Positions 1 through 64,000 of a stretch of 64,000 bases of DNA are shown in pieces (position 1 is the first letter of the stretch; each line of letters begins with the position of its first letter). A program made the position numbers and the translations under genes. The DNA lies in NCBI GenBank assembly GCA_016786485.1, contig JAEUWD010000048.1:62001-126000 (forward strand), written 5' to 3'. The DNA comes from Bacteriovoracaceae bacterium. Lineage in GTDB: Bacteria; Bdellovibrionota; Bacteriovoracia; Bacteriovoracales; Bacteriovoracaceae. Below the pieces are notes generated by a model. The model was not told where the DNA came from, ran no database searches, and worked only from the letters and a program-made list of their open reading frames with translations.

Positions 1-1
1 A

Positions 2-2957
<2,956 letters not shown>

Positions 2958-2973
2958 TTATTAGGAAAAATAT

Positions 2974-5439
2974 ATGACTGATGAAACAAATGCTAACACT
3001 GCTTTAAACGTAACCCCGGTTCTCATCCAGGATGAAATGCGTGATTGCTATCTTGATTACGCCATGTCGGTTATCGTTGGCCGTGCACTTCCAGACGTTC
3101 GTGATGGGTTGAAGCCGGTTCATCGTCGGGTTCTCTATGCTATGCACATGTTAAATAACTATCACAATAAACCATTTCTAAAGTCAGCGCGTGTCGTAGG
3201 TGATGTTATCGGTAAGTATCACCCACACGGGGACTCTGCCGTTTACAGTACCATTGTCAGACTAGCGCAAGATTTTTCGATGAGATATTTGATCGTTGAT
3301 GGTCAAGGTAACTTTGGTTCAATCGACGGAGATAGCGCAGCAGCTATGCGATATACCGAAATCAGAATGAAGAAATTAGCTGAAGATATGTTGAAAGACA
3401 TCGATAAGGAAACAGTTGATTGGCAACCAAACTACGACGACTCTCTTCAAGAGCCAGTCGTATTACCGACTAAAATTCCAAACTTATTAATTAATGGTTC
3501 AACTGGTATCGCTGTTGGTATGGCGACTAATATTCCTCCACATAATATTAATGAAATTATGGATGGTTTATTGGCCCTTATTGAAAATCCCAAAATTGGC
3601 ATCGATGAATTAATGAAATTTATTCCAGGTCCGGACTTCCCGACTGCTGGTGCGATTCATGGAACTTCAGGTGTAAAATCGGCTTACCATACTGGCAAAG
3701 GGATTATTCAAATTCGTGCGAAAGCTGAAATTGAAGTGGAAGGCAAGAGCGAAAAAGAGCGAATTGTTATTACGGAATTACCGTACCAAGTAAATAAAGC
3801 CAAACTTATCGAAAAGATTGTTGAGCTAGTAAGTGAAAAAGTTATCACAGGTATTTCAGATATCAGAGATGAATCTAACCGTTTAGGAATTCGTGTTGTT
3901 ATCGATATTAAACGTAACGAGCCTGCGAGTGTCATTTTAAATAATCTATACAAGCAAACTCAGATGCAAGTTTCTTACGGGATTATTTTCCTATCGTTAT
4001 ACAACGGTCAGCCGAAGGTCATGAACCTAAAAGAACAATTAGCGTATTTCATCGAACATCGACGTGAAATTGTTATTCGAAGAACAACTTTCGAATTAAA
4101 AAAAGCGAAAGAGCGCGCACATATTTTAGAAGGTTTAAAAATTGCGGTTGAAAATATCGATCCAATTATTGAACTAATTAAAAAGTCAGAAGGTCCAAAT
4201 CAAGCTCGTGAAAAATTAATGTCTAACTACACAATGAGTGAAAAACAAGCTCAGGCTGTATTAGATATGCGCTTACAAAGATTGACAGGTCTTGAGCGTG
4301 ATAAAATTATCGCTGATTACGAAATGGTGATGAAAGAGATTGCAAAACTTGAAGGTATCTTAGCTTCTGATGAACTTATCTACGGCATTATTAAAGATGA
4401 ATTTAAAGAAGTTAAAGAAAGCTACGGTGATGAACGTCGCACACAAATTATTGCGATGGAAGATGAAATTCAAATCGAAGATCTCATTAAGAGTGAAGAA
4501 GTTATCGTAACGGTAACTCACAAGGGTTATATCAAGCGTATGGAAAGTGACACCTATCGCGCGCAAAAACGTGGTGGTAAAGGTGTAAAGGGTGCCGTGA
4601 CGGATGATGACTTCTACTCAATGATGTTTACCGCCGATACTCATGACACCATAATGTTTTTCACGGATAAAGGAACGGTCTTCTCGCTTAAAGTTTATAA
4701 TATTCCTGAAGGCTCAAGAACGACGAAAGGACGCAATATTGTTAACCTTATTCAAGTTCCTGCCGGTGAACATGTTCAACAAATTATATCACTCCCGAAA
4801 AATATGGAATCTGGCTTCTTAATTATTGCAACAGAAAGAGGTATTGTTAAGAAAACAGATTTAGCAGAATACGAAAAAATAAATCAAAATGGTAAAAAAG
4901 CTATCAAGATTACAGATGGCGATAAAGTTATCGGTGTACGTGTTTCAGACGGCAAGAAAGACGTTCTGATTTGTGCTAGCTCAGGTAAGATTATTCGTTT
5001 CTCAGAAGAAGATTGTCGACCGATGGGCCGTGTTTCACAAGGTGTTAAAGGTATTAACATTGATGAGAAAGAAAAAGTTATTGGTATGGAAATTATCGAT
5101 GACACAGTCGAAATTTTATCAATAACTGAAAATGGATACGGCAAACGAAGTATGTCTTCTGAATATCGTAAACAGTCTCGTGGTGGTAAGGGAATTATCG
5201 CGATGAAGCTGACAGAGAAAAACGGCGATATCGTACAGATTAAACCAGTAACCGATAAAGATGATTTAATGATTATCACTGATAAAGGTCAGGTTATCCG
5301 TACCAAAATTTCTGGAATTTCTTTACTAGGCAGAAACACTCAAGGAGTAAGATTAATTAATCTTAATGAGGGAGAAAAAGTTGTTGCGGTTGAAAAGATT
5401 GCTGAAACGGATGAAGGTGAAGAAGGTACTGAAGAATAA
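2974..5439 (+). CDS. gyrA: DNA gyrase subunit A
   Basis: Breakage-reunion subunit of gyrase, 821 residues. The N-terminal winged-helix/tower domain carries [18 protein letters not shown] and the catalytic tyrosine Y127 in AAMRYTEIR. The C-terminal beta-pinwheel DNA-wrapping domain has the GyrA box KRGGKGVKG near residue 533, which identifies gyrase and not ParC. The tail is acidic (DEGEEGTEE). The quinolone-determining region reads [20 protein letters not shown]: Ser88 equals E. coli Ser83, but Ser92 (codon 3247-3249) stands where E. coli has Asp87. The following lipoprotein gene starts inside the last 29 bases, so translation is probably coupled. Confidence 0.97.
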
Positions 5440-6211
5440 TATTCTTATCTTTTCGTTAGTCACACTTATATCCTGTGACTTTTCATCTGGGTTACATAAA
5501 GAAATTCTTCTGGCACAAGATTATATTCAAGAACAAGAATATAGTAAGGCGGCTGAAGTTTATGAAATTATTCTTAAAAAGAAGCTCTCGCCTAATTTAA
5601 GAATTAAAATCACTTATCAATTAGGTGAAATTTATTCTATTTACTTGAATAACTATAAGCCTGCATTGAAATATTTCAAACAAGTGGTTGAGCTATCAGA
5701 TGAACCGCTTTGGCAGGTAAAATCACTCGAGAAAATCGCAGAAATCAATTTTGAATATGTTCAGGATTATAAAGAAACAATTAATGCGTATAACGTTCTA
5801 GTCAACTTTACTCCAAGGCTTCAAGGACAGGATTTTTATAATTTTCGGATTGCCCTTAGTAATTTGAATCTAAAAAATTACACTGTTGCTATCGAACAAT
5901 TTAACGAAATGATTCAAAATCAGGGACATGAGTATCACATCAAAGCGTTCTATTACGTGGGGCTGAGCTACTTCTATATGAAGAATTGGACCAAGGCGAT
6001 TGATATTTGGTACGAATATATTAAACGCGAAAAAAATCGTGAGGATATCGTTTTAACCAAATTTTTAATCGCCAATGCTTATGAGACAAACGAAGAATTA
6101 AAACGTGCTTATGGTATCTACTATTCCATTTTGAACGAATACCCCAATCCGGAAGTGGTCAAAAGCCGTCTTGAATCGCTCTATGCCCGTCGAGTTTCTC
6201 GAAAAAGATAA
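5411..6211 (+). CDS. TPR-repeat outer-membrane lipoprotein (hypothetical)
   Basis: 266 residues from the ATG at 5411, inside the end of gyrA. The start was chosen because it gives a short basic N-terminus, a hydrophobic stretch and a lipobox (LISC) at about residue 22, a classic lipoprotein signal. An upstream in-frame ATG at 5366 would bury this signal. The rest is helical with TPR-like repeats, for example [20 protein letters not shown] and [20 protein letters not shown]. The layout resembles BamD/YbgF-type lipoproteins that scaffold envelope complexes, but I see no specific marker for either. It sits between gyrA and the atp genes and its role is unknown. Confidence 0.75.
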
Positions 6212-6216
6212 ATCCT

Positions 6217-6408
6217 ATGAAAAAAAATCTGGTTATCCTAGCACTGGCGCTCGGACTTCCGTCGACGATTCTGGGAGTTTTTATTTTGATTTATCAATTA
6301 GTTCAGAACCATGTTATAAACTGGACTGTCGGACTTATTATTTTACTAGCGGTTATCGGTAATACACTCTTCTTGATGATTAAATATGTTATTAAAAGAA
6401 AAAATTAA
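6217..6408 (+). CDS. AtpZ-like two-helix membrane protein
   Basis: 63 residues with two transmembrane helices (about residues 5-28 and 34-56) and basic ends (KKN, KRKN). Size, topology and position two genes upstream of atpB fit the small AtpZ/AtpI-type assembly factors that accompany F1Fo ATP synthase, which have been linked to c-ring assembly and Mg or Ca handling. There is no strong sequence motif, so the call rests on context. It starts 5 bases after the lipoprotein stop and its end overlaps the next gene by 23 bases. Confidence 0.55.
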   Translation: MKKNLVILALALGLPSTILGVFILIYQLVQNHVINWTVGLIILLAVIGNTLFLMIKYVIKRKN

Positions 6409-6757
6409 TCTTAAATACTATCTTGGTTTAACCATTATTAATTTTTTTCTCTTTATTCCTCAATGGCATAATGATGCTAATCATTTTTATATTTACTTGG
6501 CCATCTTGGCTTCAACCATCATCAACCACTACTTTCTATTCGCTGGGCTAAGGCTGCTGCTTCAGGAAAGTATTGAGGTTTCCTATAAAAAAATCAAAAT
6601 TTTCATCTTTTTCGTAGGAAAAACCGCCTTTTTGGTCACTTCCTTTTATGTCGCGTCAAGGTTGCTTCCAAAAGACGTGATTTATGCGGTTCTTTTATAT
6701 ATTTTTCAATTGATAATCCTCGTCATAAGTATTAAAAAAAGTGTTATACAAAAATAA
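6386..6757 (+). CDS. AtpI-like ATP synthase accessory membrane protein
   Basis: 123 residues with four predicted transmembrane helices separated by short basic loops, the topology of the ATP synthase subunit I (AtpI) family, which helps assemble the c-ring. It lies directly before atpB, the usual place of atpI. The start is the ATG at 6386 inside the preceding small gene (23-base overlap); the next part of the frame has no better start. Family assignment rests on topology and context rather than clear identity. Confidence 0.55.
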   Translation: MLLKEKINLKYYLGLTIINFFLFIPQWHNDANHFYIYLAILASTIINHYFLFAGLRLLLQESIEVSYKKIKIFIFFVGKTAFLVTSFYVASRLLPKDVIYAVLLYIFQLIILVISIKKSVIQK

Positions 6758-6771
6758 CGTTAGGAATTGAT

Positions 6772-7548
6772 ATGAAAATGCTCTTAGGTCTATTGTCGCT
6801 AGTGTTTTTGCTTCCAAGTAATGCATCAGCTTCAGGCTATACTTTCCTTTCTCACGTAGCACATGACTTACATGTTCCTGAGCATGTTATCACTTTTGGA
6901 GTTCTTGCGGTTCTAATCACCATTTTTGGATTTATTTATCGTTTAAAAGTAACGAACTTCGATAAATCACTAGTACCAGATAAGGGAATTACTTTTAGAA
7001 ACATCGTTGAAGCTTTCGGTGAGTTTATGTTTAATCTTGCGAAATCAACGATGGGTGAAAAAGAAGCTCATAAATATTTTCCAGTGCTTGCGATGATTTT
7101 TTTATTCATCTTTTTAAGTAACCTTACTGGTTTAGTTCCGGGCTTTTTGCCTCCAACAGATAACATTAATACAACACTAGCTTTAGGTATTTTTGTTTTC
7201 ATTTACTATAACTATCAAGGGATTCGTGAGATGGGCATCATTGGCCATCTCAAGCACTTTGCTGGTCCAGTTTGGTACTTGGCCCCATTAGTTTTTGTTA
7301 TCGAAATTATTTCGCATGCGGTTCGCCCAGTTTCACTTGCGCTAAGATTGCGCGGAAATATGTTTGGTGACCACTTAGTTCTATCAATCTTTTCAAACCT
7401 TTTACCGTACATCGTTCCAATCGTGTTCATGGTTTTAGGTTTGTTCGTCTGTTTTATTCAGGCGTTCGTATTCACTCTATTAACAATGGTTTATATAAGC
7501 TTAGCAACAGCACATCACGATCATGATGAGGCTGGGGCTCACCATTAA
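6772..7548 (+). CDS. atpB: F1Fo ATP synthase subunit a
   Basis: Membrane stator subunit that forms the two ion half-channels against the c-ring. 258 residues. The essential arginine is R192 in SLALRLRGNMFGDHL (E. coli R210 in LRLFGNM). The usual Phe two places later is Arg here (R194). The N-terminus looks like a cleavable signal peptide (MKMLLGLLSLVFLLPSNASA), which E. coli subunit a lacks. The C-terminus is histidine/acid rich (AHHDHDEAGAHH). Followed by atpE with 16 bases between. The b, delta, alpha, gamma, beta and epsilon subunits are not here, so the atp genes are split over at least two loci. Confidence 0.95.
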   Translation: MKMLLGLLSLVFLLPSNASASGYTFLSHVAHDLHVPEHVITFGVLAVLITIFGFIYRLKVTNFDKSLVPDKGITFRNIVEAFGEFMFNLAKSTMGEKEAHKYFPVLAMIFLFIFLSNLTGLVPGFLPPTDNINTTLALGIFVFIYYNYQGIREMGIIGHLKHFAGPVWYLAPLVFVIEIISHAVRPVSLALRLRGNMFGDHLVLSIFSNLLPYIVPIVFMVLGLFVCFIQAFVFTLLTMVYISLATAHHDHDEAGAHH

Positions 7549-7564
7549 AACTACGGAGATAAAC

Positions 7565-7855
7565 ATGAGAAACTTTTTCATTATCGTTGCTACTTTAATC
7601 CCTTCACTTGCTTTCGCTGACACAACTGATGCAAGCGTATTTGCATGGTCATCAGCTGCTGCTATCGCTATTGCTGCTGCTTGTGGTGCTTTTGCACAAA
7701 GTAAGGCCGCTGCCGTTGCTCTAGATGGTATCGCAAGAAACCCGGCTGCTGCTGATAAACTATTTACTCCAATGATTATTGCTCTAGCTCTAATCGAGTC
7801 ACTAGTTATCTACGCTTTCGTTATTGCGTTCTTAATTAAGCCAGTTGTTTCATAA
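7565..7855 (+). CDS. atpE: F1Fo ATP synthase subunit c
   Basis: Ring-forming proteolipid. 96 residues from the ATG at 7565, preceded by CGGAGA; the frame extends upstream into atpB but that start has no support. It opens with a signal-like helix (MRNFFIIVATLIPSLAFAD), then the two-helix hairpin with the polar loop GIARNPAA and the ion-binding carboxylate E78 in LIESLVIYAF. Gln45, Glu78, Ser79 and Tyr83 line up, with the same spacing, with the sodium ligands Q32, E65, S66 and Y70 of Ilyobacter c. The residue after Ser is Leu, not Thr, so sodium coupling is possible but not shown. Last gene before a terminator. Confidence 0.93.
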   Translation: MRNFFIIVATLIPSLAFADTTDASVFAWSSAAAIAIAAACGAFAQSKAAAVALDGIARNPAAADKLFTPMIIALALIESLVIYAFVIAFLIKPVVS

Positions 7856-7889
7856 TTTTTTTGTTATAAAACTTGTTCAAAGTTAATAA

Positions 7890-7920
7890 GACCCTCCCTC
7901 GCGGAGGGTCTTTATTTTTT
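7890..7920 (+). terminator. Rho-independent terminator after atpE
   Basis: Perfect 8-bp stem GACCCTCC / GGAGGGTC (7890-7897 and 7903-7910), loop CTCGC, followed on the + strand by TTTATTTTTT. It ends the recF-to-atpE transcript. The uvrA stop codon on the - strand lies in the T-tract (7912-7914), so the hairpin may also serve the convergent operon, although the - strand T-run is weaker. Confidence 0.9.
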
Positions 7921-10713
7921 CTTGAGGATAGTTTTGAGATATTGACCAGTATATGAGCCATCAACTTTAGCTACTTCTTCCGGTGTACCAACGGCCAATA
8001 AATTTCCACCGAATTTACCACCTTCAGGTCCTAAATCAACCACATAATCAGCGGTCTTGATAACATCTAGATTGTGTTCGATAACCAATGCGCTATGGCC
8101 ATTTTCGATTAATTTTTGAATGGCGATTAACAGAACTTTGATATCTTGGAAATGTAAGCCAGTCGTTGGCTCATCCAGAACATAAAAACAATGCCCTTTC
8201 GGACGACGTGATAATTCTTTGGCAAGCTTGAGTCGTTGCGCTTCTCCACCTGAAAGCGTGGTTGCCGGTTGGCCCAATTTCATATAGCCCAATCCGACTT
8301 GGTTGAGTGTATCTAGTTTTCTAAAAATTTTTGGATGATTGACAAAAAACTCACAACCCTCTTCGATCGACATTTCTAAGACTTCAGAAATATTTTTTCC
8401 GCGATAAAGTACGCTGAGGGTTTCGCGATTATATCTTTTGCCGCCGCATTCATTACAGGTGATATAAACGTCAGGCAGAAAGTGCATTTCAATTTTTAAA
8501 ACACCATTACCTTCGCAAGTCTCACAACGACCACCTTTCACGTTGAAACTAAATCGACCGGCCTTATAGCCGCGAATTTTAGCTTCATTTGTTTGAGTAA
8601 AAATATTTCGGATATCATCGAAAAGCCCAGTATAGGTCGCGGGGTTTGAGTGCGGAGTGCGGCCAATGGGTGATTGGTCCAGTTCAATAATTGATTCGAT
8701 TTTTTCCGTGCCAGTCAGACTTTGGTAATTAGTATTAGTTGATGAATTATTATTTAAAATATTTCGAATAGCAGGAACTAAAACTTTATGGACTAGAGTC
8801 GATTTTCCAGAACCGCTCACCCCTGTTACACAAACCAGAGAAGAAAGTGGAATTTTAAGATTCAGATTTTTTAAATTATGTTCACGAGCACCTTTAAGCT
8901 GTAACCACTCTTTGGGTTCACGACGTTTTGGGATCTCGATACTTTTTGAGCCGTTTAGAAATTCCGTGGTTAACGTTTTATTGTTTTTAAGAACTTCTTT
9001 AAAAGTACCTGAATCCACAATGTTTCCACCGTGTAAACCAGCTGCAGGTCCCATGTCGATGAGGTAATCAGCGGCACGAATCGTTTCTTCGTCATGTTCG
9101 ACCACAATAACGGTATTGCCAATGTCCTTAAGTGAACGCAGAGTTTTAATCAGCTTGGTATTGTCGCGTTGATGCAAGCCGATACTTGGCTCATCCAAAA
9201 CATAGATAACGCCTGAGAGTGCAGAACCTATTTGTGTGGCAAGACGAATACGCTGACTTTCACCGCCTGAAAGAGTTTTTGCACTTCGATTAAGTGTTAA
9301 ATAATTTAAACCAACATTTAGTAAAAAGTGTAAACGGTCTTTGATTTCTTTTAAAAGTTTTTCAGCAATAAGAAGCTTGTGTCCAGTTAATTTGAGACCA
9401 TTAAAAAAATCTAAACTTTCATCAATTGAAAGATTACAAATATCCATGATGCCATAGTCTTGAATTTTTGCGGCCAACGCATAAGGATTAAGTTTTTTAC
9501 CCTGACATGATGGGCATAATTCAATACGCATATAATTTTCTAGTTCAGCTTTAATTTTGTCAGAAGCACTTTCCATATATTTTTTGTTAAGCCACTCGAC
9601 GATACCCGCAAAGTTTTTCTTAAATTTATAACTCGAGTTTTCCGACTCAAAATTATAGGTATAAACTTTATCAGTTCCATCAAAGAGAATATTAAGAAAA
9701 GTTTTAGGAAGTTTATTTAGTGGTGTATCTAAGTTTACACTTTCAGCTTTAGCGATGCTTTTAATCATCTGGACTAGAAAATGTCCTTTGGCCAAAGCGG
9801 GAATAGCGCCGTCATTAATACTTAAACTCGCATCGAAGACGAGAGAGCTACGATCAAAAACCTTAGATTCCCCTAATCCATTACAAGTTTCGCAGGCACC
9901 AAGTGGGGAGTTGAAAGAAAATAAACGTGGCTCCAGTTCAGGATAACTTTTTTGACTATCATGACAGAAATTAATTTCAGACAGGAAGAGATCTTCTTTT
10001 TCATTAATGTTAACAATAATACTTCCATGAGCGAAGCGCAGCGCCTGTTCCACTGAATCAGTGAGTCGTTTAGTTATATCATCCTTAATAATAATACGGT
10101 CTATAACCAAATCGATATTATTGTGTTTCGTTTTACTAATAGAAATATTCTCATCTAATGTGGTGAACTGATCATTAATGCGAACTTTGCTGTAACCGAG
10201 GCTTTGATACTTAGCCAGTTCCTCTTTATGCTCACCTTTTTTATTTTTTACAATAGGTGCGAGAATTTGAATTTTACTACCTTTAGGAAGTGCAGAAATT
10301 GTTTCCACCATTTGTTGAGCTGATTGGGCATTTAAAGGTTTGCCTGTGGCCGGTGAATGGGCGGTAGCAATTTTAGCATAGAGAACGCGCAGATAATCGT
10401 AAATTTCCGTTACCGTTCCTACCGTAGAGCGAGGATTGCGTGTGGTTGATTTTTGATCAATAGCGATAGCAGGAGAAAGCCCGGTAATACTATCGACATC
10501 GGGTGGTTGAATCTGACCCAGAAATTGCCTTGCGTATGATGATAATGATTCAATATAGCGTCGCTGTCCTTCAGCATAGATAGTATCGAAGGCCAGTGAT
10601 GATTTTCCTGAGCCCGAAGGACCAGTAATAACTGTCAGTGAATTTCGAGGAATCGAAAGACTGATATTTTTTAAATTATGAACTCTAGCATTTACAATAT
10701 CGATGGTTTTCAT
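7912..10713 (-). CDS. uvrA: UvrABC excinuclease subunit A
   Basis: Damage-recognition ATPase of nucleotide excision repair, 933 residues (E. coli 940). Two ABC ATPase halves: Walker [13 protein letters not shown], signature [12 protein letters not shown] and Walker [12 protein letters not shown] in the first; Walker [14 protein letters not shown], signature [12 protein letters not shown] and Walker [12 protein letters not shown] in the second. Zinc motifs [16 protein letters not shown] and CETCEGNG...CNECGGKRY are present. The ATG overlaps the pdxA stop by 4 bases. It is the last gene of an operon headed by mfd, so the two proteins of transcription-coupled repair are encoded together. Confidence 0.97.
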
Positions 10714-11633
10714 TTTTTCCTACTTAATGTTAACGCAGCTTTTAATTGGTACAGACAACCCTGGTAGTTAGCTAGGTTTTTGCCGAAAAGTTCAAAGGCA
10801 GTGCCGTGATCAACACTAAGTCGGACAAATGGTAAACCAACAGTAGCATTGATTCCCAATAAACCGTTTTGTGATTTAAAAACACCTAAACCTTGATCAT
10901 GAAAAGTATAAACTAAAAGGGCATCAGGATTATTTTTAAAAAATAAGGTATCACCAGAAAGGGGGCCGATGAACTCTACGTCTTTAAATTCGAGCTTCAA
11001 TTGTTCAATAGCACCGGTAATTGTCGTGTCCTCGCTACCAATCAAACCAGCTTCACCAGCATGGGGATTAATTCCCGCGAAAATATATTGTTTAGCATTG
11101 GTTAACATTGGGTGCTTGGTCTTAAGACAAAGTTTAATTTTCTTATAAACAAAATCTTGGCTTAATTTACCAGCAACTTTTGTTAAAGGGTCATGATCCG
11201 AAAGAACAATACACTTAAACTTTTCGGTATAAAACAACATCGCTAATTCAGACTTTTTATAAAACTTTCTAAAAAATTCTGTGTGTCCACCATAACGAGT
11301 GGAATGATAAACAAAAGCATCCTTAGAAGAAGGCAAAGTAATCAGAATATCTTGTTTTTTAATTATCTTAAGCGCATGTAACATCGAACTCATGGTTTCA
11401 GAGCTATTATCTTCAGCAGTTAAGAATTGGCAGGCAATACTGGCTGGACCTACTTCAATTTCTTTGGTGTGAACTTTATAGGAAATTTTTAAGCTCTCTA
11501 AAGTTTTTATGGCAGAAGTTTTAAAACAAAAAAGTTTGAATTTCTTTTGTTCATTAGCAGATAGACACAATAGAGATTTAAATAAAACCTCGAGTCCAAT
11601 TCCTCGCTCGTGTCCTTGTGTAATATAGATCAT
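10710..11633 (-). CDS. pdxA: 4-hydroxythreonine-4-phosphate dehydrogenase (PdxA family)
   Basis: Family of NAD-dependent metal-dependent dehydrogenases of pyridoxal phosphate synthesis. 307 residues, a little shorter than E. coli PdxA. The three metal-binding histidines are recognisable in GGHTEFF, INPHAGEAG and TFHDQGLG, and the C-terminal block GLPFVRLSVDHGTAFEL is typical. The N-terminal GDPaGIGPE motif is altered to GHERGIGLE, and the usual TaPinK segment reads TLPSSKD, so the protein is divergent and substrate preference is less certain. It lies 6 bases after a SurA-like gene; surA-pdxA linkage is also known from enterobacteria. Confidence 0.8.
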   Translation of the reverse strand: MIYITQGHERGIGLEVLFKSLLCLSANEQKKFKLFCFKTSAIKTLESLKISYKVHTKEIEVGPASIACQFLTAEDNSSETMSSMLHALKIIKKQDILITLPSSKDAFVYHSTRYGGHTEFFRKFYKKSELAMLFYTEKFKCIVLSDHDPLTKVAGKLSQDFVYKKIKLCLKTKHPMLTNAKQYIFAGINPHAGEAGLIGSEDTTITGAIEQLKLEFKDVEFIGPLSGDTLFFKNNPDALLVYTFHDQGLGVFKSQNGLLGINATVGLPFVRLSVDHGTAFELFGKNLANYQGCLYQLKAALTLSRKK

Positions 11634-11639
11634 AATTTA

Positions 11640-12548
11640 CTATTTTAAGATTTGAATGAAATAATCGCTTTTTTCTTTTTCAAACCAGGTTTGTGTCACT
11701 TGTTTCGAATACTTCAAAAAAATATCGTTCTGAATTCGGTCTCTTTCTCTTAAGAATTTTTCAGATTCTTTGAGGTCTTTCTTTTTAACAAAGAAAACGT
11801 GATATCGACCGTCTTTTTCTATCGGTTTAGAAAAATCGCCTTCATCAGTCTGTTTTAAAATAGCAGCTAAGCCTTTATCCAAACTATCGTTTGAGATATC
11901 TTCTAAAATTGCTGTCTCTACACTTGCGTATAATTCAGGAATATTTCCTGTCAGTTGGTAATCCTTAAAAACAGTTTGTAAATCACCTACAGCATGAGGT
12001 GAAACCAATTCTTTTTTTAACATGAAATCAATCAGTGAGTAGTTAAAGGTTAATGCCATGTTTTTACTATTCTCGCGGTAAAAGGCATTTTTAATTTCTT
12101 GTTCAGTAATTGATACGAGCGGAGCAATGATACGACCGTTAAAAATATTAAGCTCAGTTGATTCGCGAATAATTTCAAAATACTCGTCAAAGCTTAAGCC
12201 TTGGCCTTTAAGATATTTTATCAGTTCATCGCGTTTTAAACCAAGTCTTGATTCAGTGGTTTGAATTCGGCCTTCGACCGCATCATCTGTTACCACATAG
12301 CCAAGTTTTGAAAGTTTATCGCGTATAATATAAGCACGGATAAGTTTATCGATTGCTTGTTCGTGTGTGAGTTTTGATTCTTCATAAATAAAAGGAGAAA
12401 TTTCGCGTCTTGCGCTTAAGGTATTCATGATTTGCTGAATTTCTGATTCCACTACGATTTTTTCGTTAATAACAAAAATAATCTTATCCAACAGTTTGGC
12501 ATAGGAATTTAATGAGAAAAATAAGCTTATGAGAATAACAAATTTCAT
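11640..12548 (-). CDS. SurA-like periplasmic chaperone
   Basis: 302 residues with a signal peptide (MKFVILISLFFSLNSYA) and the SurA N-terminal chaperone-type segment: IIFVINEKIVVESEIQQ, then a helical region containing AIDKLIRAYIIRDKLSKLGY and an RLGLKRDELIKYLKGQGLSFDEY block. The later part is a degenerate parvulin-like domain lacking most isomerase signature residues. It likely acts in outer-membrane protein folding. It follows a true parvulin gene by 19 bases and precedes pdxA, as surA does in E. coli. The symbol is withheld because the isomerase part is weak. Confidence 0.7.
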   Translation of the reverse strand: MKFVILISLFFSLNSYAKLLDKIIFVINEKIVVESEIQQIMNTLSARREISPFIYEESKLTHEQAIDKLIRAYIIRDKLSKLGYVVTDDAVEGRIQTTESRLGLKRDELIKYLKGQGLSFDEYFEIIRESTELNIFNGRIIAPLVSITEQEIKNAFYRENSKNMALTFNYSLIDFMLKKELVSPHAVGDLQTVFKDYQLTGNIPELYASVETAILEDISNDSLDKGLAAILKQTDEGDFSKPIEKDGRYHVFFVKKKDLKESEKFLRERDRIQNDIFLKYSKQVTQTWFEKEKSDYFIQILK

Positions 12549-12567
12549 AAGCTTTATTTATACAGAA

Positions 12568-13395
12568 TTATTTTAAAAATTGCTTGTTAATTGTGACTTT
12601 CGCATCGGCGCGTAGTTTCTTAAAGTAATCAGCAATTACTTTATCGCGCTTTTGGTCATAAAGAATTTTCTTATACACGTCTTTGTTGATTTCAGAATAC
12701 TCTTTAACACCTGTAATTTTAATTACATGCACACCAAATTGGGTACGAACTGGACCCACTACTTGGCCAACGCTACGACCTTTAATGGCCTCGAAGTATT
12801 GTGGAGATAAACCTGTTGGAGGTAAGTAACCAAGGTCACCGCCAGTTTGCGCAACTGTTGATTGTGAATATTTCTTAGCAACTTCTTCAAACTTCTGTGG
12901 AGCATCTTTTAGTTCCGTATATATACGAATTGATTGGTCATATGCAGTTTTAACTTCTTCTGGAGAAGGAAGGGCACGAACACGGAAAAGAATATGACTA
13001 GTACGATATTCTTTGTTTTCATCATAATACTTTTTTACATCGCTATCACTAATTGTCGGAGCAATCTTTTTTAATTCATTTTCAAGATCTTTTGAGATTT
13101 GAGCGTGGAAAAGCACATCTTCCATTTTCTTTTTTACCACAGGATCATTTTGCAGATCAGTTTTTTTAGCTTTTTCAATCCCCAGCTGACGATTGATAAG
13201 TTCATCAAGTGAAGTCTCAAGCGTTACAATACGGTTGCTGGCAGTAAAGAGATTTTCTTTGTAGTACGCGTCTAACTCATCCACATGAATATTGATGCCG
13301 TTAACAGTGGCGGCAATTTCATTAGTTTTGTTTTGTGCAATCGCAAAGAGTGATACTGCTGATACGGAAAGAAAAATTAACAAAAGTTTTTTCAT
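12568..13395 (-). CDS. Parvulin-type peptidyl-prolyl isomerase (PpiC/PrsA-like)
   Basis: Periplasmic foldase of 275 residues. Signal peptide MKKLLLIFLSVSAVSLFAIAQ, helical N-terminal lobe (INIHVDELDAYY onward), then a parvulin core with YRTSHILFRVR, GGDLGYLPPTGLSPQYFEAI and GPVRTQFGVHVIKI. Three ATGs are possible (13404, 13401, 13395). I chose 13395 because the AGG lies 9 bases before it, whereas it would abut the first ATG. Second gene of the mfd operon. Confidence 0.85.
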   Translation of the reverse strand: MKKLLLIFLSVSAVSLFAIAQNKTNEIAATVNGINIHVDELDAYYKENLFTASNRIVTLETSLDELINRQLGIEKAKKTDLQNDPVVKKKMEDVLFHAQISKDLENELKKIAPTISDSDVKKYYDENKEYRTSHILFRVRALPSPEEVKTAYDQSIRIYTELKDAPQKFEEVAKKYSQSTVAQTGGDLGYLPPTGLSPQYFEAIKGRSVGQVVGPVRTQFGVHVIKITGVKEYSEINKDVYKKILYDQKRDKVIADYFKKLRADAKVTINKQFLK

Positions 13396-13435
13396 GTTCA
13401 TCATCCTGATTTTTTTTATTCCTAATTAAAAATTA

Positions 13436-16400
13436 TCACGGAACGATTTTCTGAGCAATAAATTTCGAAAATTCAATGAGTTGAGGTTCATTAACCTCAT
13501 CCTCGAAGTGGCAGTCGACACTGTAGTTTGGATTGAGTTTATATTTGAGAGGTTGTGAAAGAAAGAAATCAACAACCGAGTTTTTTAGTTTTGAATTCTC
13601 GGCAAGGATAGCTTTGTTAAATCTGATGAAAATAGTATGTTTTTGTACATTTAAATATTCAATACCAAGTGGCGCCAAAATATTTCTAAGCTCAAGCACA
13701 CTAATAAGTGAAGTTAACTCTTTTGGAGCAGGTCCAAATAAATCGATAATTTCATCTGCAATCTTATTAATCATAGGACCGTCTTTAGCATTTGAAAGCA
13801 TTTTATAATACTTAAGACGCTGTGACATGTTTTGAATGTAGGTATTTGGAATAAAGGCATCAAAATAAGTTTGGATTTCAATATTATGAAGTGGTTTCTT
13901 TTCCTCGCCTTTTAAATTTTTAATCGCATCATTGAGTAATTCTAAATAAAGTTCTAAACCTATTGAATTAATATGACCGGATTGTTCGGCACCTAAAATA
14001 TCTCCTGTCCCACGAATTTCTAAATCAACAGAAGCAATCGAGAAACCCGCACCCAAATCAGAAAAATTTTGTAATGTGCTTAATCGTTTTTGAGCGATGT
14101 CGGTTAAAATTTTGCGTTGGTCAACAACCAGATAAGCATACGATTTTCGTTCCGAGCGACCAATACGTCCTCTTAGTTGATGAAGTTGGGCCAGACCGAA
14201 AGTGTCTGCACGATTCACAATCATTGTATTAGCATTTGGAATATCAATGCCAGATTCAATAATCGTCGTGCAAACTAAAATATTATAATCGCCTCTGCAA
14301 AAAGCATTCATGCGATCTTCGAGTGTTTTTTCATTCATTTGGCCGTGACAGATAACAACTTTTGCAGCAGGTGAAATTTGGCGAATATTATGCGATATTT
14401 CTTCAATATCATGAACTCGATTATGGACGAAAAAGACCTGTCCACCTCTTTGTAATTCCTTATCTATGGCTTGTTTTAAAATATCATTTTCATTCTTTAC
14501 AACCAAAGTTTTTATGGCTTGTCGTCGTGGCGGCGGTGTCTGAATAATGGAAAAATCTCGAATCCCTAAAAATGACAGCTGTAAGGTTCGCGGAATAGGT
14601 GTTGCGCTCATGGTTAATGAGTGAATGGAATTTTTAAGCAATTTTAGCTTTTCTTTATGACCAACACCAAAACGATGTTCTTCATCAATAACTAATAATC
14701 CTAAGTCATGAAATTGGATCGATTCAGCTAAAACTTTATGAGTAGCTATAATAATATCAATTTTTCCTTTGGCCAAATCAGCGATAATTTCTTTGGATTC
14801 GGCGGCAGTTTTAAATCTTGATAAAAATTCGATACGAACGGCAAAATCTTTAAAACGTCGAACAAAGCTATTGTAGTGTTGCGAAGCTAAAACAGTAGTT
14901 GGAACTAGGATAACAACTTGTTTTTTATTTAAAACGGCCATGAAAGCGGCACGCATGGCAATTTCAGTTTTTCCGAATCCAACATCACCGCAGATTAAGC
15001 GCTCCATTGGCGTATTTTTTTGCAAGTCATTAACGACTTCATCAATGGCCTTTAATTGGTCACGTGTCTCTTCAAATGGAAATTTTAATTCAAACTCGTG
15101 AAATTCTTCCTGTTTTAATTCGAAAATAGGAGCGGATTTGGATTTACGTTCAGCATGAAGCTGTAACAGGTCAAAGGCCAACTTTTTAACTGATTGCTCA
15201 GCTTTCTTTTTTGCACTTTCAAATTTATTAGATTTTAAATTGGCAACAGTTGCATGGGAAGTTGAATCAGCATATTTTTGGATCAAATTAATTTTATAAA
15301 CAGGGACAAAAACTTTATCATTGTCCTGATAAAGAATGCTTAAAAAATCATTTTTTCTACCATTGATTTCAATTGATTCCACACCCATGTATTTACCAAT
15401 ACCGTGATCTCGATGAATTAAATAATCGCCAGGTTTAATGGTCGAAAGTTGTTCAGCAAAGAGATCAAAATTCTTTTCTTTGATTTTTTTTACCTTACGT
15501 TCTTTATGGGTAAAAAGGTCGTTATCGGCCAAGAAAAAAGTATTTTCGTCACTTAAATAAAATCCACTTTTGAGTGAGCCTTTTAAAAATTCAAGCCGTT
15601 TTCCGAAAATATTTTTTAGTTCAAAAACTTTAACAATATTTTCTAATTCTTTTAGTGAGTTTTCATTTTGGTAAACTAAAACGAGTTGTCCTGAATCCCT
15701 AAGTGTTTGAATCAAACCCTGAATAATTCCATGGTTATTAAAGTGAAAATTTTTATCTCGAATTTGTGTCAGCAGATATGTTTTTAATTCAACCGTATTA
15801 ATTTTTTGCTGAATGGCAGATTCGTCGTGGGTATTTTCGATTTGAATTTGTCGAGATTGGGTCAACTTGTTTTGCCAATCGATTTCGAAAAAAAAAGGAA
15901 CCTCTGGTAAAACTAATTCACTATCGGTTTTATTCATCTCTTCTAGGTAAAATTCTTGATAACCATCAATCATTTGATTGAAAGCAAACTTCTGCATTTC
16001 AGGTCGTGCAAAATGAAAGCATGTGTTGTTAGGTAAAAAATCCAACAGTGACATCGGATCATTAAAAAAAAGTGGTATATAAGCTGGATAATCTTCAAAT
16101 AATTGATTTTGTGCCAAGTGATCGAAGATTTTTTTTCTTTTATCGAAACGCTCTTTGAAGCGCGGTTGAGGTACTGGTAAATTATTTCTTAAGGTCGAAA
16201 TATAAGTAGGCGCTAATAAATGTGAAGGCGAAGCACAGAGATGAATCTCTTCTACCGGTTTATCGCGTAAAGTTCTAAAACTAGCTAAATCAATTTCAAA
16301 AATCTCTTCTATTTCGTCATCAAAATAGTGCAAACGAAAAGCGGAGCCATTGAGGGCGTAAATATCAAAGATCTCCCCTTTTTGACAAAAACTTCCTGGC

Positions 16401-16897
16401 TCATCCGCATTGTGAAGACTTTGGTAGCCGATGGAAACTAACTGTTTTGCCAACATGTATGGCGAAAGGATCAGTTTCTTTTTAACAATAAAATGGTTTT
16501 GTTTAAAAAAATGAATAGGCGGGCTTTTTAATAGCAACGCATCAAGAGTGGTGAGAATAATTTGTGGCTTTTTACTTACTGCTAATTGATCGAGGATATT
16601 AAATCTTTGAAATAAATCTTTTTCGCTACTATAGACCTGGCCGTACGGGCCGTGTTCGAGCCCGGGGTATACTGAAACGCTCAGGTTTGGGTCAAAATAC
16701 TCTGCAAATTTTTCAATTTCTTCCATTGAATCCAAGACAAACACCTGGTGATTTTCAAAAAATCGCGGCTTTTCCTGGCGAGTAAGATATTGGAAAATAA
16801 ATGACCATTGAGAAAAATTGATTCCATCAAATTGTATTTTTTTATCTTTTGAATTTTGCCAATCACGTAGGCTTAGACCAAGAGCAGAAAAAAACAT
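13436..16897 (-). CDS. mfd: Transcription-repair coupling factor
   Basis: ATP-dependent translocase that removes stalled RNA polymerase and recruits UvrA. About 1153 residues from the ATG at 16897, matching the E. coli length (1148); an upstream TTG at 16948 adds 17 residues but is less likely, and the ATG has GAGG just before it. UvrB-like N-terminal module, then the polymerase-interaction domain GDYLIHRDHGIGKYMGVE, Walker A GDVGFGKTEIAMRAA, DEEHRFG box, TMSATPIPRTL and motif VI QLRGRIGRSERKSYAYL, then the TRG motif region and C-terminal D7 domain. First gene of an operon ending in uvrA. Confidence 0.96.
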   Translation of the reverse strand: MFFSALGLSLRDWQNSKDKKIQFDGINFSQWSFIFQYLTRQEKPRFFENHQVFVLDSMEEIEKFAEYFDPNLSVSVYPGLEHGPYGQVYSSEKDLFQRFNILDQLAVSKKPQIILTTLDALLLKSPPIHFFKQNHFIVKKKLILSPYMLAKQLVSIGYQSLHNADEPGSFCQKGEIFDIYALNGSAFRLHYFDDEIEEIFEIDLASFRTLRDKPVEEIHLCASPSHLLAPTYISTLRNNLPVPQPRFKERFDKRKKIFDHLAQNQLFEDYPAYIPLFFNDPMSLLDFLPNNTCFHFARPEMQKFAFNQMIDGYQEFYLEEMNKTDSELVLPEVPFFFEIDWQNKLTQSRQIQIENTHDESAIQQKINTVELKTYLLTQIRDKNFHFNNHGIIQGLIQTLRDSGQLVLVYQNENSLKELENIVKVFELKNIFGKRLEFLKGSLKSGFYLSDENTFFLADNDLFTHKERKVKKIKEKNFDLFAEQLSTIKPGDYLIHRDHGIGKYMGVESIEINGRKNDFLSILYQDNDKVFVPVYKINLIQKYADSTSHATVANLKSNKFESAKKKAEQSVKKLAFDLLQLHAERKSKSAPIFELKQEEFHEFELKFPFEETRDQLKAIDEVVNDLQKNTPMERLICGDVGFGKTEIAMRAAFMAVLNKKQVVILVPTTVLASQHYNSFVRRFKDFAVRIEFLSRFKTAAESKEIIADLAKGKIDIIIATHKVLAESIQFHDLGLLVIDEEHRFGVGHKEKLKLLKNSIHSLTMSATPIPRTLQLSFLGIRDFSIIQTPPPRRQAIKTLVVKNENDILKQAIDKELQRGGQVFFVHNRVHDIEEISHNIRQISPAAKVVICHGQMNEKTLEDRMNAFCRGDYNILVCTTIIESGIDIPNANTMIVNRADTFGLAQLHQLRGRIGRSERKSYAYLVVDQRKILTDIAQKRLSTLQNFSDLGAGFSIASVDLEIRGTGDILGAEQSGHINSIGLELYLELLNDAIKNLKGEEKKPLHNIEIQTYFDAFIPNTYIQNMSQRLKYYKMLSNAKDGPMINKIADEIIDLFGPAPKELTSLISVLELRNILAPLGIEYLNVQKHTIFIRFNKAILAENSKLKNSVVDFFLSQPLKYKLNPNYSVDCHFEDEVNEPQLIEFSKFIAQKIVP

Positions 16898-17005
16898 GAC
16901 ACCTCGGGCAAATTTGGAATGATAATTGCTACCATTTTTTATTTTCAAGATCGTAAGTATCGTGTAACCTGTTAAAAACTCTTTTAATATACCTGGAGAC
17001 TGTAA

Positions 17006-17425
17006 ATGTCATCTCAAAATATAGATGTGTTTTTGCCTGTTTTAATCATGGGGATCATTGCAGTTGCAATATTTGTTGGAGCCTTGTTGGTTGGTGAACT
17101 TTTATCAACTCGTCATCCGAACAAACAAAAAAACACTGCTTACGAGTGTGGTGAAGAACCAACTGGTACAGCGTGGTCACAATTTAACATTCGATTTTAT
17201 GTCGTCGGTTTGATTTTTATTATTTTTGATGTGGAATCAGTTTTGATGTTTCCGATTGCTGCCATCTTTAAACAAATGAATGAAATGGGTAACGGTGGTT
17301 ATATTCTTATCGTCTTTTTAAGTTTCATTTCTGTTTTACTTGAAGGGATCGCTTATTGTTGGAAAAAAGGCGATCTGAACTGGGTTATGAGTTATCAAAA
17401 AAATAAAAGTGAAGGTTCACGATGA
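17006..17425 (+). CDS. nuoA: NADH-quinone oxidoreductase subunit A
   Basis: Membrane subunit at the quinone-site end of complex I, 139 residues, three helices. Signatures AYECGEEP and FNIRFYVVGLIFIIFDVE are intact, including the helix glutamates. ATG start with GGAG 8 bases upstream. First gene of the cluster; nuoH follows with a 4-base overlap, so nuoB, C, D, E, F and G, which usually stand between A and H, are not at this locus. Confidence 0.96.
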   Translation: MSSQNIDVFLPVLIMGIIAVAIFVGALLVGELLSTRHPNKQKNTAYECGEEPTGTAWSQFNIRFYVVGLIFIIFDVESVLMFPIAAIFKQMNEMGNGGYILIVFLSFISVLLEGIAYCWKKGDLNWVMSYQKNKSEGSR

Positions 17426-18555
17426 ATTCAACTGCCGCAACATTTTTCACCAGCATTGAGGCCGTAAATCAAGCGATTGTTACGCTCTCAGAAAAAGTTG
17501 GTTTTAACACCCTACCTCTTGTTTCATTGACTATTATTTTAGTCATGGCACTTATTTTAACTTTGGTTGTCGCAACAATCGGTGGGTACGGTACATATGC
17601 TGAAAGAAAAATTTCAGCTGATATTCAAGCTCGTATTGGCCCAAATCGTGTAGGTCCTTATGGTTTATTGCAACCACTTGCTGACTTAGTAAAGCTTTTA
17701 TCAAAAGAAGATATTTTTCCAATGGCCGCAGATAAATTTTTATTTTATCTAGCGCCATTTCTGGCCATCCTTGGGGTCTTTTCAACTCTTGCCGTGCTTC
17801 CGATTGCAAGTGGTTTAATTTTAACAGATCTTAACGTGGGTGTTTTCTACTTGATCGCAATCTCTTCTCTGGTTGGCGTGGGTGTTTTTTTAGGTGGCTA
17901 CGCTTCAAACTCAAAATGGTCAATGTTAGGTGGCATGAGAGGTGCTTCACAAATCATCAGTTACGAAATTCCAGTTACAATTAGTATTCTAGCCGTGACA
18001 TTAATTTCTGGTGGGATGTCGTTTGGAAAAATTGTTGGTGCTCAAGGTGGCTTACCACATCAGTGGTTCCTGCTTCATAACCCATTTACCTTTATTGGCT
18101 TTTTCGTCTTCTTTGTTGGCGGTTTAGCAGAAACCAACCGTGCACCATTCGATTTACCAGAAGCTGAGTCAGAACTCGTTTCAGGTTATCACACAGAATA
18201 TACTGGAATGCGTTTTGGTCTTTTTGCTTTAGCTGAATACGCTGAAGTTTTTGTTCTTTGTGGTGTCGCAACTGCACTTTTCCTTGGGGGTTACCAGCTA
18301 CCTTTAGATGTTACTAATCTTCCACAAATTCCAGTTCAAGTTATTCAGTCGGTTGTATTCGTGATGAAGTCTTTATTTTTATATTATGTTGTTATTTGGA
18401 TTCGTTGGACTCTTCCTAGAATTCGAGTTGATAGATTAATGTCAATTTGCTGGAAGTATCTCACCCCATTAGCAATTTTTAACTTAGTTGGTGTGTCTGT
18501 TTGGGAAGTTGTTTTCCATGGTCAATCACTAGCTCAACTGATTTTAGGTCACTAA
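17422..18555 (+). CDS. nuoH: NADH-quinone oxidoreductase subunit H
   Basis: Subunit that links the quinone cavity to the pump modules, 377 residues, about eight helices. Signatures GGYGTYAERKISADIQARIG, PNRVGPYGLLQPLADLVKLL and the acidic quinone-site loop AETNRAPFDLPEAESELVSG are all present, so it should be functional. It overlaps nuoA by 4 bases. nuoI, the ferredoxin-like subunit that normally follows, is absent; nuoJ comes 9 bases later. Confidence 0.97.
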   Translation: MNSTAATFFTSIEAVNQAIVTLSEKVGFNTLPLVSLTIILVMALILTLVVATIGGYGTYAERKISADIQARIGPNRVGPYGLLQPLADLVKLLSKEDIFPMAADKFLFYLAPFLAILGVFSTLAVLPIASGLILTDLNVGVFYLIAISSLVGVGVFLGGYASNSKWSMLGGMRGASQIISYEIPVTISILAVTLISGGMSFGKIVGAQGGLPHQWFLLHNPFTFIGFFVFFVGGLAETNRAPFDLPEAESELVSGYHTEYTGMRFGLFALAEYAEVFVLCGVATALFLGGYQLPLDVTNLPQIPVQVIQSVVFVMKSLFLYYVVIWIRWTLPRIRVDRLMSICWKYLTPLAIFNLVGVSVWEVVFHGQSLAQLILGH

Positions 18556-18564
18556 GGATTTTGA

Positions 18565-19107
18565 ATGTTATTTTTAAACGTTTTATTTGGTGTTTCGGCA
18601 GTTCTCACTATCGCATCATCCCTCCTTTGTGTTTTTACTAAAAATATTATGCATGCCTGCGTTTACTTATTAGGTGCACTACTTGGTGTCGCTGGTTTGT
18701 ATATGACTTTGGGTGCGGATTTTGTCGCTGTTACACAAATTATGGTTTACGTTGGCGGGATCGTTATTCTGATGCTTTTCGCCGTTATGTTAACTGGCGG
18801 AAAAGAGTTTGTGAGCAAGGCACAAAAGTTGCTCAATTTAGTTCCACTCATGGGCAACAAGTGGACTTTTTTAATTGCTTCACTTGCTTCGCTAGTTTTC
18901 GCTGGAGTTACGGTTCAGCTTTATTTTAAACTACCAGAATTTTTTAAGACAGTAGATAACACCGAGTTTTCTTCAACTGTCGACGAGCTGGGAAAATTAC
19001 TTATTACCGATCACTTATTAGCGTTTGAATTATCTTCAGTTTTATTACTGGGTGCCTTGGTTGGTGCTGCGATTATTGCTCGACCAAGAAAAGAGGAAGT
19101 AAAATGA
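18565..19107 (+). CDS. nuoJ: NADH-quinone oxidoreductase subunit J
   Basis: Five-helix membrane subunit, 180 residues. The conserved third helix MVYVGGIVILMLFAVML holds the pi-bulge region involved in coupling. The C-terminus ends with the usual short hydrophobic helix and basic tail. It overlaps nuoK by 4 bases. Confidence 0.93.
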   Translation: MLFLNVLFGVSAVLTIASSLLCVFTKNIMHACVYLLGALLGVAGLYMTLGADFVAVTQIMVYVGGIVILMLFAVMLTGGKEFVSKAQKLLNLVPLMGNKWTFLIASLASLVFAGVTVQLYFKLPEFFKTVDNTEFSSTVDELGKLLITDHLLAFELSSVLLLGALVGAAIIARPRKEEVK

Positions 19108-19409
19108 TATCTTATGGTTCATATCTTTTAATCTCAGCTTTTTTATTTGTTATTGGCCTAATCATTATGATGGCTAGAAAAAATATTGTGGCCATTCTTT
19201 TGGGCATTGAGTTTATTCTCAATTCTGCTGCTTTAAGTTTTGTGACTTATTCAAAATTTATTACCAAGAATTTAGACGGACATATTTTTGCTCTTTTTAT
19301 TATTGTTATCGCTGCCGCAGAGGCTGCAGTTGGTTTAGCGATTATTATTCGATTTTTTCAAATTAAAGAAACGATACATATTGATGAAGCTACGGAACTT
19401 CGTAATTAG
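19104..19409 (+). CDS. nuoK: NADH-quinone oxidoreductase subunit K
   Basis: MrpC-related three-helix subunit, 101 residues. Both buried glutamates of the family are present, in LLGIEFILNSAAL and IVIAAAEAAVGLAI, with the conserved basic loop MARKN. It lies between nuoJ (4-base overlap) and nuoL (18-base gap). Confidence 0.95.
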   Translation: MISYGSYLLISAFLFVIGLIIMMARKNIVAILLGIEFILNSAALSFVTYSKFITKNLDGHIFALFIIVIAAAEAAVGLAIIIRFFQIKETIHIDEATELRN

Positions 19410-19427
19410 TAAAAAGGTTTAGTTATT

Positions 19428-21605
19428 ATGGAATATACTATTTCGACCATCGCCCCTATTTTCATCTTCCCATTTATGGCATTTGTGGTGAATGCTTTTT
19501 TTGGTCGCAAGTTGCCACGTCAGGGTGATTGGTTAAGTGTTGGTGCAATTTTCGCTTCGTTCTTATATACCCTAAGAATTTTTGGGGATTTTATTTTCAA
19601 CAAATTCTCAACAGACTATTACGTGCATAAAGTCTTTAATTGGATTGATTTATCTTATGGTGATCAATTTTTTAAAATTGATCTTGGTATTTATATTGAT
19701 AACATGACTGCGATTATGTTGTTGATGGTGACAGGTGTCGCAACACTTATTCACCTTTTCTCGACTTGGTATATGAAAGGTGATGAGCGCTACGGAAAAT
19801 TTTTCGTTTATCTCTCACTCTTCACTTCGGCCATGTTAGGTCTAGTTCTTGCTGACAACCTTCTCCTGTTGTTCGTTTTCTGGGAAATCATGGGCTTCTG
19901 TTCATATTCATTAATTGGTTTCTATTATGAAAAAGAAGAAGCGGGTAATGCTTCTCTTAAAGCTTTCATGACCACCAGAATTGGTGACGTTTTCTTGTTG
20001 TTAGGAATTTTAGGTATATGGTCAGTAGTCGGAAATGTGAATTACGTTGATATTTATGCAGCGATTTCACAAGGACTATTTGAAGGTCATACTGTCATGG
20101 GAATTTCACTAGCAAGCTTCGCCGCTTTCTGTGTTTTCATGGGAACTGTTGGTAAGTCAGCTCAGGTTCCTCTCCAAGTATGGTTACCAGATGCGATGAT
20201 GGGACCGACTCCATGTTCAGCACTTATTCACGCTGCGACTATGGTTGCTGCTGGAGTTTATCTTTCGTTAAGAATGTATCCATTAATGGAGCTTGGTGAA
20301 GTCACTCATATTATCGCCTACGTTGGTGCGATTACAGCTTTCTTAGCGGCCACGATTGCGCTTGTTCAAACAGACATCAAAGCTGTTTTAGCTTTTTCCA
20401 CTATTTCTCAATTAGGCTACATGGTTTTGGGTATTGGTGTTGGTTCATACAACGCTGCTTTTATGCACTTAATTACTCACGCAGTCTTCAAAGCCTGTTT
20501 ATTTCTTTCGGCTGGTTCGGTTATTCACTCTACGCATACGCAAGAAATGCCTGAAATGGGTGGCTTACGTAAAAAACTACCAATTACATTCTTGGCAATG
20601 CTTCTGTGTACATTGGCGATTGCCGGTATTCCGATTTTCTCGGGTTTCGTTTCAAAAGATAGAATTTTAGGTGATGCTCTTTATTGGGGTCTATACGCTG
20701 GTCAAAATAAAGTTCACTTCATTGTGCCAATGCTTGGTTTTGGTGGAGCCTTTTTAACGGCGTTCTATATGTTCCGAATGATGTTCCTCACCTTCTTTGG
20801 TGAGCCAAAAGACAAAGAAGTTTATGAACATTGCCATCATGAACATTTTGAATTTAACCGCACGTTACCGCTGATTATTTTGGCAGCGTTAACATTGGGT
20901 GTGTTTTACTCTGGCTCACTAACTGGCCAAGGTGAAATTAAAATTTTTCCAAGAGCTGCGCAAGAGTGGTTCAAAATTTTAGTTGCTGCTCCAGAAGTGA
21001 AAAATTTTGAAAGTTATACGAAAGAAAAATTCGATTTTGCTGATACTCGCGAAGAAAAAGTTTGGGAAAAAGCTCATTATCACCACCAGAGTGGTTATGC
21101 AGGTGTAAATCCAGACAATGAAGAAGGTATTCACCATGCTCACATTAATGGTGCCGTAGCTTCAGTTATTATCGCCTTCAGCGGTGTTTTATTAGCGTTC
21201 TTCCTTTATATCAGAAGACTGATGTCGCCAGATTTCTTCGTCAATATGTTGAAGCCGTTACATAGACTTACGACTCATCGATATTATTTCGATGATTTCT
21301 ATATAGGTATCCTGCTTAAAAAGGGTTTATTGGTTTTCAATAATGCCCTAGCGTTTTTGGATATGGGAATTTACGATCGCATAGCTATTGATGGTTGGGC
21401 GAAAGTTAATAATTGGATCTATCGTGCAAGTAAGTGGTTTGACGATGTTATCGTTGACTCTATTGCTGTTGATGGTACAGGTACAGCAGTTAATTTATTT
21501 AATTTAGTATTGAGAGTTCTGCAGTCAGGAAAAATACAGTTCTATTTCGTTGTCTTGATTGTGGTTCTTTCAGGATATATTTGGTCGTTAAATTTTATTT
21601 CATAA
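19428..21605 (+). CDS. nuoL: NADH-quinone oxidoreductase subunit L
   Basis: Distal antiporter-like pump subunit, 725 residues. The pump residues are in place: the helix-5 glutamate E153 in LFVFWEIMGF, the helix-7 lysine in GTVGKSAQVPLQVWLPDAM and the broken-helix-12 lysine in GFVSKDRIL. It ends with the long lateral helix and last transmembrane segment (VNLFNLVLRVLQSGKIQFYF). A loop near residues 500-565 is rich in His and acids and longer than usual. Confidence 0.97.
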   Translation: MEYTISTIAPIFIFPFMAFVVNAFFGRKLPRQGDWLSVGAIFASFLYTLRIFGDFIFNKFSTDYYVHKVFNWIDLSYGDQFFKIDLGIYIDNMTAIMLLMVTGVATLIHLFSTWYMKGDERYGKFFVYLSLFTSAMLGLVLADNLLLLFVFWEIMGFCSYSLIGFYYEKEEAGNASLKAFMTTRIGDVFLLLGILGIWSVVGNVNYVDIYAAISQGLFEGHTVMGISLASFAAFCVFMGTVGKSAQVPLQVWLPDAMMGPTPCSALIHAATMVAAGVYLSLRMYPLMELGEVTHIIAYVGAITAFLAATIALVQTDIKAVLAFSTISQLGYMVLGIGVGSYNAAFMHLITHAVFKACLFLSAGSVIHSTHTQEMPEMGGLRKKLPITFLAMLLCTLAIAGIPIFSGFVSKDRILGDALYWGLYAGQNKVHFIVPMLGFGGAFLTAFYMFRMMFLTFFGEPKDKEVYEHCHHEHFEFNRTLPLIILAALTLGVFYSGSLTGQGEIKIFPRAAQEWFKILVAAPEVKNFESYTKEKFDFADTREEKVWEKAHYHHQSGYAGVNPDNEEGIHHAHINGAVASVIIAFSGVLLAFFLYIRRLMSPDFFVNMLKPLHRLTTHRYYFDDFYIGILLKKGLLVFNNALAFLDMGIYDRIAIDGWAKVNNWIYRASKWFDDVIVDSIAVDGTGTAVNLFNLVLRVLQSGKIQFYFVVLIVVLSGYIWSLNFIS

Positions 21606-21621
21606 TTCTAAGGAGTCTAAA

Positions 21622-23148
21622 GTGAGTGGTCTATTGAATTGGGTTTTATGGTTTCCGGTTATTGGTATGATAGCCGTTCTTTGTGTTCCTGGTACGAAAG
21701 TACAAACCATAAGATATGTAACGTTGGTAACAACCGCGATAACTTTTTTACTTACGCTAGTTCTTTATGCTTCGTTTGATACTGAAGTTGGTGGAATGCA
21801 ACCGCACTTAAGTTTCAAAATGCCATGGATTTCACAATTCCATATTAATTACTCTCTAGGCATTGATGGGATTTCATTGCCGATGATTATTCTTACGGGT
21901 TTACTTTTTTTAATCTGTACACTCAGTTCTTGGACGGTTGAGAAAAACGTAAAAGCATATTTCGCTCTTATGTTAATGCTTCAGTCTTCGGTATTTGGCG
22001 TTTTTATGGCGCTTGATTTCTTCTTATTCTATGTCTACTGGGAAGTTATGCTCCTTCCAATGTTCTTTCTCATCGGAATTTGGGGTGGGGAAAATAGAGA
22101 ATACGCTGCGATTAAATTCTTTCTTTATACATTCTTTGGTTCAATTATTATGTTGGTTGGTATCATCGCCCTTTATTATGCAACCGGAAAAGGCGAAGAT
22201 TCATTTAATATTCTAGCGCTTCAAGGTGGTCAATTTACTGAAATGACGATTCATTTATTTGGAACTGATTGGTCATTTGAAAGATTATTCTTCTGGGCCA
22301 TGTTCTTGGGTTTTGCGATTAAAGTACCAGTTTTCCCATTCCATACTTGGTTACCTCATGCTCACGTACAAGCACCAACCGCCGTTTCAGTTATTCTGGC
22401 TGGCGTTCTACTTAAGATGGGAACTTACGGTTTCTTGAGAATTGCCTTCCCTATTTTTCCGTCTGCAGCAGTTGAATATGCACACGTATTGGCGATTCTA
22501 GGTTGTATCTCGGTTATCTATGGAGCGTTCTGCGCGATGGCACAAAACGATGTAAAAAAACTTATCGCTTACTCATCAGTTTCACACATGGGTTTTGTTA
22601 TGCTTGGTATGTCTGCCATGACAACTCAAGGTATGAACGGAGCTGTCTTGCAAATGTTTAACCACGGAACTTCGACGGCCATGATGTTCTTGATGGTTGG
22701 AGTTCTTTATGAAAGATCTCACCACCGTTGGATTGTAAAACCAGACGGTACAAAAGGTTACGGCGGTCTTTACACTCATATGCCAAAATATTCAATTATT
22801 TTTATTATAGGTATGTTTGCTTCTCTTGGTTTACCAGGTCTTTCAGGTTTTATTTCTGAAGCACTTATTTTCTTAGGTATCTTTAATAAATTCACAACCA
22901 TTACAGTTATTGCTGTTCTTGGTCTATTAGTTGGTGCTGCATATCTTCTATGGATGTTCAAACGTATGTTCTTTGGTGAAGTATCAGATGAAGTAAAAGA
23001 ATATGATGACATGAACAAAAGAGAAATTGGTTATATGATTCCTCTTTGTGTGGCGGTTATCTTTTTTGGAATTTACCCAATGCCAGTATTAAATATTATG
23101 CGAGCATCAGTGGGTGAACTTTTAACTTTATTAGCGAAGTATAACTAA
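21622..23148 (+). CDS. nuoM: NADH-quinone oxidoreductase subunit M
   Basis: Middle antiporter-like pump subunit, 508 residues, GTG start preceded by TAAGGAG. Key residues: E141 in VYWEVMLLPMFFLIG, K234 in FAIKVPVFPFHTWLPHAH, and the helix-12 glutamate in GLSGFISEALIF. Ends with FFGIYPMPVLNIM. This sequence is the reference for the diverged copy at 28124-29539. Confidence 0.97.
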   Translation: MSGLLNWVLWFPVIGMIAVLCVPGTKVQTIRYVTLVTTAITFLLTLVLYASFDTEVGGMQPHLSFKMPWISQFHINYSLGIDGISLPMIILTGLLFLICTLSSWTVEKNVKAYFALMLMLQSSVFGVFMALDFFLFYVYWEVMLLPMFFLIGIWGGENREYAAIKFFLYTFFGSIIMLVGIIALYYATGKGEDSFNILALQGGQFTEMTIHLFGTDWSFERLFFWAMFLGFAIKVPVFPFHTWLPHAHVQAPTAVSVILAGVLLKMGTYGFLRIAFPIFPSAAVEYAHVLAILGCISVIYGAFCAMAQNDVKKLIAYSSVSHMGFVMLGMSAMTTQGMNGAVLQMFNHGTSTAMMFLMVGVLYERSHHRWIVKPDGTKGYGGLYTHMPKYSIIFIIGMFASLGLPGLSGFISEALIFLGIFNKFTTITVIAVLGLLVGAAYLLWMFKRMFFGEVSDEVKEYDDMNKREIGYMIPLCVAVIFFGIYPMPVLNIMRASVGELLTLLAKYN

Positions 23149-23159
23149 AAGGATTAAAA

Positions 23160-24635
23160 GTGATCTTAAATTTATTTAGTAATTTAAGTTTTTATATTCC
23201 AGAAGTCCTGGTGATTATAACCATGTGCTCACTCCTTTTTATCGAGTCGAGCTACGGACCAGCCGAGAAAGAACGTAAATTAGTTTTTATCGCTGCTACG
23301 ATTGGTTTAGTTTTGGCCTTCGTTTCCTTGATGTTCAATTTAGGTGAAGAATCAAAACTCATTTTTGCTAATGCTGTAGTTATTGATAAATTTTCAACCT
23401 TATTAAAAATGATTATGGTTCTAGGCACATTGGGTGTGGTTTATTTAAGTAAATCATCGCTTGATATTTACCGAGGTTTAAAATCTGAATTTTTAATTAT
23501 GGTAATGGGTGTTCTGGTTGGCGGTATGTTGCTAGCTTCAGCCAACAATCTTCTTACGGTTTACTTAGGAATTGAAACCCTTTCGATTTTATCTTACGTA
23601 CTAACTTCGTTTAAGCGTCACGAAGCAACTTCAACTGAAGCTGGAATTAAGTACGCGCTTTACGGCGGTATCAGCGCAGGTGTTATGTTGTTTGGTATGA
23701 GCCATATTTACGGTCTTTTAGGTACAATTCAATTTGCTGAAATGCTACCTGCATTTGCTAAGGTTCAAGAAGCTGGTCAACAATGGTTAATGATGGCTTC
23801 GTTCATCATGTTTTTTGTTGGTATTGGATATAAAATTGCTTGTGTTCCATTTCATATGTGGTCACCTGATGTTTATCAAGGTTCTCCAATCCCTGTTACA
23901 ACTTTCTTTTCGATTGTTCCAAAAATGGCAGGGATAGCAGTTCTCGTTCGTGTTAGTTTACTTTTCTTTGGCGAAAGTCAAAGCGCAGTGGAAATTGGTT
24001 GGTTCGGTTTGATCCAAATTATTGCAGCACTAACAATGAGTGTGGGAAATATTTCAGCTATTGGGCAAGATTCTATGAAGCGTCTACTGGCCTATTCATC
24101 TATCGGCCACGTGGGTATGATGTTATTAGGGGTTTTAACTCTTAATACCGTTGGACCCAAAATTATTGTTTTTTACGGCATCAATTATCTATTTATGACA
24201 TTAGTTGCGTTCTATATAACTTCGGCTGTGTCTGATAAATTTGGTTCAGACTCGCAAGCCTCGTTCAAGGGCTTGGTAACGAAGAATCCATTCATGGCAA
24301 TTCTCATGAGTATTAGCCTATTCTCACTTGCAGGACTTCCACCATTTAGCGGTTTCATTGCGAAGTTCAATATGCTCGCAGCGGTAGTGGATGCAAAATA
24401 TTATGGATTGGCATTCGTAGCGGCCGTGAACTCAGTTATTTCACTTTATTACTATGTTAAAGTTGTAAAAGTTATGATCTTTTCAAAAGCTGAAATGGAA
24501 GGCCCGATTGATACTTTTAGATTTTCTAATCAGGCATTAATAGCTTTGTGTACATTGCCAGTGATAATTTTAGGTTTATTTTGGGATAAATTGATGCTGC
24601 TGTCTGAGGGAGCTAAAATTTTTATTCAGCAGTAA
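23160..24635 (+). CDS. nuoN: NADH-quinone oxidoreductase subunit N
   Basis: Proximal antiporter-like subunit, 491 residues, GTG start with AAAGGATT upstream. E139 in VYLGIETLSILSYVL, the helix-7 lysine in GIGYKIACVPFHMWSPDVY, IGQDSMKRLLAYSSIGHVG and PPFSGFIAKFNML are intact. It completes the canonical membrane arm. The next gene begins 21 bases later without a terminator, so the following seven membrane genes are probably on the same transcript. Confidence 0.97.
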   Translation: MILNLFSNLSFYIPEVLVIITMCSLLFIESSYGPAEKERKLVFIAATIGLVLAFVSLMFNLGEESKLIFANAVVIDKFSTLLKMIMVLGTLGVVYLSKSSLDIYRGLKSEFLIMVMGVLVGGMLLASANNLLTVYLGIETLSILSYVLTSFKRHEATSTEAGIKYALYGGISAGVMLFGMSHIYGLLGTIQFAEMLPAFAKVQEAGQQWLMMASFIMFFVGIGYKIACVPFHMWSPDVYQGSPIPVTTFFSIVPKMAGIAVLVRVSLLFFGESQSAVEIGWFGLIQIIAALTMSVGNISAIGQDSMKRLLAYSSIGHVGMMLLGVLTLNTVGPKIIVFYGINYLFMTLVAFYITSAVSDKFGSDSQASFKGLVTKNPFMAILMSISLFSLAGLPPFSGFIAKFNMLAAVVDAKYYGLAFVAAVNSVISLYYYVKVVKVMIFSKAEMEGPIDTFRFSNQALIALCTLPVIILGLFWDKLMLLSEGAKIFIQQ

Positions 24636-24656
24636 GAGCACAACAAGACATCAGGG

Positions 24657-24935
24657 ATGAATATAAGTATTTATGTTTTACTTTTTACGCTTCTTTATCT
24701 TTTCATAATTTTTTATGTCTTTAGCAGAAAATTATCTTCATCAGCGAAAAGCTTAAAAAAATCAGCATTTTTTAAGCTTAATGTTTCTGTCGTTTCACTC
24801 ATGTCGATTCTTTGGGTCTATTATTCACTAAGCACTGGTTATATTGAAATGGACAAGAACGACGGACAGATACCGATCGTCTTATTAATTATTATTCTTT
24901 TCTTAATTGCCCTTAGAAAAAGGCCGCAGGCATGA
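24657..24935 (+). CDS. Diverged NuoA-like membrane protein (A')
   Basis: 92 residues, three predicted helices (about 4-22, 40-58, 70-86). By itself unrecognisable. It is assigned by position as first of seven genes repeating the order A-H-J-K-L-M-N and by topology: helix, basic linker, then AFFKLNVSVVSLMSILWVYYSL aligning with QFNIRFYVVGLIFIIFDVESVL of NuoA from this window. The ECGEEP loop and the helix glutamates are missing. No good ribosome site precedes the ATG, but no other start fits. It overlaps the next gene by ATGA. Alternatively an unrelated small membrane protein. Confidence 0.5.
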   Translation: MNISIYVLLFTLLYLFIIFYVFSRKLSSSAKSLKKSAFFKLNVSVVSLMSILWVYYSLSTGYIEMDKNDGQIPIVLLIIILFLIALRKRPQA

Positions 24936-25801
24936 GTTTAAATTTTAATTTTCATGCCGTTACTATTTTTCTGGCCCTGAGTTATTTCGCCACGGGAATT
25001 GATGCACTTTTTTCACAGATTTTAAATAAAAAATTAAAAATCGGTACAGTGTTAAATATTTTACTGACAGTTCCGATGGTGAAGTTTATTAAATTTTTTA
25101 GCAGACGTTCACAACGTGAACATTTCTCAAAATTACTCATCTCATCTTTTGTTACCTTCAGTTTACTTTTTTTGATCGATCACATGATTAACGTACAAAG
25201 TGTAAAAAGCCTTAATTTCATTCTTTTAATTTTACTCTTTACGAAATTGGTCAATAATCACCTCGAGAAATATTCTGAGAAAAAAGAAGATACATTTGAT
25301 TCTATTTTCCTAATGGTTTTAAGTATGATCATTTTCTCTTTTATTGTGAATAAAATTGATAGCTCTAGGAGCATGGATTACGTGACCTTCTTTGAAAAAA
25401 TTTCGCATTATAAGTTTTCAGTCATATTGTTAGCTTTTCTTCAACTAGTTTCGTTAGTTTTTCTAAGAGGTGATTCTAATCCTAGTGATTACTTTAACCA
25501 AACTATTGTACGAATGAATAATCGACTGCTTATTAACGTATTAATTTTCTGTATTGCATTTTATTATGTGAACTTTCTTTATTCTGTTTCAGGGTTATTG
25601 CCTGAAAAAATTCACGGTGATTATCAGTTAATGTCTTCGTTAATTATTACAACCCTTGTTTCGCTGTTTGTTTATTTTGTAACTTCATGGGTTTTTGTTT
25701 TGAAAAGTTTTATTAAAATCGAAAATAAAAACACTATGATGCTTTATGGAAGCATTACTTTGTTTTTAATTGTGCTCGAGCATAATGGGTATATTAAATG
25801 A
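24932..25801 (+). CDS. Diverged NuoH-like membrane protein (H')
   Basis: 289 residues, about eight helices. Residues 17-60 align without gaps to NuoH residues 54-97, sharing the Pro before VKFIKFFSRRS (NuoH: P then DLVKLLSKED) and the following lysine; I count only 7 identities in 44, so this is weak by itself. Later HYKFSVILLAFLQLVSLVFL then RGDSNPSDYF stands where NuoH has HNPFTFIGFFVFFVGGLAE then TNRAPFDLPE. The quinone-site acids are therefore lost. Fifth to eighth helices and a basic C-terminal loop (SFIKIENKN) also fit. 4-base overlaps on both sides. Confidence 0.55.
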   Translation: MSLNFNFHAVTIFLALSYFATGIDALFSQILNKKLKIGTVLNILLTVPMVKFIKFFSRRSQREHFSKLLISSFVTFSLLFLIDHMINVQSVKSLNFILLILLFTKLVNNHLEKYSEKKEDTFDSIFLMVLSMIIFSFIVNKIDSSRSMDYVTFFEKISHYKFSVILLAFLQLVSLVFLRGDSNPSDYFNQTIVRMNNRLLINVLIFCIAFYYVNFLYSVSGLLPEKIHGDYQLMSSLIITTLVSLFVYFVTSWVFVLKSFIKIENKNTMMLYGSITLFLIVLEHNGYIK

Positions 25802-26223
25802 TTGATAATATCTTATTAAGTGCGATGACGTTATTGATGGTTTTATATGTTTTCTCAAGAAAGCACTTCTTTCTTTATTTGGTTTTATTCTCGTGTTTTC
25901 ATATGGTTTATTTTTATCTGCAAAAGCCATCACTTGATACGGTATGGTTAGGTATAATTATGCTGGCTTCAGTTCTTATTAATAATCGAGTTTTGAAATC
26001 GAAAAAAGGCGTTGGGGTTAAGCTTAAACCGCGCCCATATTTCTATGGTCTCATTATTATTTCCGTCGTTTTAATGTACCTACTCTATATTGCTTTATTG
26101 CCAGAATTATATGTTATTCAGGAAAAGAAGATATTAATGAGCGGCGCAAACACCACATCCTGGGTGATTATTGTGATGTTCTCGTTTCTTGCATTATTTT
26201 TATTTAAGGAAAGCAATGAGTGA
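25798..26223 (+). CDS. Diverged NuoJ-like membrane protein (J')
   Basis: 141 residues, about five helices. VLYVFSRKHFFLYLVLFSCF followed by a second helix and LDTVWLGIIMLASVLI parallels LLCVFTKNIMHACVYLLGAL and VAVTQIMVYVGGIVIL of NuoJ in this window. The GG of the coupling helix is replaced by LA. Shorter than NuoJ (180). It overlaps H' by ATGA and K' by 8 bases. Confidence 0.5.
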   Translation: MIDNILLSAMTLLMVLYVFSRKHFFLYLVLFSCFHMVYFYLQKPSLDTVWLGIIMLASVLINNRVLKSKKGVGVKLKPRPYFYGLIIISVVLMYLLYIALLPELYVIQEKKILMSGANTTSWVIIVMFSFLALFLFKESNE

Positions 26224-26446
26224 AAAAATTCTAATTATAGAATTATTATTTTTGCTTCTAGCGACGGTACTAGGGCAGAACTACCAGAAAAAAATGACGA
26301 CTATCTATTTTATTTTTTTCTTAGTGACACACTATTGGGCGCAAAAAACAGATATCCCAAATAATATTATCAATATTTTCACAGTGATATCACTGGTTTA
26401 TCTTTCAACCACGGTAAAAAAGATGAAAAGAAGCAATAATGAGTAA
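26216..26446 (+). CDS. Diverged NuoK-like membrane protein (K')
   Basis: 76 residues from the ATG at 26216 (AAGGA upstream; an in-frame TTG at 26189 is deeper in J' and less likely). Three short helices arranged as in NuoK: ILIIELLFLLLATVL, a basic loop NYQKK (NuoK MARKN), then a second and a third helix. Neither of the two buried NuoK glutamates is kept; aligned positions are hydrophobic or Ser. The only helix acid is near the N-terminus. 8-base overlaps with both neighbours. Confidence 0.5.
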   Translation: MSEKILIIELLFLLLATVLGQNYQKKMTTIYFIFFLVTHYWAQKTDIPNNIINIFTVISLVYLSTTVKKMKRSNNE

Positions 26447-28127
26447 TCTCTTTATTCTTAATTGTATCGTTCTGCTTTTCTGCAATTTATTGCTTTATCG
26501 CTTCTTGTCTTGGGATGTGTTCAAAAAATATTTTGCTATCTCAACTTTAGTGCAAATTGCTCTCATTGCTTGGGGCATATATGCCTATGATACAACGGCC
26601 TTAAAATACTTCTGGTTCCCTATCGATATTAAAACTGAAATTTTTCTCGAATATAAATATTCTATGCTCAATTTTGTATCTATTGTCACAATTCTTGTAT
26701 CTTGTTATTGCGCGGCCATATTTGAGAAGAGCAAAGATGAAAGCTTTATTCCCTATATACTGTCGAGTTTTTTTGCTTTTATTGCCTTTGGCGCTAATGA
26801 CCTTTTCGTTTTTATGTCAACCTTTATTGCCACTACCGCCATTAATACAAAACAATTTGTGCGAGCGGAGTCTGGAAAATCTTCTTTTTTGAATTACGTT
26901 GTCGAGTTTGGTATCAACCTGGTAATAGCACTTTTAATTACCCATGCTGCAAAAATGACAGGTTCAAGTAGTTTTGAAGTTCTATACCTAAACGAAATGT
27001 TTGTGAATAATTATCGTTATATTTTATTCGCAGTCATGCTGGTGAAAGTTTTAAAGTTTTCAATATATAAAAACACCGAAGTTGTTTCAAGCTCTGAATT
27101 TTGGCTTCGTTCTGTCCTTTTTCCATTCTATGTTCTTTGTTTTTTATTAAAAGCAGGTTTTTTTCAAGGCACGTTACCTGATCATGTTTCGCAATTAATG
27201 GGCGTAACAATAATGTCGGTGCTCTTTGGCTGTTTTATCTTCAGGAAAATTCAATATCGTATTTCAATGTTAGGGGTAGTCGTTTTGTTCTTTGTTATTT
27301 TTATGAACCTACTTAATAAAAACGAACAAACTTTTAAGTTTGGTCTTTTCTTAATTTTCAGCTATCAAATATTGGTTGAAGTTTTTATCAAGAAGCTTAT
27401 CAAAGAAAATTATTATATTTTAAGACAAAGCATGATCAGTTCTTCGGCCGATGTTTATATCATCCGCGCCATAGTCGCATGTGTAGTGGGTAGTGTGGCC
27501 ATACTCATGGGACTTAATCATCAATTACAAAAAGTAATAGGTTTTGACAGTGATAATTTTTATAACTTGGCGGCATTAATTATTGGTATCATTTATATAC
27601 TCATGTCAGTAAAGCCTGCAGTTGATATTGATTATAAAGATGAAAAAGAAAGTCCGTTTGATAATCCTGATTATAACAAGATCTATTTTATCATTTTTGG
27701 TTTATTAATTGCAGTGACTTTTATTTTTAGACATCTTGATAGTCTTTATACATTTAAGCTTTTTGGGACGCAAAAAATCAAAATTGATAATATTCTTGTC
27801 TCTTTGGTTTTTATTAGCCTCCTTTTCTGTTTCATTCTTTGGTCGCGTAAAAATAAGTATGTGGAAAGTGCTTCAAATGCTCAATTTTACAACTATTTTA
27901 AGGGCTTCAACCGCTCTCTAGCTTTTGTCACGACGCCAATTCTTTTAGCCGCCCAGTCAATTCACTGGATTGATTCATCACTTAAAGGTGCAGCAAAAAC
28001 ACTACAATATGCCTTTTTAAATACCTCATATCTGATTCGTCGTTATGAAAAATATGAATTAACTTATTCACTTTTTCTTATGAGTCTTGCCGTTCTAATT
28101 ATTGTTTTAGTGGGATTGTATAAATGA
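26439..28127 (+). CDS. Diverged NuoL-like antiporter subunit (L')
   Basis: 562 residues, about 13 helices. YSMLNFVSIVTILVSCYCAA and NDLFVFMSTFIATTA follow the pattern of NuoL helices 4-5 (DNMTAIMLLMVTGVATLIHL, LLFVFWEIMGF), with the essential glutamate replaced by Ser127. A lysine (K203 or K206) remains near the helix-7 position but the VPLQVWLPDA signature is gone. The C-terminus has the NuoL-type amphipathic lateral helix (SIHWIDSSLKGAAKTLQYAF) and a last membrane segment after YELTYSLFLM. Intact frame; overlaps K' by 8 bases and M' by 4. Confidence 0.6.
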   Translation: MSNLFILNCIVLLFCNLLLYRFLSWDVFKKYFAISTLVQIALIAWGIYAYDTTALKYFWFPIDIKTEIFLEYKYSMLNFVSIVTILVSCYCAAIFEKSKDESFIPYILSSFFAFIAFGANDLFVFMSTFIATTAINTKQFVRAESGKSSFLNYVVEFGINLVIALLITHAAKMTGSSSFEVLYLNEMFVNNYRYILFAVMLVKVLKFSIYKNTEVVSSSEFWLRSVLFPFYVLCFLLKAGFFQGTLPDHVSQLMGVTIMSVLFGCFIFRKIQYRISMLGVVVLFFVIFMNLLNKNEQTFKFGLFLIFSYQILVEVFIKKLIKENYYILRQSMISSSADVYIIRAIVACVVGSVAILMGLNHQLQKVIGFDSDNFYNLAALIIGIIYILMSVKPAVDIDYKDEKESPFDNPDYNKIYFIIFGLLIAVTFIFRHLDSLYTFKLFGTQKIKIDNILVSLVFISLLFCFILWSRKNKYVESASNAQFYNYFKGFNRSLAFVTTPILLAAQSIHWIDSSLKGAAKTLQYAFLNTSYLIRRYEKYELTYSLFLMSLAVLIIVLVGLYK

Positions 28128-29539
28128 TAAAAATAAACCACATCGTTGAATATTTACAGCTCTTCTTTCCGCTTATTTTTGGACTTATTTTGCTGGCGGT
28201 TTCAATCAGCGAAAAAGCCGTTAAAAAAATGGCCCTGGTGGTCTCTTTAGGAATTTTTGCTTTATCTTTCGGAGCACTCTTTTTCTTTAATTTAACTTAT
28301 GATGAAGTTTTTAATTGGATTATTGTTTCAAATCAAGAGAAGACTTTTGATTTTTTACTTTTTAGAACAAGGCTGACGGACTTGTTAATTCTCTCGACCA
28401 GTACGGCATTATTACTGATTTGTGTACGTTTATATAATTTTTCTACTAAGAATTTAAAATTAGTTATTGCATTACTTTTTATTCAATTTTCCATTACGCA
28501 ATTTACGATTCTATCAGATAGTTTGATACTGTTATTTTCTTGTTTTGAGCTCTTTGGAATTTTACTCATGTTAATGTTTGTTGCGGTAGGAGAAAAAGAA
28601 GTTCTGCGTCCAGTAAAACTTTTTATGTTTTTCTGGGGAGCGAGCTCCGCCCTTATCTTCTTCTCAATTCTTATACTGGCATCAGTACTCGGCGAATCAA
28701 AAGGCGTTTTTGATGTGACGGTAAGTTCTATTCCTGTTTTAGTCGAAGAGATTACCTATTTCACACATAAAGAATTATTTCTAGGATGTTTATTGGGTGC
28801 TCTGTTGGTGCGTGGAAGTATTTTTCCATTTCATTCATGGGGACTACAATTTATTAAAACTAATATCTTCCCGATTAATATTCTGTATTCTTGGTTTTAT
28901 CCACAGCTTATCTTCTGTGTGTTTTATAAATTAATTACAGAAGTTTTTCGTAACGATATGGCACGCTATGAATCACTTGTTTATTATTTAATTTTCTTCT
29001 CATGTCTGTATCACGCTGTGCTTATTATTCGTGAAGAAAAAATTCATGCTAAAATCGGTTGTTTTATTGGGGTATGTAATTCCATTCTATATTTACTATT
29101 GTTCTCGATGAAAGTAGATGAAATTAAATATTCGATTCTTTTTCTTTTGAGTTATACTCTTTTGGCTTCAGGTGTGCTTTTCTCAGAAAACCAAGAAGAA
29201 AAAAGCGTTAAATCATTTGAAGGAACTCGATATAGTTTTAGTCATATTTATCTATTTTTATCGACGATGTTTTTTCCTGTTTCAAGTTTCTTTATTTCAA
29301 TCATTTCTATTTATTCGTTCTTTTTGGATAAAAACAATGCGCTTGGTTTGATTTCTATTTTTTCATTTCTTTTCGTACTAGCTTCGATAGTACCTTTCCT
29401 CTATCAGAATGCTTTTGTGACAATCCAGAATGGTACTGATAAATTCAATATTTTCGTGCGCTTACCAGCGGCAGTGATTTCTTTGATTATGCTATTACTG
29501 GGTTTATATCCACACATTATTATGGAACTTATATTATGA
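28124..29539 (+). CDS. Diverged NuoM-like antiporter subunit (M')
   Basis: 471 residues, about 13-14 helices; the clearest homologue of the set. It keeps the helix-5 glutamate (E142 in SCFELFGILLMLMFV; NuoM E141) and the IFPFHSW motif at 233-239 (NuoM VFPFHTW), and it ends with LLLGLYPHIIM (NuoM FFGIYPMPVL). The helix-7 lysine K234 of NuoM is Arg230, and the helix-12 glutamate is Ile393 in FFPVSSFFISIIS (NuoM GLPGLSGFISEAL). Numbering of the two proteins runs almost in step. ATGA overlaps on both sides. Confidence 0.75.
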   Translation: MIKINHIVEYLQLFFPLIFGLILLAVSISEKAVKKMALVVSLGIFALSFGALFFFNLTYDEVFNWIIVSNQEKTFDFLLFRTRLTDLLILSTSTALLLICVRLYNFSTKNLKLVIALLFIQFSITQFTILSDSLILLFSCFELFGILLMLMFVAVGEKEVLRPVKLFMFFWGASSALIFFSILILASVLGESKGVFDVTVSSIPVLVEEITYFTHKELFLGCLLGALLVRGSIFPFHSWGLQFIKTNIFPINILYSWFYPQLIFCVFYKLITEVFRNDMARYESLVYYLIFFSCLYHAVLIIREEKIHAKIGCFIGVCNSILYLLLFSMKVDEIKYSILFLLSYTLLASGVLFSENQEEKSVKSFEGTRYSFSHIYLFLSTMFFPVSSFFISIISIYSFFLDKNNALGLISIFSFLFVLASIVPFLYQNAFVTIQNGTDKFNIFVRLPAAVISLIMLLLGLYPHIIMELIL

Positions 29540-30876
29540 ACCTTGGTTATATTTCGGCCCACTTTATTTATATTTACCTCGCACTTATAGCGATCGTCCT
29601 TTGGTATAAAGATAGCAAAATAAAAGAAGTCGTTTTGCTATCCTCAAGTTTAGTTATTGCGACTTTATTATTAAGTGGTATTTATTTCGAAACATTTACC
29701 TCAGATCGCTTCGTTGATTTTAATATTTCCAATTACTCACGTTTAATGGGTATATTGACACTTTTCGTGGTGATATTTTATCGAAGTGAAAAATATTTTC
29801 TTGATCGTGTTGCAAACTTTTTGTTGCTACCTATTTCGTACATTTTTGTAACGACCGAAGATGCTTTTATTTTATTAGGTTCGGCAATTGCAACCAAGTC
29901 TATCTTACTTAGTTCAGTTTCTAAAAATCTACCCATGAACCAGCTTCGAAAATATAAAATTATTGAAATGATCTCGATTGGCTTCTTATTGCTCTTCGCT
30001 GTTTTCTTCTCAATCTCAGTAAAAAGTCCAGTTTTTGTAGATATCGAAGTGGAAAACTACCAACTTTATTCACTGGCAATGATTTTTTTAGTTGTAACGA
30101 TCATTGAAATTTCCAGCGGTATTTTTATGGGCCTAAAATCACATATACTCAGCGATTCGACTGGTCCGGCCCGTAGCTTGTATTTCTTTTATGGTATTGT
30201 GGTCGTACTGTATAAGCTCATACTGGTTATTAACAATCTGTTAATCGAAGCAGAGCCTGAGTTTCAGCGTAGTATCGTGAGTTTTATTAAGTACTATGCC
30301 CCAATTAATTTCTTTATGCATAATTTCCTTGCCATCAATCAATCTGATATCAAAAAGTTTTTTAATCGTATTATTTCATCATTGCTAGGCTTGGTTTTAT
30401 TATCAGTTATTGTTGTGAAGTCAGGTTCAATAAAAGCAGAATTAATTTACTATCTTATTAGTATTCTTATTTCATATATTCTTATTTCTGAAATTTATGA
30501 TCTAGCAAAAAATTCCACCGACGCTAGCATTATTAACGAGAATCCATTCGAAGCACTATATCGTCGTAATAAAATAGCGACAGTGGTTTTCATCTTAGCT
30601 GTTTTAAATTTAGTCGGAATTCCGTTTACCTATGGATTTTCTTCGAAGTTTTTCTTCTTATTAAATTATTTCCAAGAAGGTTATATTTATCCAATGTTGG
30701 TCATCCTGCTTTCATCTGTTTTTGTTTTACCAGATGTGATGAAAGTAATTTCGTCGTTATTTAGCATTAATAAGGAATCAATGGTCTTAAATTTTGGAAT
30801 GAACAAGACCCTCTTTTTGATTTTATTTTCAATCTTAATTGTAATATTTGGAGTATATCCAAAGATATATTTTTAA
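29536..30876 (+). CDS. Diverged NuoN-like antiporter subunit (N')
   Basis: 446 residues, about 13 helices. FLAINQSDIKKFFNRIISSL matches NuoN SAIGQDSMKRLLAYSSIGHV, and NLVGIPFTYGFSSKFFFLLN matches SLAGLPPFSGFIAKFNMLAA with the helix-12 lysine kept (K371). The helix-7 lysine may be K201 in FMGLKSHILSD (NuoN IGYKIACVPFH). The helix-5 glutamate E139 of NuoN is Ala117 here. The end VIFGVYPKIYF is typical for the family. It starts within the M' stop (ATGA). Confidence 0.7.
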   Translation: MNLGYISAHFIYIYLALIAIVLWYKDSKIKEVVLLSSSLVIATLLLSGIYFETFTSDRFVDFNISNYSRLMGILTLFVVIFYRSEKYFLDRVANFLLLPISYIFVTTEDAFILLGSAIATKSILLSSVSKNLPMNQLRKYKIIEMISIGFLLLFAVFFSISVKSPVFVDIEVENYQLYSLAMIFLVVTIIEISSGIFMGLKSHILSDSTGPARSLYFFYGIVVVLYKLILVINNLLIEAEPEFQRSIVSFIKYYAPINFFMHNFLAINQSDIKKFFNRIISSLLGLVLLSVIVVKSGSIKAELIYYLISILISYILISEIYDLAKNSTDASIINENPFEALYRRNKIATVVFILAVLNLVGIPFTYGFSSKFFFLLNYFQEGYIYPMLVILLSSVFVLPDVMKVISSLFSINKESMVLNFGMNKTLFLILFSILIVIFGVYPKIYF

Positions 30877-30877
30877 A

Positions 30878-33800
30878 ATGAAATATAGAATAAAACTATC
30901 CAACAATCGTATCATCGGGCCCTTTGCTCCTGAACAATTTCAGGAATTACGTGATAAGGGACATATTCAAGGAAACGAGCAAATTCAAGAGTTTCCAGCG
31001 GGCGACTGGAAAAGTATCGGCGAAATATTTCAAAAATTAAAAGCCCCTACTATTTCAAATCAAGATGCGACTTTCATGAGAAAAATTGCTGATTTTGATT
31101 TAGAAAAAAATAAATCCACTTTTAGTGAGCCAGAGCCAGAGATTCCTGCGGTTTCGCCAGTAGAATTGCCAAGCACGCCGGAGGTTCCAGTAACCCCAGA
31201 AAATTACCCAGATGAATTTGAATTCAAAAAAAATGAACCTACCGAATTAAAATTAGAAAATTCACCGGCCAACGCCTCAGAAGAAGTTGTCTTAAAGCCT
31301 GATATTGAAAAGATAGCCGCTGTTAACGATGATATCAAGACCGTTGTGGTTTCGAAAAAAGCTTTGATGGATAAAGTTGGTGACGATGAAAAAACGCGAG
31401 TCAATATTGCTCGTCAAAAAATGAAGGTTGTCGATGAACCTGCTGTCGGTGTGCCGAAAATATCAACGGAAGCTACAGAATCCACGCCATCTGAGGAAGA
31501 AGTTGAAGCCGATATAAAAAATGATGCTACTCAGTTTATTAGTTTTGAGAAAGAAAAAGACAAATTTTTAAAAGAAATACAAGTTGTTGAAAAAGAAATT
31601 GAAGTTGAAGAAAAAAAAGTTTTGTTTGAAACAATGAAAGTGGCCCCACCGCCAAAAAAGAAAAAAAAGCTATTGTTAATCGCAGGGGCTTTATTGGCAA
31701 TACTTCTGCTTATTGAAGAACCAAAACAGCAGAAAGAGTTGCCAGTTTCTTATCCACAAATTCATTATCCGATAAAGTTCGATCCACCGGACCACGAGAA
31801 AGCTCGGAGTCTTTTTAAGAAAGGTATGGATGTTTACAATCTCGGGACTTATAAAGAAAAAATCCGGGCGGCGATATATTTTAAGGATTCAGTCGAAAAT
31901 GACTTTTTAGATAATTCAGCGATGGGAATGCTACTGAGCTGTTATGCTGAAATTCTGGAAGCATCAAAAAATATAAAGCAAGACGCGAATATGATTTATA
32001 AATTAATTAACGTCATTACTCCGCGCTTAACTGAAGACCCAAATATTGTTTATGGGGTAGCAAAATTTTTTAATGTTATAAAAAAATATGACGCTTCTAC
32101 AGAGGCGATTAGTCGTTATCTGGTTATTTCAAAACCATCACTGAAAGTTTTTGCAATCTATCTCGATTCATTGGCGCAAGCCGGTGACTTGCAAAATGCC
32201 AAAAAAGTTTACGATATGATTAAACAACAAGGACAAAAGCCACGTGAAGCATATGTTGAGATTGTAAAATTCGATATTTTTAATCAAAATTTTAATGAAG
32301 CTGCTATCAATTTAAGTGAAGGCTTACAGGCTTATCCAACTTCGGTGGAGTTATTGTTGCTTAAGGCGCGGCTTGATATCCATGCTGATAGATATGGCGA
32401 TTTAAGTAAAACACTAGATTTAATTAATAAGCAAAAAGCTGATTATCACCCTCATTATTACTCCAATTTATTGGAATTTACCGGGATGTATCTGGCCCGC
32501 CAATCAAAACCAAAAGAAGCCTATCAAATGTTCACACAGGCGCTTCAGATTCATGAATCGCCAGAACTGCGCGCGAAATTAGCTTCACTCAAAGTTGAAA
32601 CAACGGACACCCCTGAAATTTCAAAATTAATTAATCAAAGCCAGGCGATTAATTTAATGAATAAAGCTTCCGTTGAAATTAAAAACGAAGCTTACGAAAA
32701 AGCCTTGGCGCTTTTGATTAATGCAGTTGATTTAGCGGAAAATTACACCCCAGCTCGGGTTATGCTATCACAAGTGCAAATTGAATTAGGTTATTTCAAA
32801 CAAGCCATTAACAGTTTAGTTGAAATCGTAAAAAATGATTCACTTGATCCTAGCGCAAACTTTGCCCTACTTGATGCTTATACCAAAGCATTCAAATTTG
32901 CTGACGCCAAACGACACATTGGTAATATATCAAATACCAATCTCCGCGATCAAGCCGACTTCACACGCTTAGTTGGTGAAATGTACTATCAAATGAATGA
33001 TTCTCTTCAAGCATTATCTTGGTTAAGTAAAGCCGTTGATGCCGATCCGTTAGATGATAGGCCTTATGATATTTTGTCGCGAATCTATCTTTCACGCAAA
33101 GACTTTAAAAGAGCAAAAATTTTATTATCAAAAGCAATAGAGCTAGAGCCAAAAAAACCTACTTATCGTGTTTCTTACGCACGGGTCATTTATGAAATGG
33201 AAGATGCTGATACAGCACTAGGATACCTCAGGGGAATTTCACAAGAATTTAGTATTGATCCTGAAGTCCAAGGTGAAATTGCTATTCTTTATTACCGCAG
33301 TGGTCAGATGATGCAATTTGAACAACAAAAAGGTTATATCGAAGGTCTTCCTGAAAAAAATTATAAGTTCTACGAGTTTATGGCAAACGCTGCTATGTTG
33401 GACCAAAAGTTTGATCAGGTCGTTGAATACAGTAAGAAAAAAATTGAACTTAAGCCAGGTGATCTTGAATCCAGAATTCTTTCAGGGAAAATTTTAATGG
33501 AGCAAGGAAAACTAGACGAGTCACTTGCTATGTTCCAAGGCGTTCAAGATCGTTTACCAAATTATCCACGTTTGATGTTTTATATTAGCAAATTGTATTT
33601 AATGGCCGGTGAAAGTGATAAGGCGATTGAAGCTGCTAAAAAAGAAATGACGGAAAACCCAGATTTAGCGGAACCACATATTTTGTTGGGGAATATTTAC
33701 AAAGATTTAGCAGAAACAAAATCTGATCCAAAATTATATAACGAAGCAGAGAAATATTATAAAAGTGCTCAGGCCATTAATCCAAATTCACCTGATGCTT

Positions 33801-34039
33801 TGATTGGAATCGCAGATATTTCTCAGAAGAAAAATCAGTATGAAGTCGCACTCGATTTGTATCGTCGTGCCTTAAGTGGAGATACAAATAATCCTGAACT
33901 GCATAAAAAAATGGGCGATACTTATCGCAAATTAGGTCAGGGCAAATTGGCAATTGAGTCTTATAAAGTATTCCTTGAGCTTTCTCCAGAAACAAAGTAT
34001 AGAAGTGAAATTGAAAAGTACATCATGACACTTCAATAG
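30878..34039 (+). CDS. Membrane-anchored GYF-like/TPR protein
   Basis: 1053 residues from the ATG at 30878, one base after the N' stop. An upstream TTG at 30848 would extend into N' and is not favoured. Order of parts: GYF_2-like domain at 1-55 (IKLSNNRIIGPFAPEQFQEL, then DWKSIGEI); Pro/Glu-rich linker to about 255; a lysine cluster then one transmembrane helix (265-279); then about 750 residues of TPR-type helical repeats to the end, e.g. ALSWLSKAVDADPLDDRPYD and ALDLYRRALSGDTNNPELHK. Topology by positive-inside rule: GYF part in cytoplasm, TPRs in periplasm. Resembles motility/envelope scaffold TPR proteins of predatory and myxobacterial lineages. Probable partner of the second Nuo-like arm by operon position (inference). 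Confidence 0.75.
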   Translation: MKYRIKLSNNRIIGPFAPEQFQELRDKGHIQGNEQIQEFPAGDWKSIGEIFQKLKAPTISNQDATFMRKIADFDLEKNKSTFSEPEPEIPAVSPVELPSTPEVPVTPENYPDEFEFKKNEPTELKLENSPANASEEVVLKPDIEKIAAVNDDIKTVVVSKKALMDKVGDDEKTRVNIARQKMKVVDEPAVGVPKISTEATESTPSEEEVEADIKNDATQFISFEKEKDKFLKEIQVVEKEIEVEEKKVLFETMKVAPPPKKKKKLLLIAGALLAILLLIEEPKQQKELPVSYPQIHYPIKFDPPDHEKARSLFKKGMDVYNLGTYKEKIRAAIYFKDSVENDFLDNSAMGMLLSCYAEILEASKNIKQDANMIYKLINVITPRLTEDPNIVYGVAKFFNVIKKYDASTEAISRYLVISKPSLKVFAIYLDSLAQAGDLQNAKKVYDMIKQQGQKPREAYVEIVKFDIFNQNFNEAAINLSEGLQAYPTSVELLLLKARLDIHADRYGDLSKTLDLINKQKADYHPHYYSNLLEFTGMYLARQSKPKEAYQMFTQALQIHESPELRAKLASLKVETTDTPEISKLINQSQAINLMNKASVEIKNEAYEKALALLINAVDLAENYTPARVMLSQVQIELGYFKQAINSLVEIVKNDSLDPSANFALLDAYTKAFKFADAKRHIGNISNTNLRDQADFTRLVGEMYYQMNDSLQALSWLSKAVDADPLDDRPYDILSRIYLSRKDFKRAKILLSKAIELEPKKPTYRVSYARVIYEMEDADTALGYLRGISQEFSIDPEVQGEIAILYYRSGQMMQFEQQKGYIEGLPEKNYKFYEFMANAAMLDQKFDQVVEYSKKKIELKPGDLESRILSGKILMEQGKLDESLAMFQGVQDRLPNYPRLMFYISKLYLMAGESDKAIEAAKKEMTENPDLAEPHILLGNIYKDLAETKSDPKLYNEAEKYYKSAQAINPNSPDALIGIADISQKKNQYEVALDLYRRALSGDTNNPELHKKMGDTYRKLGQGKLAIESYKVFLELSPETKYRSEIEKYIMTLQ

Positions 34040-34047
34040 GTAGTAAA

Positions 34048-35325
34048 ATGTTAGATATTAAATTAATTGAACAAGAACAGAGTAAGGTCGTTAGCAACTT
34101 AAGCCGAAGAAACTTTGATGTTTCAATCATCGATAAAATTCTCGATTTAAATAAAAATCGCAAAGACTTAACGACCAAAGTTGAAAATATTAAAGCAGAA
34201 CTCAATCGTTTATCGAAAGAAATTGGAGTTTTGAAAAAAGCTGGTAAAGACGCTTCTGATATCATGGCGAAAGTAGCGGAACAAAAAAGCTTAAGTGAAC
34301 AAGGTGCCCAAGATTTAGAAAAAATTCAAATCGAACAAAATGATCTTTTATCACGTATTCCGAATTTAGTAGCAGACGATGTCCCTGTTGGAAAAAGTGA
34401 AGCTGAAAATAAAGAAATCTTCAAATGGGGTCAACCAACTCAATTAGCTTTCAAACCTTTGGATCATGCTGATCTAGGTGAGAAGCTTGGAATGTTGGAT
34501 TTTGAAAAAGCCGCCCAAATCACAGGTGCACGCTTTGCGGTTTATAAAAAAGATCTTGCTCGTTTAGAGAGAGCTCTTTCAAACTTTATGCTCGATTTCC
34601 ATGTTGCTCGCGGTTATCAAGAAACCATGGTGCCTTTCATGGTGCATGAGCGAGCACTCTATGGAACCGGTAATTTGCCAAAATTTAAGGATGATTTATT
34701 CAAAATTGAAGGTCGTGACTGGTACTTAATTCCCACCTCGGAAGTACCTTTAACCAATCTTAAACGTGAAGAAATTTTTGAATTTTCTGAATTTCCGTTA
34801 AGCTATGCTTCACTCACCCCATGTTTTCGAAGTGAGGCCGGTTCATATGGCAAAGATACGAAAGGTCTCATTCGTATGCACCAGTTCAATAAAGTTGAGA
34901 TGGTGAACATTACTCCCCCTGAAAAATCAGAAGAAGTGCATGAGTCGATGATTACAAGTGCTAGCGATATCCTAAAAGAGCTTAATTTGCCTCACAGAGG
35001 CGTTTTATTATGTTCAGGGGATATGGGCTTTGGTTCTCGTAAAACTGTAGATTTGGAGGTTTGGCTACCTTCACAGAATACATATCGAGAAATTTCATCA
35101 GTTTCAAACTGTTGGGACTTCCAGGCTCGTCGCGCGGGTATTAGATTTCGTCGTGATAAGCAAAGTAAGCCCGAATTTGCTCATACATTAAATGGTTCAG
35201 GCTTGGCGGTAGGGCGAACTTTAGTGGCAATTCTGGAGAATTTCCAACAAGCGGATGGAAGCGTAGCGATACCTGAAAAATTATGGCCATATATGAACGG
35301 TGTGAAGGTCATAAAAGCTCATTAA
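34048..35325 (+). CDS. serS: Seryl-tRNA synthetase
   Basis: Class II synthetase, 425 residues. N-terminal tRNA-binding coiled coil (to about residue 110), then class II motifs: TPCFRSEAGSYGKDTKGLIR with MHQFNKVEM (motif 2), SSVSNCWDFQARRAGIRF, and motif 3 LNGSGLAVGRTLVAILEN. ATG start 8 bases after the TPR gene stop. Two tRNA-Ser genes follow 46 bases after its stop. Confidence 0.97.
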   Translation: MLDIKLIEQEQSKVVSNLSRRNFDVSIIDKILDLNKNRKDLTTKVENIKAELNRLSKEIGVLKKAGKDASDIMAKVAEQKSLSEQGAQDLEKIQIEQNDLLSRIPNLVADDVPVGKSEAENKEIFKWGQPTQLAFKPLDHADLGEKLGMLDFEKAAQITGARFAVYKKDLARLERALSNFMLDFHVARGYQETMVPFMVHERALYGTGNLPKFKDDLFKIEGRDWYLIPTSEVPLTNLKREEIFEFSEFPLSYASLTPCFRSEAGSYGKDTKGLIRMHQFNKVEMVNITPPEKSEEVHESMITSASDILKELNLPHRGVLLCSGDMGFGSRKTVDLEVWLPSQNTYREISSVSNCWDFQARRAGIRFRRDKQSKPEFAHTLNGSGLAVGRTLVAILENFQQADGSVAIPEKLWPYMNGVKVIKAH

Positions 35326-35328
35326 TTA

Positions 35329-35357
35329 TTGTCATCTTAATCGATTAGAAATATATT
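35329..35357 (+). promoter_or_regulatory. Sigma70-type promoter for tRNA-Ser genes
   Basis: TTGTCA (35329-35334), 17-base spacer, TATATT (35352-35357). The expected start near 35364 is about 8 bases before the first tRNA-Ser, as usual for tRNA promoters. It probably drives both tRNA-Ser genes. Confidence 0.65.
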
Positions 35358-35371
35358 AGCTCTTACTTTGC

Positions 35372-35461
35372 GGAGGACTGGCCGAGCGGTTTAAGGCAAC
35401 AGTTTTGAAAACTGTCGAGGTTTTGCGACCTCCTGGGGTTCGAATCCCTAGTCCTCCGCCA
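35372..35461 (+). tRNA. tRNA-Ser(UGA)
   Basis: 90 nt with encoded CCA. Acceptor stem GGAGGAC/GTCCTCC, D-loop typical of class II tRNA, anticodon loop TTTGAAA (anticodon TGA), long variable arm CGAGGTTTTGCGACCTC, T-loop GGTTCGAATCC. Confidence 0.97.
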
Positions 35462-35476
35462 TCTATAAATTTGTGC

Positions 35477-35566
35477 GGAGACGTGGGTGAGAGGCTTAAA
35501 CCAGGTCCTTGCTAAGGATCCGAACCTTTACCGGTTCCGAGAGTTCGATTCTCTCCGTCTCCGCCA
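35477..35566 (+). tRNA. tRNA-Ser(GCU)
   Basis: 90 nt with encoded CCA. Acceptor GGAGACG/CGTCTCC, anticodon loop TTGCTAA (anticodon GCT, reads AGC/AGU), long variable arm CGAACCTTTACCGGTTC, T-loop AGTTCGATTCT. 15 bases after the UGA isoacceptor. Confidence 0.97.
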
Positions 35567-35657
35567 CTTTTAATCTAGTAGTGCCTAAGAAAAATTAACT
35601 CAATTAAACTTTCAATTATCTCTAATTAACTAATACGAGTGACTGAATTTCAGTGCC

Positions 35658-35685
35658 TTGAAAATAGTGCTTACCGCTCTATAAT
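35658..35685 (+). promoter_or_regulatory. Sigma70-type promoter upstream of receiver-kinase gene
   Basis: TTGAAA (35658-35663), 16-base spacer, TATAAT (35680-35685). The start near 35692 leaves a leader of about 69 bases before the kinase ATG at 35761, and the leader contains the receiver-like remnant. Confidence 0.55.
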
Positions 35686-35717
35686 TTTTTATGGGGAAAA
35701 TAAATGAGGAGCACCCA

Positions 35718-35768
35718 ATAAAAATATTATTAGTTGATGACGCAAAAATGAAGAATAGTTATGAGTAG
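35718..35768 (+). pseudogene. Receiver-domain remnant or leader peptide
   Basis: The frame reads IKILLVDDAKMKNSYE then TAG. KILLVDDA is the first beta strand and acidic pair of a response-regulator receiver domain. A good GAGGAG sits 6 bases before the first codon, but that codon is ATA, not ATG. The stop overlaps the kinase start by 8 bases (ATGAGTAG). Either a decayed receiver gene or a short leader coupled to the kinase. A longer in-frame ATG at 35691 exists but sits at the predicted transcription start. Confidence 0.4.
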
Positions 35769-36900
35769 TGCTTTGAAAGTTTTGATCGTCGAAGACTCTG
35801 AAGAAGATGCTCAATTAATTCTGCGTTTTATTCAACAGTATCAAAAACAAATCGAAGTTTTACGTGTCGAAAACGAAGTGGAGATGTTTAAAGCACTTGA
35901 TGATGGTAATTGGAATTTAATTGTCTCCGATTATAATTTACCGACTTTTTCTGGATTGCAGGCGCTTGAAGTTTTAAAAAAATCGGGTCAAGATATTCCG
36001 TTAATTCTGGTTTCGGGTACCATCGGTGAGGATGTCGCGACAGGCGCATTGAAAGCGGGAGCGACAGATTATGTTTTAAAAAGTAACTTGAGTCGATTGC
36101 CAAATGTTATAGAACGCGCCATCAATGAAGCTAAATCTCATCAAATTTTAAGACGGATTCAACATAATTTAAATCAATCAAAAAAAATGGAAGCGGTTGG
36201 GCGTTTTGCCGGTGGACTCGCCCATGATGTTAATAATATTCTCACGGCAATCACACTTTACGCGGAAATGGCGATCAAGCAATTAGATGCAGGAAATACA
36301 GAGGTAGTGAGATCAAATATTGAATCGATTTTGAAATCAAAAAAAATAGCGGCCAATATTATCGGACAAGTTTTACAATTTAGTCGTCAAAAAAATGAAA
36401 CGAATGTGCACCCGATAGATGTAACAACAGCTCTTGTTACATTTGAGCCAATTTTAAAACGCTTGCTTAGTGATAAGATTAATTTAACGATTGAGACTCC
36501 AGAGGTACCGCTTATGGTTATGGCCAATCAAACTCAACTTGAACAGATTTTTTTAAATTTAACCATGAACGCACGCGATGCTATTACTAATCAAGAAGGT
36601 TTAGTAACGATAAAATTAGAAAGAATACAATTAGAGGAAGTTCCCGCTAATCTTTTTATTCTGGTTAAACCGGGATCCTATATCACAATAAAAGTAAATG
36701 ATAATGGCCGTGGAATGGATGAAGGTGTTGTGGCGCAAATCTTCGAGCCGTATTTCACTACCAAAGAACCTGATAAAGGCACAGGTTTAGGACTTTCTCT
36801 TGTCTATGGTATTCTACATCAGCTTAAGGGCAGCGTTTCTGTTGAGAGCATATTTGGAAAAGGCACTACATTCACCATTTACTTGCCGGCATGTATATAA
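35761..36900 (+). CDS. Response-regulator/histidine-kinase hybrid (receiver first)
   Basis: 379 residues, cytoplasmic, no membrane segment. Residues 5-120 are a receiver domain with acidic pair E11-D12, phospho-acceptor D57 in LIVSDYNLP, Ser85 in LILVSGT and Lys107. Then a kinase: H-box GGLAHDVNNILTAI with His155, N-box NLTMNARDAI, G1 DNGRGMDEG, F-box IFEPYFTTK, G2 GTGLGLSLVYGIL. Receiver-then-kinase order means the input is a phosphoryl group from another kinase. No partner kinase lies nearby. Its likely own promoter is 35658-35685. Confidence 0.9.
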   Translation: MSSALKVLIVEDSEEDAQLILRFIQQYQKQIEVLRVENEVEMFKALDDGNWNLIVSDYNLPTFSGLQALEVLKKSGQDIPLILVSGTIGEDVATGALKAGATDYVLKSNLSRLPNVIERAINEAKSHQILRRIQHNLNQSKKMEAVGRFAGGLAHDVNNILTAITLYAEMAIKQLDAGNTEVVRSNIESILKSKKIAANIIGQVLQFSRQKNETNVHPIDVTTALVTFEPILKRLLSDKINLTIETPEVPLMVMANQTQLEQIFLNLTMNARDAITNQEGLVTIKLERIQLEEVPANLFILVKPGSYITIKVNDNGRGMDEGVVAQIFEPYFTTKEPDKGTGLGLSLVYGILHQLKGSVSVESIFGKGTTFTIYLPACI

Positions 36901-37006
36901 GCGCGAGTAGATATGAAGCAACTTAACCAAGCTCTTGAAAGTCTTTGTAAGTTCACAGTCATAAAAAGAAAATGCTAGGATTTGTGCATACTTAAGAGAG
37001 GTGTGC

Positions 37007-37786
37007 ATGAAGTTACTTTTATCCCTAACTTTGCTAATGGCTTCGTTGAATTTATTTGCTCAACATGACGACGAATACGAAAGAGATGATGATTCTCCTA
37101 GGCGTATTTTCGCTCGTTATCTCGATCTTGATTGCACTTTATATTCTAGTAAAACTAAACTTAGTAAATATGACATCTTAGATATCGCACGTTCAACTAA
37201 AGTTGTTTTATGTTTAGATAGTGTAAAGTTCGATAAGTACGATATTCAAAGTTTTTTGGATAAAGATATTGAAGTTGGTCTTCTCGCCCATGAACTAAAA
37301 TTTGATAAATATGATCTTAAAATACTCTTAGAAAAAAAGGCAAAAGTTCTCATCTTTGGAGAAAAAACTCGTTTTGATTATTACGACATCAAAGATCTAA
37401 AAAAAGCTGGCGCGGTTATTCGTGTTGATGCTCACCAGACAAAGTTTGGTTATTTTGATTTAAAAACTTTATTAAGCGAAGGTATACAAGTACGAATCAT
37501 CGCTCACCTCACAAGCTTTAGTTATTATGACTTAAAGTCTTTGCTTGAAGCTGGGGCCGATGTTTATATTTTGGGCCATGGAAAAAAATATTCGTATTTT
37601 GATCTGAAAGAATATGCCAAATTAGGTGCACGAGTTGTGGTGGTGGAACACAAGTCCCAATTTTCTTACTACGATCTAAAGGAACTGCTTAAGGTCGGGG
37701 TTAAGGTTTATATCTACGAACAGCTCACCAAACTTAGTAGTTATGACGTCAGAGAGCTGGCAAAACTCGGTGCAAGGCTAAGATAA
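37007..37786 (+). CDS. Secreted protein of nine 24-residue YD repeats
   Basis: 259 residues from the ATG at 37007 with AGAGAGGTG upstream (a GTG at 37001 is also in frame). Signal peptide MKLLLSLTLLMASLNLFA, short acidic spacer, then nine tandem copies of a 24-residue unit to the C-terminus. The consensus is roughly xxFxYYDLKxLLxxGxxVxI, then xxHx. The Tyr/Phe-Asp pair recurs at 56, 79, 103, 127, 151, 175, 199, 223 and 247 (position of the Asp). This predicts a helix-strand solenoid in the periplasm or outside. I do not recognise the family. It is monocistronic. Confidence 0.75.
   Translation: MKLLLSLTLLMASLNLFAQHDDEYERDDDSPRRIFARYLDLDCTLYSSKTKLSKYDILDIARSTKVVLCLDSVKFDKYDIQSFLDKDIEVGLLAHELKFDKYDLKILLEKKAKVLIFGEKTRFDYYDIKDLKKAGAVIRVDAHQTKFGYFDLKTLLSEGIQVRIIAHLTSFSYYDLKSLLEAGADVYILGHGKKYSYFDLKEYAKLGARVVVVEHKSQFSYYDLKELLKVGVKVYIYEQLTKLSSYDVRELAKLGARLR
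37154..37783 (+). repeat. Protein-coding tandem repeat, 72-bp period, nine units
   Basis: Encodes residues 50-259 of the YD-repeat protein. Spacing between the conserved Asp codons is 72 bases throughout, apart from 69 bases between the first and second. DNA identity between units is low, so the array is old and held by protein-level selection rather than recent duplication. Confidence 0.75.
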
Positions 37787-37862
37787 AGCGTAAAAACGGT
37801 GAAATCTGCATCATTTTCTGTGGAAAAATCGTTGATATTAGGTTAAAAACCTAACTTCATGC

Positions 37863-37939
37863 GCAGCCGTAGCTTAGCTGGATAGAGCACTTGACTACGA
37901 ATCAAGAGGTCGCACGTTCGAATCGTGCCGGTTGCGCCA
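37863..37939 (+). tRNA. tRNA-Arg(ACG)
   Basis: 77 nt with encoded CCA. Acceptor GCAGCCG/CGGTTGC with one G-T pair, anticodon stem CTTGA/TCAAG with loop CTACGAA (anticodon ACG), T-loop CGTTCGAATCG. Its A34 is the usual substrate of TadA, which is encoded 5.8 kb downstream. Confidence 0.97.
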
Positions 37940-37994
37940 CTTCTTCTAAAAAGTTAATATATTCTTCAATTTAGACATTATCTGGGCGGTTTTT

Positions 37995-38747
37995 ATTAAA
38001 ATTTTTATTACTGGTGGGACATCAGGTTTGGGTCTGGAATTGGCCAAATACTATCTGGCCCACGGCCATATGGTAGCAGTATGTTCGTTTGAAAAAACTA
38101 GCGATGTGGCTTCAAAAATACCAAGTAATCTCCTGTATTTTCAAGCAGATGTGCGTGATGAAGCGGCGATGACGGCAGCGGTTCAGGCATTTAACCAGAA
38201 GGTCAGTGGCATCGATTTACTCATTTGTAATGCTGGGATTTCCATGGAAAAAAAGGCCATCCCCGATTTTAAGAAAGGCAAAATGGTAGCCGAGGTGAAT
38301 ATTATCGGCGTGCTTAATACCATTGCTCCTGCAGTGGAGATTATGAAAAAACAAAACTCGGGTCACATCGTAGGTATCGCATCTTTTTCAAGTCTGGTTG
38401 GTTTACCTGGCATGGCGATTTACGGTGGATCGAAAGCGTTTATTTTAAATTTCTTTGAATCACTCAATCTCGATCTTAAGCAATATGGAATTCATACGAC
38501 TTGTTTTGTGCCAGGCTTTATCGATACGCCGTTAACTCAAGTCAATCAACATAAGATGCCGGCCCTCGTGCCACTTCCGACAGCGATTAAAATCATGACC
38601 AATGCGATTGCCGCCAAAAAAGAATTAGTTTTCTTTCCACAGCGCTTGGCGATTGTCATGAAAATTTTACGACTTCTTCCGCGCTTTCTTTACCGCGCGC
38701 TAATGCGTTTAGATCTTTTAGGTTTCAGAAAACAGGAGCACACATGA
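37995..38747 (+). CDS. Short-chain dehydrogenase/reductase, probable ATT start
   Basis: About 250 residues. Classical SDR: nucleotide motif TGGTSGLG at 7-14, NAG in LLICNAGIS, catalytic Ser in IASFSS, and Tyr/Lys in IYGGSK. No ATG or GTG lies between the tRNA-Arg and the motif, and the first TTG (38028) is inside the glycine motif. The frame opens at 37950. ATT at 37995, with GGGCGGT 5 bases before it, would give [M]KIFITGG, a normal SDR N-terminus. The C-terminus has a hydrophobic/basic segment (LRLLPRFLYRALMRL) that could bind membrane. 4-base overlap with the next gene; substrate unknown. Confidence 0.75.
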   Translation: MKIFITGGTSGLGLELAKYYLAHGHMVAVCSFEKTSDVASKIPSNLLYFQADVRDEAAMTAAVQAFNQKVSGIDLLICNAGISMEKKAIPDFKKGKMVAEVNIIGVLNTIAPAVEIMKKQNSGHIVGIASFSSLVGLPGMAIYGGSKAFILNFFESLNLDLKQYGIHTTCFVPGFIDTPLTQVNQHKMPALVPLPTAIKIMTNAIAAKKELVFFPQRLAIVMKILRLLPRFLYRALMRLDLLGFRKQEHT

Positions 38748-40111
38748 GCGATTATTCAGTCATTAATCCCTATAATGATGAGGTGATTAAAGAAATTACC
38801 TATACTTCTCGGGCTGAAACACAACAAATTTTAAAAAGAGTAGTTAAGGGTCAACAGATTATTGCGAATATGACTCCTTATGAACGTTCACAAGTTCTTA
38901 TGAAATTAGCAGAACTACTAGAGCGAGATAAAAATAAAATCGCGCAGCAAATTACTTTAGAAATGGGAAAGACATTAACTGATAGTTTGATTGAAATGGA
39001 TCGCGCGATAACTACGGTGAAAACCTCCTCGTATGAAGCTTTAAGAATCTATGGCGAAGTTATTCCGACCGATATTGCCAGTTTAAGACGAGATAAAAAA
39101 GGAATTGTTGAACATTTTCCTGTCGGCGTTGTCTTAGCGATTACACCTTTTAATTTTCCCATTAACTTATCAGTACATAAAATTGGTCCTGCTATCGCTG
39201 CTGGTAATGCGGTTTTATTTAAGCCAGGCCCACAAAATATTCTCTCAGGACAAATGTTAACCAATCTGTGTTGGGAAGCAGGCATGTCGCCAGATTATTT
39301 TCAAATTATTAATCCTGATATTCCAGTATTAAGTGAATTAGTTGCTAGTCCAGATATTCAATGTATCAGTTTCACTGGTGGTGTTGTGGCCGCGCGTGCG
39401 ATTGCAAAAAATGCTGGAATTAAAAAATTATTATTTGAACTTGGTGGAAATGATCCATTGATTGTAATGCCAGATGGAGATATTGATTTAGCGGTGAAAA
39501 CAGCTGTTAATCAGCGTTTCTGGACGGCAGGTCAACGTTGTACCGCTAGTAAAAAAGTTTTTTTGCATGAAAAAGTTTACGAAGAATTTAAGAAAAAATT
39601 AGTGGCGGCGAGTATCAACTTAAAAATTGGTGATCCTACAAAAGGTGAAACTATAGTGGGCCCGGTGGTCAATAAAAAAGCCGCTGATGAAGTCATGCGA
39701 AGAATTGAGCAAGCGGTGAAAGCTGGAGCAAAAGTTCTTTTAGGTAATAAGCGTGAAGGAAATATTATTTATCCAACCATTCTGGAAAATGTTCCAGCCA
39801 GTTGTGATCTCGTTAAAGAGGAAACCTTTGGGCCAGTTATTCCATTAATTTCTTTCAAAGATATCGAAGAAGTCATCGAACAAGTGAATAGTTCGAGCTT
39901 TGGTTTGCAAGCTGGTGTTTTTACACAGAATTTACAGACTATAAAGCTGCTTTTTAAGAAGCTAGAAGTGGGTGCTTTAGCGGTTAATGATGGCCCTGGC
40001 TTTCGTGCCGAACACATTCCTTTTGGTGGTGTAAAAAATTCGGGTCTTGGTCGTGAAGGTGTCGCCTACGCTATTCGTGAAATGAGTTATTTGAAAACAT
40101 TAATTCTATAG
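38744..40111 (+). CDS. NAD(P)-dependent aldehyde dehydrogenase
   Basis: 455 residues, soluble. Complete ALDH fold: TPFNFPINLSVHKIGPAIAAG, KPGPQN, SFTGGVVAARAI, general base E232 in LLFELGGNDP, nucleophile C266 in AGQRCTASKK, ETFGPVIPL and the C-terminal PFGGVKNSGLGREG. Closest in style to succinate-semialdehyde, lactaldehyde or GapN-like members; substrate cannot be fixed from sequence. Translated with the SDR (ATGA overlap), suggesting stepwise oxidation of an alcohol to an acid. Its 3' end overlaps the convergent epimerase gene by 6 bases. Confidence 0.9.
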   Translation: MSDYSVINPYNDEVIKEITYTSRAETQQILKRVVKGQQIIANMTPYERSQVLMKLAELLERDKNKIAQQITLEMGKTLTDSLIEMDRAITTVKTSSYEALRIYGEVIPTDIASLRRDKKGIVEHFPVGVVLAITPFNFPINLSVHKIGPAIAAGNAVLFKPGPQNILSGQMLTNLCWEAGMSPDYFQIINPDIPVLSELVASPDIQCISFTGGVVAARAIAKNAGIKKLLFELGGNDPLIVMPDGDIDLAVKTAVNQRFWTAGQRCTASKKVFLHEKVYEEFKKKLVAASINLKIGDPTKGETIVGPVVNKKAADEVMRRIEQAVKAGAKVLLGNKREGNIIYPTILENVPASCDLVKEETFGPVIPLISFKDIEEVIEQVNSSSFGLQAGVFTQNLQTIKLLFKKLEVGALAVNDGPGFRAEHIPFGGVKNSGLGREGVAYAIREMSYLKTLIL

Positions 40112-41071
40112 TGAACTGTGTTTTTGATATTCCAGAAAACATTCTTTTGAACTAAATCTTGGAGTAAAACCAAATTCGGTTTTTAATTTTTTATTATCGA
40201 GCACGGGCCGAAATTGTAAAAAATTAATTTGTTCTGGTCCGTATTGAGTTAAATGAAATTTTTTCAAAACACTTAAAGCAAATTTTAGTGCTGTAGCAGG
40301 AATGGGAAGATAATTCTTTTTTAATAAAGAAGAAATTTCCTTTAGGCTTACACAGCCATCTCCCGCTAAGTTATAAGCACCAGCTTTTTCTTGGATGAGA
40401 CCTTGATAAATAATTTCCACAACATCTTCATCCCAAATGAAAACAAAAGGCGACTTCGAACCCTTTATTCCAATGATAACTTTTTTCTTAAATAAATCCG
40501 TAATTTGATTATTTACTTTTTCTCCGAGGATAGTTCCCGGTCTTAAAATTAATTGTTTTAATTGCGGTGACGACTTTTGATAACGTACTAATTCTTCTTC
40601 CACTAATTTTTTGTGATGTGAGTAAGGAAATTCATAATTACCACGAATAGCGTCGTTCTCACTTAACCAATCAGGGTTGTCAGCGTGATAACCGTACGCT
40701 GCGCCAGAACTAGTGAGTATAATTTGTTGCACATTATTTTCCACGCAAGCTTTTAAAACATTTTGCGTGCCGAGCACATCAACCTTATATTCGAATTCGC
40801 GATTCGATTTTTTTCCTGGCGTTACGATAGAAGCAAGATGGACGACGTGTGTAATTTGATGTTTTTTAAAAAACTGACCTAAATCAGGGTCACATATATC
40901 TAAATGGATAAAATGATATTTATGATGAGTGATAGGAATTTGTGGTCTGACATCGGTACCAATTACACTTTTAAATGGCATATCTTTTTGGATAAGCATT
41001 TTGACGAGTGAGGTTCCAATAAAGCCCGCTGCACCTGTAATGAGAATGTTCCAATTTGTTGATTTATGCAT
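40106..41071 (-). CDS. NAD-dependent epimerase/dehydratase (extended SDR)
   Basis: 321 residues. Rossmann motif TGAAGFIG at 12-19, DIxD segment HLDICDPDL, HLAS motif, and catalytic triad residues in LTSSGAAYG and the YSHHK (YxxxK) motif. Typical of nucleotide-sugar epimerases and 3-beta-HSD-like enzymes; substrate unknown. Convergent with the aldehyde dehydrogenase and divergent from the flavin monooxygenase across a 53-base gap that must hold both promoters. Confidence 0.85.
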   Translation of the reverse strand: MHKSTNWNILITGAAGFIGTSLVKMLIQKDMPFKSVIGTDVRPQIPITHHKYHFIHLDICDPDLGQFFKKHQITHVVHLASIVTPGKKSNREFEYKVDVLGTQNVLKACVENNVQQIILTSSGAAYGYHADNPDWLSENDAIRGNYEFPYSHHKKLVEEELVRYQKSSPQLKQLILRPGTILGEKVNNQITDLFKKKVIIGIKGSKSPFVFIWDEDVVEIIYQGLIQEKAGAYNLAGDGCVSLKEISSLLKKNYLPIPATALKFALSVLKKFHLTQYGPEQINFLQFRPVLDNKKLKTEFGFTPRFSSKECFLEYQKHSSL

Positions 41072-41124
41072 ATAATGATTTAGTATTAAAAAATAGAAAA
41101 AGTCGAATGAATTAGGAGAGATAC

Positions 41125-42411
41125 ATGACTGTGAATACTCAACTTAAATACGCCGTTATTGGTGCAGGACCTTGTGGTTTGGCAGCTGCTAGAAATTTAC
41201 AGCGTTTTGGGGTGGATTTTATTGGTTTTGAAAAGCATTCCAATGTTGGCGGTCTGTGGGATATCGATAATCCTCACAGCACGATGTATGAATCAGCTCA
41301 TCTCATTTCTTCTAAGACGATGACCGAGTTTCATGAATTTCCGATGAAACCTGAAACACCAGATTATCCTTCTCATCGTCACCTTTGTGAATATTTTAGA
41401 GACTACGCAGAAAAATTTGATCTAAAAAAACATTTTATTTTTAATGCTACGATCGAAAAAGTCACACGTACAGCGGATGGTAATTGGGAAGTTCAATATA
41501 ATGGAAAAACGATGAAGGTTGCGGGCGTAATTATTGCCACCGGCACTTTACACTACCCTAATCTGCCAAGTTATCCAGGAAAATTCACTGGTGAAATTAT
41601 TCACTCAGGCCAATATAAGTCAGCAGATATTTTTAGAAATAAAAGAGTATTAATTGTAGGTGCCGGTAACTCGGGTTGTGATATTGCGGTCGATGCTGTT
41701 TACAATGCAACAAAAGTAGATATGAGTCTTCGACGTGGTTATCATTTCGTTCCGAAATATATTTTCGGTCGACCAGCTGATATTGTAGGAAAAGTAAAAG
41801 TACCAACTGTCATTAAGAAGGCTGTTCAAAAGCAAATTTTAAAATTAGTCATGGGTGATGCTACACGCTTAGGTTTTCCAAAGCCAGATCATAAATTATT
41901 TGAATCCCATCCGATTGTTAATTCTTTAGTGCTTTATCATGCTGGCCATGGAAATTTAAAAATTCAAAAAAATATTAAAAATTTCGAGGGAAAAACAGTT
42001 CATTTTGAAGATGGGCACTCAGCAGAATATGATTTAATTGTTTATTCAACGGGCTATAAGTTAAAGTTTCCTTTTATTGATGAAAAAGAATTAAATTGGA
42101 AAGGTGCTTGTCCAGATCTGTATTTGAATATATTTCATCCAGAGTACAATAACCTTTTTGTCATTGGCATGGTGGAAGCACTGGGTATCGGTTGGCAAGG
42201 TCGCTTCGAACAAGCTGAATTAATTGCAAAGTTTATCAAAAATTTACAAACAAAACCAGAAAGCACAAAAACCTTTATTCATAATAAGAAAAATAAAAAA
42301 GTCGATCTCTCAGGCGGCATGAATTATATCAAATTGGATAGAATGTCTTATTATGTAAATAAAGATGTTTATCTGGAACAAATTCGCAAAGAGAATCACG
42401 CGCTCAATTAA
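41125..42411 (+). CDS. Flavin-containing monooxygenase (FMO/BVMO type)
   Basis: 428 residues. FAD motif GAGPCGLAAARNL at about 13-25, VGGLWD, the FMO identifying sequence FTGEIIHSGQY, and the NADP motif VGAGNSGCDIAVDAV. ATG preceded by TTAGGAGAG. These class B monooxygenases oxygenate soft heteroatoms or ketones. With the SDR, ALDH and epimerase nearby it may act on a ketone or lipid-derived substrate, but nothing in the sequence fixes this. Confidence 0.88.
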   Translation: MTVNTQLKYAVIGAGPCGLAAARNLQRFGVDFIGFEKHSNVGGLWDIDNPHSTMYESAHLISSKTMTEFHEFPMKPETPDYPSHRHLCEYFRDYAEKFDLKKHFIFNATIEKVTRTADGNWEVQYNGKTMKVAGVIIATGTLHYPNLPSYPGKFTGEIIHSGQYKSADIFRNKRVLIVGAGNSGCDIAVDAVYNATKVDMSLRRGYHFVPKYIFGRPADIVGKVKVPTVIKKAVQKQILKLVMGDATRLGFPKPDHKLFESHPIVNSLVLYHAGHGNLKIQKNIKNFEGKTVHFEDGHSAEYDLIVYSTGYKLKFPFIDEKELNWKGACPDLYLNIFHPEYNNLFVIGMVEALGIGWQGRFEQAELIAKFIKNLQTKPESTKTFIHNKKNKKVDLSGGMNYIKLDRMSYYVNKDVYLEQIRKENHALN

Positions 42412-42908
42412 TGAAAACTTCGCGTTTAACACTCACTCCTCTAGCAACTTCCGATTTGGAATTCATGTATCGATTAAATTCTGATCCGAACGTTATGAAA
42501 TATATTCGAGAGATCGATTCAAAAATTTCCCAAACTGAAAAAGTTATTTCAGATATGTTGGAGTATTCCAAAAAATTTCCTGGTTACGGATTATGGATTG
42601 CTCGTTTATCTGATAACACGCCGATTGGCTGGGGTATCGTGATTCATATTGATAAAAATTCTGAAAATCCAATCGAAGTTGGTTATCGTCTGCTAGAAAA
42701 ATTTTGGGGCCAAGGTTACGCCACGGAAATCACCGGCGCTTTATTAAATTATGCAAAAAATAAACTCAAATTAAATTCTCTCTGTGCGATCACCCTTTTT
42801 GATAATTTAGCTTCTCAAAATGTACTGTTGAAAAGCGGCTTTATTAAAGCGGGAATTCGTCATTATTACCAAAAAGACGTCTTATATTTCGAGAAAAAGC
42901 CCCTATAG
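42411..42908 (+). CDS. GNAT acetyltransferase (RimJ/RimL type)
   Basis: 165 residues. TSRLTLTPLATSDLEFMYRL at the N-terminus, the acetyl-CoA region EVGYRLLEKFWGQGYATEIT and the final ITLFDNLASQNVLLKSGF are typical of the Acetyltransf_3 group that acetylates protein N-termini or small amines. Its ATG shares one base with the monooxygenase stop (TAATG), so translation is coupled. Confidence 0.88.
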   Translation: MKTSRLTLTPLATSDLEFMYRLNSDPNVMKYIREIDSKISQTEKVISDMLEYSKKFPGYGLWIARLSDNTPIGWGIVIHIDKNSENPIEVGYRLLEKFWGQGYATEITGALLNYAKNKLKLNSLCAITLFDNLASQNVLLKSGFIKAGIRHYYQKDVLYFEKKPL

Positions 42909-42997
42909 GACCTGAACTATTGCTGAGTAGTCATGTTATTTTAATAAGTTAGCTTCAAAAATCCCTTTCTATTTCTTTTGAAAAACGTCACAATAAA

Positions 42998-43747
42998 ATG
43001 ACTATGAAAGCTCTTTTTCCACAGTTTCGCTTCACTCAAGAATATGAAAAGGCCCACACACTTCAATTGGTTCACATGGGTCTGTGTTTTTTCTCGATGC
43101 TCGTGGATGTTTTTCAAGGCGACACCAGCTTTAATTTTTGGTTTTTAGTGAAGCTGATTTTCTTCATTCTTTTTTATCGTTTTATGTTCATCACTTTACG
43201 CGAACTTTTTTATACTTTTTGGACACTTTGCTTATTCATTTCTGTCTATTTTTTAAGCAGTTTTTTTTCGACAATATCTGATCCGTGGAGTCAGCCATCT
43301 TTTTTTCTTTATTTCCTCGCGCTGATTTTTTTGTCGATTCAAGCCTACATTATGTCCTCGCCGATCTTTTATCCACGCATTCAGTGGTGGATTTATGATT
43401 TTCGCGTGCGTGATGATATTAAAATTAAGGCCATCATTAATGAGCAAACGTATAACGGTCGTCTGACTGATTTGAGACGTGGTGCTGGTTGTGTTGTGCT
43501 TTTTGAGACCGTAAAAATAGGTCAAGTCATTACCATTGAAACAATTTTTTTGGACAAGACGATTGATTTTAACACTGAAGTCATTAGTAAGCGTGAACCG
43601 GTTCCAGGTCGGGGAATCACTTATGGAGTTCGCTTTGATCTGAGCCACGACGAAGATAAAAGAATGTACGAGCGCTTTTCTCGCTATTGGAGTTTTAGAA
43701 GTCGTGGTAAAGTCCGTCGCAGATTTAAGGTTTTAGACGATGAATAA
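42998..43747 (+). CDS. Membrane protein with degenerate PilZ-like domain
   Basis: 249 residues (an alternative ATG at 43004 removes two). Residues about 20-130 form four or five transmembrane helices. The C-terminal 110 residues look like a PilZ beta barrel (DIKIKAIINEQTYNGRLTDL, then RRGAGCVVLF, TYGVRFDLSHDE). The c-di-GMP motif D/NxSxxG is replaced by DLRRGAG and a clean RxxxR is not evident, so nucleotide binding is doubtful. It overlaps tadA by 8 bases. Function unknown. Confidence 0.6.
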   Translation: MTMKALFPQFRFTQEYEKAHTLQLVHMGLCFFSMLVDVFQGDTSFNFWFLVKLIFFILFYRFMFITLRELFYTFWTLCLFISVYFLSSFFSTISDPWSQPSFFLYFLALIFLSIQAYIMSSPIFYPRIQWWIYDFRVRDDIKIKAIINEQTYNGRLTDLRRGAGCVVLFETVKIGQVITIETIFLDKTIDFNTEVISKREPVPGRGITYGVRFDLSHDEDKRMYERFSRYWSFRSRGKVRRRFKVLDDE

Positions 43748-44216
43748 AGATGTTTGGTTTATGAAAATTGCCCTCGAGGAAGCGGAAAATGCATTCAAGA
43801 GTTCCGAGGTCCCAGTTGGTGCGATTATTATCGACGAAAGAGAAAATATTTTAGTCAGAACCAGTAACCAAAAAGAAAATGCCAAAAATCCTTGCGGTCA
43901 TGCTGAAATCCTCGCTATTCAGGAAGCGGCGAAAAAAATCGGTAATTGGCGTTTAGAAAAATGTACCTTGTATGTAACATTAGAACCTTGTCCGATGTGT
44001 TTAGGCGCTCTGGCCCAAGCTCGTATTGGCAAGCTTTGTTTTGGTGCTTACGATCCAAAAGGCGGAGCGATAAGCCTTGGATATAATTTGTACAAGGATA
44101 AGCGTTTAAATCATCGCTATCCAGTTATGGGTGGCATTTTACATTATGATGCTTCAAAACTTATGTCGGATTTTTTTAAGTTGCGACGTCCTAACTATAA
44201 CAAACCTATATATTAG
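43740..44216 (+). CDS. tadA: tRNA-specific adenosine deaminase
   Basis: Zinc enzyme that converts A34 to inosine in tRNA-Arg(ACG). 158 residues. Zinc/catalytic motifs HAEILAIQEAA and TLEPCPMCLGALAQARI, then the TadA-type C-terminal helices. Distinguished from other deaminases by the FGAYDPKGGA block. The ATG overlaps the PilZ-like gene (ATGAATAA). Confidence 0.93.
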   Translation: MNKDVWFMKIALEEAENAFKSSEVPVGAIIIDERENILVRTSNQKENAKNPCGHAEILAIQEAAKKIGNWRLEKCTLYVTLEPCPMCLGALAQARIGKLCFGAYDPKGGAISLGYNLYKDKRLNHRYPVMGGILHYDASKLMSDFFKLRRPNYNKPIY

Positions 44217-44247
44217 CTATGTTATTAAAAAAGACTCAAATTTTAGC

Positions 44248-44335
44248 GGAGAATTGACCGAGCGGTTTAAGGTGCACGCTTGGAAAGCGTGTATACCGAA
44301 AGGTATCGAGGGTTCGAATCCCTTGTTCTCCGCCA
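44248..44335 (+). tRNA. tRNA-Ser(GGA)
   Basis: 88 nt with encoded CCA. Acceptor GGAGAAT/GTTCTCC with a terminal T-G pair, anticodon loop TTGGAAA (anticodon GGA), long variable arm with stem TACC/GGTA, T-loop GGTTCGAATCC. It lies immediately before the accessory patch at 44.3-46.8 kb. Confidence 0.97.
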
Positions 44336-44984
44336 TTTTTTATAGTAGCCGAACCCACGAACAGCGATTCCGATCCAGACCCCGAACTAAATAGCTCGTA
44401 CCAAGTAGCCCTCGTCATCACGCCGACCTTCGTTACAAACCGAAGCGACTGATAAACGTTTTCAGAAATTTTGTGCCCGGTTGGGTGTTTTATTTTTGAC
44501 CTCCTAAAATTTGCAAAAATACCTATTGCAAGCCCATGCCAAGTTTTATGACAGTGGTAGTCACTCAGAAGTCATTGTTTTTATGGGGTTTTGGAATGAG
44601 ACAGTTGTCTCACGGAAATTGTGAGACACGTCAAGTGATAGTAATTGTTCATGAATTTCCTGACTGAATGCCGTAAATAGGTCAAAAACCCGAAAATGGC
44701 TGTCTCGAATCTCCTTAGTGAGACTGTGTTTCAGCGAAGTCCTGCCGGAAAATTCTAGTACTGAAACACTTGTTCAGAACCAGTGGAACACGGAACACCT
44801 GTTCCAGTTGGGCCAGACTCTAAAGAATATACATGGGTCATGGTTTGGTCTTGAGTAAAATAATGCGACATGTTAATTAAAAATGTTTAATAAATTGATT
44901 GATCGAGCTATAGCCCATGAGTCCGCCTGGATTGAATCGCGAAGGAGTCGTGACCGTTAGATGCTCGGAAAGATTAGACATATC
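44336..44984 (+). repeat. Non-coding stretch with clustered inverted repeats
   Basis: No convincing gene. The first 150 bases look richer in G+C than the surroundings. From 44597 to 44805 several dyads occur: TGAGACA/TGTCTCA (44597-44612, centre GT); TGTCTCAC/GTGAGACA (44606-44613 and 44621-44628), which shares an arm with the first; GTCTC/GAGAC (44702-44724); TGTTTCAG/CTGAAACA (44727-44734 and 44761-44768); GGAACA/TGTTCC (44792-44805). They could be operators, a structured RNA or debris of a mobile element. Confidence 0.6.
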
Positions 44985-44997
44985 AAAGGAGTAATAT

Positions 44998-45534
44998 ATG
45001 AGATTTCTCTGCCTCCAAGTGTACTTGATTGCACTGATTGCTGCTACTAACACGTTCGCACAAGAAGAGGAGCTTGTTGATAATTTGAGCATTGGCTCGC
45101 CAGTGATAATTTTGACTGAGATATTATTTGATAAAAATGGCAATGCTATTTTGGTAGACAATCATCTTTACACCGAAAGAGCAAACATAGAAACAATTCA
45201 CAAGGGCATTTTCGGAGTTTGCGGCTTAGCGTACTTCAAAAAAAATGGAGATGATTATTTACCAGTTGCAAATGCTAAGCTAGAGGTCGAGGAAAAGTTA
45301 GTCGTAAGAGAATCATTGTACTCACTTCCTGATCTTGAGACTGCTGAGGTCTTTTTTAATATTGAAAACAAACCCAATTTTATGATTTACGTTGGCTGCT
45401 CAAAGTTAACACGTAGTGGCTTTGTTGCTACTTATACAATGAGTGATATAAGTAAAATTTCTAATAATTTTCTCGATTTTTCAGAATCGTTTTTTTCAGA
45501 GAATGGAAACTTGAAACCACCCACCGATAACTAG
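44998..45534 (+). CDS. Secreted hypothetical protein
   Basis: 178 residues; ATG with AAAGGAG 8 bases upstream. Signal peptide of about 21 residues ending at TFAQ, then a mostly polar, acidic, beta-rich domain with three cysteines in the mature part (GVCGLAYFK and YVGCSKL regions, plus one Cys in the signal). No membrane segment and no family that I recognise. It stands alone between the tRNA-linked repeat region and a strong terminator, in a patch with recombinase debris, so it is probably accessory. Confidence 0.6.
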   Translation: MRFLCLQVYLIALIAATNTFAQEEELVDNLSIGSPVIILTEILFDKNGNAILVDNHLYTERANIETIHKGIFGVCGLAYFKKNGDDYLPVANAKLEVEEKLVVRESLYSLPDLETAEVFFNIENKPNFMIYVGCSKLTRSGFVATYTMSDISKISNNFLDFSESFFSENGNLKPPTDN

Positions 45535-45575
45535 GTTTTAACTAGATTCTTGCTCTAAAAGACAAAATAAATTAG

Positions 45576-45619
45576 GCCGGATGGAGACCCTGAAAATCTC
45601 CATCCGGCTTTTACTTTTT
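45576..45619 (+). terminator. Strong Rho-independent terminator
   Basis: Perfect 12-bp stem GCCGGATGGAGA / TCTCCATCCGGC (45576-45587 and 45597-45608), 9-base loop, then TTTTACTTTTT. It ends the secreted hypothetical gene and could also stop transcripts coming the other way from the recombinase remnant. Confidence 0.93.
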
Positions 45620-45962
45620 AAGATGCAAAATCGAGCTCAATTTTCATTTCTTCAATAGGAAACTCTAGTTCTATCATGGCGGGTAGCTTTTTAAAGTTCT
45701 GAGACACTGCAATTGATGGTGTCGCAACGACTTCAATCTGTGATTCAATCACTTTTAGTTTTTCGGCTTTGAGCGCCCATAGATCAGTTGACACTACACC
45801 GGATGAACATTTTGCGATGGTTGCGATCTGACAGTAAGTCATACCGCTTGCTCGAAGTTTGCGAATTAAGTCACTGTCTCGGGTTTTAAGTCTGCCGATT
45901 CTGATGCCTTTAGCTTTGGCATTTGCTAATCCGTTACGAACCCTCGCAAATACACAACAGAT
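45618..45962 (-). pseudogene. Serine recombinase (resolvase/invertase) C-terminal remnant
   Basis: The - strand frame, open from an in-frame TGA at 45963-45965, reads ARVRNGLANAKAKGIRIGRL, then KTRDSDLIRKLRASGMTYCQ and IATIAKCSSGVVS. This is the end of the catalytic E-helix plus the helix-turn-helix DNA-binding domain of resolvases (family form: GRPK, then SYRQIAK and S-VSR). The catalytic domain with the active serine is missing, so it is inactive. The last 40 residues no longer resemble the family. An ATG inside (45842) could give 74 residues, but the homology extends upstream of it. Confidence 0.75.
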
Positions 45963-46181
45963 TCAGGTAATACCTATTTAAGTTTATTAATTGATTCTAG
46001 AATGGGGAGTTCAGTTGAAGCTATGTATGAACTGATTCAGCTCGAGATAATTGAGAATGGTGCAAAACTGAGTAAGACTTGGAAAAGCAGCGATGGAAAG
46101 TTGATCATTTCGTGTTCGAAAAATTTAATGCCAATTGTTTCGACTCATTATTGTAATTTTAAACTTCGAATCTCTCCGTAG
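45930..46181 (+). pseudogene. 3' fragment of an unknown gene
   Basis: Open + strand frame from 45930 to the TAG at 46179-46181. The only ATG of note (46002) gives 59 residues with no ribosome site. The protein-like run YTTDSGNTYLSLLIDSR, then MGSSVEAMYELIQLEIIENG and IISCSKNLMPIVSTHYC, starts right where the recombinase homology on the other strand ends (about 45945). Two truncated genes back to back suggest a deletion junction. Function unknown. Confidence 0.35.
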
Positions 46182-46814
46182 TTTTTTTCGTGTGTCTAAA
46201 AAATAAATGGAGTTAAGCTCTGGGGTATGGAAAATATAACAGAGTTATTTCATTTATTATTTGATCGAGTTAGAAAAATGAAATTTTTCATTTTTTGATA
46301 CTAAACTCCTTCACTCAACTCTCGATAATTCTGACTCATCAGTTTTTTGTACGAAATTGAGAAAAAATCACAAAATTTTTTCAAAAAATTATAAAAAATA
46401 TTTTGGAAAATTTGAATTCATAAAAAATATCAAAAAAAGCGAAAAAAATCGAACTCTGCTCCTGAGTAACTCCTGAGTACTCAAAATTCCTGATTAAAAT
46501 TAATAACTTAGAAAAAATTATGAAAAAAAATTAGCTAGTCATCACAAACAAGGTTTGACGCAAAAATGAAGTCAAAAATCACGCACGATAATAGTTTTAA
46601 GCGGTTTTTTGCATTTTAGACAATATCCTAGGGATTTAATGTATTAAATTTGGCGCTGGCTAATCCGGTGAGTCATTGCCTGATAATAAATAATCGAGTT
46701 TTTCGATAAAATATTTTTTTTGAAAAAATTTTTGAATTCGATGTCCGATAAAAAAGTTTTTTTCTACCCAACAAAAAACCTAAGGAAAATTTTGCCGGTG
46801 ACGAAAAGCTAAGT
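46182..46814. other. AT-rich intergenic region
   Basis: 633 bases without a supported gene. Long A and T tracts (46350-46450 and 46500-46530) suggest intrinsically bent DNA. One short tandem repeat CTCCTGAGTA occurs twice at 46459-46479. The last 60 bases lead into the LysM protein gene. I find no clear promoter hexamer pair with normal spacing. Confidence 0.6.
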
Positions 46815-48215
46815 ATGAAAATGGTGAGAAGCCTTTTAACATTCATCCTTTTTATGTTTTATGCAACGATGGTTTTTGCTCAGGAAAATCATCCGTTAAA
46901 AGTATTCACAGTCGAAGTCCGCAAAGGTGATAATTTAACTCGTTTAGTGCGTAGAGAATTAACTGGCAAGTTATTTGGGCCAACCGGCTTAATCGTGAAA
47001 GTTAAAAAATTGAATCCATGGTTAGAAAAATCAGAAATGATGACGACCGGTATGAAAATTATATTACCGGAAGAAGATAAAGTTACGCCTGAGGCATTGG
47101 CTTTTCGTTTAAGTATGCCAGCTAATATTCGTCCGCCACTACCATCATACCCAATAGTTGCTCAATCTGCTCCAGAAGTTCCGGAAGTTGTTGCGACTGA
47201 AACAACGAAAGCGGTAGAGACGGAAAGAGAACCGGCTTCAGTTACGCCAGTCGAGAATGAGACTCCAGTAGTTGCAGAACAAGTGGTCGAAGAAGTTGAG
47301 CCAGTGATCGAAGTAGCCGAGGAAAGCTATGTTAACGAAAAAGAAACGGAAGCTAAATTAGAATTTAAAAAAGTGGCCCAAGTTGATAAAGAAATTACAG
47401 AATTCGAAAAAGAGGGCGTAGTACTTGAGCAATTAAAAACAACGGAAGAAGGAAAACAATTTCTTATCCGTAAAAAATTAGCTCAAATGCAATTACCTGA
47501 AGCACGTATGCATGGCTTTCAGAAAAAAGTTTTGGCCAAAGACTTAAGAATCTCAGCTGAAATTAAAATCGAAGAACAATTCGCTCATGCTGAAAAAGAA
47601 GTGGTGATTGAGAAGATTGAAAGTGAAAGAGTTGAATCGACTCAAAAATATATTATCCAAAAAGGTGATGTGCTTTCAAAAGTTATCAGAAAATTTAAGC
47701 CAATTGGAAAACTATATGGTGAAGGTGGGCTCGTTGAGCAGTTTGCGGCCAACAATCCTCATTTATCTGATGTTCACAAGTTAGATCCGGGGCAAGAGGT
47801 TATCATTGGTCAAAACCTCACTATTATTAACGTAGTTAAGCGTACAGATACCTTAGATACGGACGAAAAACCGGTAAAAACAGTGACTAAACAAGAAAAC
47901 ACTGAAAAAGATGGCTCGTATTCTATGAGTACTCATACCGTTGAAAGTGAAAACAAAGGTTTAGTCGTACTATTTCATATGGTCGAAAAGGGCGACACCC
48001 TTTCTCATATCGTCCGGATGTACTTTCCTGAGGGTAGGCTTTACGGAAAAATGGGTCTGATTGAACAGGTGAAAAAACTTAATACTTGGATACCAGAAGA
48101 TAACGTGATTTTACCTGGCCAGAAGGTCGTTTTAAGAGAGAAGAACTTCGATCCCTATCAAGAAGTCATTAAGAGTGTGAAAGTACATAGTAATAATGTC
48201 CCGCCTTCAGTCTAA
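46815..48215 (+). CDS. Secreted protein with three extended LysM domains
   Basis: 466 residues. Signal peptide ending at VFAQ (about residue 23). Three LysM-like peptidoglycan-binding modules of similar layout: FTVEVRKGDNLTRLVRREL with KLFGPTGLIVKVKKLNPWL (about 31-87); YIIQKGDVLSKVIRKF with KLYGEGGLVEQFAANNPHL (about 278-335); FHMVEKGDTLSHIVRMYF with RLYGKMGLIEQVKKLNTWI (about 390-450). Each has a glycine-rich insert between the two LysM helices, unlike the short standard form. The first and second are separated by a Val/Glu/Pro-rich linker. Likely a cell-wall-binding structural protein. Confidence 0.82.
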   Translation: MKMVRSLLTFILFMFYATMVFAQENHPLKVFTVEVRKGDNLTRLVRRELTGKLFGPTGLIVKVKKLNPWLEKSEMMTTGMKIILPEEDKVTPEALAFRLSMPANIRPPLPSYPIVAQSAPEVPEVVATETTKAVETEREPASVTPVENETPVVAEQVVEEVEPVIEVAEESYVNEKETEAKLEFKKVAQVDKEITEFEKEGVVLEQLKTTEEGKQFLIRKKLAQMQLPEARMHGFQKKVLAKDLRISAEIKIEEQFAHAEKEVVIEKIESERVESTQKYIIQKGDVLSKVIRKFKPIGKLYGEGGLVEQFAANNPHLSDVHKLDPGQEVIIGQNLTIINVVKRTDTLDTDEKPVKTVTKQENTEKDGSYSMSTHTVESENKGLVVLFHMVEKGDTLSHIVRMYFPEGRLYGKMGLIEQVKKLNTWIPEDNVILPGQKVVLREKNFDPYQEVIKSVKVHSNNVPPSV

Positions 48216-48217
48216 TT

Positions 48218-48246
48218 TTGACAGCAAATCCCTATCAGCTTATTAT
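48218..48246 (+). promoter_or_regulatory. Consensus sigma70 promoter for SRP RNA
   Basis: TTGACA (48218-48223), 17-base spacer, TATTAT (48241-48246). The expected start at about 48253 coincides with the 5' end of the SRP RNA helix, which supports both calls. Confidence 0.85.
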
Positions 48247-48252
48247 GCCCTC

Positions 48253-48345
48253 GGTGATTTAGGTTCAATAGTGAAAATTATGAACCCCGCCAGGTCCGGA
48301 AGGAAGCAACGGTAGATATTTTTTGCTATGTGAATTTAAGTCACC
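48253..48345 (+). ncRNA. ffs: Signal recognition particle 4.5S RNA
   Basis: Contains the invariant domain IV core CCAGGTCCGGAAGGAAGCA (GGAA tetraloop and the Ffh-binding asymmetric loop). The flanks GGTGATTTAGGTTCA and TGAATTTAAGTCACC pair over all 15 positions (with a few G-T pairs), followed by ATAG/CTAT, making one long hairpin of about 93 nt. It sits before dnaX, a common location. Confidence 0.93.
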
Positions 48346-48394
48346 ACTTTTAAAATCCCCTCTAAATTCATATCATTTACAGCGCACCTGCGAA

Positions 48395-48423
48395 TTGACA
48401 TCAGTATATGGGCCTATTATAAG
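48395..48423 (+). promoter_or_regulatory. Sigma70 promoter for dnaX-ybaB-recR
   Basis: TTGACA (48395-48400), 17-base spacer, TATAAG (48418-48423). The predicted leader of about 30 bases holds a small hairpin ACCGAA/TTCGGT (48429-48445) before the GAGGG ribosome site of dnaX. Confidence 0.75.
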
Positions 48424-48459
48424 TGTCCAACCGAATGCTCTTCGGTTTACGAGGGAAAA

Positions 48460-50022
48460 ATGAGTCAGTATCAAGTATTAGCTAGAAAGTGGCGACCTAA
48501 GCGATTTCAAGATGTTATTGGTCAGTCCCATATTACCAGAACACTTCAAAATGCTATTACTCATAATAAGATTGCTCACGCATATTTATTCACTGGAACA
48601 CGTGGTGTTGGTAAAACATCACTTGCACGCATTTTTGCAAAGTCTCTGCTGTGTGAGAAACCACAAACAGATGGAAACCCATGTTTAAAGTGTAATAGCT
48701 GTCAGTCGTTTGAAACTTCGGTGTCGATGGATTTTATTGAAATCGATGGCGCTTCAAATAACGGTGTTGAAAATATCCGTGATCTTATTGATAACGCTCA
48801 GTACTTGCCTACCAAAGGTAAATACAAAGTTTATGTCATCGATGAAGTGCACATGTTATCACTTAGTGCTTTCAATGCTCTTTTAAAAACTTTGGAAGAA
48901 CCACCTGCACATGTCATTTTTGTTTTGGCCACCACCGAGCCAGAGAAACTTATCGAAACCGTTCTTTCTCGCTGCCAGAAAATGGATTTCAAAAATGTAA
49001 AAAGTCTTGATACGGAAAAACATATTCGTGAAATTGCTAAAACAGAAAATATTAAATTTGAAAGTGATTACGTTTTAAAAACATTAATCCATCAAGCCAA
49101 CGGTTCTATGCGAGATGCGCTTTCATTGCTGGATCAAGTGCTTGGCCTTTCAACTAATAACACTGTAGGTGAAGAGCAACTGTTGCAGTCTTTGGGTATT
49201 GCTAAGACTTCGGCCGTACGTGAAATCTGTAGCAAAATTCTTTTGGGTAATTTTAAGCAAGTGAATGAAGTTTATAAAAATGTTATTAGCGAAAATATTG
49301 AATTAAAAGTTTTCTGCCAACAGATCCTCGATCAGTTCTATGAATTGATTCAGAAGATTGATGATGTGAAATCCGTTTATGCTGAAAACCTAGTTGAAAA
49401 CGGGTCATTAAGAGATATTTCAGTTTCAGAACTTTTCTGGATCTATGAGGTTCTCTCGAAAGATCTTGATTGGGCACTTAAGTCTATCAATCCATCACAG
49501 TTGATTGGTGTTTTACTTAAGAAAGTTGCCCTACGTCGCTTAATTCTTTCGGCACAAGATGAAAAACTACAACATGATAATGTAGAAGCTAAACCAGTAG
49601 TTAAAAAAGACTGGCCAGGTTTTCTCGCATTCTTGAATCAAAAGTCGGCTCCGATTTATGCCAACCTTGAGAGAGGAAACTTATTAGAAGATATCGCACT
49701 CTCGAGTACGCAAGTGGCCGTAAAAGTAGCGTTCGCTCAATCTTCTAAAGTTTTTTATGATTATTTCTGTGAAAGAGAAATTGAACAGAAAATGATCGCT
49801 TTCTTAAAAGAATATTTTGAAAGAGATGTCCTGTTTAAAGTCAGTTTGCTCACTGACAATAAACCAGATTTTAAAAGTAAATTCGAAGAAGAAAAATTAA
49901 AACATGAACAATTACAAGAACAGAAAACACAAGAGATTCGCGACAATAGTTTTGTAAAAGAAGCGGAGTCTCTCTTCAATACTAAAGTAGATAAGATTAT
50001 TTTAACAAATAAAGAGGGTTAA
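48460..50022 (+). CDS. dnaX: DNA polymerase III tau/gamma subunit
   Basis: Clamp-loader ATPase, 520 residues. RPKRFQDVIGQ at the start, Walker A GTRGVGKTSLARIFA, zinc module CLKCNSCQ, Walker B VYVIDEVHML, sensor 1 FVLATTEPEKL and the SRC arginine-finger motif VLSRCQ. The C-terminal part after about 370 is short compared with E. coli tau (643). No convincing programmed frameshift site was found, so a separate gamma form is not predicted. Confidence 0.96.
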   Translation: MSQYQVLARKWRPKRFQDVIGQSHITRTLQNAITHNKIAHAYLFTGTRGVGKTSLARIFAKSLLCEKPQTDGNPCLKCNSCQSFETSVSMDFIEIDGASNNGVENIRDLIDNAQYLPTKGKYKVYVIDEVHMLSLSAFNALLKTLEEPPAHVIFVLATTEPEKLIETVLSRCQKMDFKNVKSLDTEKHIREIAKTENIKFESDYVLKTLIHQANGSMRDALSLLDQVLGLSTNNTVGEEQLLQSLGIAKTSAVREICSKILLGNFKQVNEVYKNVISENIELKVFCQQILDQFYELIQKIDDVKSVYAENLVENGSLRDISVSELFWIYEVLSKDLDWALKSINPSQLIGVLLKKVALRRLILSAQDEKLQHDNVEAKPVVKKDWPGFLAFLNQKSAPIYANLERGNLLEDIALSSTQVAVKVAFAQSSKVFYDYFCEREIEQKMIAFLKEYFERDVLFKVSLLTDNKPDFKSKFEEEKLKHEQLQEQKTQEIRDNSFVKEAESLFNTKVDKIILTNKEG

Positions 50023-50023
50023 G

Positions 50024-50326
50024 ATGAAAAATTTATTAAAGCAAGCACAGCAAATGCAAGCCAAGTTGTCGACACTTCAAGCAGAACTCGCGACTCGTGA
50101 AGTTGAAGGTGTCGCTGGCGGCGGTATGGTAAAAGTCGTGGTTAACGGAAAACAAGAACTACTTAAAGTTACAATCAATAAAGAATGTGTTGATCCAGAC
50201 GATGTTGAGATGTTGGAAGAGTTAGTAAAGACTGCGATGAACCAAGCGCTTAAATCATCACAAGATATGGTAAGTGCAGCAATGTCGAAGATTACTGGCG
50301 GAGTTAATATTCCAGGATTGTTTTAA
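50024..50326 (+). CDS. ybaB: YbaB/EbfC nucleoid-associated protein
   Basis: 100 residues. N-terminal helix rich in Gln (KQAQQMQAKLSTLQAELATR), then EVEGVAGGGMVKVVVNGKQE and the C-terminal helix, all typical. A dimeric DNA-binding protein in the standard dnaX-ybaB-recR operon; starts 1 base after the dnaX stop. Confidence 0.95.
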   Translation: MKNLLKQAQQMQAKLSTLQAELATREVEGVAGGGMVKVVVNGKQELLKVTINKECVDPDDVEMLEELVKTAMNQALKSSQDMVSAAMSKITGGVNIPGLF

Positions 50327-50922
50327 TGGTTGAATTACCAAAGCATCTCGAAGAAGTGGTTGAGTTCTTTACGAAACTCCCAGGTGTTGGCGAAAAGACG
50401 GCTTTTCGTCAGACACTTCAATTAACCAATTGGCGTAGTGAAGATCTGATGGCTTTTTCATATGCGCTTTCACAATTGACTCAACTAAAAAAATGTCAGA
50501 AGTGTAATGTGTATACTGACACTACTGTTTGTAATATTTGTGCTTCTGTCGAACGTTATGAAGCCAAAATGCTTTGTGTGGTAGAAACATTGACGGATTT
50601 CTTAGCGATTGAAAAAAGTAAAAACTTTCGCGGAACTTATTTCATTTTGGGTAATGTTTTAAATCCTTTAATGGGAATTGGCCCGGATGAAATTGGTTTA
50701 GATAAATTATTTGAACGAATCACTAGCGAAAATATTCAAAATTTAATTCTTGCGATTAATCCTTCAGTGGAAGGTGATGCAACTTGTTCTTATATACGTC
50801 ACAAATTGCCACAAACGATCAAGGTGGAAAGAATTGGTTTTGGTGTACCCATGGGTGGAAGCTTAGAATATTTGGATTCGTTAACTATTTCCAAAGCATT
50901 AGAAAATAGAAAAAGTTTATAA
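50326..50922 (+). CDS. recR: Recombination mediator RecR
   Basis: 198 residues. Helix-hairpin-helix LPGVGEKTAFR, zinc finger CQKCNVYTDTTVCNIC, Toprim domain starting at MLCVVETLTDFLAIE, and the C-terminal GVPMGGSLEYLDSLTISKAL. Works with RecO and RecF (end of recF at the left edge of the window). Shares one base with ybaB (TAATG). Confidence 0.96.
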   Translation: MVELPKHLEEVVEFFTKLPGVGEKTAFRQTLQLTNWRSEDLMAFSYALSQLTQLKKCQKCNVYTDTTVCNICASVERYEAKMLCVVETLTDFLAIEKSKNFRGTYFILGNVLNPLMGIGPDEIGLDKLFERITSENIQNLILAINPSVEGDATCSYIRHKLPQTIKVERIGFGVPMGGSLEYLDSLTISKALENRKSL

Positions 50923-51408
50923 ATGAGTGTGAACACATTATTTCAGTATTTTTTTGATAATCATGAACATCCGTTCCGTGAGGAAAAGATTTTTATCACG
51001 CGACGTGATGGACATTTGCTTTTTACAAATCAAAAAAACATGGATGCTCATTCAGCAGGTGCGTTAATTAGCGGAGTGTGGCAAGCAGCTCATGCGTTGG
51101 GCCATTATATTCCTGGTTTCAAAATGGATGATTATTACAGACTAAGCTTTGACACATCCTCTAAGGGCCTTTACATATTCCCTTTTTTAGTTCAAAAGGA
51201 TGATTATTATTTTGGCATTACATATTCGGGGAAAGTGAATCCTGGACAGCTTAAGATGCAGGTTCAGAATTTAGCGAGCAAGCTTGAGACTTTTGCACAA
51301 AATAATATGAAGAAGTTTAAAACAAAGGATCGAGAAGGTTTTTTGTTTAAAGAAATTACTGACGCTGAAATGGATCGTTTGTTTTCCATTCAGTCACAAA
51401 GAACATAA
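50923..51408 (+). CDS. Roadblock/LC7-like protein (MglB-like candidate)
   Basis: 161 residues, soluble. [13 protein letters not shown], then [20 protein letters not shown] and [18 protein letters not shown], matches the strand-helix-strand pattern of Roadblock/LC7 domains. Size is close to Myxococcus MglB. MglB is the GTPase-activating partner of MglA, and mglA starts 2 bases after this stop, so a GAP or scaffold role is likely. Sequence similarity alone is modest. Confidence 0.55.
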
Positions 51409-51410
51409 CT

Positions 51411-52001
51411 ATGTCATTTGTAAATTATCATACGAAAGAGATTAACTGTAAGATTGTTTACTATGGACCTGGTTTAGGTGGAAAGACGACCAATATTCAA
51501 TTCGTTTATCAAAAAACGAACCCGGATAATAAGGGTCGTATGGTGACATTGAATACAGAAAACGAAAGAACTCTGTTCTTTGATTTTCTGCCACTGGACC
51601 TAGGTGAGATTCGTGGTTTTAAAACTCGTTTTCACTTATACACAGTGCCGGGCCAAGTTTTTTATGAGGCCAGCCGTAAATTGATTTTACGTGGGGTGGA
51701 TGGAATTGTTTTCGTGGTTGATTCCCAAGTTGAACGTATGGAATCGAATATGGAAAGCTTAGAAGGCTTAAAAGCTAACCTGATCGAGCAAGGTTACGAT
51801 TTTGATAAAATCCCAATTGTTATCCAGTATAACAAAAGAGATTTACCGAATGTTGTGCCAGTAAGTGAATTGAAAAAGAAGATTAATAAAAATAACTTCC
51901 CTGAGTTTGAATCGGTAGCTTCAAACGGTGAAGGGGTTTTTGAAACATTAAAAATGATTAGTAAGTTAGTGTTATTGAATATTAAAGGTGGATTACAATA
52001 A
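51411..52001 (+). CDS. mglA: MglA-type small Ras-like GTPase
   Basis: 196 residues. P-loop [12 protein letters not shown]3-like [20 protein letters not shown] (the Thr-Val-Pro-Gly variant typical of MglA), and base motif [25 protein letters not shown] is the classic MglA N-terminus. MglA sets cell polarity and motility in Myxococcus and affects prey invasion in Bdellovibrio. The upstream roadblock-like gene is its probable regulator. Confidence 0.95.
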
Positions 52002-52023
52002 TTCAGAGTTTTGGGGGAAGAGT

Positions 52024-52449
52024 ATGACAGAGAAAAAATTGACTAAGAAACAAGTTGATTCCTTAAAGAAGAAACTGTTAGAAGAAAATCAACGTCTTAT
52101 TTTCAACGGCATGAATAACGAAGAATTCGCTTATTCTTCAGAAGAAAGAAGCGATGAAGTCGATCAAGCAAATGCTGATTTTTCAAATTCACAAAGATTA
52201 AGATTTCGAAATCGCGAAGTTTTTTACGCTAAGAAAATTAATGAAGCTCTCAAAAGAATTGAGAAAGAAGAATACGGCCAATGCGTTGATTGTGGCGCCA
52301 ATATTAAGTTTGAACGACTGCTAGCTAGACCAACAGCAGATCTTTGTATTTACTGCAAAGAAGAGTCTGAGCGTGATGAGTCACTTAATTTTGTGGCAAG
52401 ACAATCAAAGTCGCTTGGAAAGAGTATCAACCTAGTCGGCGCACTCTAA
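52024..52449 (+). CDS. DksA/TraR-family zinc finger regulator
   Basis: 141 residues from the ATG at 52024, preceded by GGGGGAAGAG; an in-frame GTG or TTG further up lies in the mglA end. Helical N-terminal coiled coil with SSEERSDEVDQANADF (the acidic tip that in DksA enters the RNA polymerase secondary channel), then ALKRIEKEEYGQCVDCGANI and LCIYCKEE, a C4 zinc finger. Likely modulates transcription initiation. Directly before the dcw cluster. Confidence 0.88.
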   Translation: MTEKKLTKKQVDSLKKKLLEENQRLIFNGMNNEEFAYSSEERSDEVDQANADFSNSQRLRFRNREVFYAKKINEALKRIEKEEYGQCVDCGANIKFERLLARPTADLCIYCKEESERDESLNFVARQSKSLGKSINLVGAL

Positions 52450-52462
52450 ATTTAATTATCTC

Positions 52463-53431
52463 ATGGAAGAATTTAAGGCCCACTATTCAGTCCTCAAAGA
52501 TGAAATCATTTCGCATATTAAGCAAATGAATAAGTCCGAACTGATGGTGGTCGATCTAACCTTCGGTGGTGGTGGTCATAGTTTTGCGACACTCGAAGCC
52601 TTACCAAAAGCTAATGTCATTGGTGTCGATCAAGATCCCGAAGCCTTTGTCAATGGTCAGAAGCTTATTGCAGCTTCACCTTACGCCTCTCGAATTAAAA
52701 TCTTAAAAATGAATTTTGAACAATTTTACGATTGGAAAAAATCGCAAGCTCCAGAACTAAAAGTGGATGCGGTGGTTATGGATTTAGGTGTTTCATCTCA
52801 CCACTTTGATTCGCCCGAACGAGGATTTTCTTTTCTACATGATGGACCGCTAGACATGCGCATGGCCCACGATGATCAGGATAAAGTCACCGCCAAAGAA
52901 ATTGTGAATGAATTTTCGGAAGAAGATATCGCAGACATTATTTATCAATATGGTGAAGATCGTTTATCACGTGTGATTGCACGTAACATCGTCGCTGCTC
53001 GAAAAATAAAACCAATTGAGACCACAAAAGATCTCGAAAATATTATTTTTCACGCATATCCGGCCAAAGCTCGACACCAGTCCACACATCCGGCCACAAG
53101 AACATTTCAGGCCCTTAGAATCTTTGTAAATCAAGAACTTAGTGTCTTAGAAAAAACTTTACCAAAAATGTATGATATTCTGGCAGATGATTCAATTATC
53201 TGTGTTATCAGTTTCCACTCGTTAGAAGACAGAATTGTGAAGAATGTCTTTAAAAACATCTATCAGAATAATCCAGAAGAGGTTAAAATAATAACGAAGA
53301 AGCCAATTATTCCAGGTGAGAAGGAACTCGCTGAAAATAGACGTTCTCGTAGTGCCAAGCTGAGAATTCTGATGAAGACCAAGGAGGGTCAGGTTGAGAA
53401 GAAGTATAACAAGGGCCCAAAGAGAAAATAA
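52463..53431 (+). CDS. rsmH: 16S rRNA m4C1402 methyltransferase
   Basis: 322 residues. HYSVLKDEI, SAM motif DLTFGGGGHSFATLE, DLGVSSHHFDSPERGFSF, DGPLDMRM, TFQALRIFVNQEL and SFHSLEDRIVK define RsmH (MraW). It heads the cell-wall cluster; mraZ, often its upstream neighbour, is missing here. Confidence 0.96.
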   Translation: MEEFKAHYSVLKDEIISHIKQMNKSELMVVDLTFGGGGHSFATLEALPKANVIGVDQDPEAFVNGQKLIAASPYASRIKILKMNFEQFYDWKKSQAPELKVDAVVMDLGVSSHHFDSPERGFSFLHDGPLDMRMAHDDQDKVTAKEIVNEFSEEDIADIIYQYGEDRLSRVIARNIVAARKIKPIETTKDLENIIFHAYPAKARHQSTHPATRTFQALRIFVNQELSVLEKTLPKMYDILADDSIICVISFHSLEDRIVKNVFKNIYQNNPEEVKIITKKPIIPGEKELAENRRSRSAKLRILMKTKEGQVEKKYNKGPKRK

Positions 53432-53702
53432 ATTTCTCCTGAACTTTATAAAATCCAAATTTTTTCCAATTATTTTTTGTTTTTGCTTTTTAGGCTTAGG
53501 TTATGTTGTGACCAGGATGAAGCGAGTGGAACAAGATTACGTCTACAATGATATTAATTCCCATTTGAATAATTTAAATCAAAAAACGAAAGAGCTTAAA
53601 GCGCATAAAGCGGAACTTCTTTCAGTTAAAAGTTTACGTGAAATTGCTGATAGAAATAATTTAAAAGAACCGGATCATAATCATATAATTATTATTCCAT
53701 AG
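53394..53702 (+). CDS. ftsL: Cell division protein FtsL
   Basis: 102 residues. Basic cytoplasmic N-terminus, one membrane helix (FFPIIFCFCFLGLGYVV), then a periplasmic heptad-rich coiled coil ending in VKSLREIADRNNLKEP, the usual FtsL layout. The TTG start is supported by GGAGG 6 bases upstream and overlaps rsmH by 38 bases. Located between rsmH and ftsI as expected; in the FtsQLB complex it activates FtsWI. Confidence 0.82.
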   Translation: MRRSITRAQRENKFLLNFIKSKFFPIIFCFCFLGLGYVVTRMKRVEQDYVYNDINSHLNNLNQKTKELKAHKAELLSVKSLREIADRNNLKEPDHNHIIIIP

Positions 53703-53703
53703 C

Positions 53704-55608
53704 ATGAAAACACGAATCATCTTTTTATTTTTGTCACTTTGTCTTTGCTACTTTTTAGTTATAGTGAAGGCGGTGTACGTACAAGTTATTAATAAAAATA
53801 AATTAATTCAGTATTCAGAAAGCCAATTCTTCAGAAAAGTAAAAAGATATCCTAAGCGTGGAAATATTCTCGATCGTAATTCACAGCCACTCGCCATTAA
53901 TATAAAAACGTATGGATTATTTGTTATACCAAAAAATATTAAAAACAAATACGACGTCGCTCGTCGGGTGGAAAAAATCATTCCCGAAATTGATAAATCA
54001 CAATTACTTAAAAAATTAAAAAATCGAAATAAGTACACTTGGATTAAACGCAAAATGGAATTAACCGACACGCAAGTGATGGCGGTGAAAGAACTAGACG
54101 GTGTTTATCTCGAGGAAGAAACACGACGCTTTTATCCTAACGGAGAAATCTCTTCGCAAGTGTTAGGGATAGTAAACGTTGATAACTCTGGTCTTGAAGG
54201 TGTGGAGTATTATTTCGATGAACAGCTTAAGGGTAAAGCGGAGGAAATTAAATATTATCGTGATGCTAAAGGGCGTCCGATTAAATTTGAATCCCACCAC
54301 GCACAAAATCGTACTGAGGACTTAGTGCTTTCAATCGATAAAGATATTCAGGCGGCCCTCGAAAAATACTTGAAAGAAGGCGTGATTGAACATGAAGCTA
54401 AATCGGCTGGCGCTGGTGTTATGGATGTTGAGACAGGTGAAATTTGGGCGGTTGCTAACTACCCTAACTTTGATCCTAATAAACCTAATAATGCCGAACC
54501 AAGTTCACGCAAATTATCCTTTGTAACAGATCCATTTGAGCCTGGTTCCGTTTTTAAGGCCATCACTGTCGCGTCGGCTTTAGAAAATCGTATTGTTAAT
54601 GAGAGCACTAATTATTATTGTGAAAAAGGTAAATTTCATATTGGAAAGCATACGATAAATGAAGCAGACAATGAGAAGATTTTTGAATGGCTATCAGTTT
54701 CACAAATTCTGCAATATAGCTCTAATATTGGTACGACTAAAATTGCATTTGATTTAGGTTTTCCTCGTTTGAAAAAAACGATTGAGGATTTTGGTATCGG
54801 GAGTAAAACCGGTATCGAAATTCCAGGTGAGTCGCGCGGGATCTTTAATTACGATGAAAAAATTAAACAGATTTCTCTCAGTAACGTAAGTTTTGGTCAA
54901 GGAATTGCTACAACCGGAATTCAAATTCTTTCTGCTTACGCTGCCATCGCAAACGGTGGGCATTATGTTCGACCAACTTTAATCAAAAATCGTAGTGAAG
55001 CCGACATTGAAAAGAATCGTATTATCAGTACACAAAGTGCCAGCCGCTTAGAAGAAATGTTAATCAAAGCTGTTAATAAAGGTACCGGTGGAAATGCTTC
55101 AGTTCCTCATTTTATTATTGCAGGAAAAACTGGCACGGCCCAGCGTGTTTCCCCTGAAGGTGGCTACAAAGGTTATGTTTCAGGTTTCGTTGGTTATCCA
55201 GTGAATGTTCGAAAGCGATTTGCTATTTTTGTTTACGTGGATAATCCTTCGGCAAAAGGTTATTACGGAAACTTGGTGGCTGCTCCTATATTCCAAAAGC
55301 TCACGCAGTACATCCTATTTAAGAATAAAGAATTTCAAAATATTTCTGACTTAGATAATACTCGCAATAATAATATTATAAATAATATCAAAACTTCCCT
55401 TTCTGCACATAAACGAGTTGATCGTGAAACTATCCCGAGTTTTGTAGGTCTTGATAAAAAAACGGCCATAGAACTTGCGACAGATTTATCATTGAATATA
55501 CGCATCGACGGATTTGGTATCGTGAAGAGCCAATTTCCAATGGCAGGAACAAAACTTGAAAAAGGATCACTCCTTAGGTTAATCTTGTCCCCACCAGTCT
55601 ATGAATGA
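53704..55608 (+). CDS. ftsI: Penicillin-binding protein FtsI with PASTA domain
   Basis: Septal transpeptidase (class B PBP), 634 residues. Membrane anchor at 5-25, dimerisation domain with KRGNILDRNSQPLAI, transpeptidase with active serine in EPGSVFKAITVAS, SxN in YSSNIGTTKIA and KTG in IAGKTGTAQRV. After about residue 570 a PASTA domain follows (TIPSFVGLDKKTAIELATDL), common in Gram-positive and some deltaproteobacterial PBPs but absent in E. coli FtsI. Confidence 0.95.
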   Translation: MKTRIIFLFLSLCLCYFLVIVKAVYVQVINKNKLIQYSESQFFRKVKRYPKRGNILDRNSQPLAINIKTYGLFVIPKNIKNKYDVARRVEKIIPEIDKSQLLKKLKNRNKYTWIKRKMELTDTQVMAVKELDGVYLEEETRRFYPNGEISSQVLGIVNVDNSGLEGVEYYFDEQLKGKAEEIKYYRDAKGRPIKFESHHAQNRTEDLVLSIDKDIQAALEKYLKEGVIEHEAKSAGAGVMDVETGEIWAVANYPNFDPNKPNNAEPSSRKLSFVTDPFEPGSVFKAITVASALENRIVNESTNYYCEKGKFHIGKHTINEADNEKIFEWLSVSQILQYSSNIGTTKIAFDLGFPRLKKTIEDFGIGSKTGIEIPGESRGIFNYDEKIKQISLSNVSFGQGIATTGIQILSAYAAIANGGHYVRPTLIKNRSEADIEKNRIISTQSASRLEEMLIKAVNKGTGGNASVPHFIIAGKTGTAQRVSPEGGYKGYVSGFVGYPVNVRKRFAIFVYVDNPSAKGYYGNLVAAPIFQKLTQYILFKNKEFQNISDLDNTRNNNIINNIKTSLSAHKRVDRETIPSFVGLDKKTAIELATDLSLNIRIDGFGIVKSQFPMAGTKLEKGSLLRLILSPPVYE

Positions 55609-56983
55609 TAAATACTTATTAAAAATACTCGCACCGTTTATAATTCATCAAAATCTTAAAACGAAAGATTTAACCGATGTGACGTGGAAAGCAGAAGATA
55701 GTTCTTCAAGTTCGGTTCTCTTTTACAATCTTCGCGATACTATCGACGAAAAAAATGAATTTTTAAAACGCCTTGAGAAAAATAAATATGGTGTTTTGAT
55801 CACTGTTAATGACGATATTTTATCAGAAAATTTAGATAATCTTATTGTGCTTGAAAAGTCGAATTGGCTAAAGGCCCAAAAGATAGTTCTCGATCATTTC
55901 TACCCTATGCCAAAAATTAAATTAGTAGGAATTACTGGAACAAATGGAAAAACGACAACCACTGATCTGGCCCGCCAAATTTCAAATCTGTGGGGTCATC
56001 GCGCTTTCTCTATCGGGACTCTCGGTGTTATTGACGCTGAAGGAAATGCCACAGAAACAAATCTAACTACACCGCCCTATATTTGGATTCGAAAATTTTT
56101 ATACGAACTAGGTAAAAATCACGAAGTCGGAATTATGGAAATTAGTAGTCACGCCCTCGTTCAGAAAAGAGTTTATGAGCTGACTTTCGATGAGATTGCA
56201 TGGACCAGTTTCTCGCAAGATCATTTAGACTATCATAAAACACTTCCAGAATATTTTGCAGCAAAAGAACTTATTTACGAACATGTAAAGCCTTCACATA
56301 AAATGTGGGTACCTCATCGTGAAACAGAACTTCTGAAAAAATTAAGCAAGCGTCCCGTGAGCGAGACTGCGGATATTACAAGTATGGTAACCAACTCAAA
56401 GTTGCCGATTTTTTTTCAAAATGATTTTAATAAAAATAATTTCGAGCTGGCTTATTCCATCAATAAAAGTTTATGGAACTCAGATAAAAAAGTAGATTTA
56501 ACAAAGTTGATACCGCCAGCCGGTCGCTACTCAGCCTTTGAATCCGCGAATCAGCTATTCATTATAGATTTTGCTCATACACCAGACGCTTTGGAAAATA
56601 TTTGTTCAGCCATTAGAAAAGATTTTTCAGAGAAACCATTAACAGTAGTTTTTGGCTGTGGCGGTAATCGTGATCGAACCAAACGCCCTCTCATGGGAAA
56701 AGTAGTGGAAAAGTACGCAGAGAAAATTATTATCACCAATGACAATCCACGTTTTGAAACACCAGAAGTGATTGCCGCCGATGCGAGAAAAGGTGTGCAA
56801 GGTGATTGTGAAATTATTCTCGATCGTAAAAAGGCCATTAAGCATGCGGCAGAAAAATCTTCGAAGAATGCTATCATTTTGATTGCAGGCAAAGGTCATG
56901 AAGAATACATCCAAATTGAAGATATCAAACATCCTTATAGCGACTATCAAGTCGTACAAGAAATAATTGAGAGTCGAAAATGA
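55601..56983 (+). CDS. murE: MurE, UDP-MurNAc-tripeptide ligase
   Basis: 460 residues. Adds the third residue to UDP-MurNAc-L-Ala-D-Glu. P-loop GITGTNGKTTTTDLARQ, LTTPP, the Mg/carbamyl-Lys segment SQDHLDYHKTLPEYFAAKEL, AGRYSAFE, DFAHTPDALENI, and DNPRFETPEV. The DNPR motif indicates meso-diaminopimelate as substrate. Catalytic residues are all present. Overlaps ftsI by 8 bases. Confidence 0.95.
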   Translation: MNDKYLLKILAPFIIHQNLKTKDLTDVTWKAEDSSSSSVLFYNLRDTIDEKNEFLKRLEKNKYGVLITVNDDILSENLDNLIVLEKSNWLKAQKIVLDHFYPMPKIKLVGITGTNGKTTTTDLARQISNLWGHRAFSIGTLGVIDAEGNATETNLTTPPYIWIRKFLYELGKNHEVGIMEISSHALVQKRVYELTFDEIAWTSFSQDHLDYHKTLPEYFAAKELIYEHVKPSHKMWVPHRETELLKKLSKRPVSETADITSMVTNSKLPIFFQNDFNKNNFELAYSINKSLWNSDKKVDLTKLIPPAGRYSAFESANQLFIIDFAHTPDALENICSAIRKDFSEKPLTVVFGCGGNRDRTKRPLMGKVVEKYAEKIIITNDNPRFETPEVIAADARKGVQGDCEIILDRKKAIKHAAEKSSKNAIILIAGKGHEEYIQIEDIKHPYSDYQVVQEIIESRK

Positions 56984-58380
56984 TTAAAACTGAATTACTT
57001 ATAACCATGCCAGAATTTAAAAAATGCCAAACACTGAAAGGCGGATTGGATTTAAATTTTAGCTCGGATACTCGTCACTATAAAGATGGTCTTTTCTTGG
57101 CCATTACTGGTGAAAAATACAATGCTGTGGATTACTTGGAATCAGTTTTAAATAAGGGTTGTCAGTATATTGTGTACACTGAAAGCGAGAGTAACAATGA
57201 AAAAGTAAAAAAAATCTCGGCCAAATATCCGAAAACTTTTTTTACCGCTACAAATGATTCAGTCGCATTTTTGCAACGTCTGGCGAGTATTCATACCGAG
57301 GAATTTTCTAAAAAGAAAACTATTGTAGGAATTTCTGGATCAAACGGGAAAACAACGAACAAGGAAATGCTTTTTCATTTGTTAGATTACGTTGCACCCA
57401 AAAAAGTCATTAAAACTGAAGCTAATAATAATAATCACATTGGTGTTCCACTGACCGTGCTATCGATTCAACGTGAAACAGAAATTGCGATTATTGAACT
57501 TGGTAGTAATCACCCTGGTGAGATGAAAGTTGTTTGTGATATCGCCAATCCCAATTACGGAATTGTGACGAATATAGGTGCCACCCACTTGGAATTCTTC
57601 GAAACAGAAGCCGCCGTATTTAAAGAAGAAGGTGTGCTTTATTATTCAGTGAAAGATCACCCGAATAAAAATAAATTCTTCTTGATGAATATGGATGATC
57701 AATTTACCCAAACTTATAAAAAAGAAAGCTGGGTGCAAACTTTTGGTCTCTCTCACAAGAGCGAAGCCGTCATTCAGATTGACGCACCTCAAGTGAAAAT
57801 TACGACGAAAGATTATGAAGTTGTGTTGAAAAACACGGAGATTACAGGTGGTCATAATTATTTTAACTTGGCCGCATGTTTTCTAATGGCGCATAAAATT
57901 CTCCCAACTAAAAAAGAGCAATTGGTTAAAGCCGCAGGGACTTTTGTTCCAAAAACCAACCGGTCATCATGGATTAAACATCACGAAAAAGATGTTTTTT
58001 TGGATGCCTATAATGCGAACCCGAGTTCGATGAAGGCTGCCATTAAGTCTTTTGCCGAACACTGCCAGAGTAAGTCGACACTGAGTAAGAGTGTCGTGGT
58101 TCTAGGTGATATGAATGAGCTGGGAAAAACGACTGAGCAGTACCATAAAGAAGTCGCCAGTTTTCTCTCTCAATTTGATTTTCCGATGGCATTTTTTGTT
58201 GGGCGCTATGCCAATTTCTACGCTGATTCATATTCTAAAAAATTCCAAACTTTCAAAGATGTGGGGCAACTAAAAAGTCAGGGCTTCTCTAAGGCTTTTG
58301 CTTCTTACGATTATCTGTTTATTAAGGGCAGTCGCTCTTTACAACTAGAGTCATTACTAGATATAAATGAACATACTTAA
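56980..58380 (+). CDS. murF: MurF, UDP-MurNAc-tripeptide:D-Ala-D-Ala ligase
   Basis: 466 residues. P-loop GISGSNGKTTNKEML, IIELGSNHPGEM, TNIGATHLEFF followed by the FKEEG lysine, NYFNLAA, FLDAYNANPSSMKAAI and VVLGDMNELG. All expected catalytic elements are intact. ATGA overlap with murE. Confidence 0.95.
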   Translation: MIKTELLITMPEFKKCQTLKGGLDLNFSSDTRHYKDGLFLAITGEKYNAVDYLESVLNKGCQYIVYTESESNNEKVKKISAKYPKTFFTATNDSVAFLQRLASIHTEEFSKKKTIVGISGSNGKTTNKEMLFHLLDYVAPKKVIKTEANNNNHIGVPLTVLSIQRETEIAIIELGSNHPGEMKVVCDIANPNYGIVTNIGATHLEFFETEAAVFKEEGVLYYSVKDHPNKNKFFLMNMDDQFTQTYKKESWVQTFGLSHKSEAVIQIDAPQVKITTKDYEVVLKNTEITGGHNYFNLAACFLMAHKILPTKKEQLVKAAGTFVPKTNRSSWIKHHEKDVFLDAYNANPSSMKAAIKSFAEHCQSKSTLSKSVVVLGDMNELGKTTEQYHKEVASFLSQFDFPMAFFVGRYANFYADSYSKKFQTFKDVGQLKSQGFSKAFASYDYLFIKGSRSLQLESLLDINEHT

Positions 58381-58391
58381 GAGGGCCCTCT

Positions 58392-59468
58392 ATGTTGTAT
58401 CATTTATTGTATCCGCTAAGCGGAGATATCGCTTTTTTTAACATCTTTCGTTACATTACTGTTCGTTCATTTGCTGGTTTTATTCTGGGCTTTTTTATCG
58501 CCATTTTTTGGGGAAAAAGATTTATCGCCTATATGAAAGAGCGCCAATTCGGCCAATCGATTCGTGAGCTAGGACCAGAATCACACAAGAAAAAGCAAGG
58601 CACCCCTACTATGGGCGGAGTTTTCATTATTGGTTCCATCATGCTGAGTTCATTGATTGTTGGAAATTTCAATTCAATGCCGTACCTACTTTGCTTAATT
58701 GTACTTGTTTCATATTTTTTCTTAGGTGCCGCTGATGATTATTTAAAAATTCTTAAAAAGAACTCAGCAGGTGTTTCGGCCCGCGGAAAATTGCTTTGGC
58801 AATTTTTAACCGCAGGGATCGTGGGCTACTTGATGTTGGCTTACGAAGTAACAGATTCAGAGCTTTATTTACCTTTTTTAAAAGCTCCACTCTTTAATTT
58901 GGGTTGGTTGTATATTGCGTTCGCGGCAGTCGTTATCGTAGGTTCAAGTAATGCAGTGAATCTGACAGACGGCTTAGATGGTCTAGCGACTGGTTCGATC
59001 GCCATTAGCGCCTCGACTTTAGGTTTATTAGCTTATGTTGCAGGTCATTATGAAATTTCATCATATCTTTATGTCCCATTCGTTGATTCGACCGGTGAGT
59101 TAGTGGTGTTGGTATCGTGTATTGTTGGATCATGTATCGGCTTTTTGTGGTATAACAGCAACCCTGCAGAAGTCTTTATGGGTGACTGCGGTTCATTATC
59201 GTTAGGCGGCGCACTTGGAACAATTGCCGTTATGACAAAAAATGAATTTTTATTTGTTCTTATTGGTGGAATTTTTGTTATGGAAGCGGTTTCGGTTATT
59301 TTACAAGTCGCCTCATTCAAAATGACCAAGAAGCGTATTTTTAAAATGGCCCCTATTCATCATCATTTTGAGTTGAAGGGTTGGCCAGAACCAAAAGTTA
59401 TTGCAAGATTTTGGATTATCGGAATGATTTTATCCATCTTAGCAATTGCAACATTAAAACTGAGGTAA
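58392..59468 (+). CDS. mraY: Phospho-MurNAc-pentapeptide transferase
   Basis: Ten-helix membrane enzyme that makes lipid I, 358 residues. GTPTMGGVFI, the Asp pair in LGAADDYLKILKK, SSNAVNLTDGLDGLATG and the HHH loop APIHHHFELKGWPEPKVI are present. GAGGG ribosome site before the ATG. The periplasmic/cytoplasmic loops match E. coli in length. Confidence 0.97.
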   Translation: MLYHLLYPLSGDIAFFNIFRYITVRSFAGFILGFFIAIFWGKRFIAYMKERQFGQSIRELGPESHKKKQGTPTMGGVFIIGSIMLSSLIVGNFNSMPYLLCLIVLVSYFFLGAADDYLKILKKNSAGVSARGKLLWQFLTAGIVGYLMLAYEVTDSELYLPFLKAPLFNLGWLYIAFAAVVIVGSSNAVNLTDGLDGLATGSIAISASTLGLLAYVAGHYEISSYLYVPFVDSTGELVVLVSCIVGSCIGFLWYNSNPAEVFMGDCGSLSLGGALGTIAVMTKNEFLFVLIGGIFVMEAVSVILQVASFKMTKKRIFKMAPIHHHFELKGWPEPKVIARFWIIGMILSILAIATLKLR

Positions 59469-59471
59469 CTA

Positions 59472-60860
59472 ATGGAACTATCGAGTATTTATAAAGGCAA
59501 AAAAGTTTTGATCGTTGGTTTAGGAAAAACCGGTTTTGCTTTGATTCATTTTTTTAATAATCTTGGATGCGAAATTCGTGTAACAGATATTAAGCCTATA
59601 TTTGATTTGAACAAACAAGTTAAGCGCTTAAAGAAAATTCAGCCAAACCCTGAAATGACTTTAGGTGAGCATCGTGATGAAGATTTTTTGTCAGCAGATT
59701 TAGTTGTCTATAGCTCATCAATTGATCCCAAACTACCTCAAATTCAGTTAGCAATTCAGAATGGACGCGAAGTTTATAGTGAATTCGCTTTCTCATACAA
59801 GCACTGTAAAAAACCTATTATTGCTGTTTGCGGTAGCATTGGTCGTACCACCATCGCCAACATGATCGGCTTCACACTTCGTGTGGATAAGAAAAATGTT
59901 TTCGTGGGCGGAACAAGTGAAGAGCCATTTATTAATTTCTACTCACTTCCTAATCGTGATGAAATTGATTATGTGGTAGTTGAAGCTTCTCCATGGCAAT
60001 TACAAACGATCGATAAATTTCATCCGGTTTTAACTATCTTCCCTAATATTGATGAACGCTTTACCCCTGGAAGATTTGCCAACGCCACAGATTATTTTGA
60101 AACATGTTTGAACGTTGTAAAAAACTTAACCCAAGATGATTATATGATTGTGAACTTTGATAAATTATCAGGGAATTCAGCTCTTAGAAATGCTGATACA
60201 CAAACATATTGGTATTCAAGAAAATCATTCGTAAGCATGGGAGTTATTAGCGAAATTCAGGGGACTCATTTCCATGAAAAACGCATTCACTCAAACATTC
60301 ACTATTATTCAGAATTTAAAGTAAATAAAATGCGAATCGTTGGAACAGAAAATCGCGAAAATTTATTAGCAGCAATTACAGCTTGTAAAGCGCTTAAAGT
60401 TTCAGACGATGCGATTCAAAATTGTATTCAAAAATTCCCAGGTATTCCAAATTCACTAGAATTTATCGTGGAAAAAAATGGTGTGAAATTTTATAACGAT
60501 TCAAAGTCAGAAAATATGGATCAGTTAAAAATTTCTTTGGATGCTTTTAAAGATCCAGTCATTTTAATTGCTGGTGGAAAAGAATCTGAACAAGATTATG
60601 AAAAATACCGCTCAATAATTTCTGAACGCGTTCGTATTATGGTTTTAGTTGGTGAAAGTAAAGAAGGTATGAATCGTTTGATTGGTGATTCCACACAAAC
60701 TTTTATGGTAGGTTCATTTGATGAATCAATCCTCTTAGCTTATCAAAAGTCGCGCACAGGGGATGTGATCCTGTTATGCCCAGGTCATGATTCAACGGAT
60801 ATTTTCAGAGATTTCGAAGAGAAAGGTAATTATTATAAAAAGCTGATCTTCCAACTCTAA
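59472..60860 (+). CDS. murD: MurD-like protein with degenerate catalytic site
   Basis: 462 residues in the murD slot between mraY and ftsW. It keeps the UMA-binding Rossmann motif VLIVGLGKTGFAL, YSSSIDP, E171 in VVEASPWQLQ, YNDSKSENMD and the end FRDFEEKGNYYKKL. The P-loop reads GSIGRTT (121-127) with Arg125 for the invariant Lys. NIDERF stands for NxxxDH, so the Mg ligand His (E. coli H183) is Phe197 and D182 is Arg196. The carbamylated Lys198 aligns without gaps with Cys212. GxHN is GTENR and pHRxE is PNSLE. Either an inactive paralogue or a ligase with changed chemistry. GAGGTAAC ribosome site; frame intact. Confidence 0.75.
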   Translation: MELSSIYKGKKVLIVGLGKTGFALIHFFNNLGCEIRVTDIKPIFDLNKQVKRLKKIQPNPEMTLGEHRDEDFLSADLVVYSSSIDPKLPQIQLAIQNGREVYSEFAFSYKHCKKPIIAVCGSIGRTTIANMIGFTLRVDKKNVFVGGTSEEPFINFYSLPNRDEIDYVVVEASPWQLQTIDKFHPVLTIFPNIDERFTPGRFANATDYFETCLNVVKNLTQDDYMIVNFDKLSGNSALRNADTQTYWYSRKSFVSMGVISEIQGTHFHEKRIHSNIHYYSEFKVNKMRIVGTENRENLLAAITACKALKVSDDAIQNCIQKFPGIPNSLEFIVEKNGVKFYNDSKSENMDQLKISLDAFKDPVILIAGGKESEQDYEKYRSIISERVRIMVLVGESKEGMNRLIGDSTQTFMVGSFDESILLAYQKSRTGDVILLCPGHDSTDIFRDFEEKGNYYKKLIFQL

Positions 60861-60898
60861 TAATATTTGCAGACTTTCGTTCCATTTGCTTTAGAATT

Positions 60899-60921
60899 CA
60901 TAGTATAATTTTAATACTATG
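60899..60921 (+). promoter_or_regulatory. Dyad with TATAAT over the ftsW start
   Basis: Perfect 8-bp inverted repeat CATAGTAT / ATACTATG (60899-60906 and 60914-60921), 7-base AATTTTA loop. The left arm and loop contain TATAAT (60904-60909) and the right arm ends with the ftsW ATG. No ribosome site precedes ftsW. A -10 element here would start RNA at about 60916, giving a leaderless message; no good -35 is visible. Alternatively it is an RNA hairpin that hides the start codon. Confidence 0.45.
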
Positions 60922-62106
60922 GACGTTCAGGCATCACAGAAATCAGTTTATTATTTTTTAAGTACACTTACATTCTTAGTTATCTTGGGGATTATCATGG
61001 TTTATTCCTCAAGTTATATGTACGCCAAAGAGGCCATTGGTGATTCTTCCCATTTTTTTCTGCGCCAATTTATTTATATTCTTATCGGTACTTTTATCGC
61101 TTTCGTTTCAAGCCATACTAAATTTACTCTGTGGTATCGCGTGGCTTATTTTTTAAATATTTGTGTGGTGATTTTTCTAAGTATGACGTTGATTAGTAGT
61201 CTCGGCTTACAAGTGAAGGGGTCAAGTCGTTGGATTAAATTAGGTTTTTTCTTTTTGCAACCTGGTGAATTAGCAAAATTTACCGTACTTTTTTCGGCCA
61301 TTCGTTATTTTGATTGTTTTAATACACTGACCGCAAAACAACGCATGTTTCAATTTGCTATTGTTTGCGCACCTCTTTTACCACTTATCTTACAGCCTGA
61401 TTTTGGAACTTTCGTTATTTGTTCCTTGGTAATCGTCGTGAGTTGTTTCTTAAGTGATTTCCCAAAAAAGATTTTTTACCCATCACTCATACTGGTGGCG
61501 GTTGGTGTGGTTGGCATCTTGATCTCAGCTCCTTATCGTATGAAGCGACTTTTAAGTTTTCTTGATCCTTGGGCCGATCCACAGAACTCTGGCTTTCAGA
61601 TAATTCAATCTTATTTAGCTTTCGCTAATGGGTCGCTCACTGGTTTAGGACTCGGAAATAGCAATGAGAAACTTTTTTATCTACCTGAAGCGTATAACGA
61701 TTTTATTTTTAGTGTGTTAGGTGAAGAATTAGGTTTTGTTGGTGTTATCGTTGTTATCTTGCTCTTTGTTTCGTTGGTTTACTGGGGACTTAAACTTGCC
61801 ATGATGAAAGAAAATAAACTGCAAATGATTTTCATGAGCACGATAGTCTTAACTATTGGTTTTCAAGCATTCTTAAATATGGGTGTTGTCCTTGGATTAT
61901 TACCGACTAAAGGTTTGAATTTACCGTTTATTAGTTACGGTGGTTCGTCGATGGTGACCAATCTTTGGGCGATTGGAATCTTTTTTTCTGCCAATTATTT
62001 CGATGAAAAAATTAAAAAAGAATCACAAACTATAAAGTCTGATTTTAAGAAGAAAGCGGAATTCACGCAAAGTCGATATCGTTGGACGGGAATCAATAAT
62101 GAATAA
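60919..62106 (+). CDS. ftsW: Peptidoglycan glycosyltransferase FtsW
   Basis: SEDS-family polymerase of septal peptidoglycan, 395 residues, about ten helices. GSSRWIKLGFFFLQPGELAK, LLQPDFGTFVI, the catalytic-Asp region, LPEAYNDFIFSVLGEELGF, GLLPTKGLNLPFISYGGSSM and a basic C-terminal tail. It follows the murD-like gene by 58 bases, the widest gap in the cluster. It lacks an evident Shine-Dalgarno sequence. Works with FtsI encoded in the same cluster. Confidence 0.95.
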   Translation: MDVQASQKSVYYFLSTLTFLVILGIIMVYSSSYMYAKEAIGDSSHFFLRQFIYILIGTFIAFVSSHTKFTLWYRVAYFLNICVVIFLSMTLISSLGLQVKGSSRWIKLGFFFLQPGELAKFTVLFSAIRYFDCFNTLTAKQRMFQFAIVCAPLLPLILQPDFGTFVICSLVIVVSCFLSDFPKKIFYPSLILVAVGVVGILISAPYRMKRLLSFLDPWADPQNSGFQIIQSYLAFANGSLTGLGLGNSNEKLFYLPEAYNDFIFSVLGEELGFVGVIVVILLFVSLVYWGLKLAMMKENKLQMIFMSTIVLTIGFQAFLNMGVVLGLLPTKGLNLPFISYGGSSMVTNLWAIGIFFSANYFDEKIKKESQTIKSDFKKKAEFTQSRYRWTGINNE

Positions 62107-63157
62107 GTTGGCAGTGATTGTAGCTGGTGGAACCGGCGGACACATTAATGCGGCAATTGCCTTAGGCGAAGTTGCGCGCGCCAAAAATTATCAAGTCCAG
62201 TACATTTCAGGCACACGCCATTTGGACTATAAATTATTTCAAGGCAAAAACTGTATGCATTTAAATAGTTCTGCTTTGAGATATAAAAACCCTTTTAAAA
62301 TTCTTAAAAGTATCGCGAGCAATTTTTATTATTTTTTCAAAATCTTTTATTTTTTCCTGATAAACAAACCGGCATTTGTTATTGGTTGTGGTGGTTATGT
62401 TTGTGGTCCGGTCCTGATGGCGGCGTATTTACAAGGTATAAAAGTTTACATTGTCGAACAAAACGCAGTCATGGGCTTAACGAATAAAATCCTGGGTTAT
62501 TTTTCGAAAAAAATCTTTGTACATTTTAAAAAGACTAATGGAGTTTCAAAATCACAATTAAAAAAGGTTGTGGTTTCTGGTAACCCAACACGTAGTGTGA
62601 TTTATAAGTCAGATAAAACTAAAAATACAAAATTTAACATTCTGGTTTTTGGCGGAAGTTTAGGTGCAAAACAGATTAATGATACGATTAAAGAACTAGT
62701 TGGGTTGAGCCTAGGTTTTCCAGTCAAAATTCAACATCAAACAGGTTTAGACCAAAGAGAAGAATTAAAACTGGCCAACGATATCGAATACTATAGCTAT
62801 GAATATCTGGATAATATTCAAAATTTTTATAACGAAGCTGACCTGATTATTTGCCGGGCCGGGGCTTCAACCGTTTCAGAATTGCGAGTTTTAGAACGAG
62901 CTTGCGTTTTTATTCCATATCCTCAGGCGACTGATAATCACCAATATTACAACGCTATTTACTTCAAAGAAGAGGCGTCCTTCCCTGTTTATATCTTGGA
63001 TCAGAAAGCTTCTGCTCAGGAGAACGTCAAAAAACTGAGAGAGATCATTACGGACTGCCATAAGCATGGTATAAAATTCGATAACAGAAATCTTAATGCA
63101 AAGAGTGAAAGTGCAAACTTCATCATTGAACAGATCTTTCAAGACCTGGCCCTATAA
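62099..63157 (+). CDS. murG: Lipid II synthase MurG
   Basis: GT-B glycosyltransferase, 352 residues. GGTGGHINAAIALGEVA, GCGGYVCGPVLMAA, GGSLGAKQINDTI, and the donor site CRAGASTVSELRVLERACVF then PYPQATDNHQYYNA. Overlaps ftsW by 8 bases (ATGAATAA). Confidence 0.96.
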   Translation: MNKLAVIVAGGTGGHINAAIALGEVARAKNYQVQYISGTRHLDYKLFQGKNCMHLNSSALRYKNPFKILKSIASNFYYFFKIFYFFLINKPAFVIGCGGYVCGPVLMAAYLQGIKVYIVEQNAVMGLTNKILGYFSKKIFVHFKKTNGVSKSQLKKVVVSGNPTRSVIYKSDKTKNTKFNILVFGGSLGAKQINDTIKELVGLSLGFPVKIQHQTGLDQREELKLANDIEYYSYEYLDNIQNFYNEADLIICRAGASTVSELRVLERACVFIPYPQATDNHQYYNAIYFKEEASFPVYILDQKASAQENVKKLREIITDCHKHGIKFDNRNLNAKSESANFIIEQIFQDLAL

Positions 63158-64000
63158 AAATAAGAAAATCCATTTTATTGGCATAGGTGGGATCGGTGTG
63201 AGTGGATTGGCCAAAATTTGCCAATTTAATCAAAGCATCGTCAGCGGCTCCGATGCCAAGGAAAGTTATATCACGGCCGATTTAGAAGAATGTGGTATTA
63301 AAGTTTTTATTGGTCACCAGGAAGAAAACCTTCAAGCTTGTGAATTAGTCGTTATCTCATCTGCTATTAAAGAAGACAATCCTGAATTAAAAAAAGCCCG
63401 CCGTGAGAAAATTAAAGTCATGTTACGCGGTCAATTTCTAGCGGAATTACTTGAGAGTTTTTTTGTTATTTCCATTGCCGGTAGTCACGGAAAAACGACA
63501 ACTAGTTCTTTGTGTTCAGTACTACTAAACGATGCGGGGTTACCTTCTAATTTTTTAGTTGGTGGGGTTTTAAAAAATTACGGTTCGCAAGTTGGAACCT
63601 ATCAATCAAAAAACTTCGTCGTGGAAGTGGACGAGTCAGATGGAAGTTTTTTACAAGTCGCCTCAGACATTGCGATTTTAACTAATATTGATAACGATCA
63701 CCTAAATTACTATAAAACAATTGATAATATCGCCAAGGCCTTCGAAACTTTTGTTGCGAAGGCCAAGCCTTCGGCAGTGATAATTTATAATCGAGATGAC
63801 AAATATCTAGCGCAAGTCATGAAAAAGACAGAGGTCAAATCAATCTCGTTTGCTCTAAGTGAAAAAGCGGATTATCAGATTTCAGAAATAAAAAATAAAC
63901 CTGATAGTACTTCATTTAAACTGAATAATGAAACTTATGAAATTCCCCTGATTGGTTTACATAACGTCTATAATGCCTCAGCTGCTATTATTTTAGGCAA
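63111..64000 (+). CDS. murC: UDP-N-acetylmuramate-L-alanine ligase MurC (cut by window end)
   Basis: About 296 residues are visible and the frame is open to base 64000. KIHFIGIGGIGVSGLAKI, SGSDAKES, P-loop IAGSHGKTTTSSL, VVEVDESDGSFL, TNIDNDHLNYY and LHNVYNASAA are normal MurC features, so this ligase is intact. No ATG fits the N-terminus. GTG at 63111 (AAGAGTGA upstream) or TTG at 63126 are the candidates, both inside murG, so the start is uncertain. Confidence 0.9.
   Translation, partial: MQTSSLNRSFKTWPYKNKKIHFIGIGGIGVSGLAKICQFNQSIVSGSDAKESYITADLEECGIKVFIGHQEENLQACELVVISSAIKEDNPELKKARREKIKVMLRGQFLAELLESFFVISIAGSHGKTTTSSLCSVLLNDAGLPSNFLVGGVLKNYGSQVGTYQSKNFVVEVDESDGSFLQVASDIAILTNIDNDHLNYYKTIDNIAKAFETFVAKAKPSAVIIYNRDDKYLAQVMKKTEVKSISFALSEKADYQISEIKNKPDSTSFKLNNETYEIPLIGLHNVYNASAAIILG

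Follow-up and report, generated by a model that had tools for sequence, protein, structure and literature searches.

The window analysed here, a 64,000-nucleotide stretch of a Bacteriovoracaceae genome, carries the canonical membrane arm of complex I (arm 1: nuoA, H, J, K, L, M, and N; 17006–24635, forward strand, from the ORF list), followed directly by seven genes that repeat its order in diverged form (arm 2: A', H', J', K', L', M', and N'). With a probability of roughly three in four, arm 2 belongs, as its membrane half, to a second complex I, here called complex 2, that is redox-dead and pump-dead and has been selectively retained as a membrane scaffold. The evidence lies in its descent and synteny, in purifying selection in relatives, in its retention by genomes that lack arm 1, and in the loss of catalytic residues.

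The seven ORFs of arm 2 are intact and lie on the forward strand at 24657–30876, overlapping successively by 4, 4, 8, 8, 4, and 4 bases. They encode A' (24657–24935; 92 amino acids), H' (24932–25801; 289), J' (25798–26223; 141), K' (26216–26446; 76), L' (26439–28127; 562), M' (28124–29539; 471), and N' (29536–30876; 446), and these coordinates, sizes, and overlaps agree exactly with those of an earlier note on this DNA. Also as described there, each product is shorter than its arm 1 counterpart (139, 377, 180, 101, 725, 508, and 491 amino acids, in the same order), and both arms share the size ranking L>M>N>H>J>A>K. The further claim that topologies are repeated holds for A, H, J, and N, in which hydropathy gives equal numbers of transmembrane segments in the two arms (3, 8, 5, and 13, respectively), and holds roughly for M (12 in arm 1, 13 in arm 2) and L (17 and about 14), but not for K (3 and 1). 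The arms are separated by 21 bases, and since no terminator-like site was seen in this gap, they are probably co-transcribed.

Sequence comparison identified M' and N' as homologues of NuoM and NuoN, the sole window arm 2 proteins recognisable with Pfam and NCBIfam and the two for which the clearest support had been claimed. N' matches NuoN at 1.6e-11 (NCBIfam) and PF00361 at 1.1e-8 (Pfam), while M' matches NDH_I_M at 8.9e-5 (NCBIfam) and is linked to conserved family members at 4e-5 (blastp). The window sequences of A', H', J', K', and L' gave no significant Pfam or NCBIfam match, nor did profiles and blastp link them significantly to the corresponding proteins of other genomes. The description of A', J', and K' as mainly positional is therefore apt, whereas calling the sequence support for L' and H' fair was too generous; neither has a significant match, and their assignment rests on where the genes lie, how large the products are, and the graded series within the family. 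Family profiles that included conserved members matched NuoA (A', 4.5e-8), NuoH (H', 1.6e-30), NuoJ (J', 3.6e-9), NuoK (K', 3.8e-8), and NuoL (L', 3.7e-19). Each positional profile hit its own counterpart only, besides the expected cross-matches among L, M, and N. Profiles of diverged members only placed the right counterpart first for A', H', J', and N', below significance, and gave no match to the counterpart for K', L', or M'. Profiles of the window genome and one similar relative (G021) matched conserved second arms for M' and N' only, and a genome scan with M' alone as the query found no relative. The AlphaFold model of H' (21 alignment rows) was poor (pLDDT 58.6, pTM 0.34) and its fold search against the PDB was empty, so H' is without fold support.

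With five of the seven window proteins lacking a significant match, the arm might be no more than unrelated genes for small membrane proteins, a run of which by chance mimics an Mrp antiporter or the membrane arm of complex I. The homology of M' and N' makes the likelihood of such a run negligible, as do an order, sizes, and flanks that are constant across the family and a continuous series that leads to canonical arms. A synteny survey found the seven tiled ORFs, on a single contig each and between conserved flanks, in 29 Bacteriovoracaceae genomes, a recurrence that argues against a chance arrangement. Across the family, second arms grade from recognisable to unrecognisable, always beside the same neighbours: two members are fully canonical (G014, G031), G020 has lost the NADH module genes nuoE, F, and G (EFG), many others keep iron-sulfur ligands without the membrane residues, and the window genome and G021 have lost all of these. 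Other families of the phylum have the tandem with both arms canonical, and two genomes (G086, G065) carry two entire complex I operons in tandem. A NuoH tree, which took in recognisable members only, separates second arms from arm 1 (100/100); those of the family group together in a single clade (100/100), which falls on the same side of this split as the outgroup second arms. The tandem of two arms is ancestral in the phylum and not peculiar to the window genome. The earlier note's identification of a diverged second complex I arm was correct but incomplete, as the arm is the membrane half of a whole second complex.

The peripheral genes of that complex lie apart from arm 2, on contig C47 of the window genome, in a cassette that encodes a lipoprotein, B', CD', and I'. 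CD' is a NuoCD protein (PF00346, 3e-82; PF00329, 3e-24). B' matches NuoB at 3.3e-10 and contains no cysteine, and hence none of the four ligands of cluster N2; I' is a 103-amino-acid NuoI remnant in which only the pairs CPKC and CISC remain and both 4Fe-4S ferredoxin motifs are lost. NuoE, F, and G are absent from this cassette, and the genome's other EFG copy is part of a third, 14-gene complex I operon. Elsewhere in the family, EFG is found beside the peripheral cassette in complete form in G014 and G031, in diverged form in G005, and as at least E and F in G028. In a NuoD tree, the CD' proteins unite in a single clade (100/100) that is separate from the BCDI type, and the NuoD of contig C48 groups with the BCDI type of the outgroups. 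By these phylogenies, the second complex falls with the 14-subunit, NADH-oxidising type of the outgroups, and the BCDI module on contig C48 is the probable partner of arm 1.

The residues on which pumping and quinone binding depend are largely missing from arm 2 of the window. A' has lost its YECG and DVE motifs, and the quinone-site loops of H' are gone (GPNR and ETNRAPFD), the NuoH motifs GPNR and ETNRAPFDLPEAE being absent both by alignment and by direct reading. Neither membrane glutamate remains in K'. Within the set of key residues of L, M, and N (Glu TM5, Lys TM7, Lys TM8, and Lys or Glu TM12), only two are retained: M' keeps Glu TM5, has Arg for Lys TM7, and has lost Lys TM8 and Glu TM12, and N' keeps Lys TM12 and has lost the other three. 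In L', for which the alignment is uncertain, Glu TM5, Lys TM7, and Lys TM12 were not found. The membrane Glu and Lys residues and the NuoH quinone-site motifs are likewise missing in almost all members of arm 2; they are intact in the second arms of G014, G028, and G031, and the key residues are conserved in the third complex and, together with the quinone-site residues, in arm 1 of 21 genomes. Complex 2 of the window species has lost its redox centres together with almost every residue used for pumping, so arm 2 does not constitute a second working proton-pumping arm by known mechanisms, and the complex would perform neither electron transfer nor proton pumping.

In relatives, part of the redox chemistry may persist. 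All four ligand cysteines of B' are kept in 22 of 36 scored family genomes and I' retains all eight in most scored relatives, so electron transfer may continue there and the shared function of complex 2 might not be purely structural. Ligands were lost from B' in the other 14, by seven changes on the tree. These ligand-bearing proteins, and the existence of complex I forms without EFG, namely the 11-subunit complexes, would suit an altered but working energy converter, in which B'-CD'-I' of these relatives takes electrons from another donor and arm 2 moves ions via other residues, with the window species at the far end of the range. We consider this improbable, because B' and I' are both without ligands in the window genome and G021 and because of the nearly family-wide loss of membrane and quinone-site residues.

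Evolution is much faster in arm 2 than in arm 1: within one genus, arm 2 is 20–30% identical and arm 1 is 83–93% identical. Constraint is uneven within complex 2: between G002 and G048, identity is 80% for B', 74% for the lipoprotein, 73% for CD', 65% for I', about 64% for A'H'J'K', and 33–44% for L'M'N'. The speed of divergence, a shrinking of L', M', and N', and the partial or complete loss of complex 2 in six genomes (G003, G004, G018, G024, G032, G046) are what would be expected of a decaying relic under relaxed selection, in which the ORFs are open since decay is recent. The divergence is old, as same-genus identities indicate, yet the frames remain open, with seven intact ORFs in each of the 29 genomes. 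The dN/dS comparison covered two pairs of species related to, and not including, the window species: omega was 0.06–0.20 for all seven arm 2 genes in G017/G058 (z 6.5–19.8) and 0.13–0.29 in G002/G048 for those genes that were unsaturated, and pS was well above pN in both pairs. These low ratios disfavour pure decay of arm 2, and invariant columns persist in CD' (29) and the lipoprotein (21). Relatives have thus kept arm 2 intact under purifying selection over long evolutionary time, and a relic is an unlikely explanation.

The close, probably co-transcribed tandem could also suggest that arm 2 is an accessory partner that joins arm 1 in a heterodimer or supercomplex and so modulates the canonical complex. 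Such a partnership is very unlikely: arm 2 has a peripheral set of its own, and six genomes (G009, G017, G036, G042, G054, G058) have all seven arm 2 ORFs and no arm 1 at the locus, on which ground this candidate was rejected. Arm 2, CD', and the lipoprotein are jointly absent from G003 and G032. The co-occurrence has exceptions, which count against physical assembly: G018, G024, and G046 have no arm 2 at its usual locus and yet keep the lipoprotein, together with CD' in the last two, and G012 has no recognisable B' or I'.

The lipoprotein gene lies 5' of that for CD' in the surveyed cassettes and is present in 49 of 59 family genomes. Its AlphaFold model (pLDDT 86.4, pTM 0.83) was used in a Foldseek search, in which the best PDB matches were all inorganic pyrophosphatases (E about 1e-8 to 1e-6, probability 1.00, target TM 0.64–0.79); sequence supports this relation weakly. 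In place of the family I metal motif DGDPxD, the lipoprotein of the window genome has QVGEPQQ, and the last Asp of the motif is missing in 23 of 23 rows. The predicted structure is therefore that of a pyrophosphatase fold without metal-binding aspartates.

These findings suggest that an energy-converting machine has been re-used for a non-respiratory job. Complex 2 is a vertical descendant of the phylum's 14-subunit NADH:quinone oxidoreductase; the membrane arm of that enzyme ancestrally formed a tandem with the arm of an 11-subunit complex I. The family ancestor probably acquired the pyrophosphatase-fold lipoprotein; afterwards most lineages lost EFG and, largely, the charged proton-channel and quinone-site residues, and iron-sulfur ligands were lost repeatedly and independently. 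Co-occurrence suggests that the products of arm 2 still form one assembly with B', CD', I', and the lipoprotein. Most likely this assembly is a non-catalytic scaffold, which would maintain the complex I heel (CD' on B' on H'/A'/J'/K') as a cytoplasmic-membrane platform and hold the periplasmic lipoprotein or set its position; the pumping subunits L', M', and N' may have turned into loosely constrained spacers. A broader proposal, which we judge to be slightly short of an even chance, is that selection maintains, family-wide, a complex I derivative that has given up both electron transfer and proton pumping, with a new non-energetic function that involves the pseudo-pyrophosphatase lipoprotein, possibly as a membrane platform in predatory life; the window bacterium is probably a predator.

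Few large enzymes are as strongly conserved as complex I. Complex 2 resembles it in the order of its seven membrane subunits, its NuoCD, NuoB, and NuoI homologues, and a common origin. It differs in a module without E, F, and G, in B' and I' proteins without iron-sulfur ligands in the window genome, in an arm without proton-channel and quinone-site residues and of mostly unrecognisable sequence, and in the linkage of its peripheral genes to the lipoprotein. The '2M' complex I, one of the 'unusual complex I homologs', reportedly has an extra NuoM, one added pump subunit; it shares with the present case a duplication inside the membrane arm, whereas here the entire arm of a second complex is retained and pump residues are lost. 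In bacteria such as Rhodobacter sphaeroides, too, a single genome encodes two complex I isozymes that are phylogenetically distinct, but the Rhodobacter complexes IA and IE are both described as presumably able to oxidise NADH (PMC4859585), and the second complex described here is without the residues for this reaction. Mrp, DAB complexes, membrane-bound hydrogenases, and formate hydrogenlyase have antiporter-like subunits in common with complex I but differ in gene order and other subunits. An Mrp antiporter, from which the earlier note had rightly set arm 2 apart, is ruled out by the NuoH-type clade among second arms and by the CD'/B' partner; an energy-converting hydrogenase or formate hydrogenlyase is ruled out by CD', which has no cysteine among its invariant or near-invariant columns and thus lacks conserved NiFe-binding cysteine pairs. 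The literature searched, outside which most subscription papers fell, yielded no description of this system or of any redox-dead, pump-dead complex I kept by selection. The graded natural series in the family shows the order in which parts of complex I become dispensable and raises the question of which task the body of complex I could perform once its chemistry is gone, and the contrast in rate across 21 bases is a striking case of asymmetric evolution between two whole copies of a multi-subunit machine.

The flank of arm 2 is itself conserved. A gene for a TPR protein (30878–34039, forward strand), with a start codon just past the stop of N', is its regular neighbour across the relatives and is found even where arm 2 is absent.

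Arm 1, the canonical nuoA, H, J, K, L, M and N genes, occupies positions 17006-24635 of the window and is followed, after a gap of 21 bases, by the diverged second membrane arm, arm 2 (A'H'J'K'L'M'N'; 24657-30876). The earlier note had described a seven-gene tandem in arm-1 order, and this was borne out: the arm-2 ORFs are intact, neighboring ORFs overlap by 4-8 bases, and the size rank L>M>N>H>J>A>K is identical in the two arms. Directly after N' stands the gene for a TPR protein of ~1050 amino acids with one probable transmembrane segment (30878-34039), the position of which is conserved, being found also in outgroups (other families of the phylum) and in genomes missing arm 2. serS likewise lies downstream, mfd lies upstream on the opposite strand, and the window locus lacks genes for B, C, D, E, F, G, and I.

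Window sequence alone provides thin evidence for a second arm. N' matched NuoN (1.6e-11) and Proton_antipo_M (1.1e-8) and M' matched NDH_I_M (8.9e-5), while A', H', J', K', and L' had no match in family searches, nor to their own counterparts in other genomes. The sequence support previously claimed for M' and N' stood; the fair support claimed for L' and H', which match nothing alone, was too high a rating. The identity of A', H', J', K', and L' in the window rests on family evidence. Positional-family profiles, which take in conserved members, recovered only the respective canonical counterpart, besides the expected L/M/N kinship (A, 4.5e-8; H, 1.6e-30; J, 3.6e-9; K, 3.8e-8; L, 3.7e-19; M, 4.7e-38; N, 5.5e-21); profiles from diverged arm-2 members alone were not significant. 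In 29 same-family genomes, the interval from arm 1 (or mfd) to the TPR gene holds seven size-matched ORFs on one contig. Arm 2 is plainly complex I in G014, G028, and G031, intermediate in G020, weaker in G022, G033, and G039, and nearly unrecognizable in the remaining family genomes. In G004 (L052), the second-arm region has shrunk to 2.4 kb and keeps A', H', J', and K'-sized ORFs, with a single 214-aa ORF where L', M', and N' would be.

Tandems with both arms canonical occur in other families of the phylum (G060, G082, G088), and G086 and G065 carry two whole complex I operons in tandem, the 11-subunit type followed by the 14-subunit type, under an incomplete labeling that leaves some G065 genes and contig-end genes without a label. 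In the NuoH tree, a single clade (100/100) gathers the family's recognizable second arms; it falls on the same side as the second arms of the outgroups, with a 100/100 branch between it and all first arms. Placement within this clade is unsure because three rows have very long branches. From the outgroup tandems and the NuoH tree, therefore, arm 2 is old and vertically inherited.

The source genome encodes three NuoD. It holds a complete canonical complex I operon of 14 genes (the third complex; L037 on contig C36 and L036 at the end of C28, a contig break interrupting nuoL), a B-C-D-I set on C48, and, on C47, a lipoprotein-B'-CD'-I' set encoding NuoB, NuoCD, and NuoI homologs. In the NuoD tree, the family's CD' proteins form one clade (100/100) adjoining the outgroups' B-CD-E-F-G-I type, and the C48 NuoD groups with their BCDI type. 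Most simply, and by inference, arm 1 would pair with BCDI and arm 2 with B'CD'I'. G022, which has no arm 1 at the locus, has NuoD of the CD' type only, and arm 2, CD', and the lipoprotein are all absent together from G003 and G032.

Arm 2 is still under selection, as observed in two genome pairs. Between G017 and G058, both without arm 1, omega was 0.06-0.20 for all seven arm-2 genes (z for pS > pN, 6.5-19.8); between G002 and G048, it was 0.13-0.29 in arm 2, wherever dS was unsaturated, versus 0.006-0.066 in arm 1. Arm 2 also evolves very fast: G007 and G052, of one genus, share 83-93% identity in arm 1 and 20-30% in arm 2. Conservation in the G002/G048 pair runs B' > lipoprotein > CD' > I' > A'H'J'K' > L'M'N', which is the reverse of proton-pump needs.

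The source genome's B' is a NuoB homolog (TIGR01957, 3.3e-10) with zero cysteines, and its I' (103 aa; L039:8300-8608, minus strand, C47) is without ferredoxin motifs and keeps two CxxC pairs. A comparable NuoI remnant occurs in G021 (L078:7937-8245, plus strand); the two cysteine pairs common to both are zinc-ribbon-like (weak YheV/DUF2387-like matches). E, F, and G are missing from the C47 cassette; only G014, G031, and, in diverged form, G005 have the full EFG set next to CD', the G028 contig stopping inside its own. Window arm 2 retains Glu TM5 (M') and Lys TM12 (N') and little besides, and has lost the NuoH quinone loops. In sequences this diverged, individual alignment columns are uncertain, but direct reading also finds the motifs absent. 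Key residues are kept in arm 1 of 21 genomes, apart from one conservative D/E exchange in NuoA, and in the third complex wherever testable. The B' ligands are complete in 22 and lost in 14 of the 36 scored family genomes on the tree, with seven changes by parsimony on its weakly resolved topology.

In the cassettes, B' or CD' has the lipoprotein gene in front of it. Of 59 family genomes, 49 carry this gene, and the phylum sample is otherwise essentially devoid of it; its named relatives are from Bacteriovoracaceae, Halobacteriovoraceae, and similar groups. Besides its lipobox cysteine, the protein has eight more invariant cysteines, and it carries no Pfam domain itself. The best PDB matches of its AlphaFold model (pLDDT 86.4, pTM 0.83) are all family I inorganic pyrophosphatases, a fold with which sequence profiles weakly agree. 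Since the metal-binding Asp motif is lost, the lipoprotein is probably a non-catalytic pyrophosphatase fold.

For the window species, these results fit a complex I body retained without its chemistry. It could serve as a scaffold, based on a CD'-B'-H' heel, that would hold or position the periplasmic lipoprotein; in relatives with Fe-S ligands, some electron transfer may persist. Bacteria with two complex I isozymes are already known (PMC4859585); no earlier description of a system like the present one was found in the open literature searched.

By reading, NQR-like (Na+-translocating) genes adjoin the lipoprotein-B'-CD'-I' cassette in two genomes, that of the window species (L039:15802-17999, C47) and G022 (L043:13450-17229). 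On contig C45 of the former (L038:6306-10564), an antiporter-like NuoL relative lies beside an 814-aa protein and a SulP-like transporter, a cluster that by reading resembles the DAB inorganic-carbon system.
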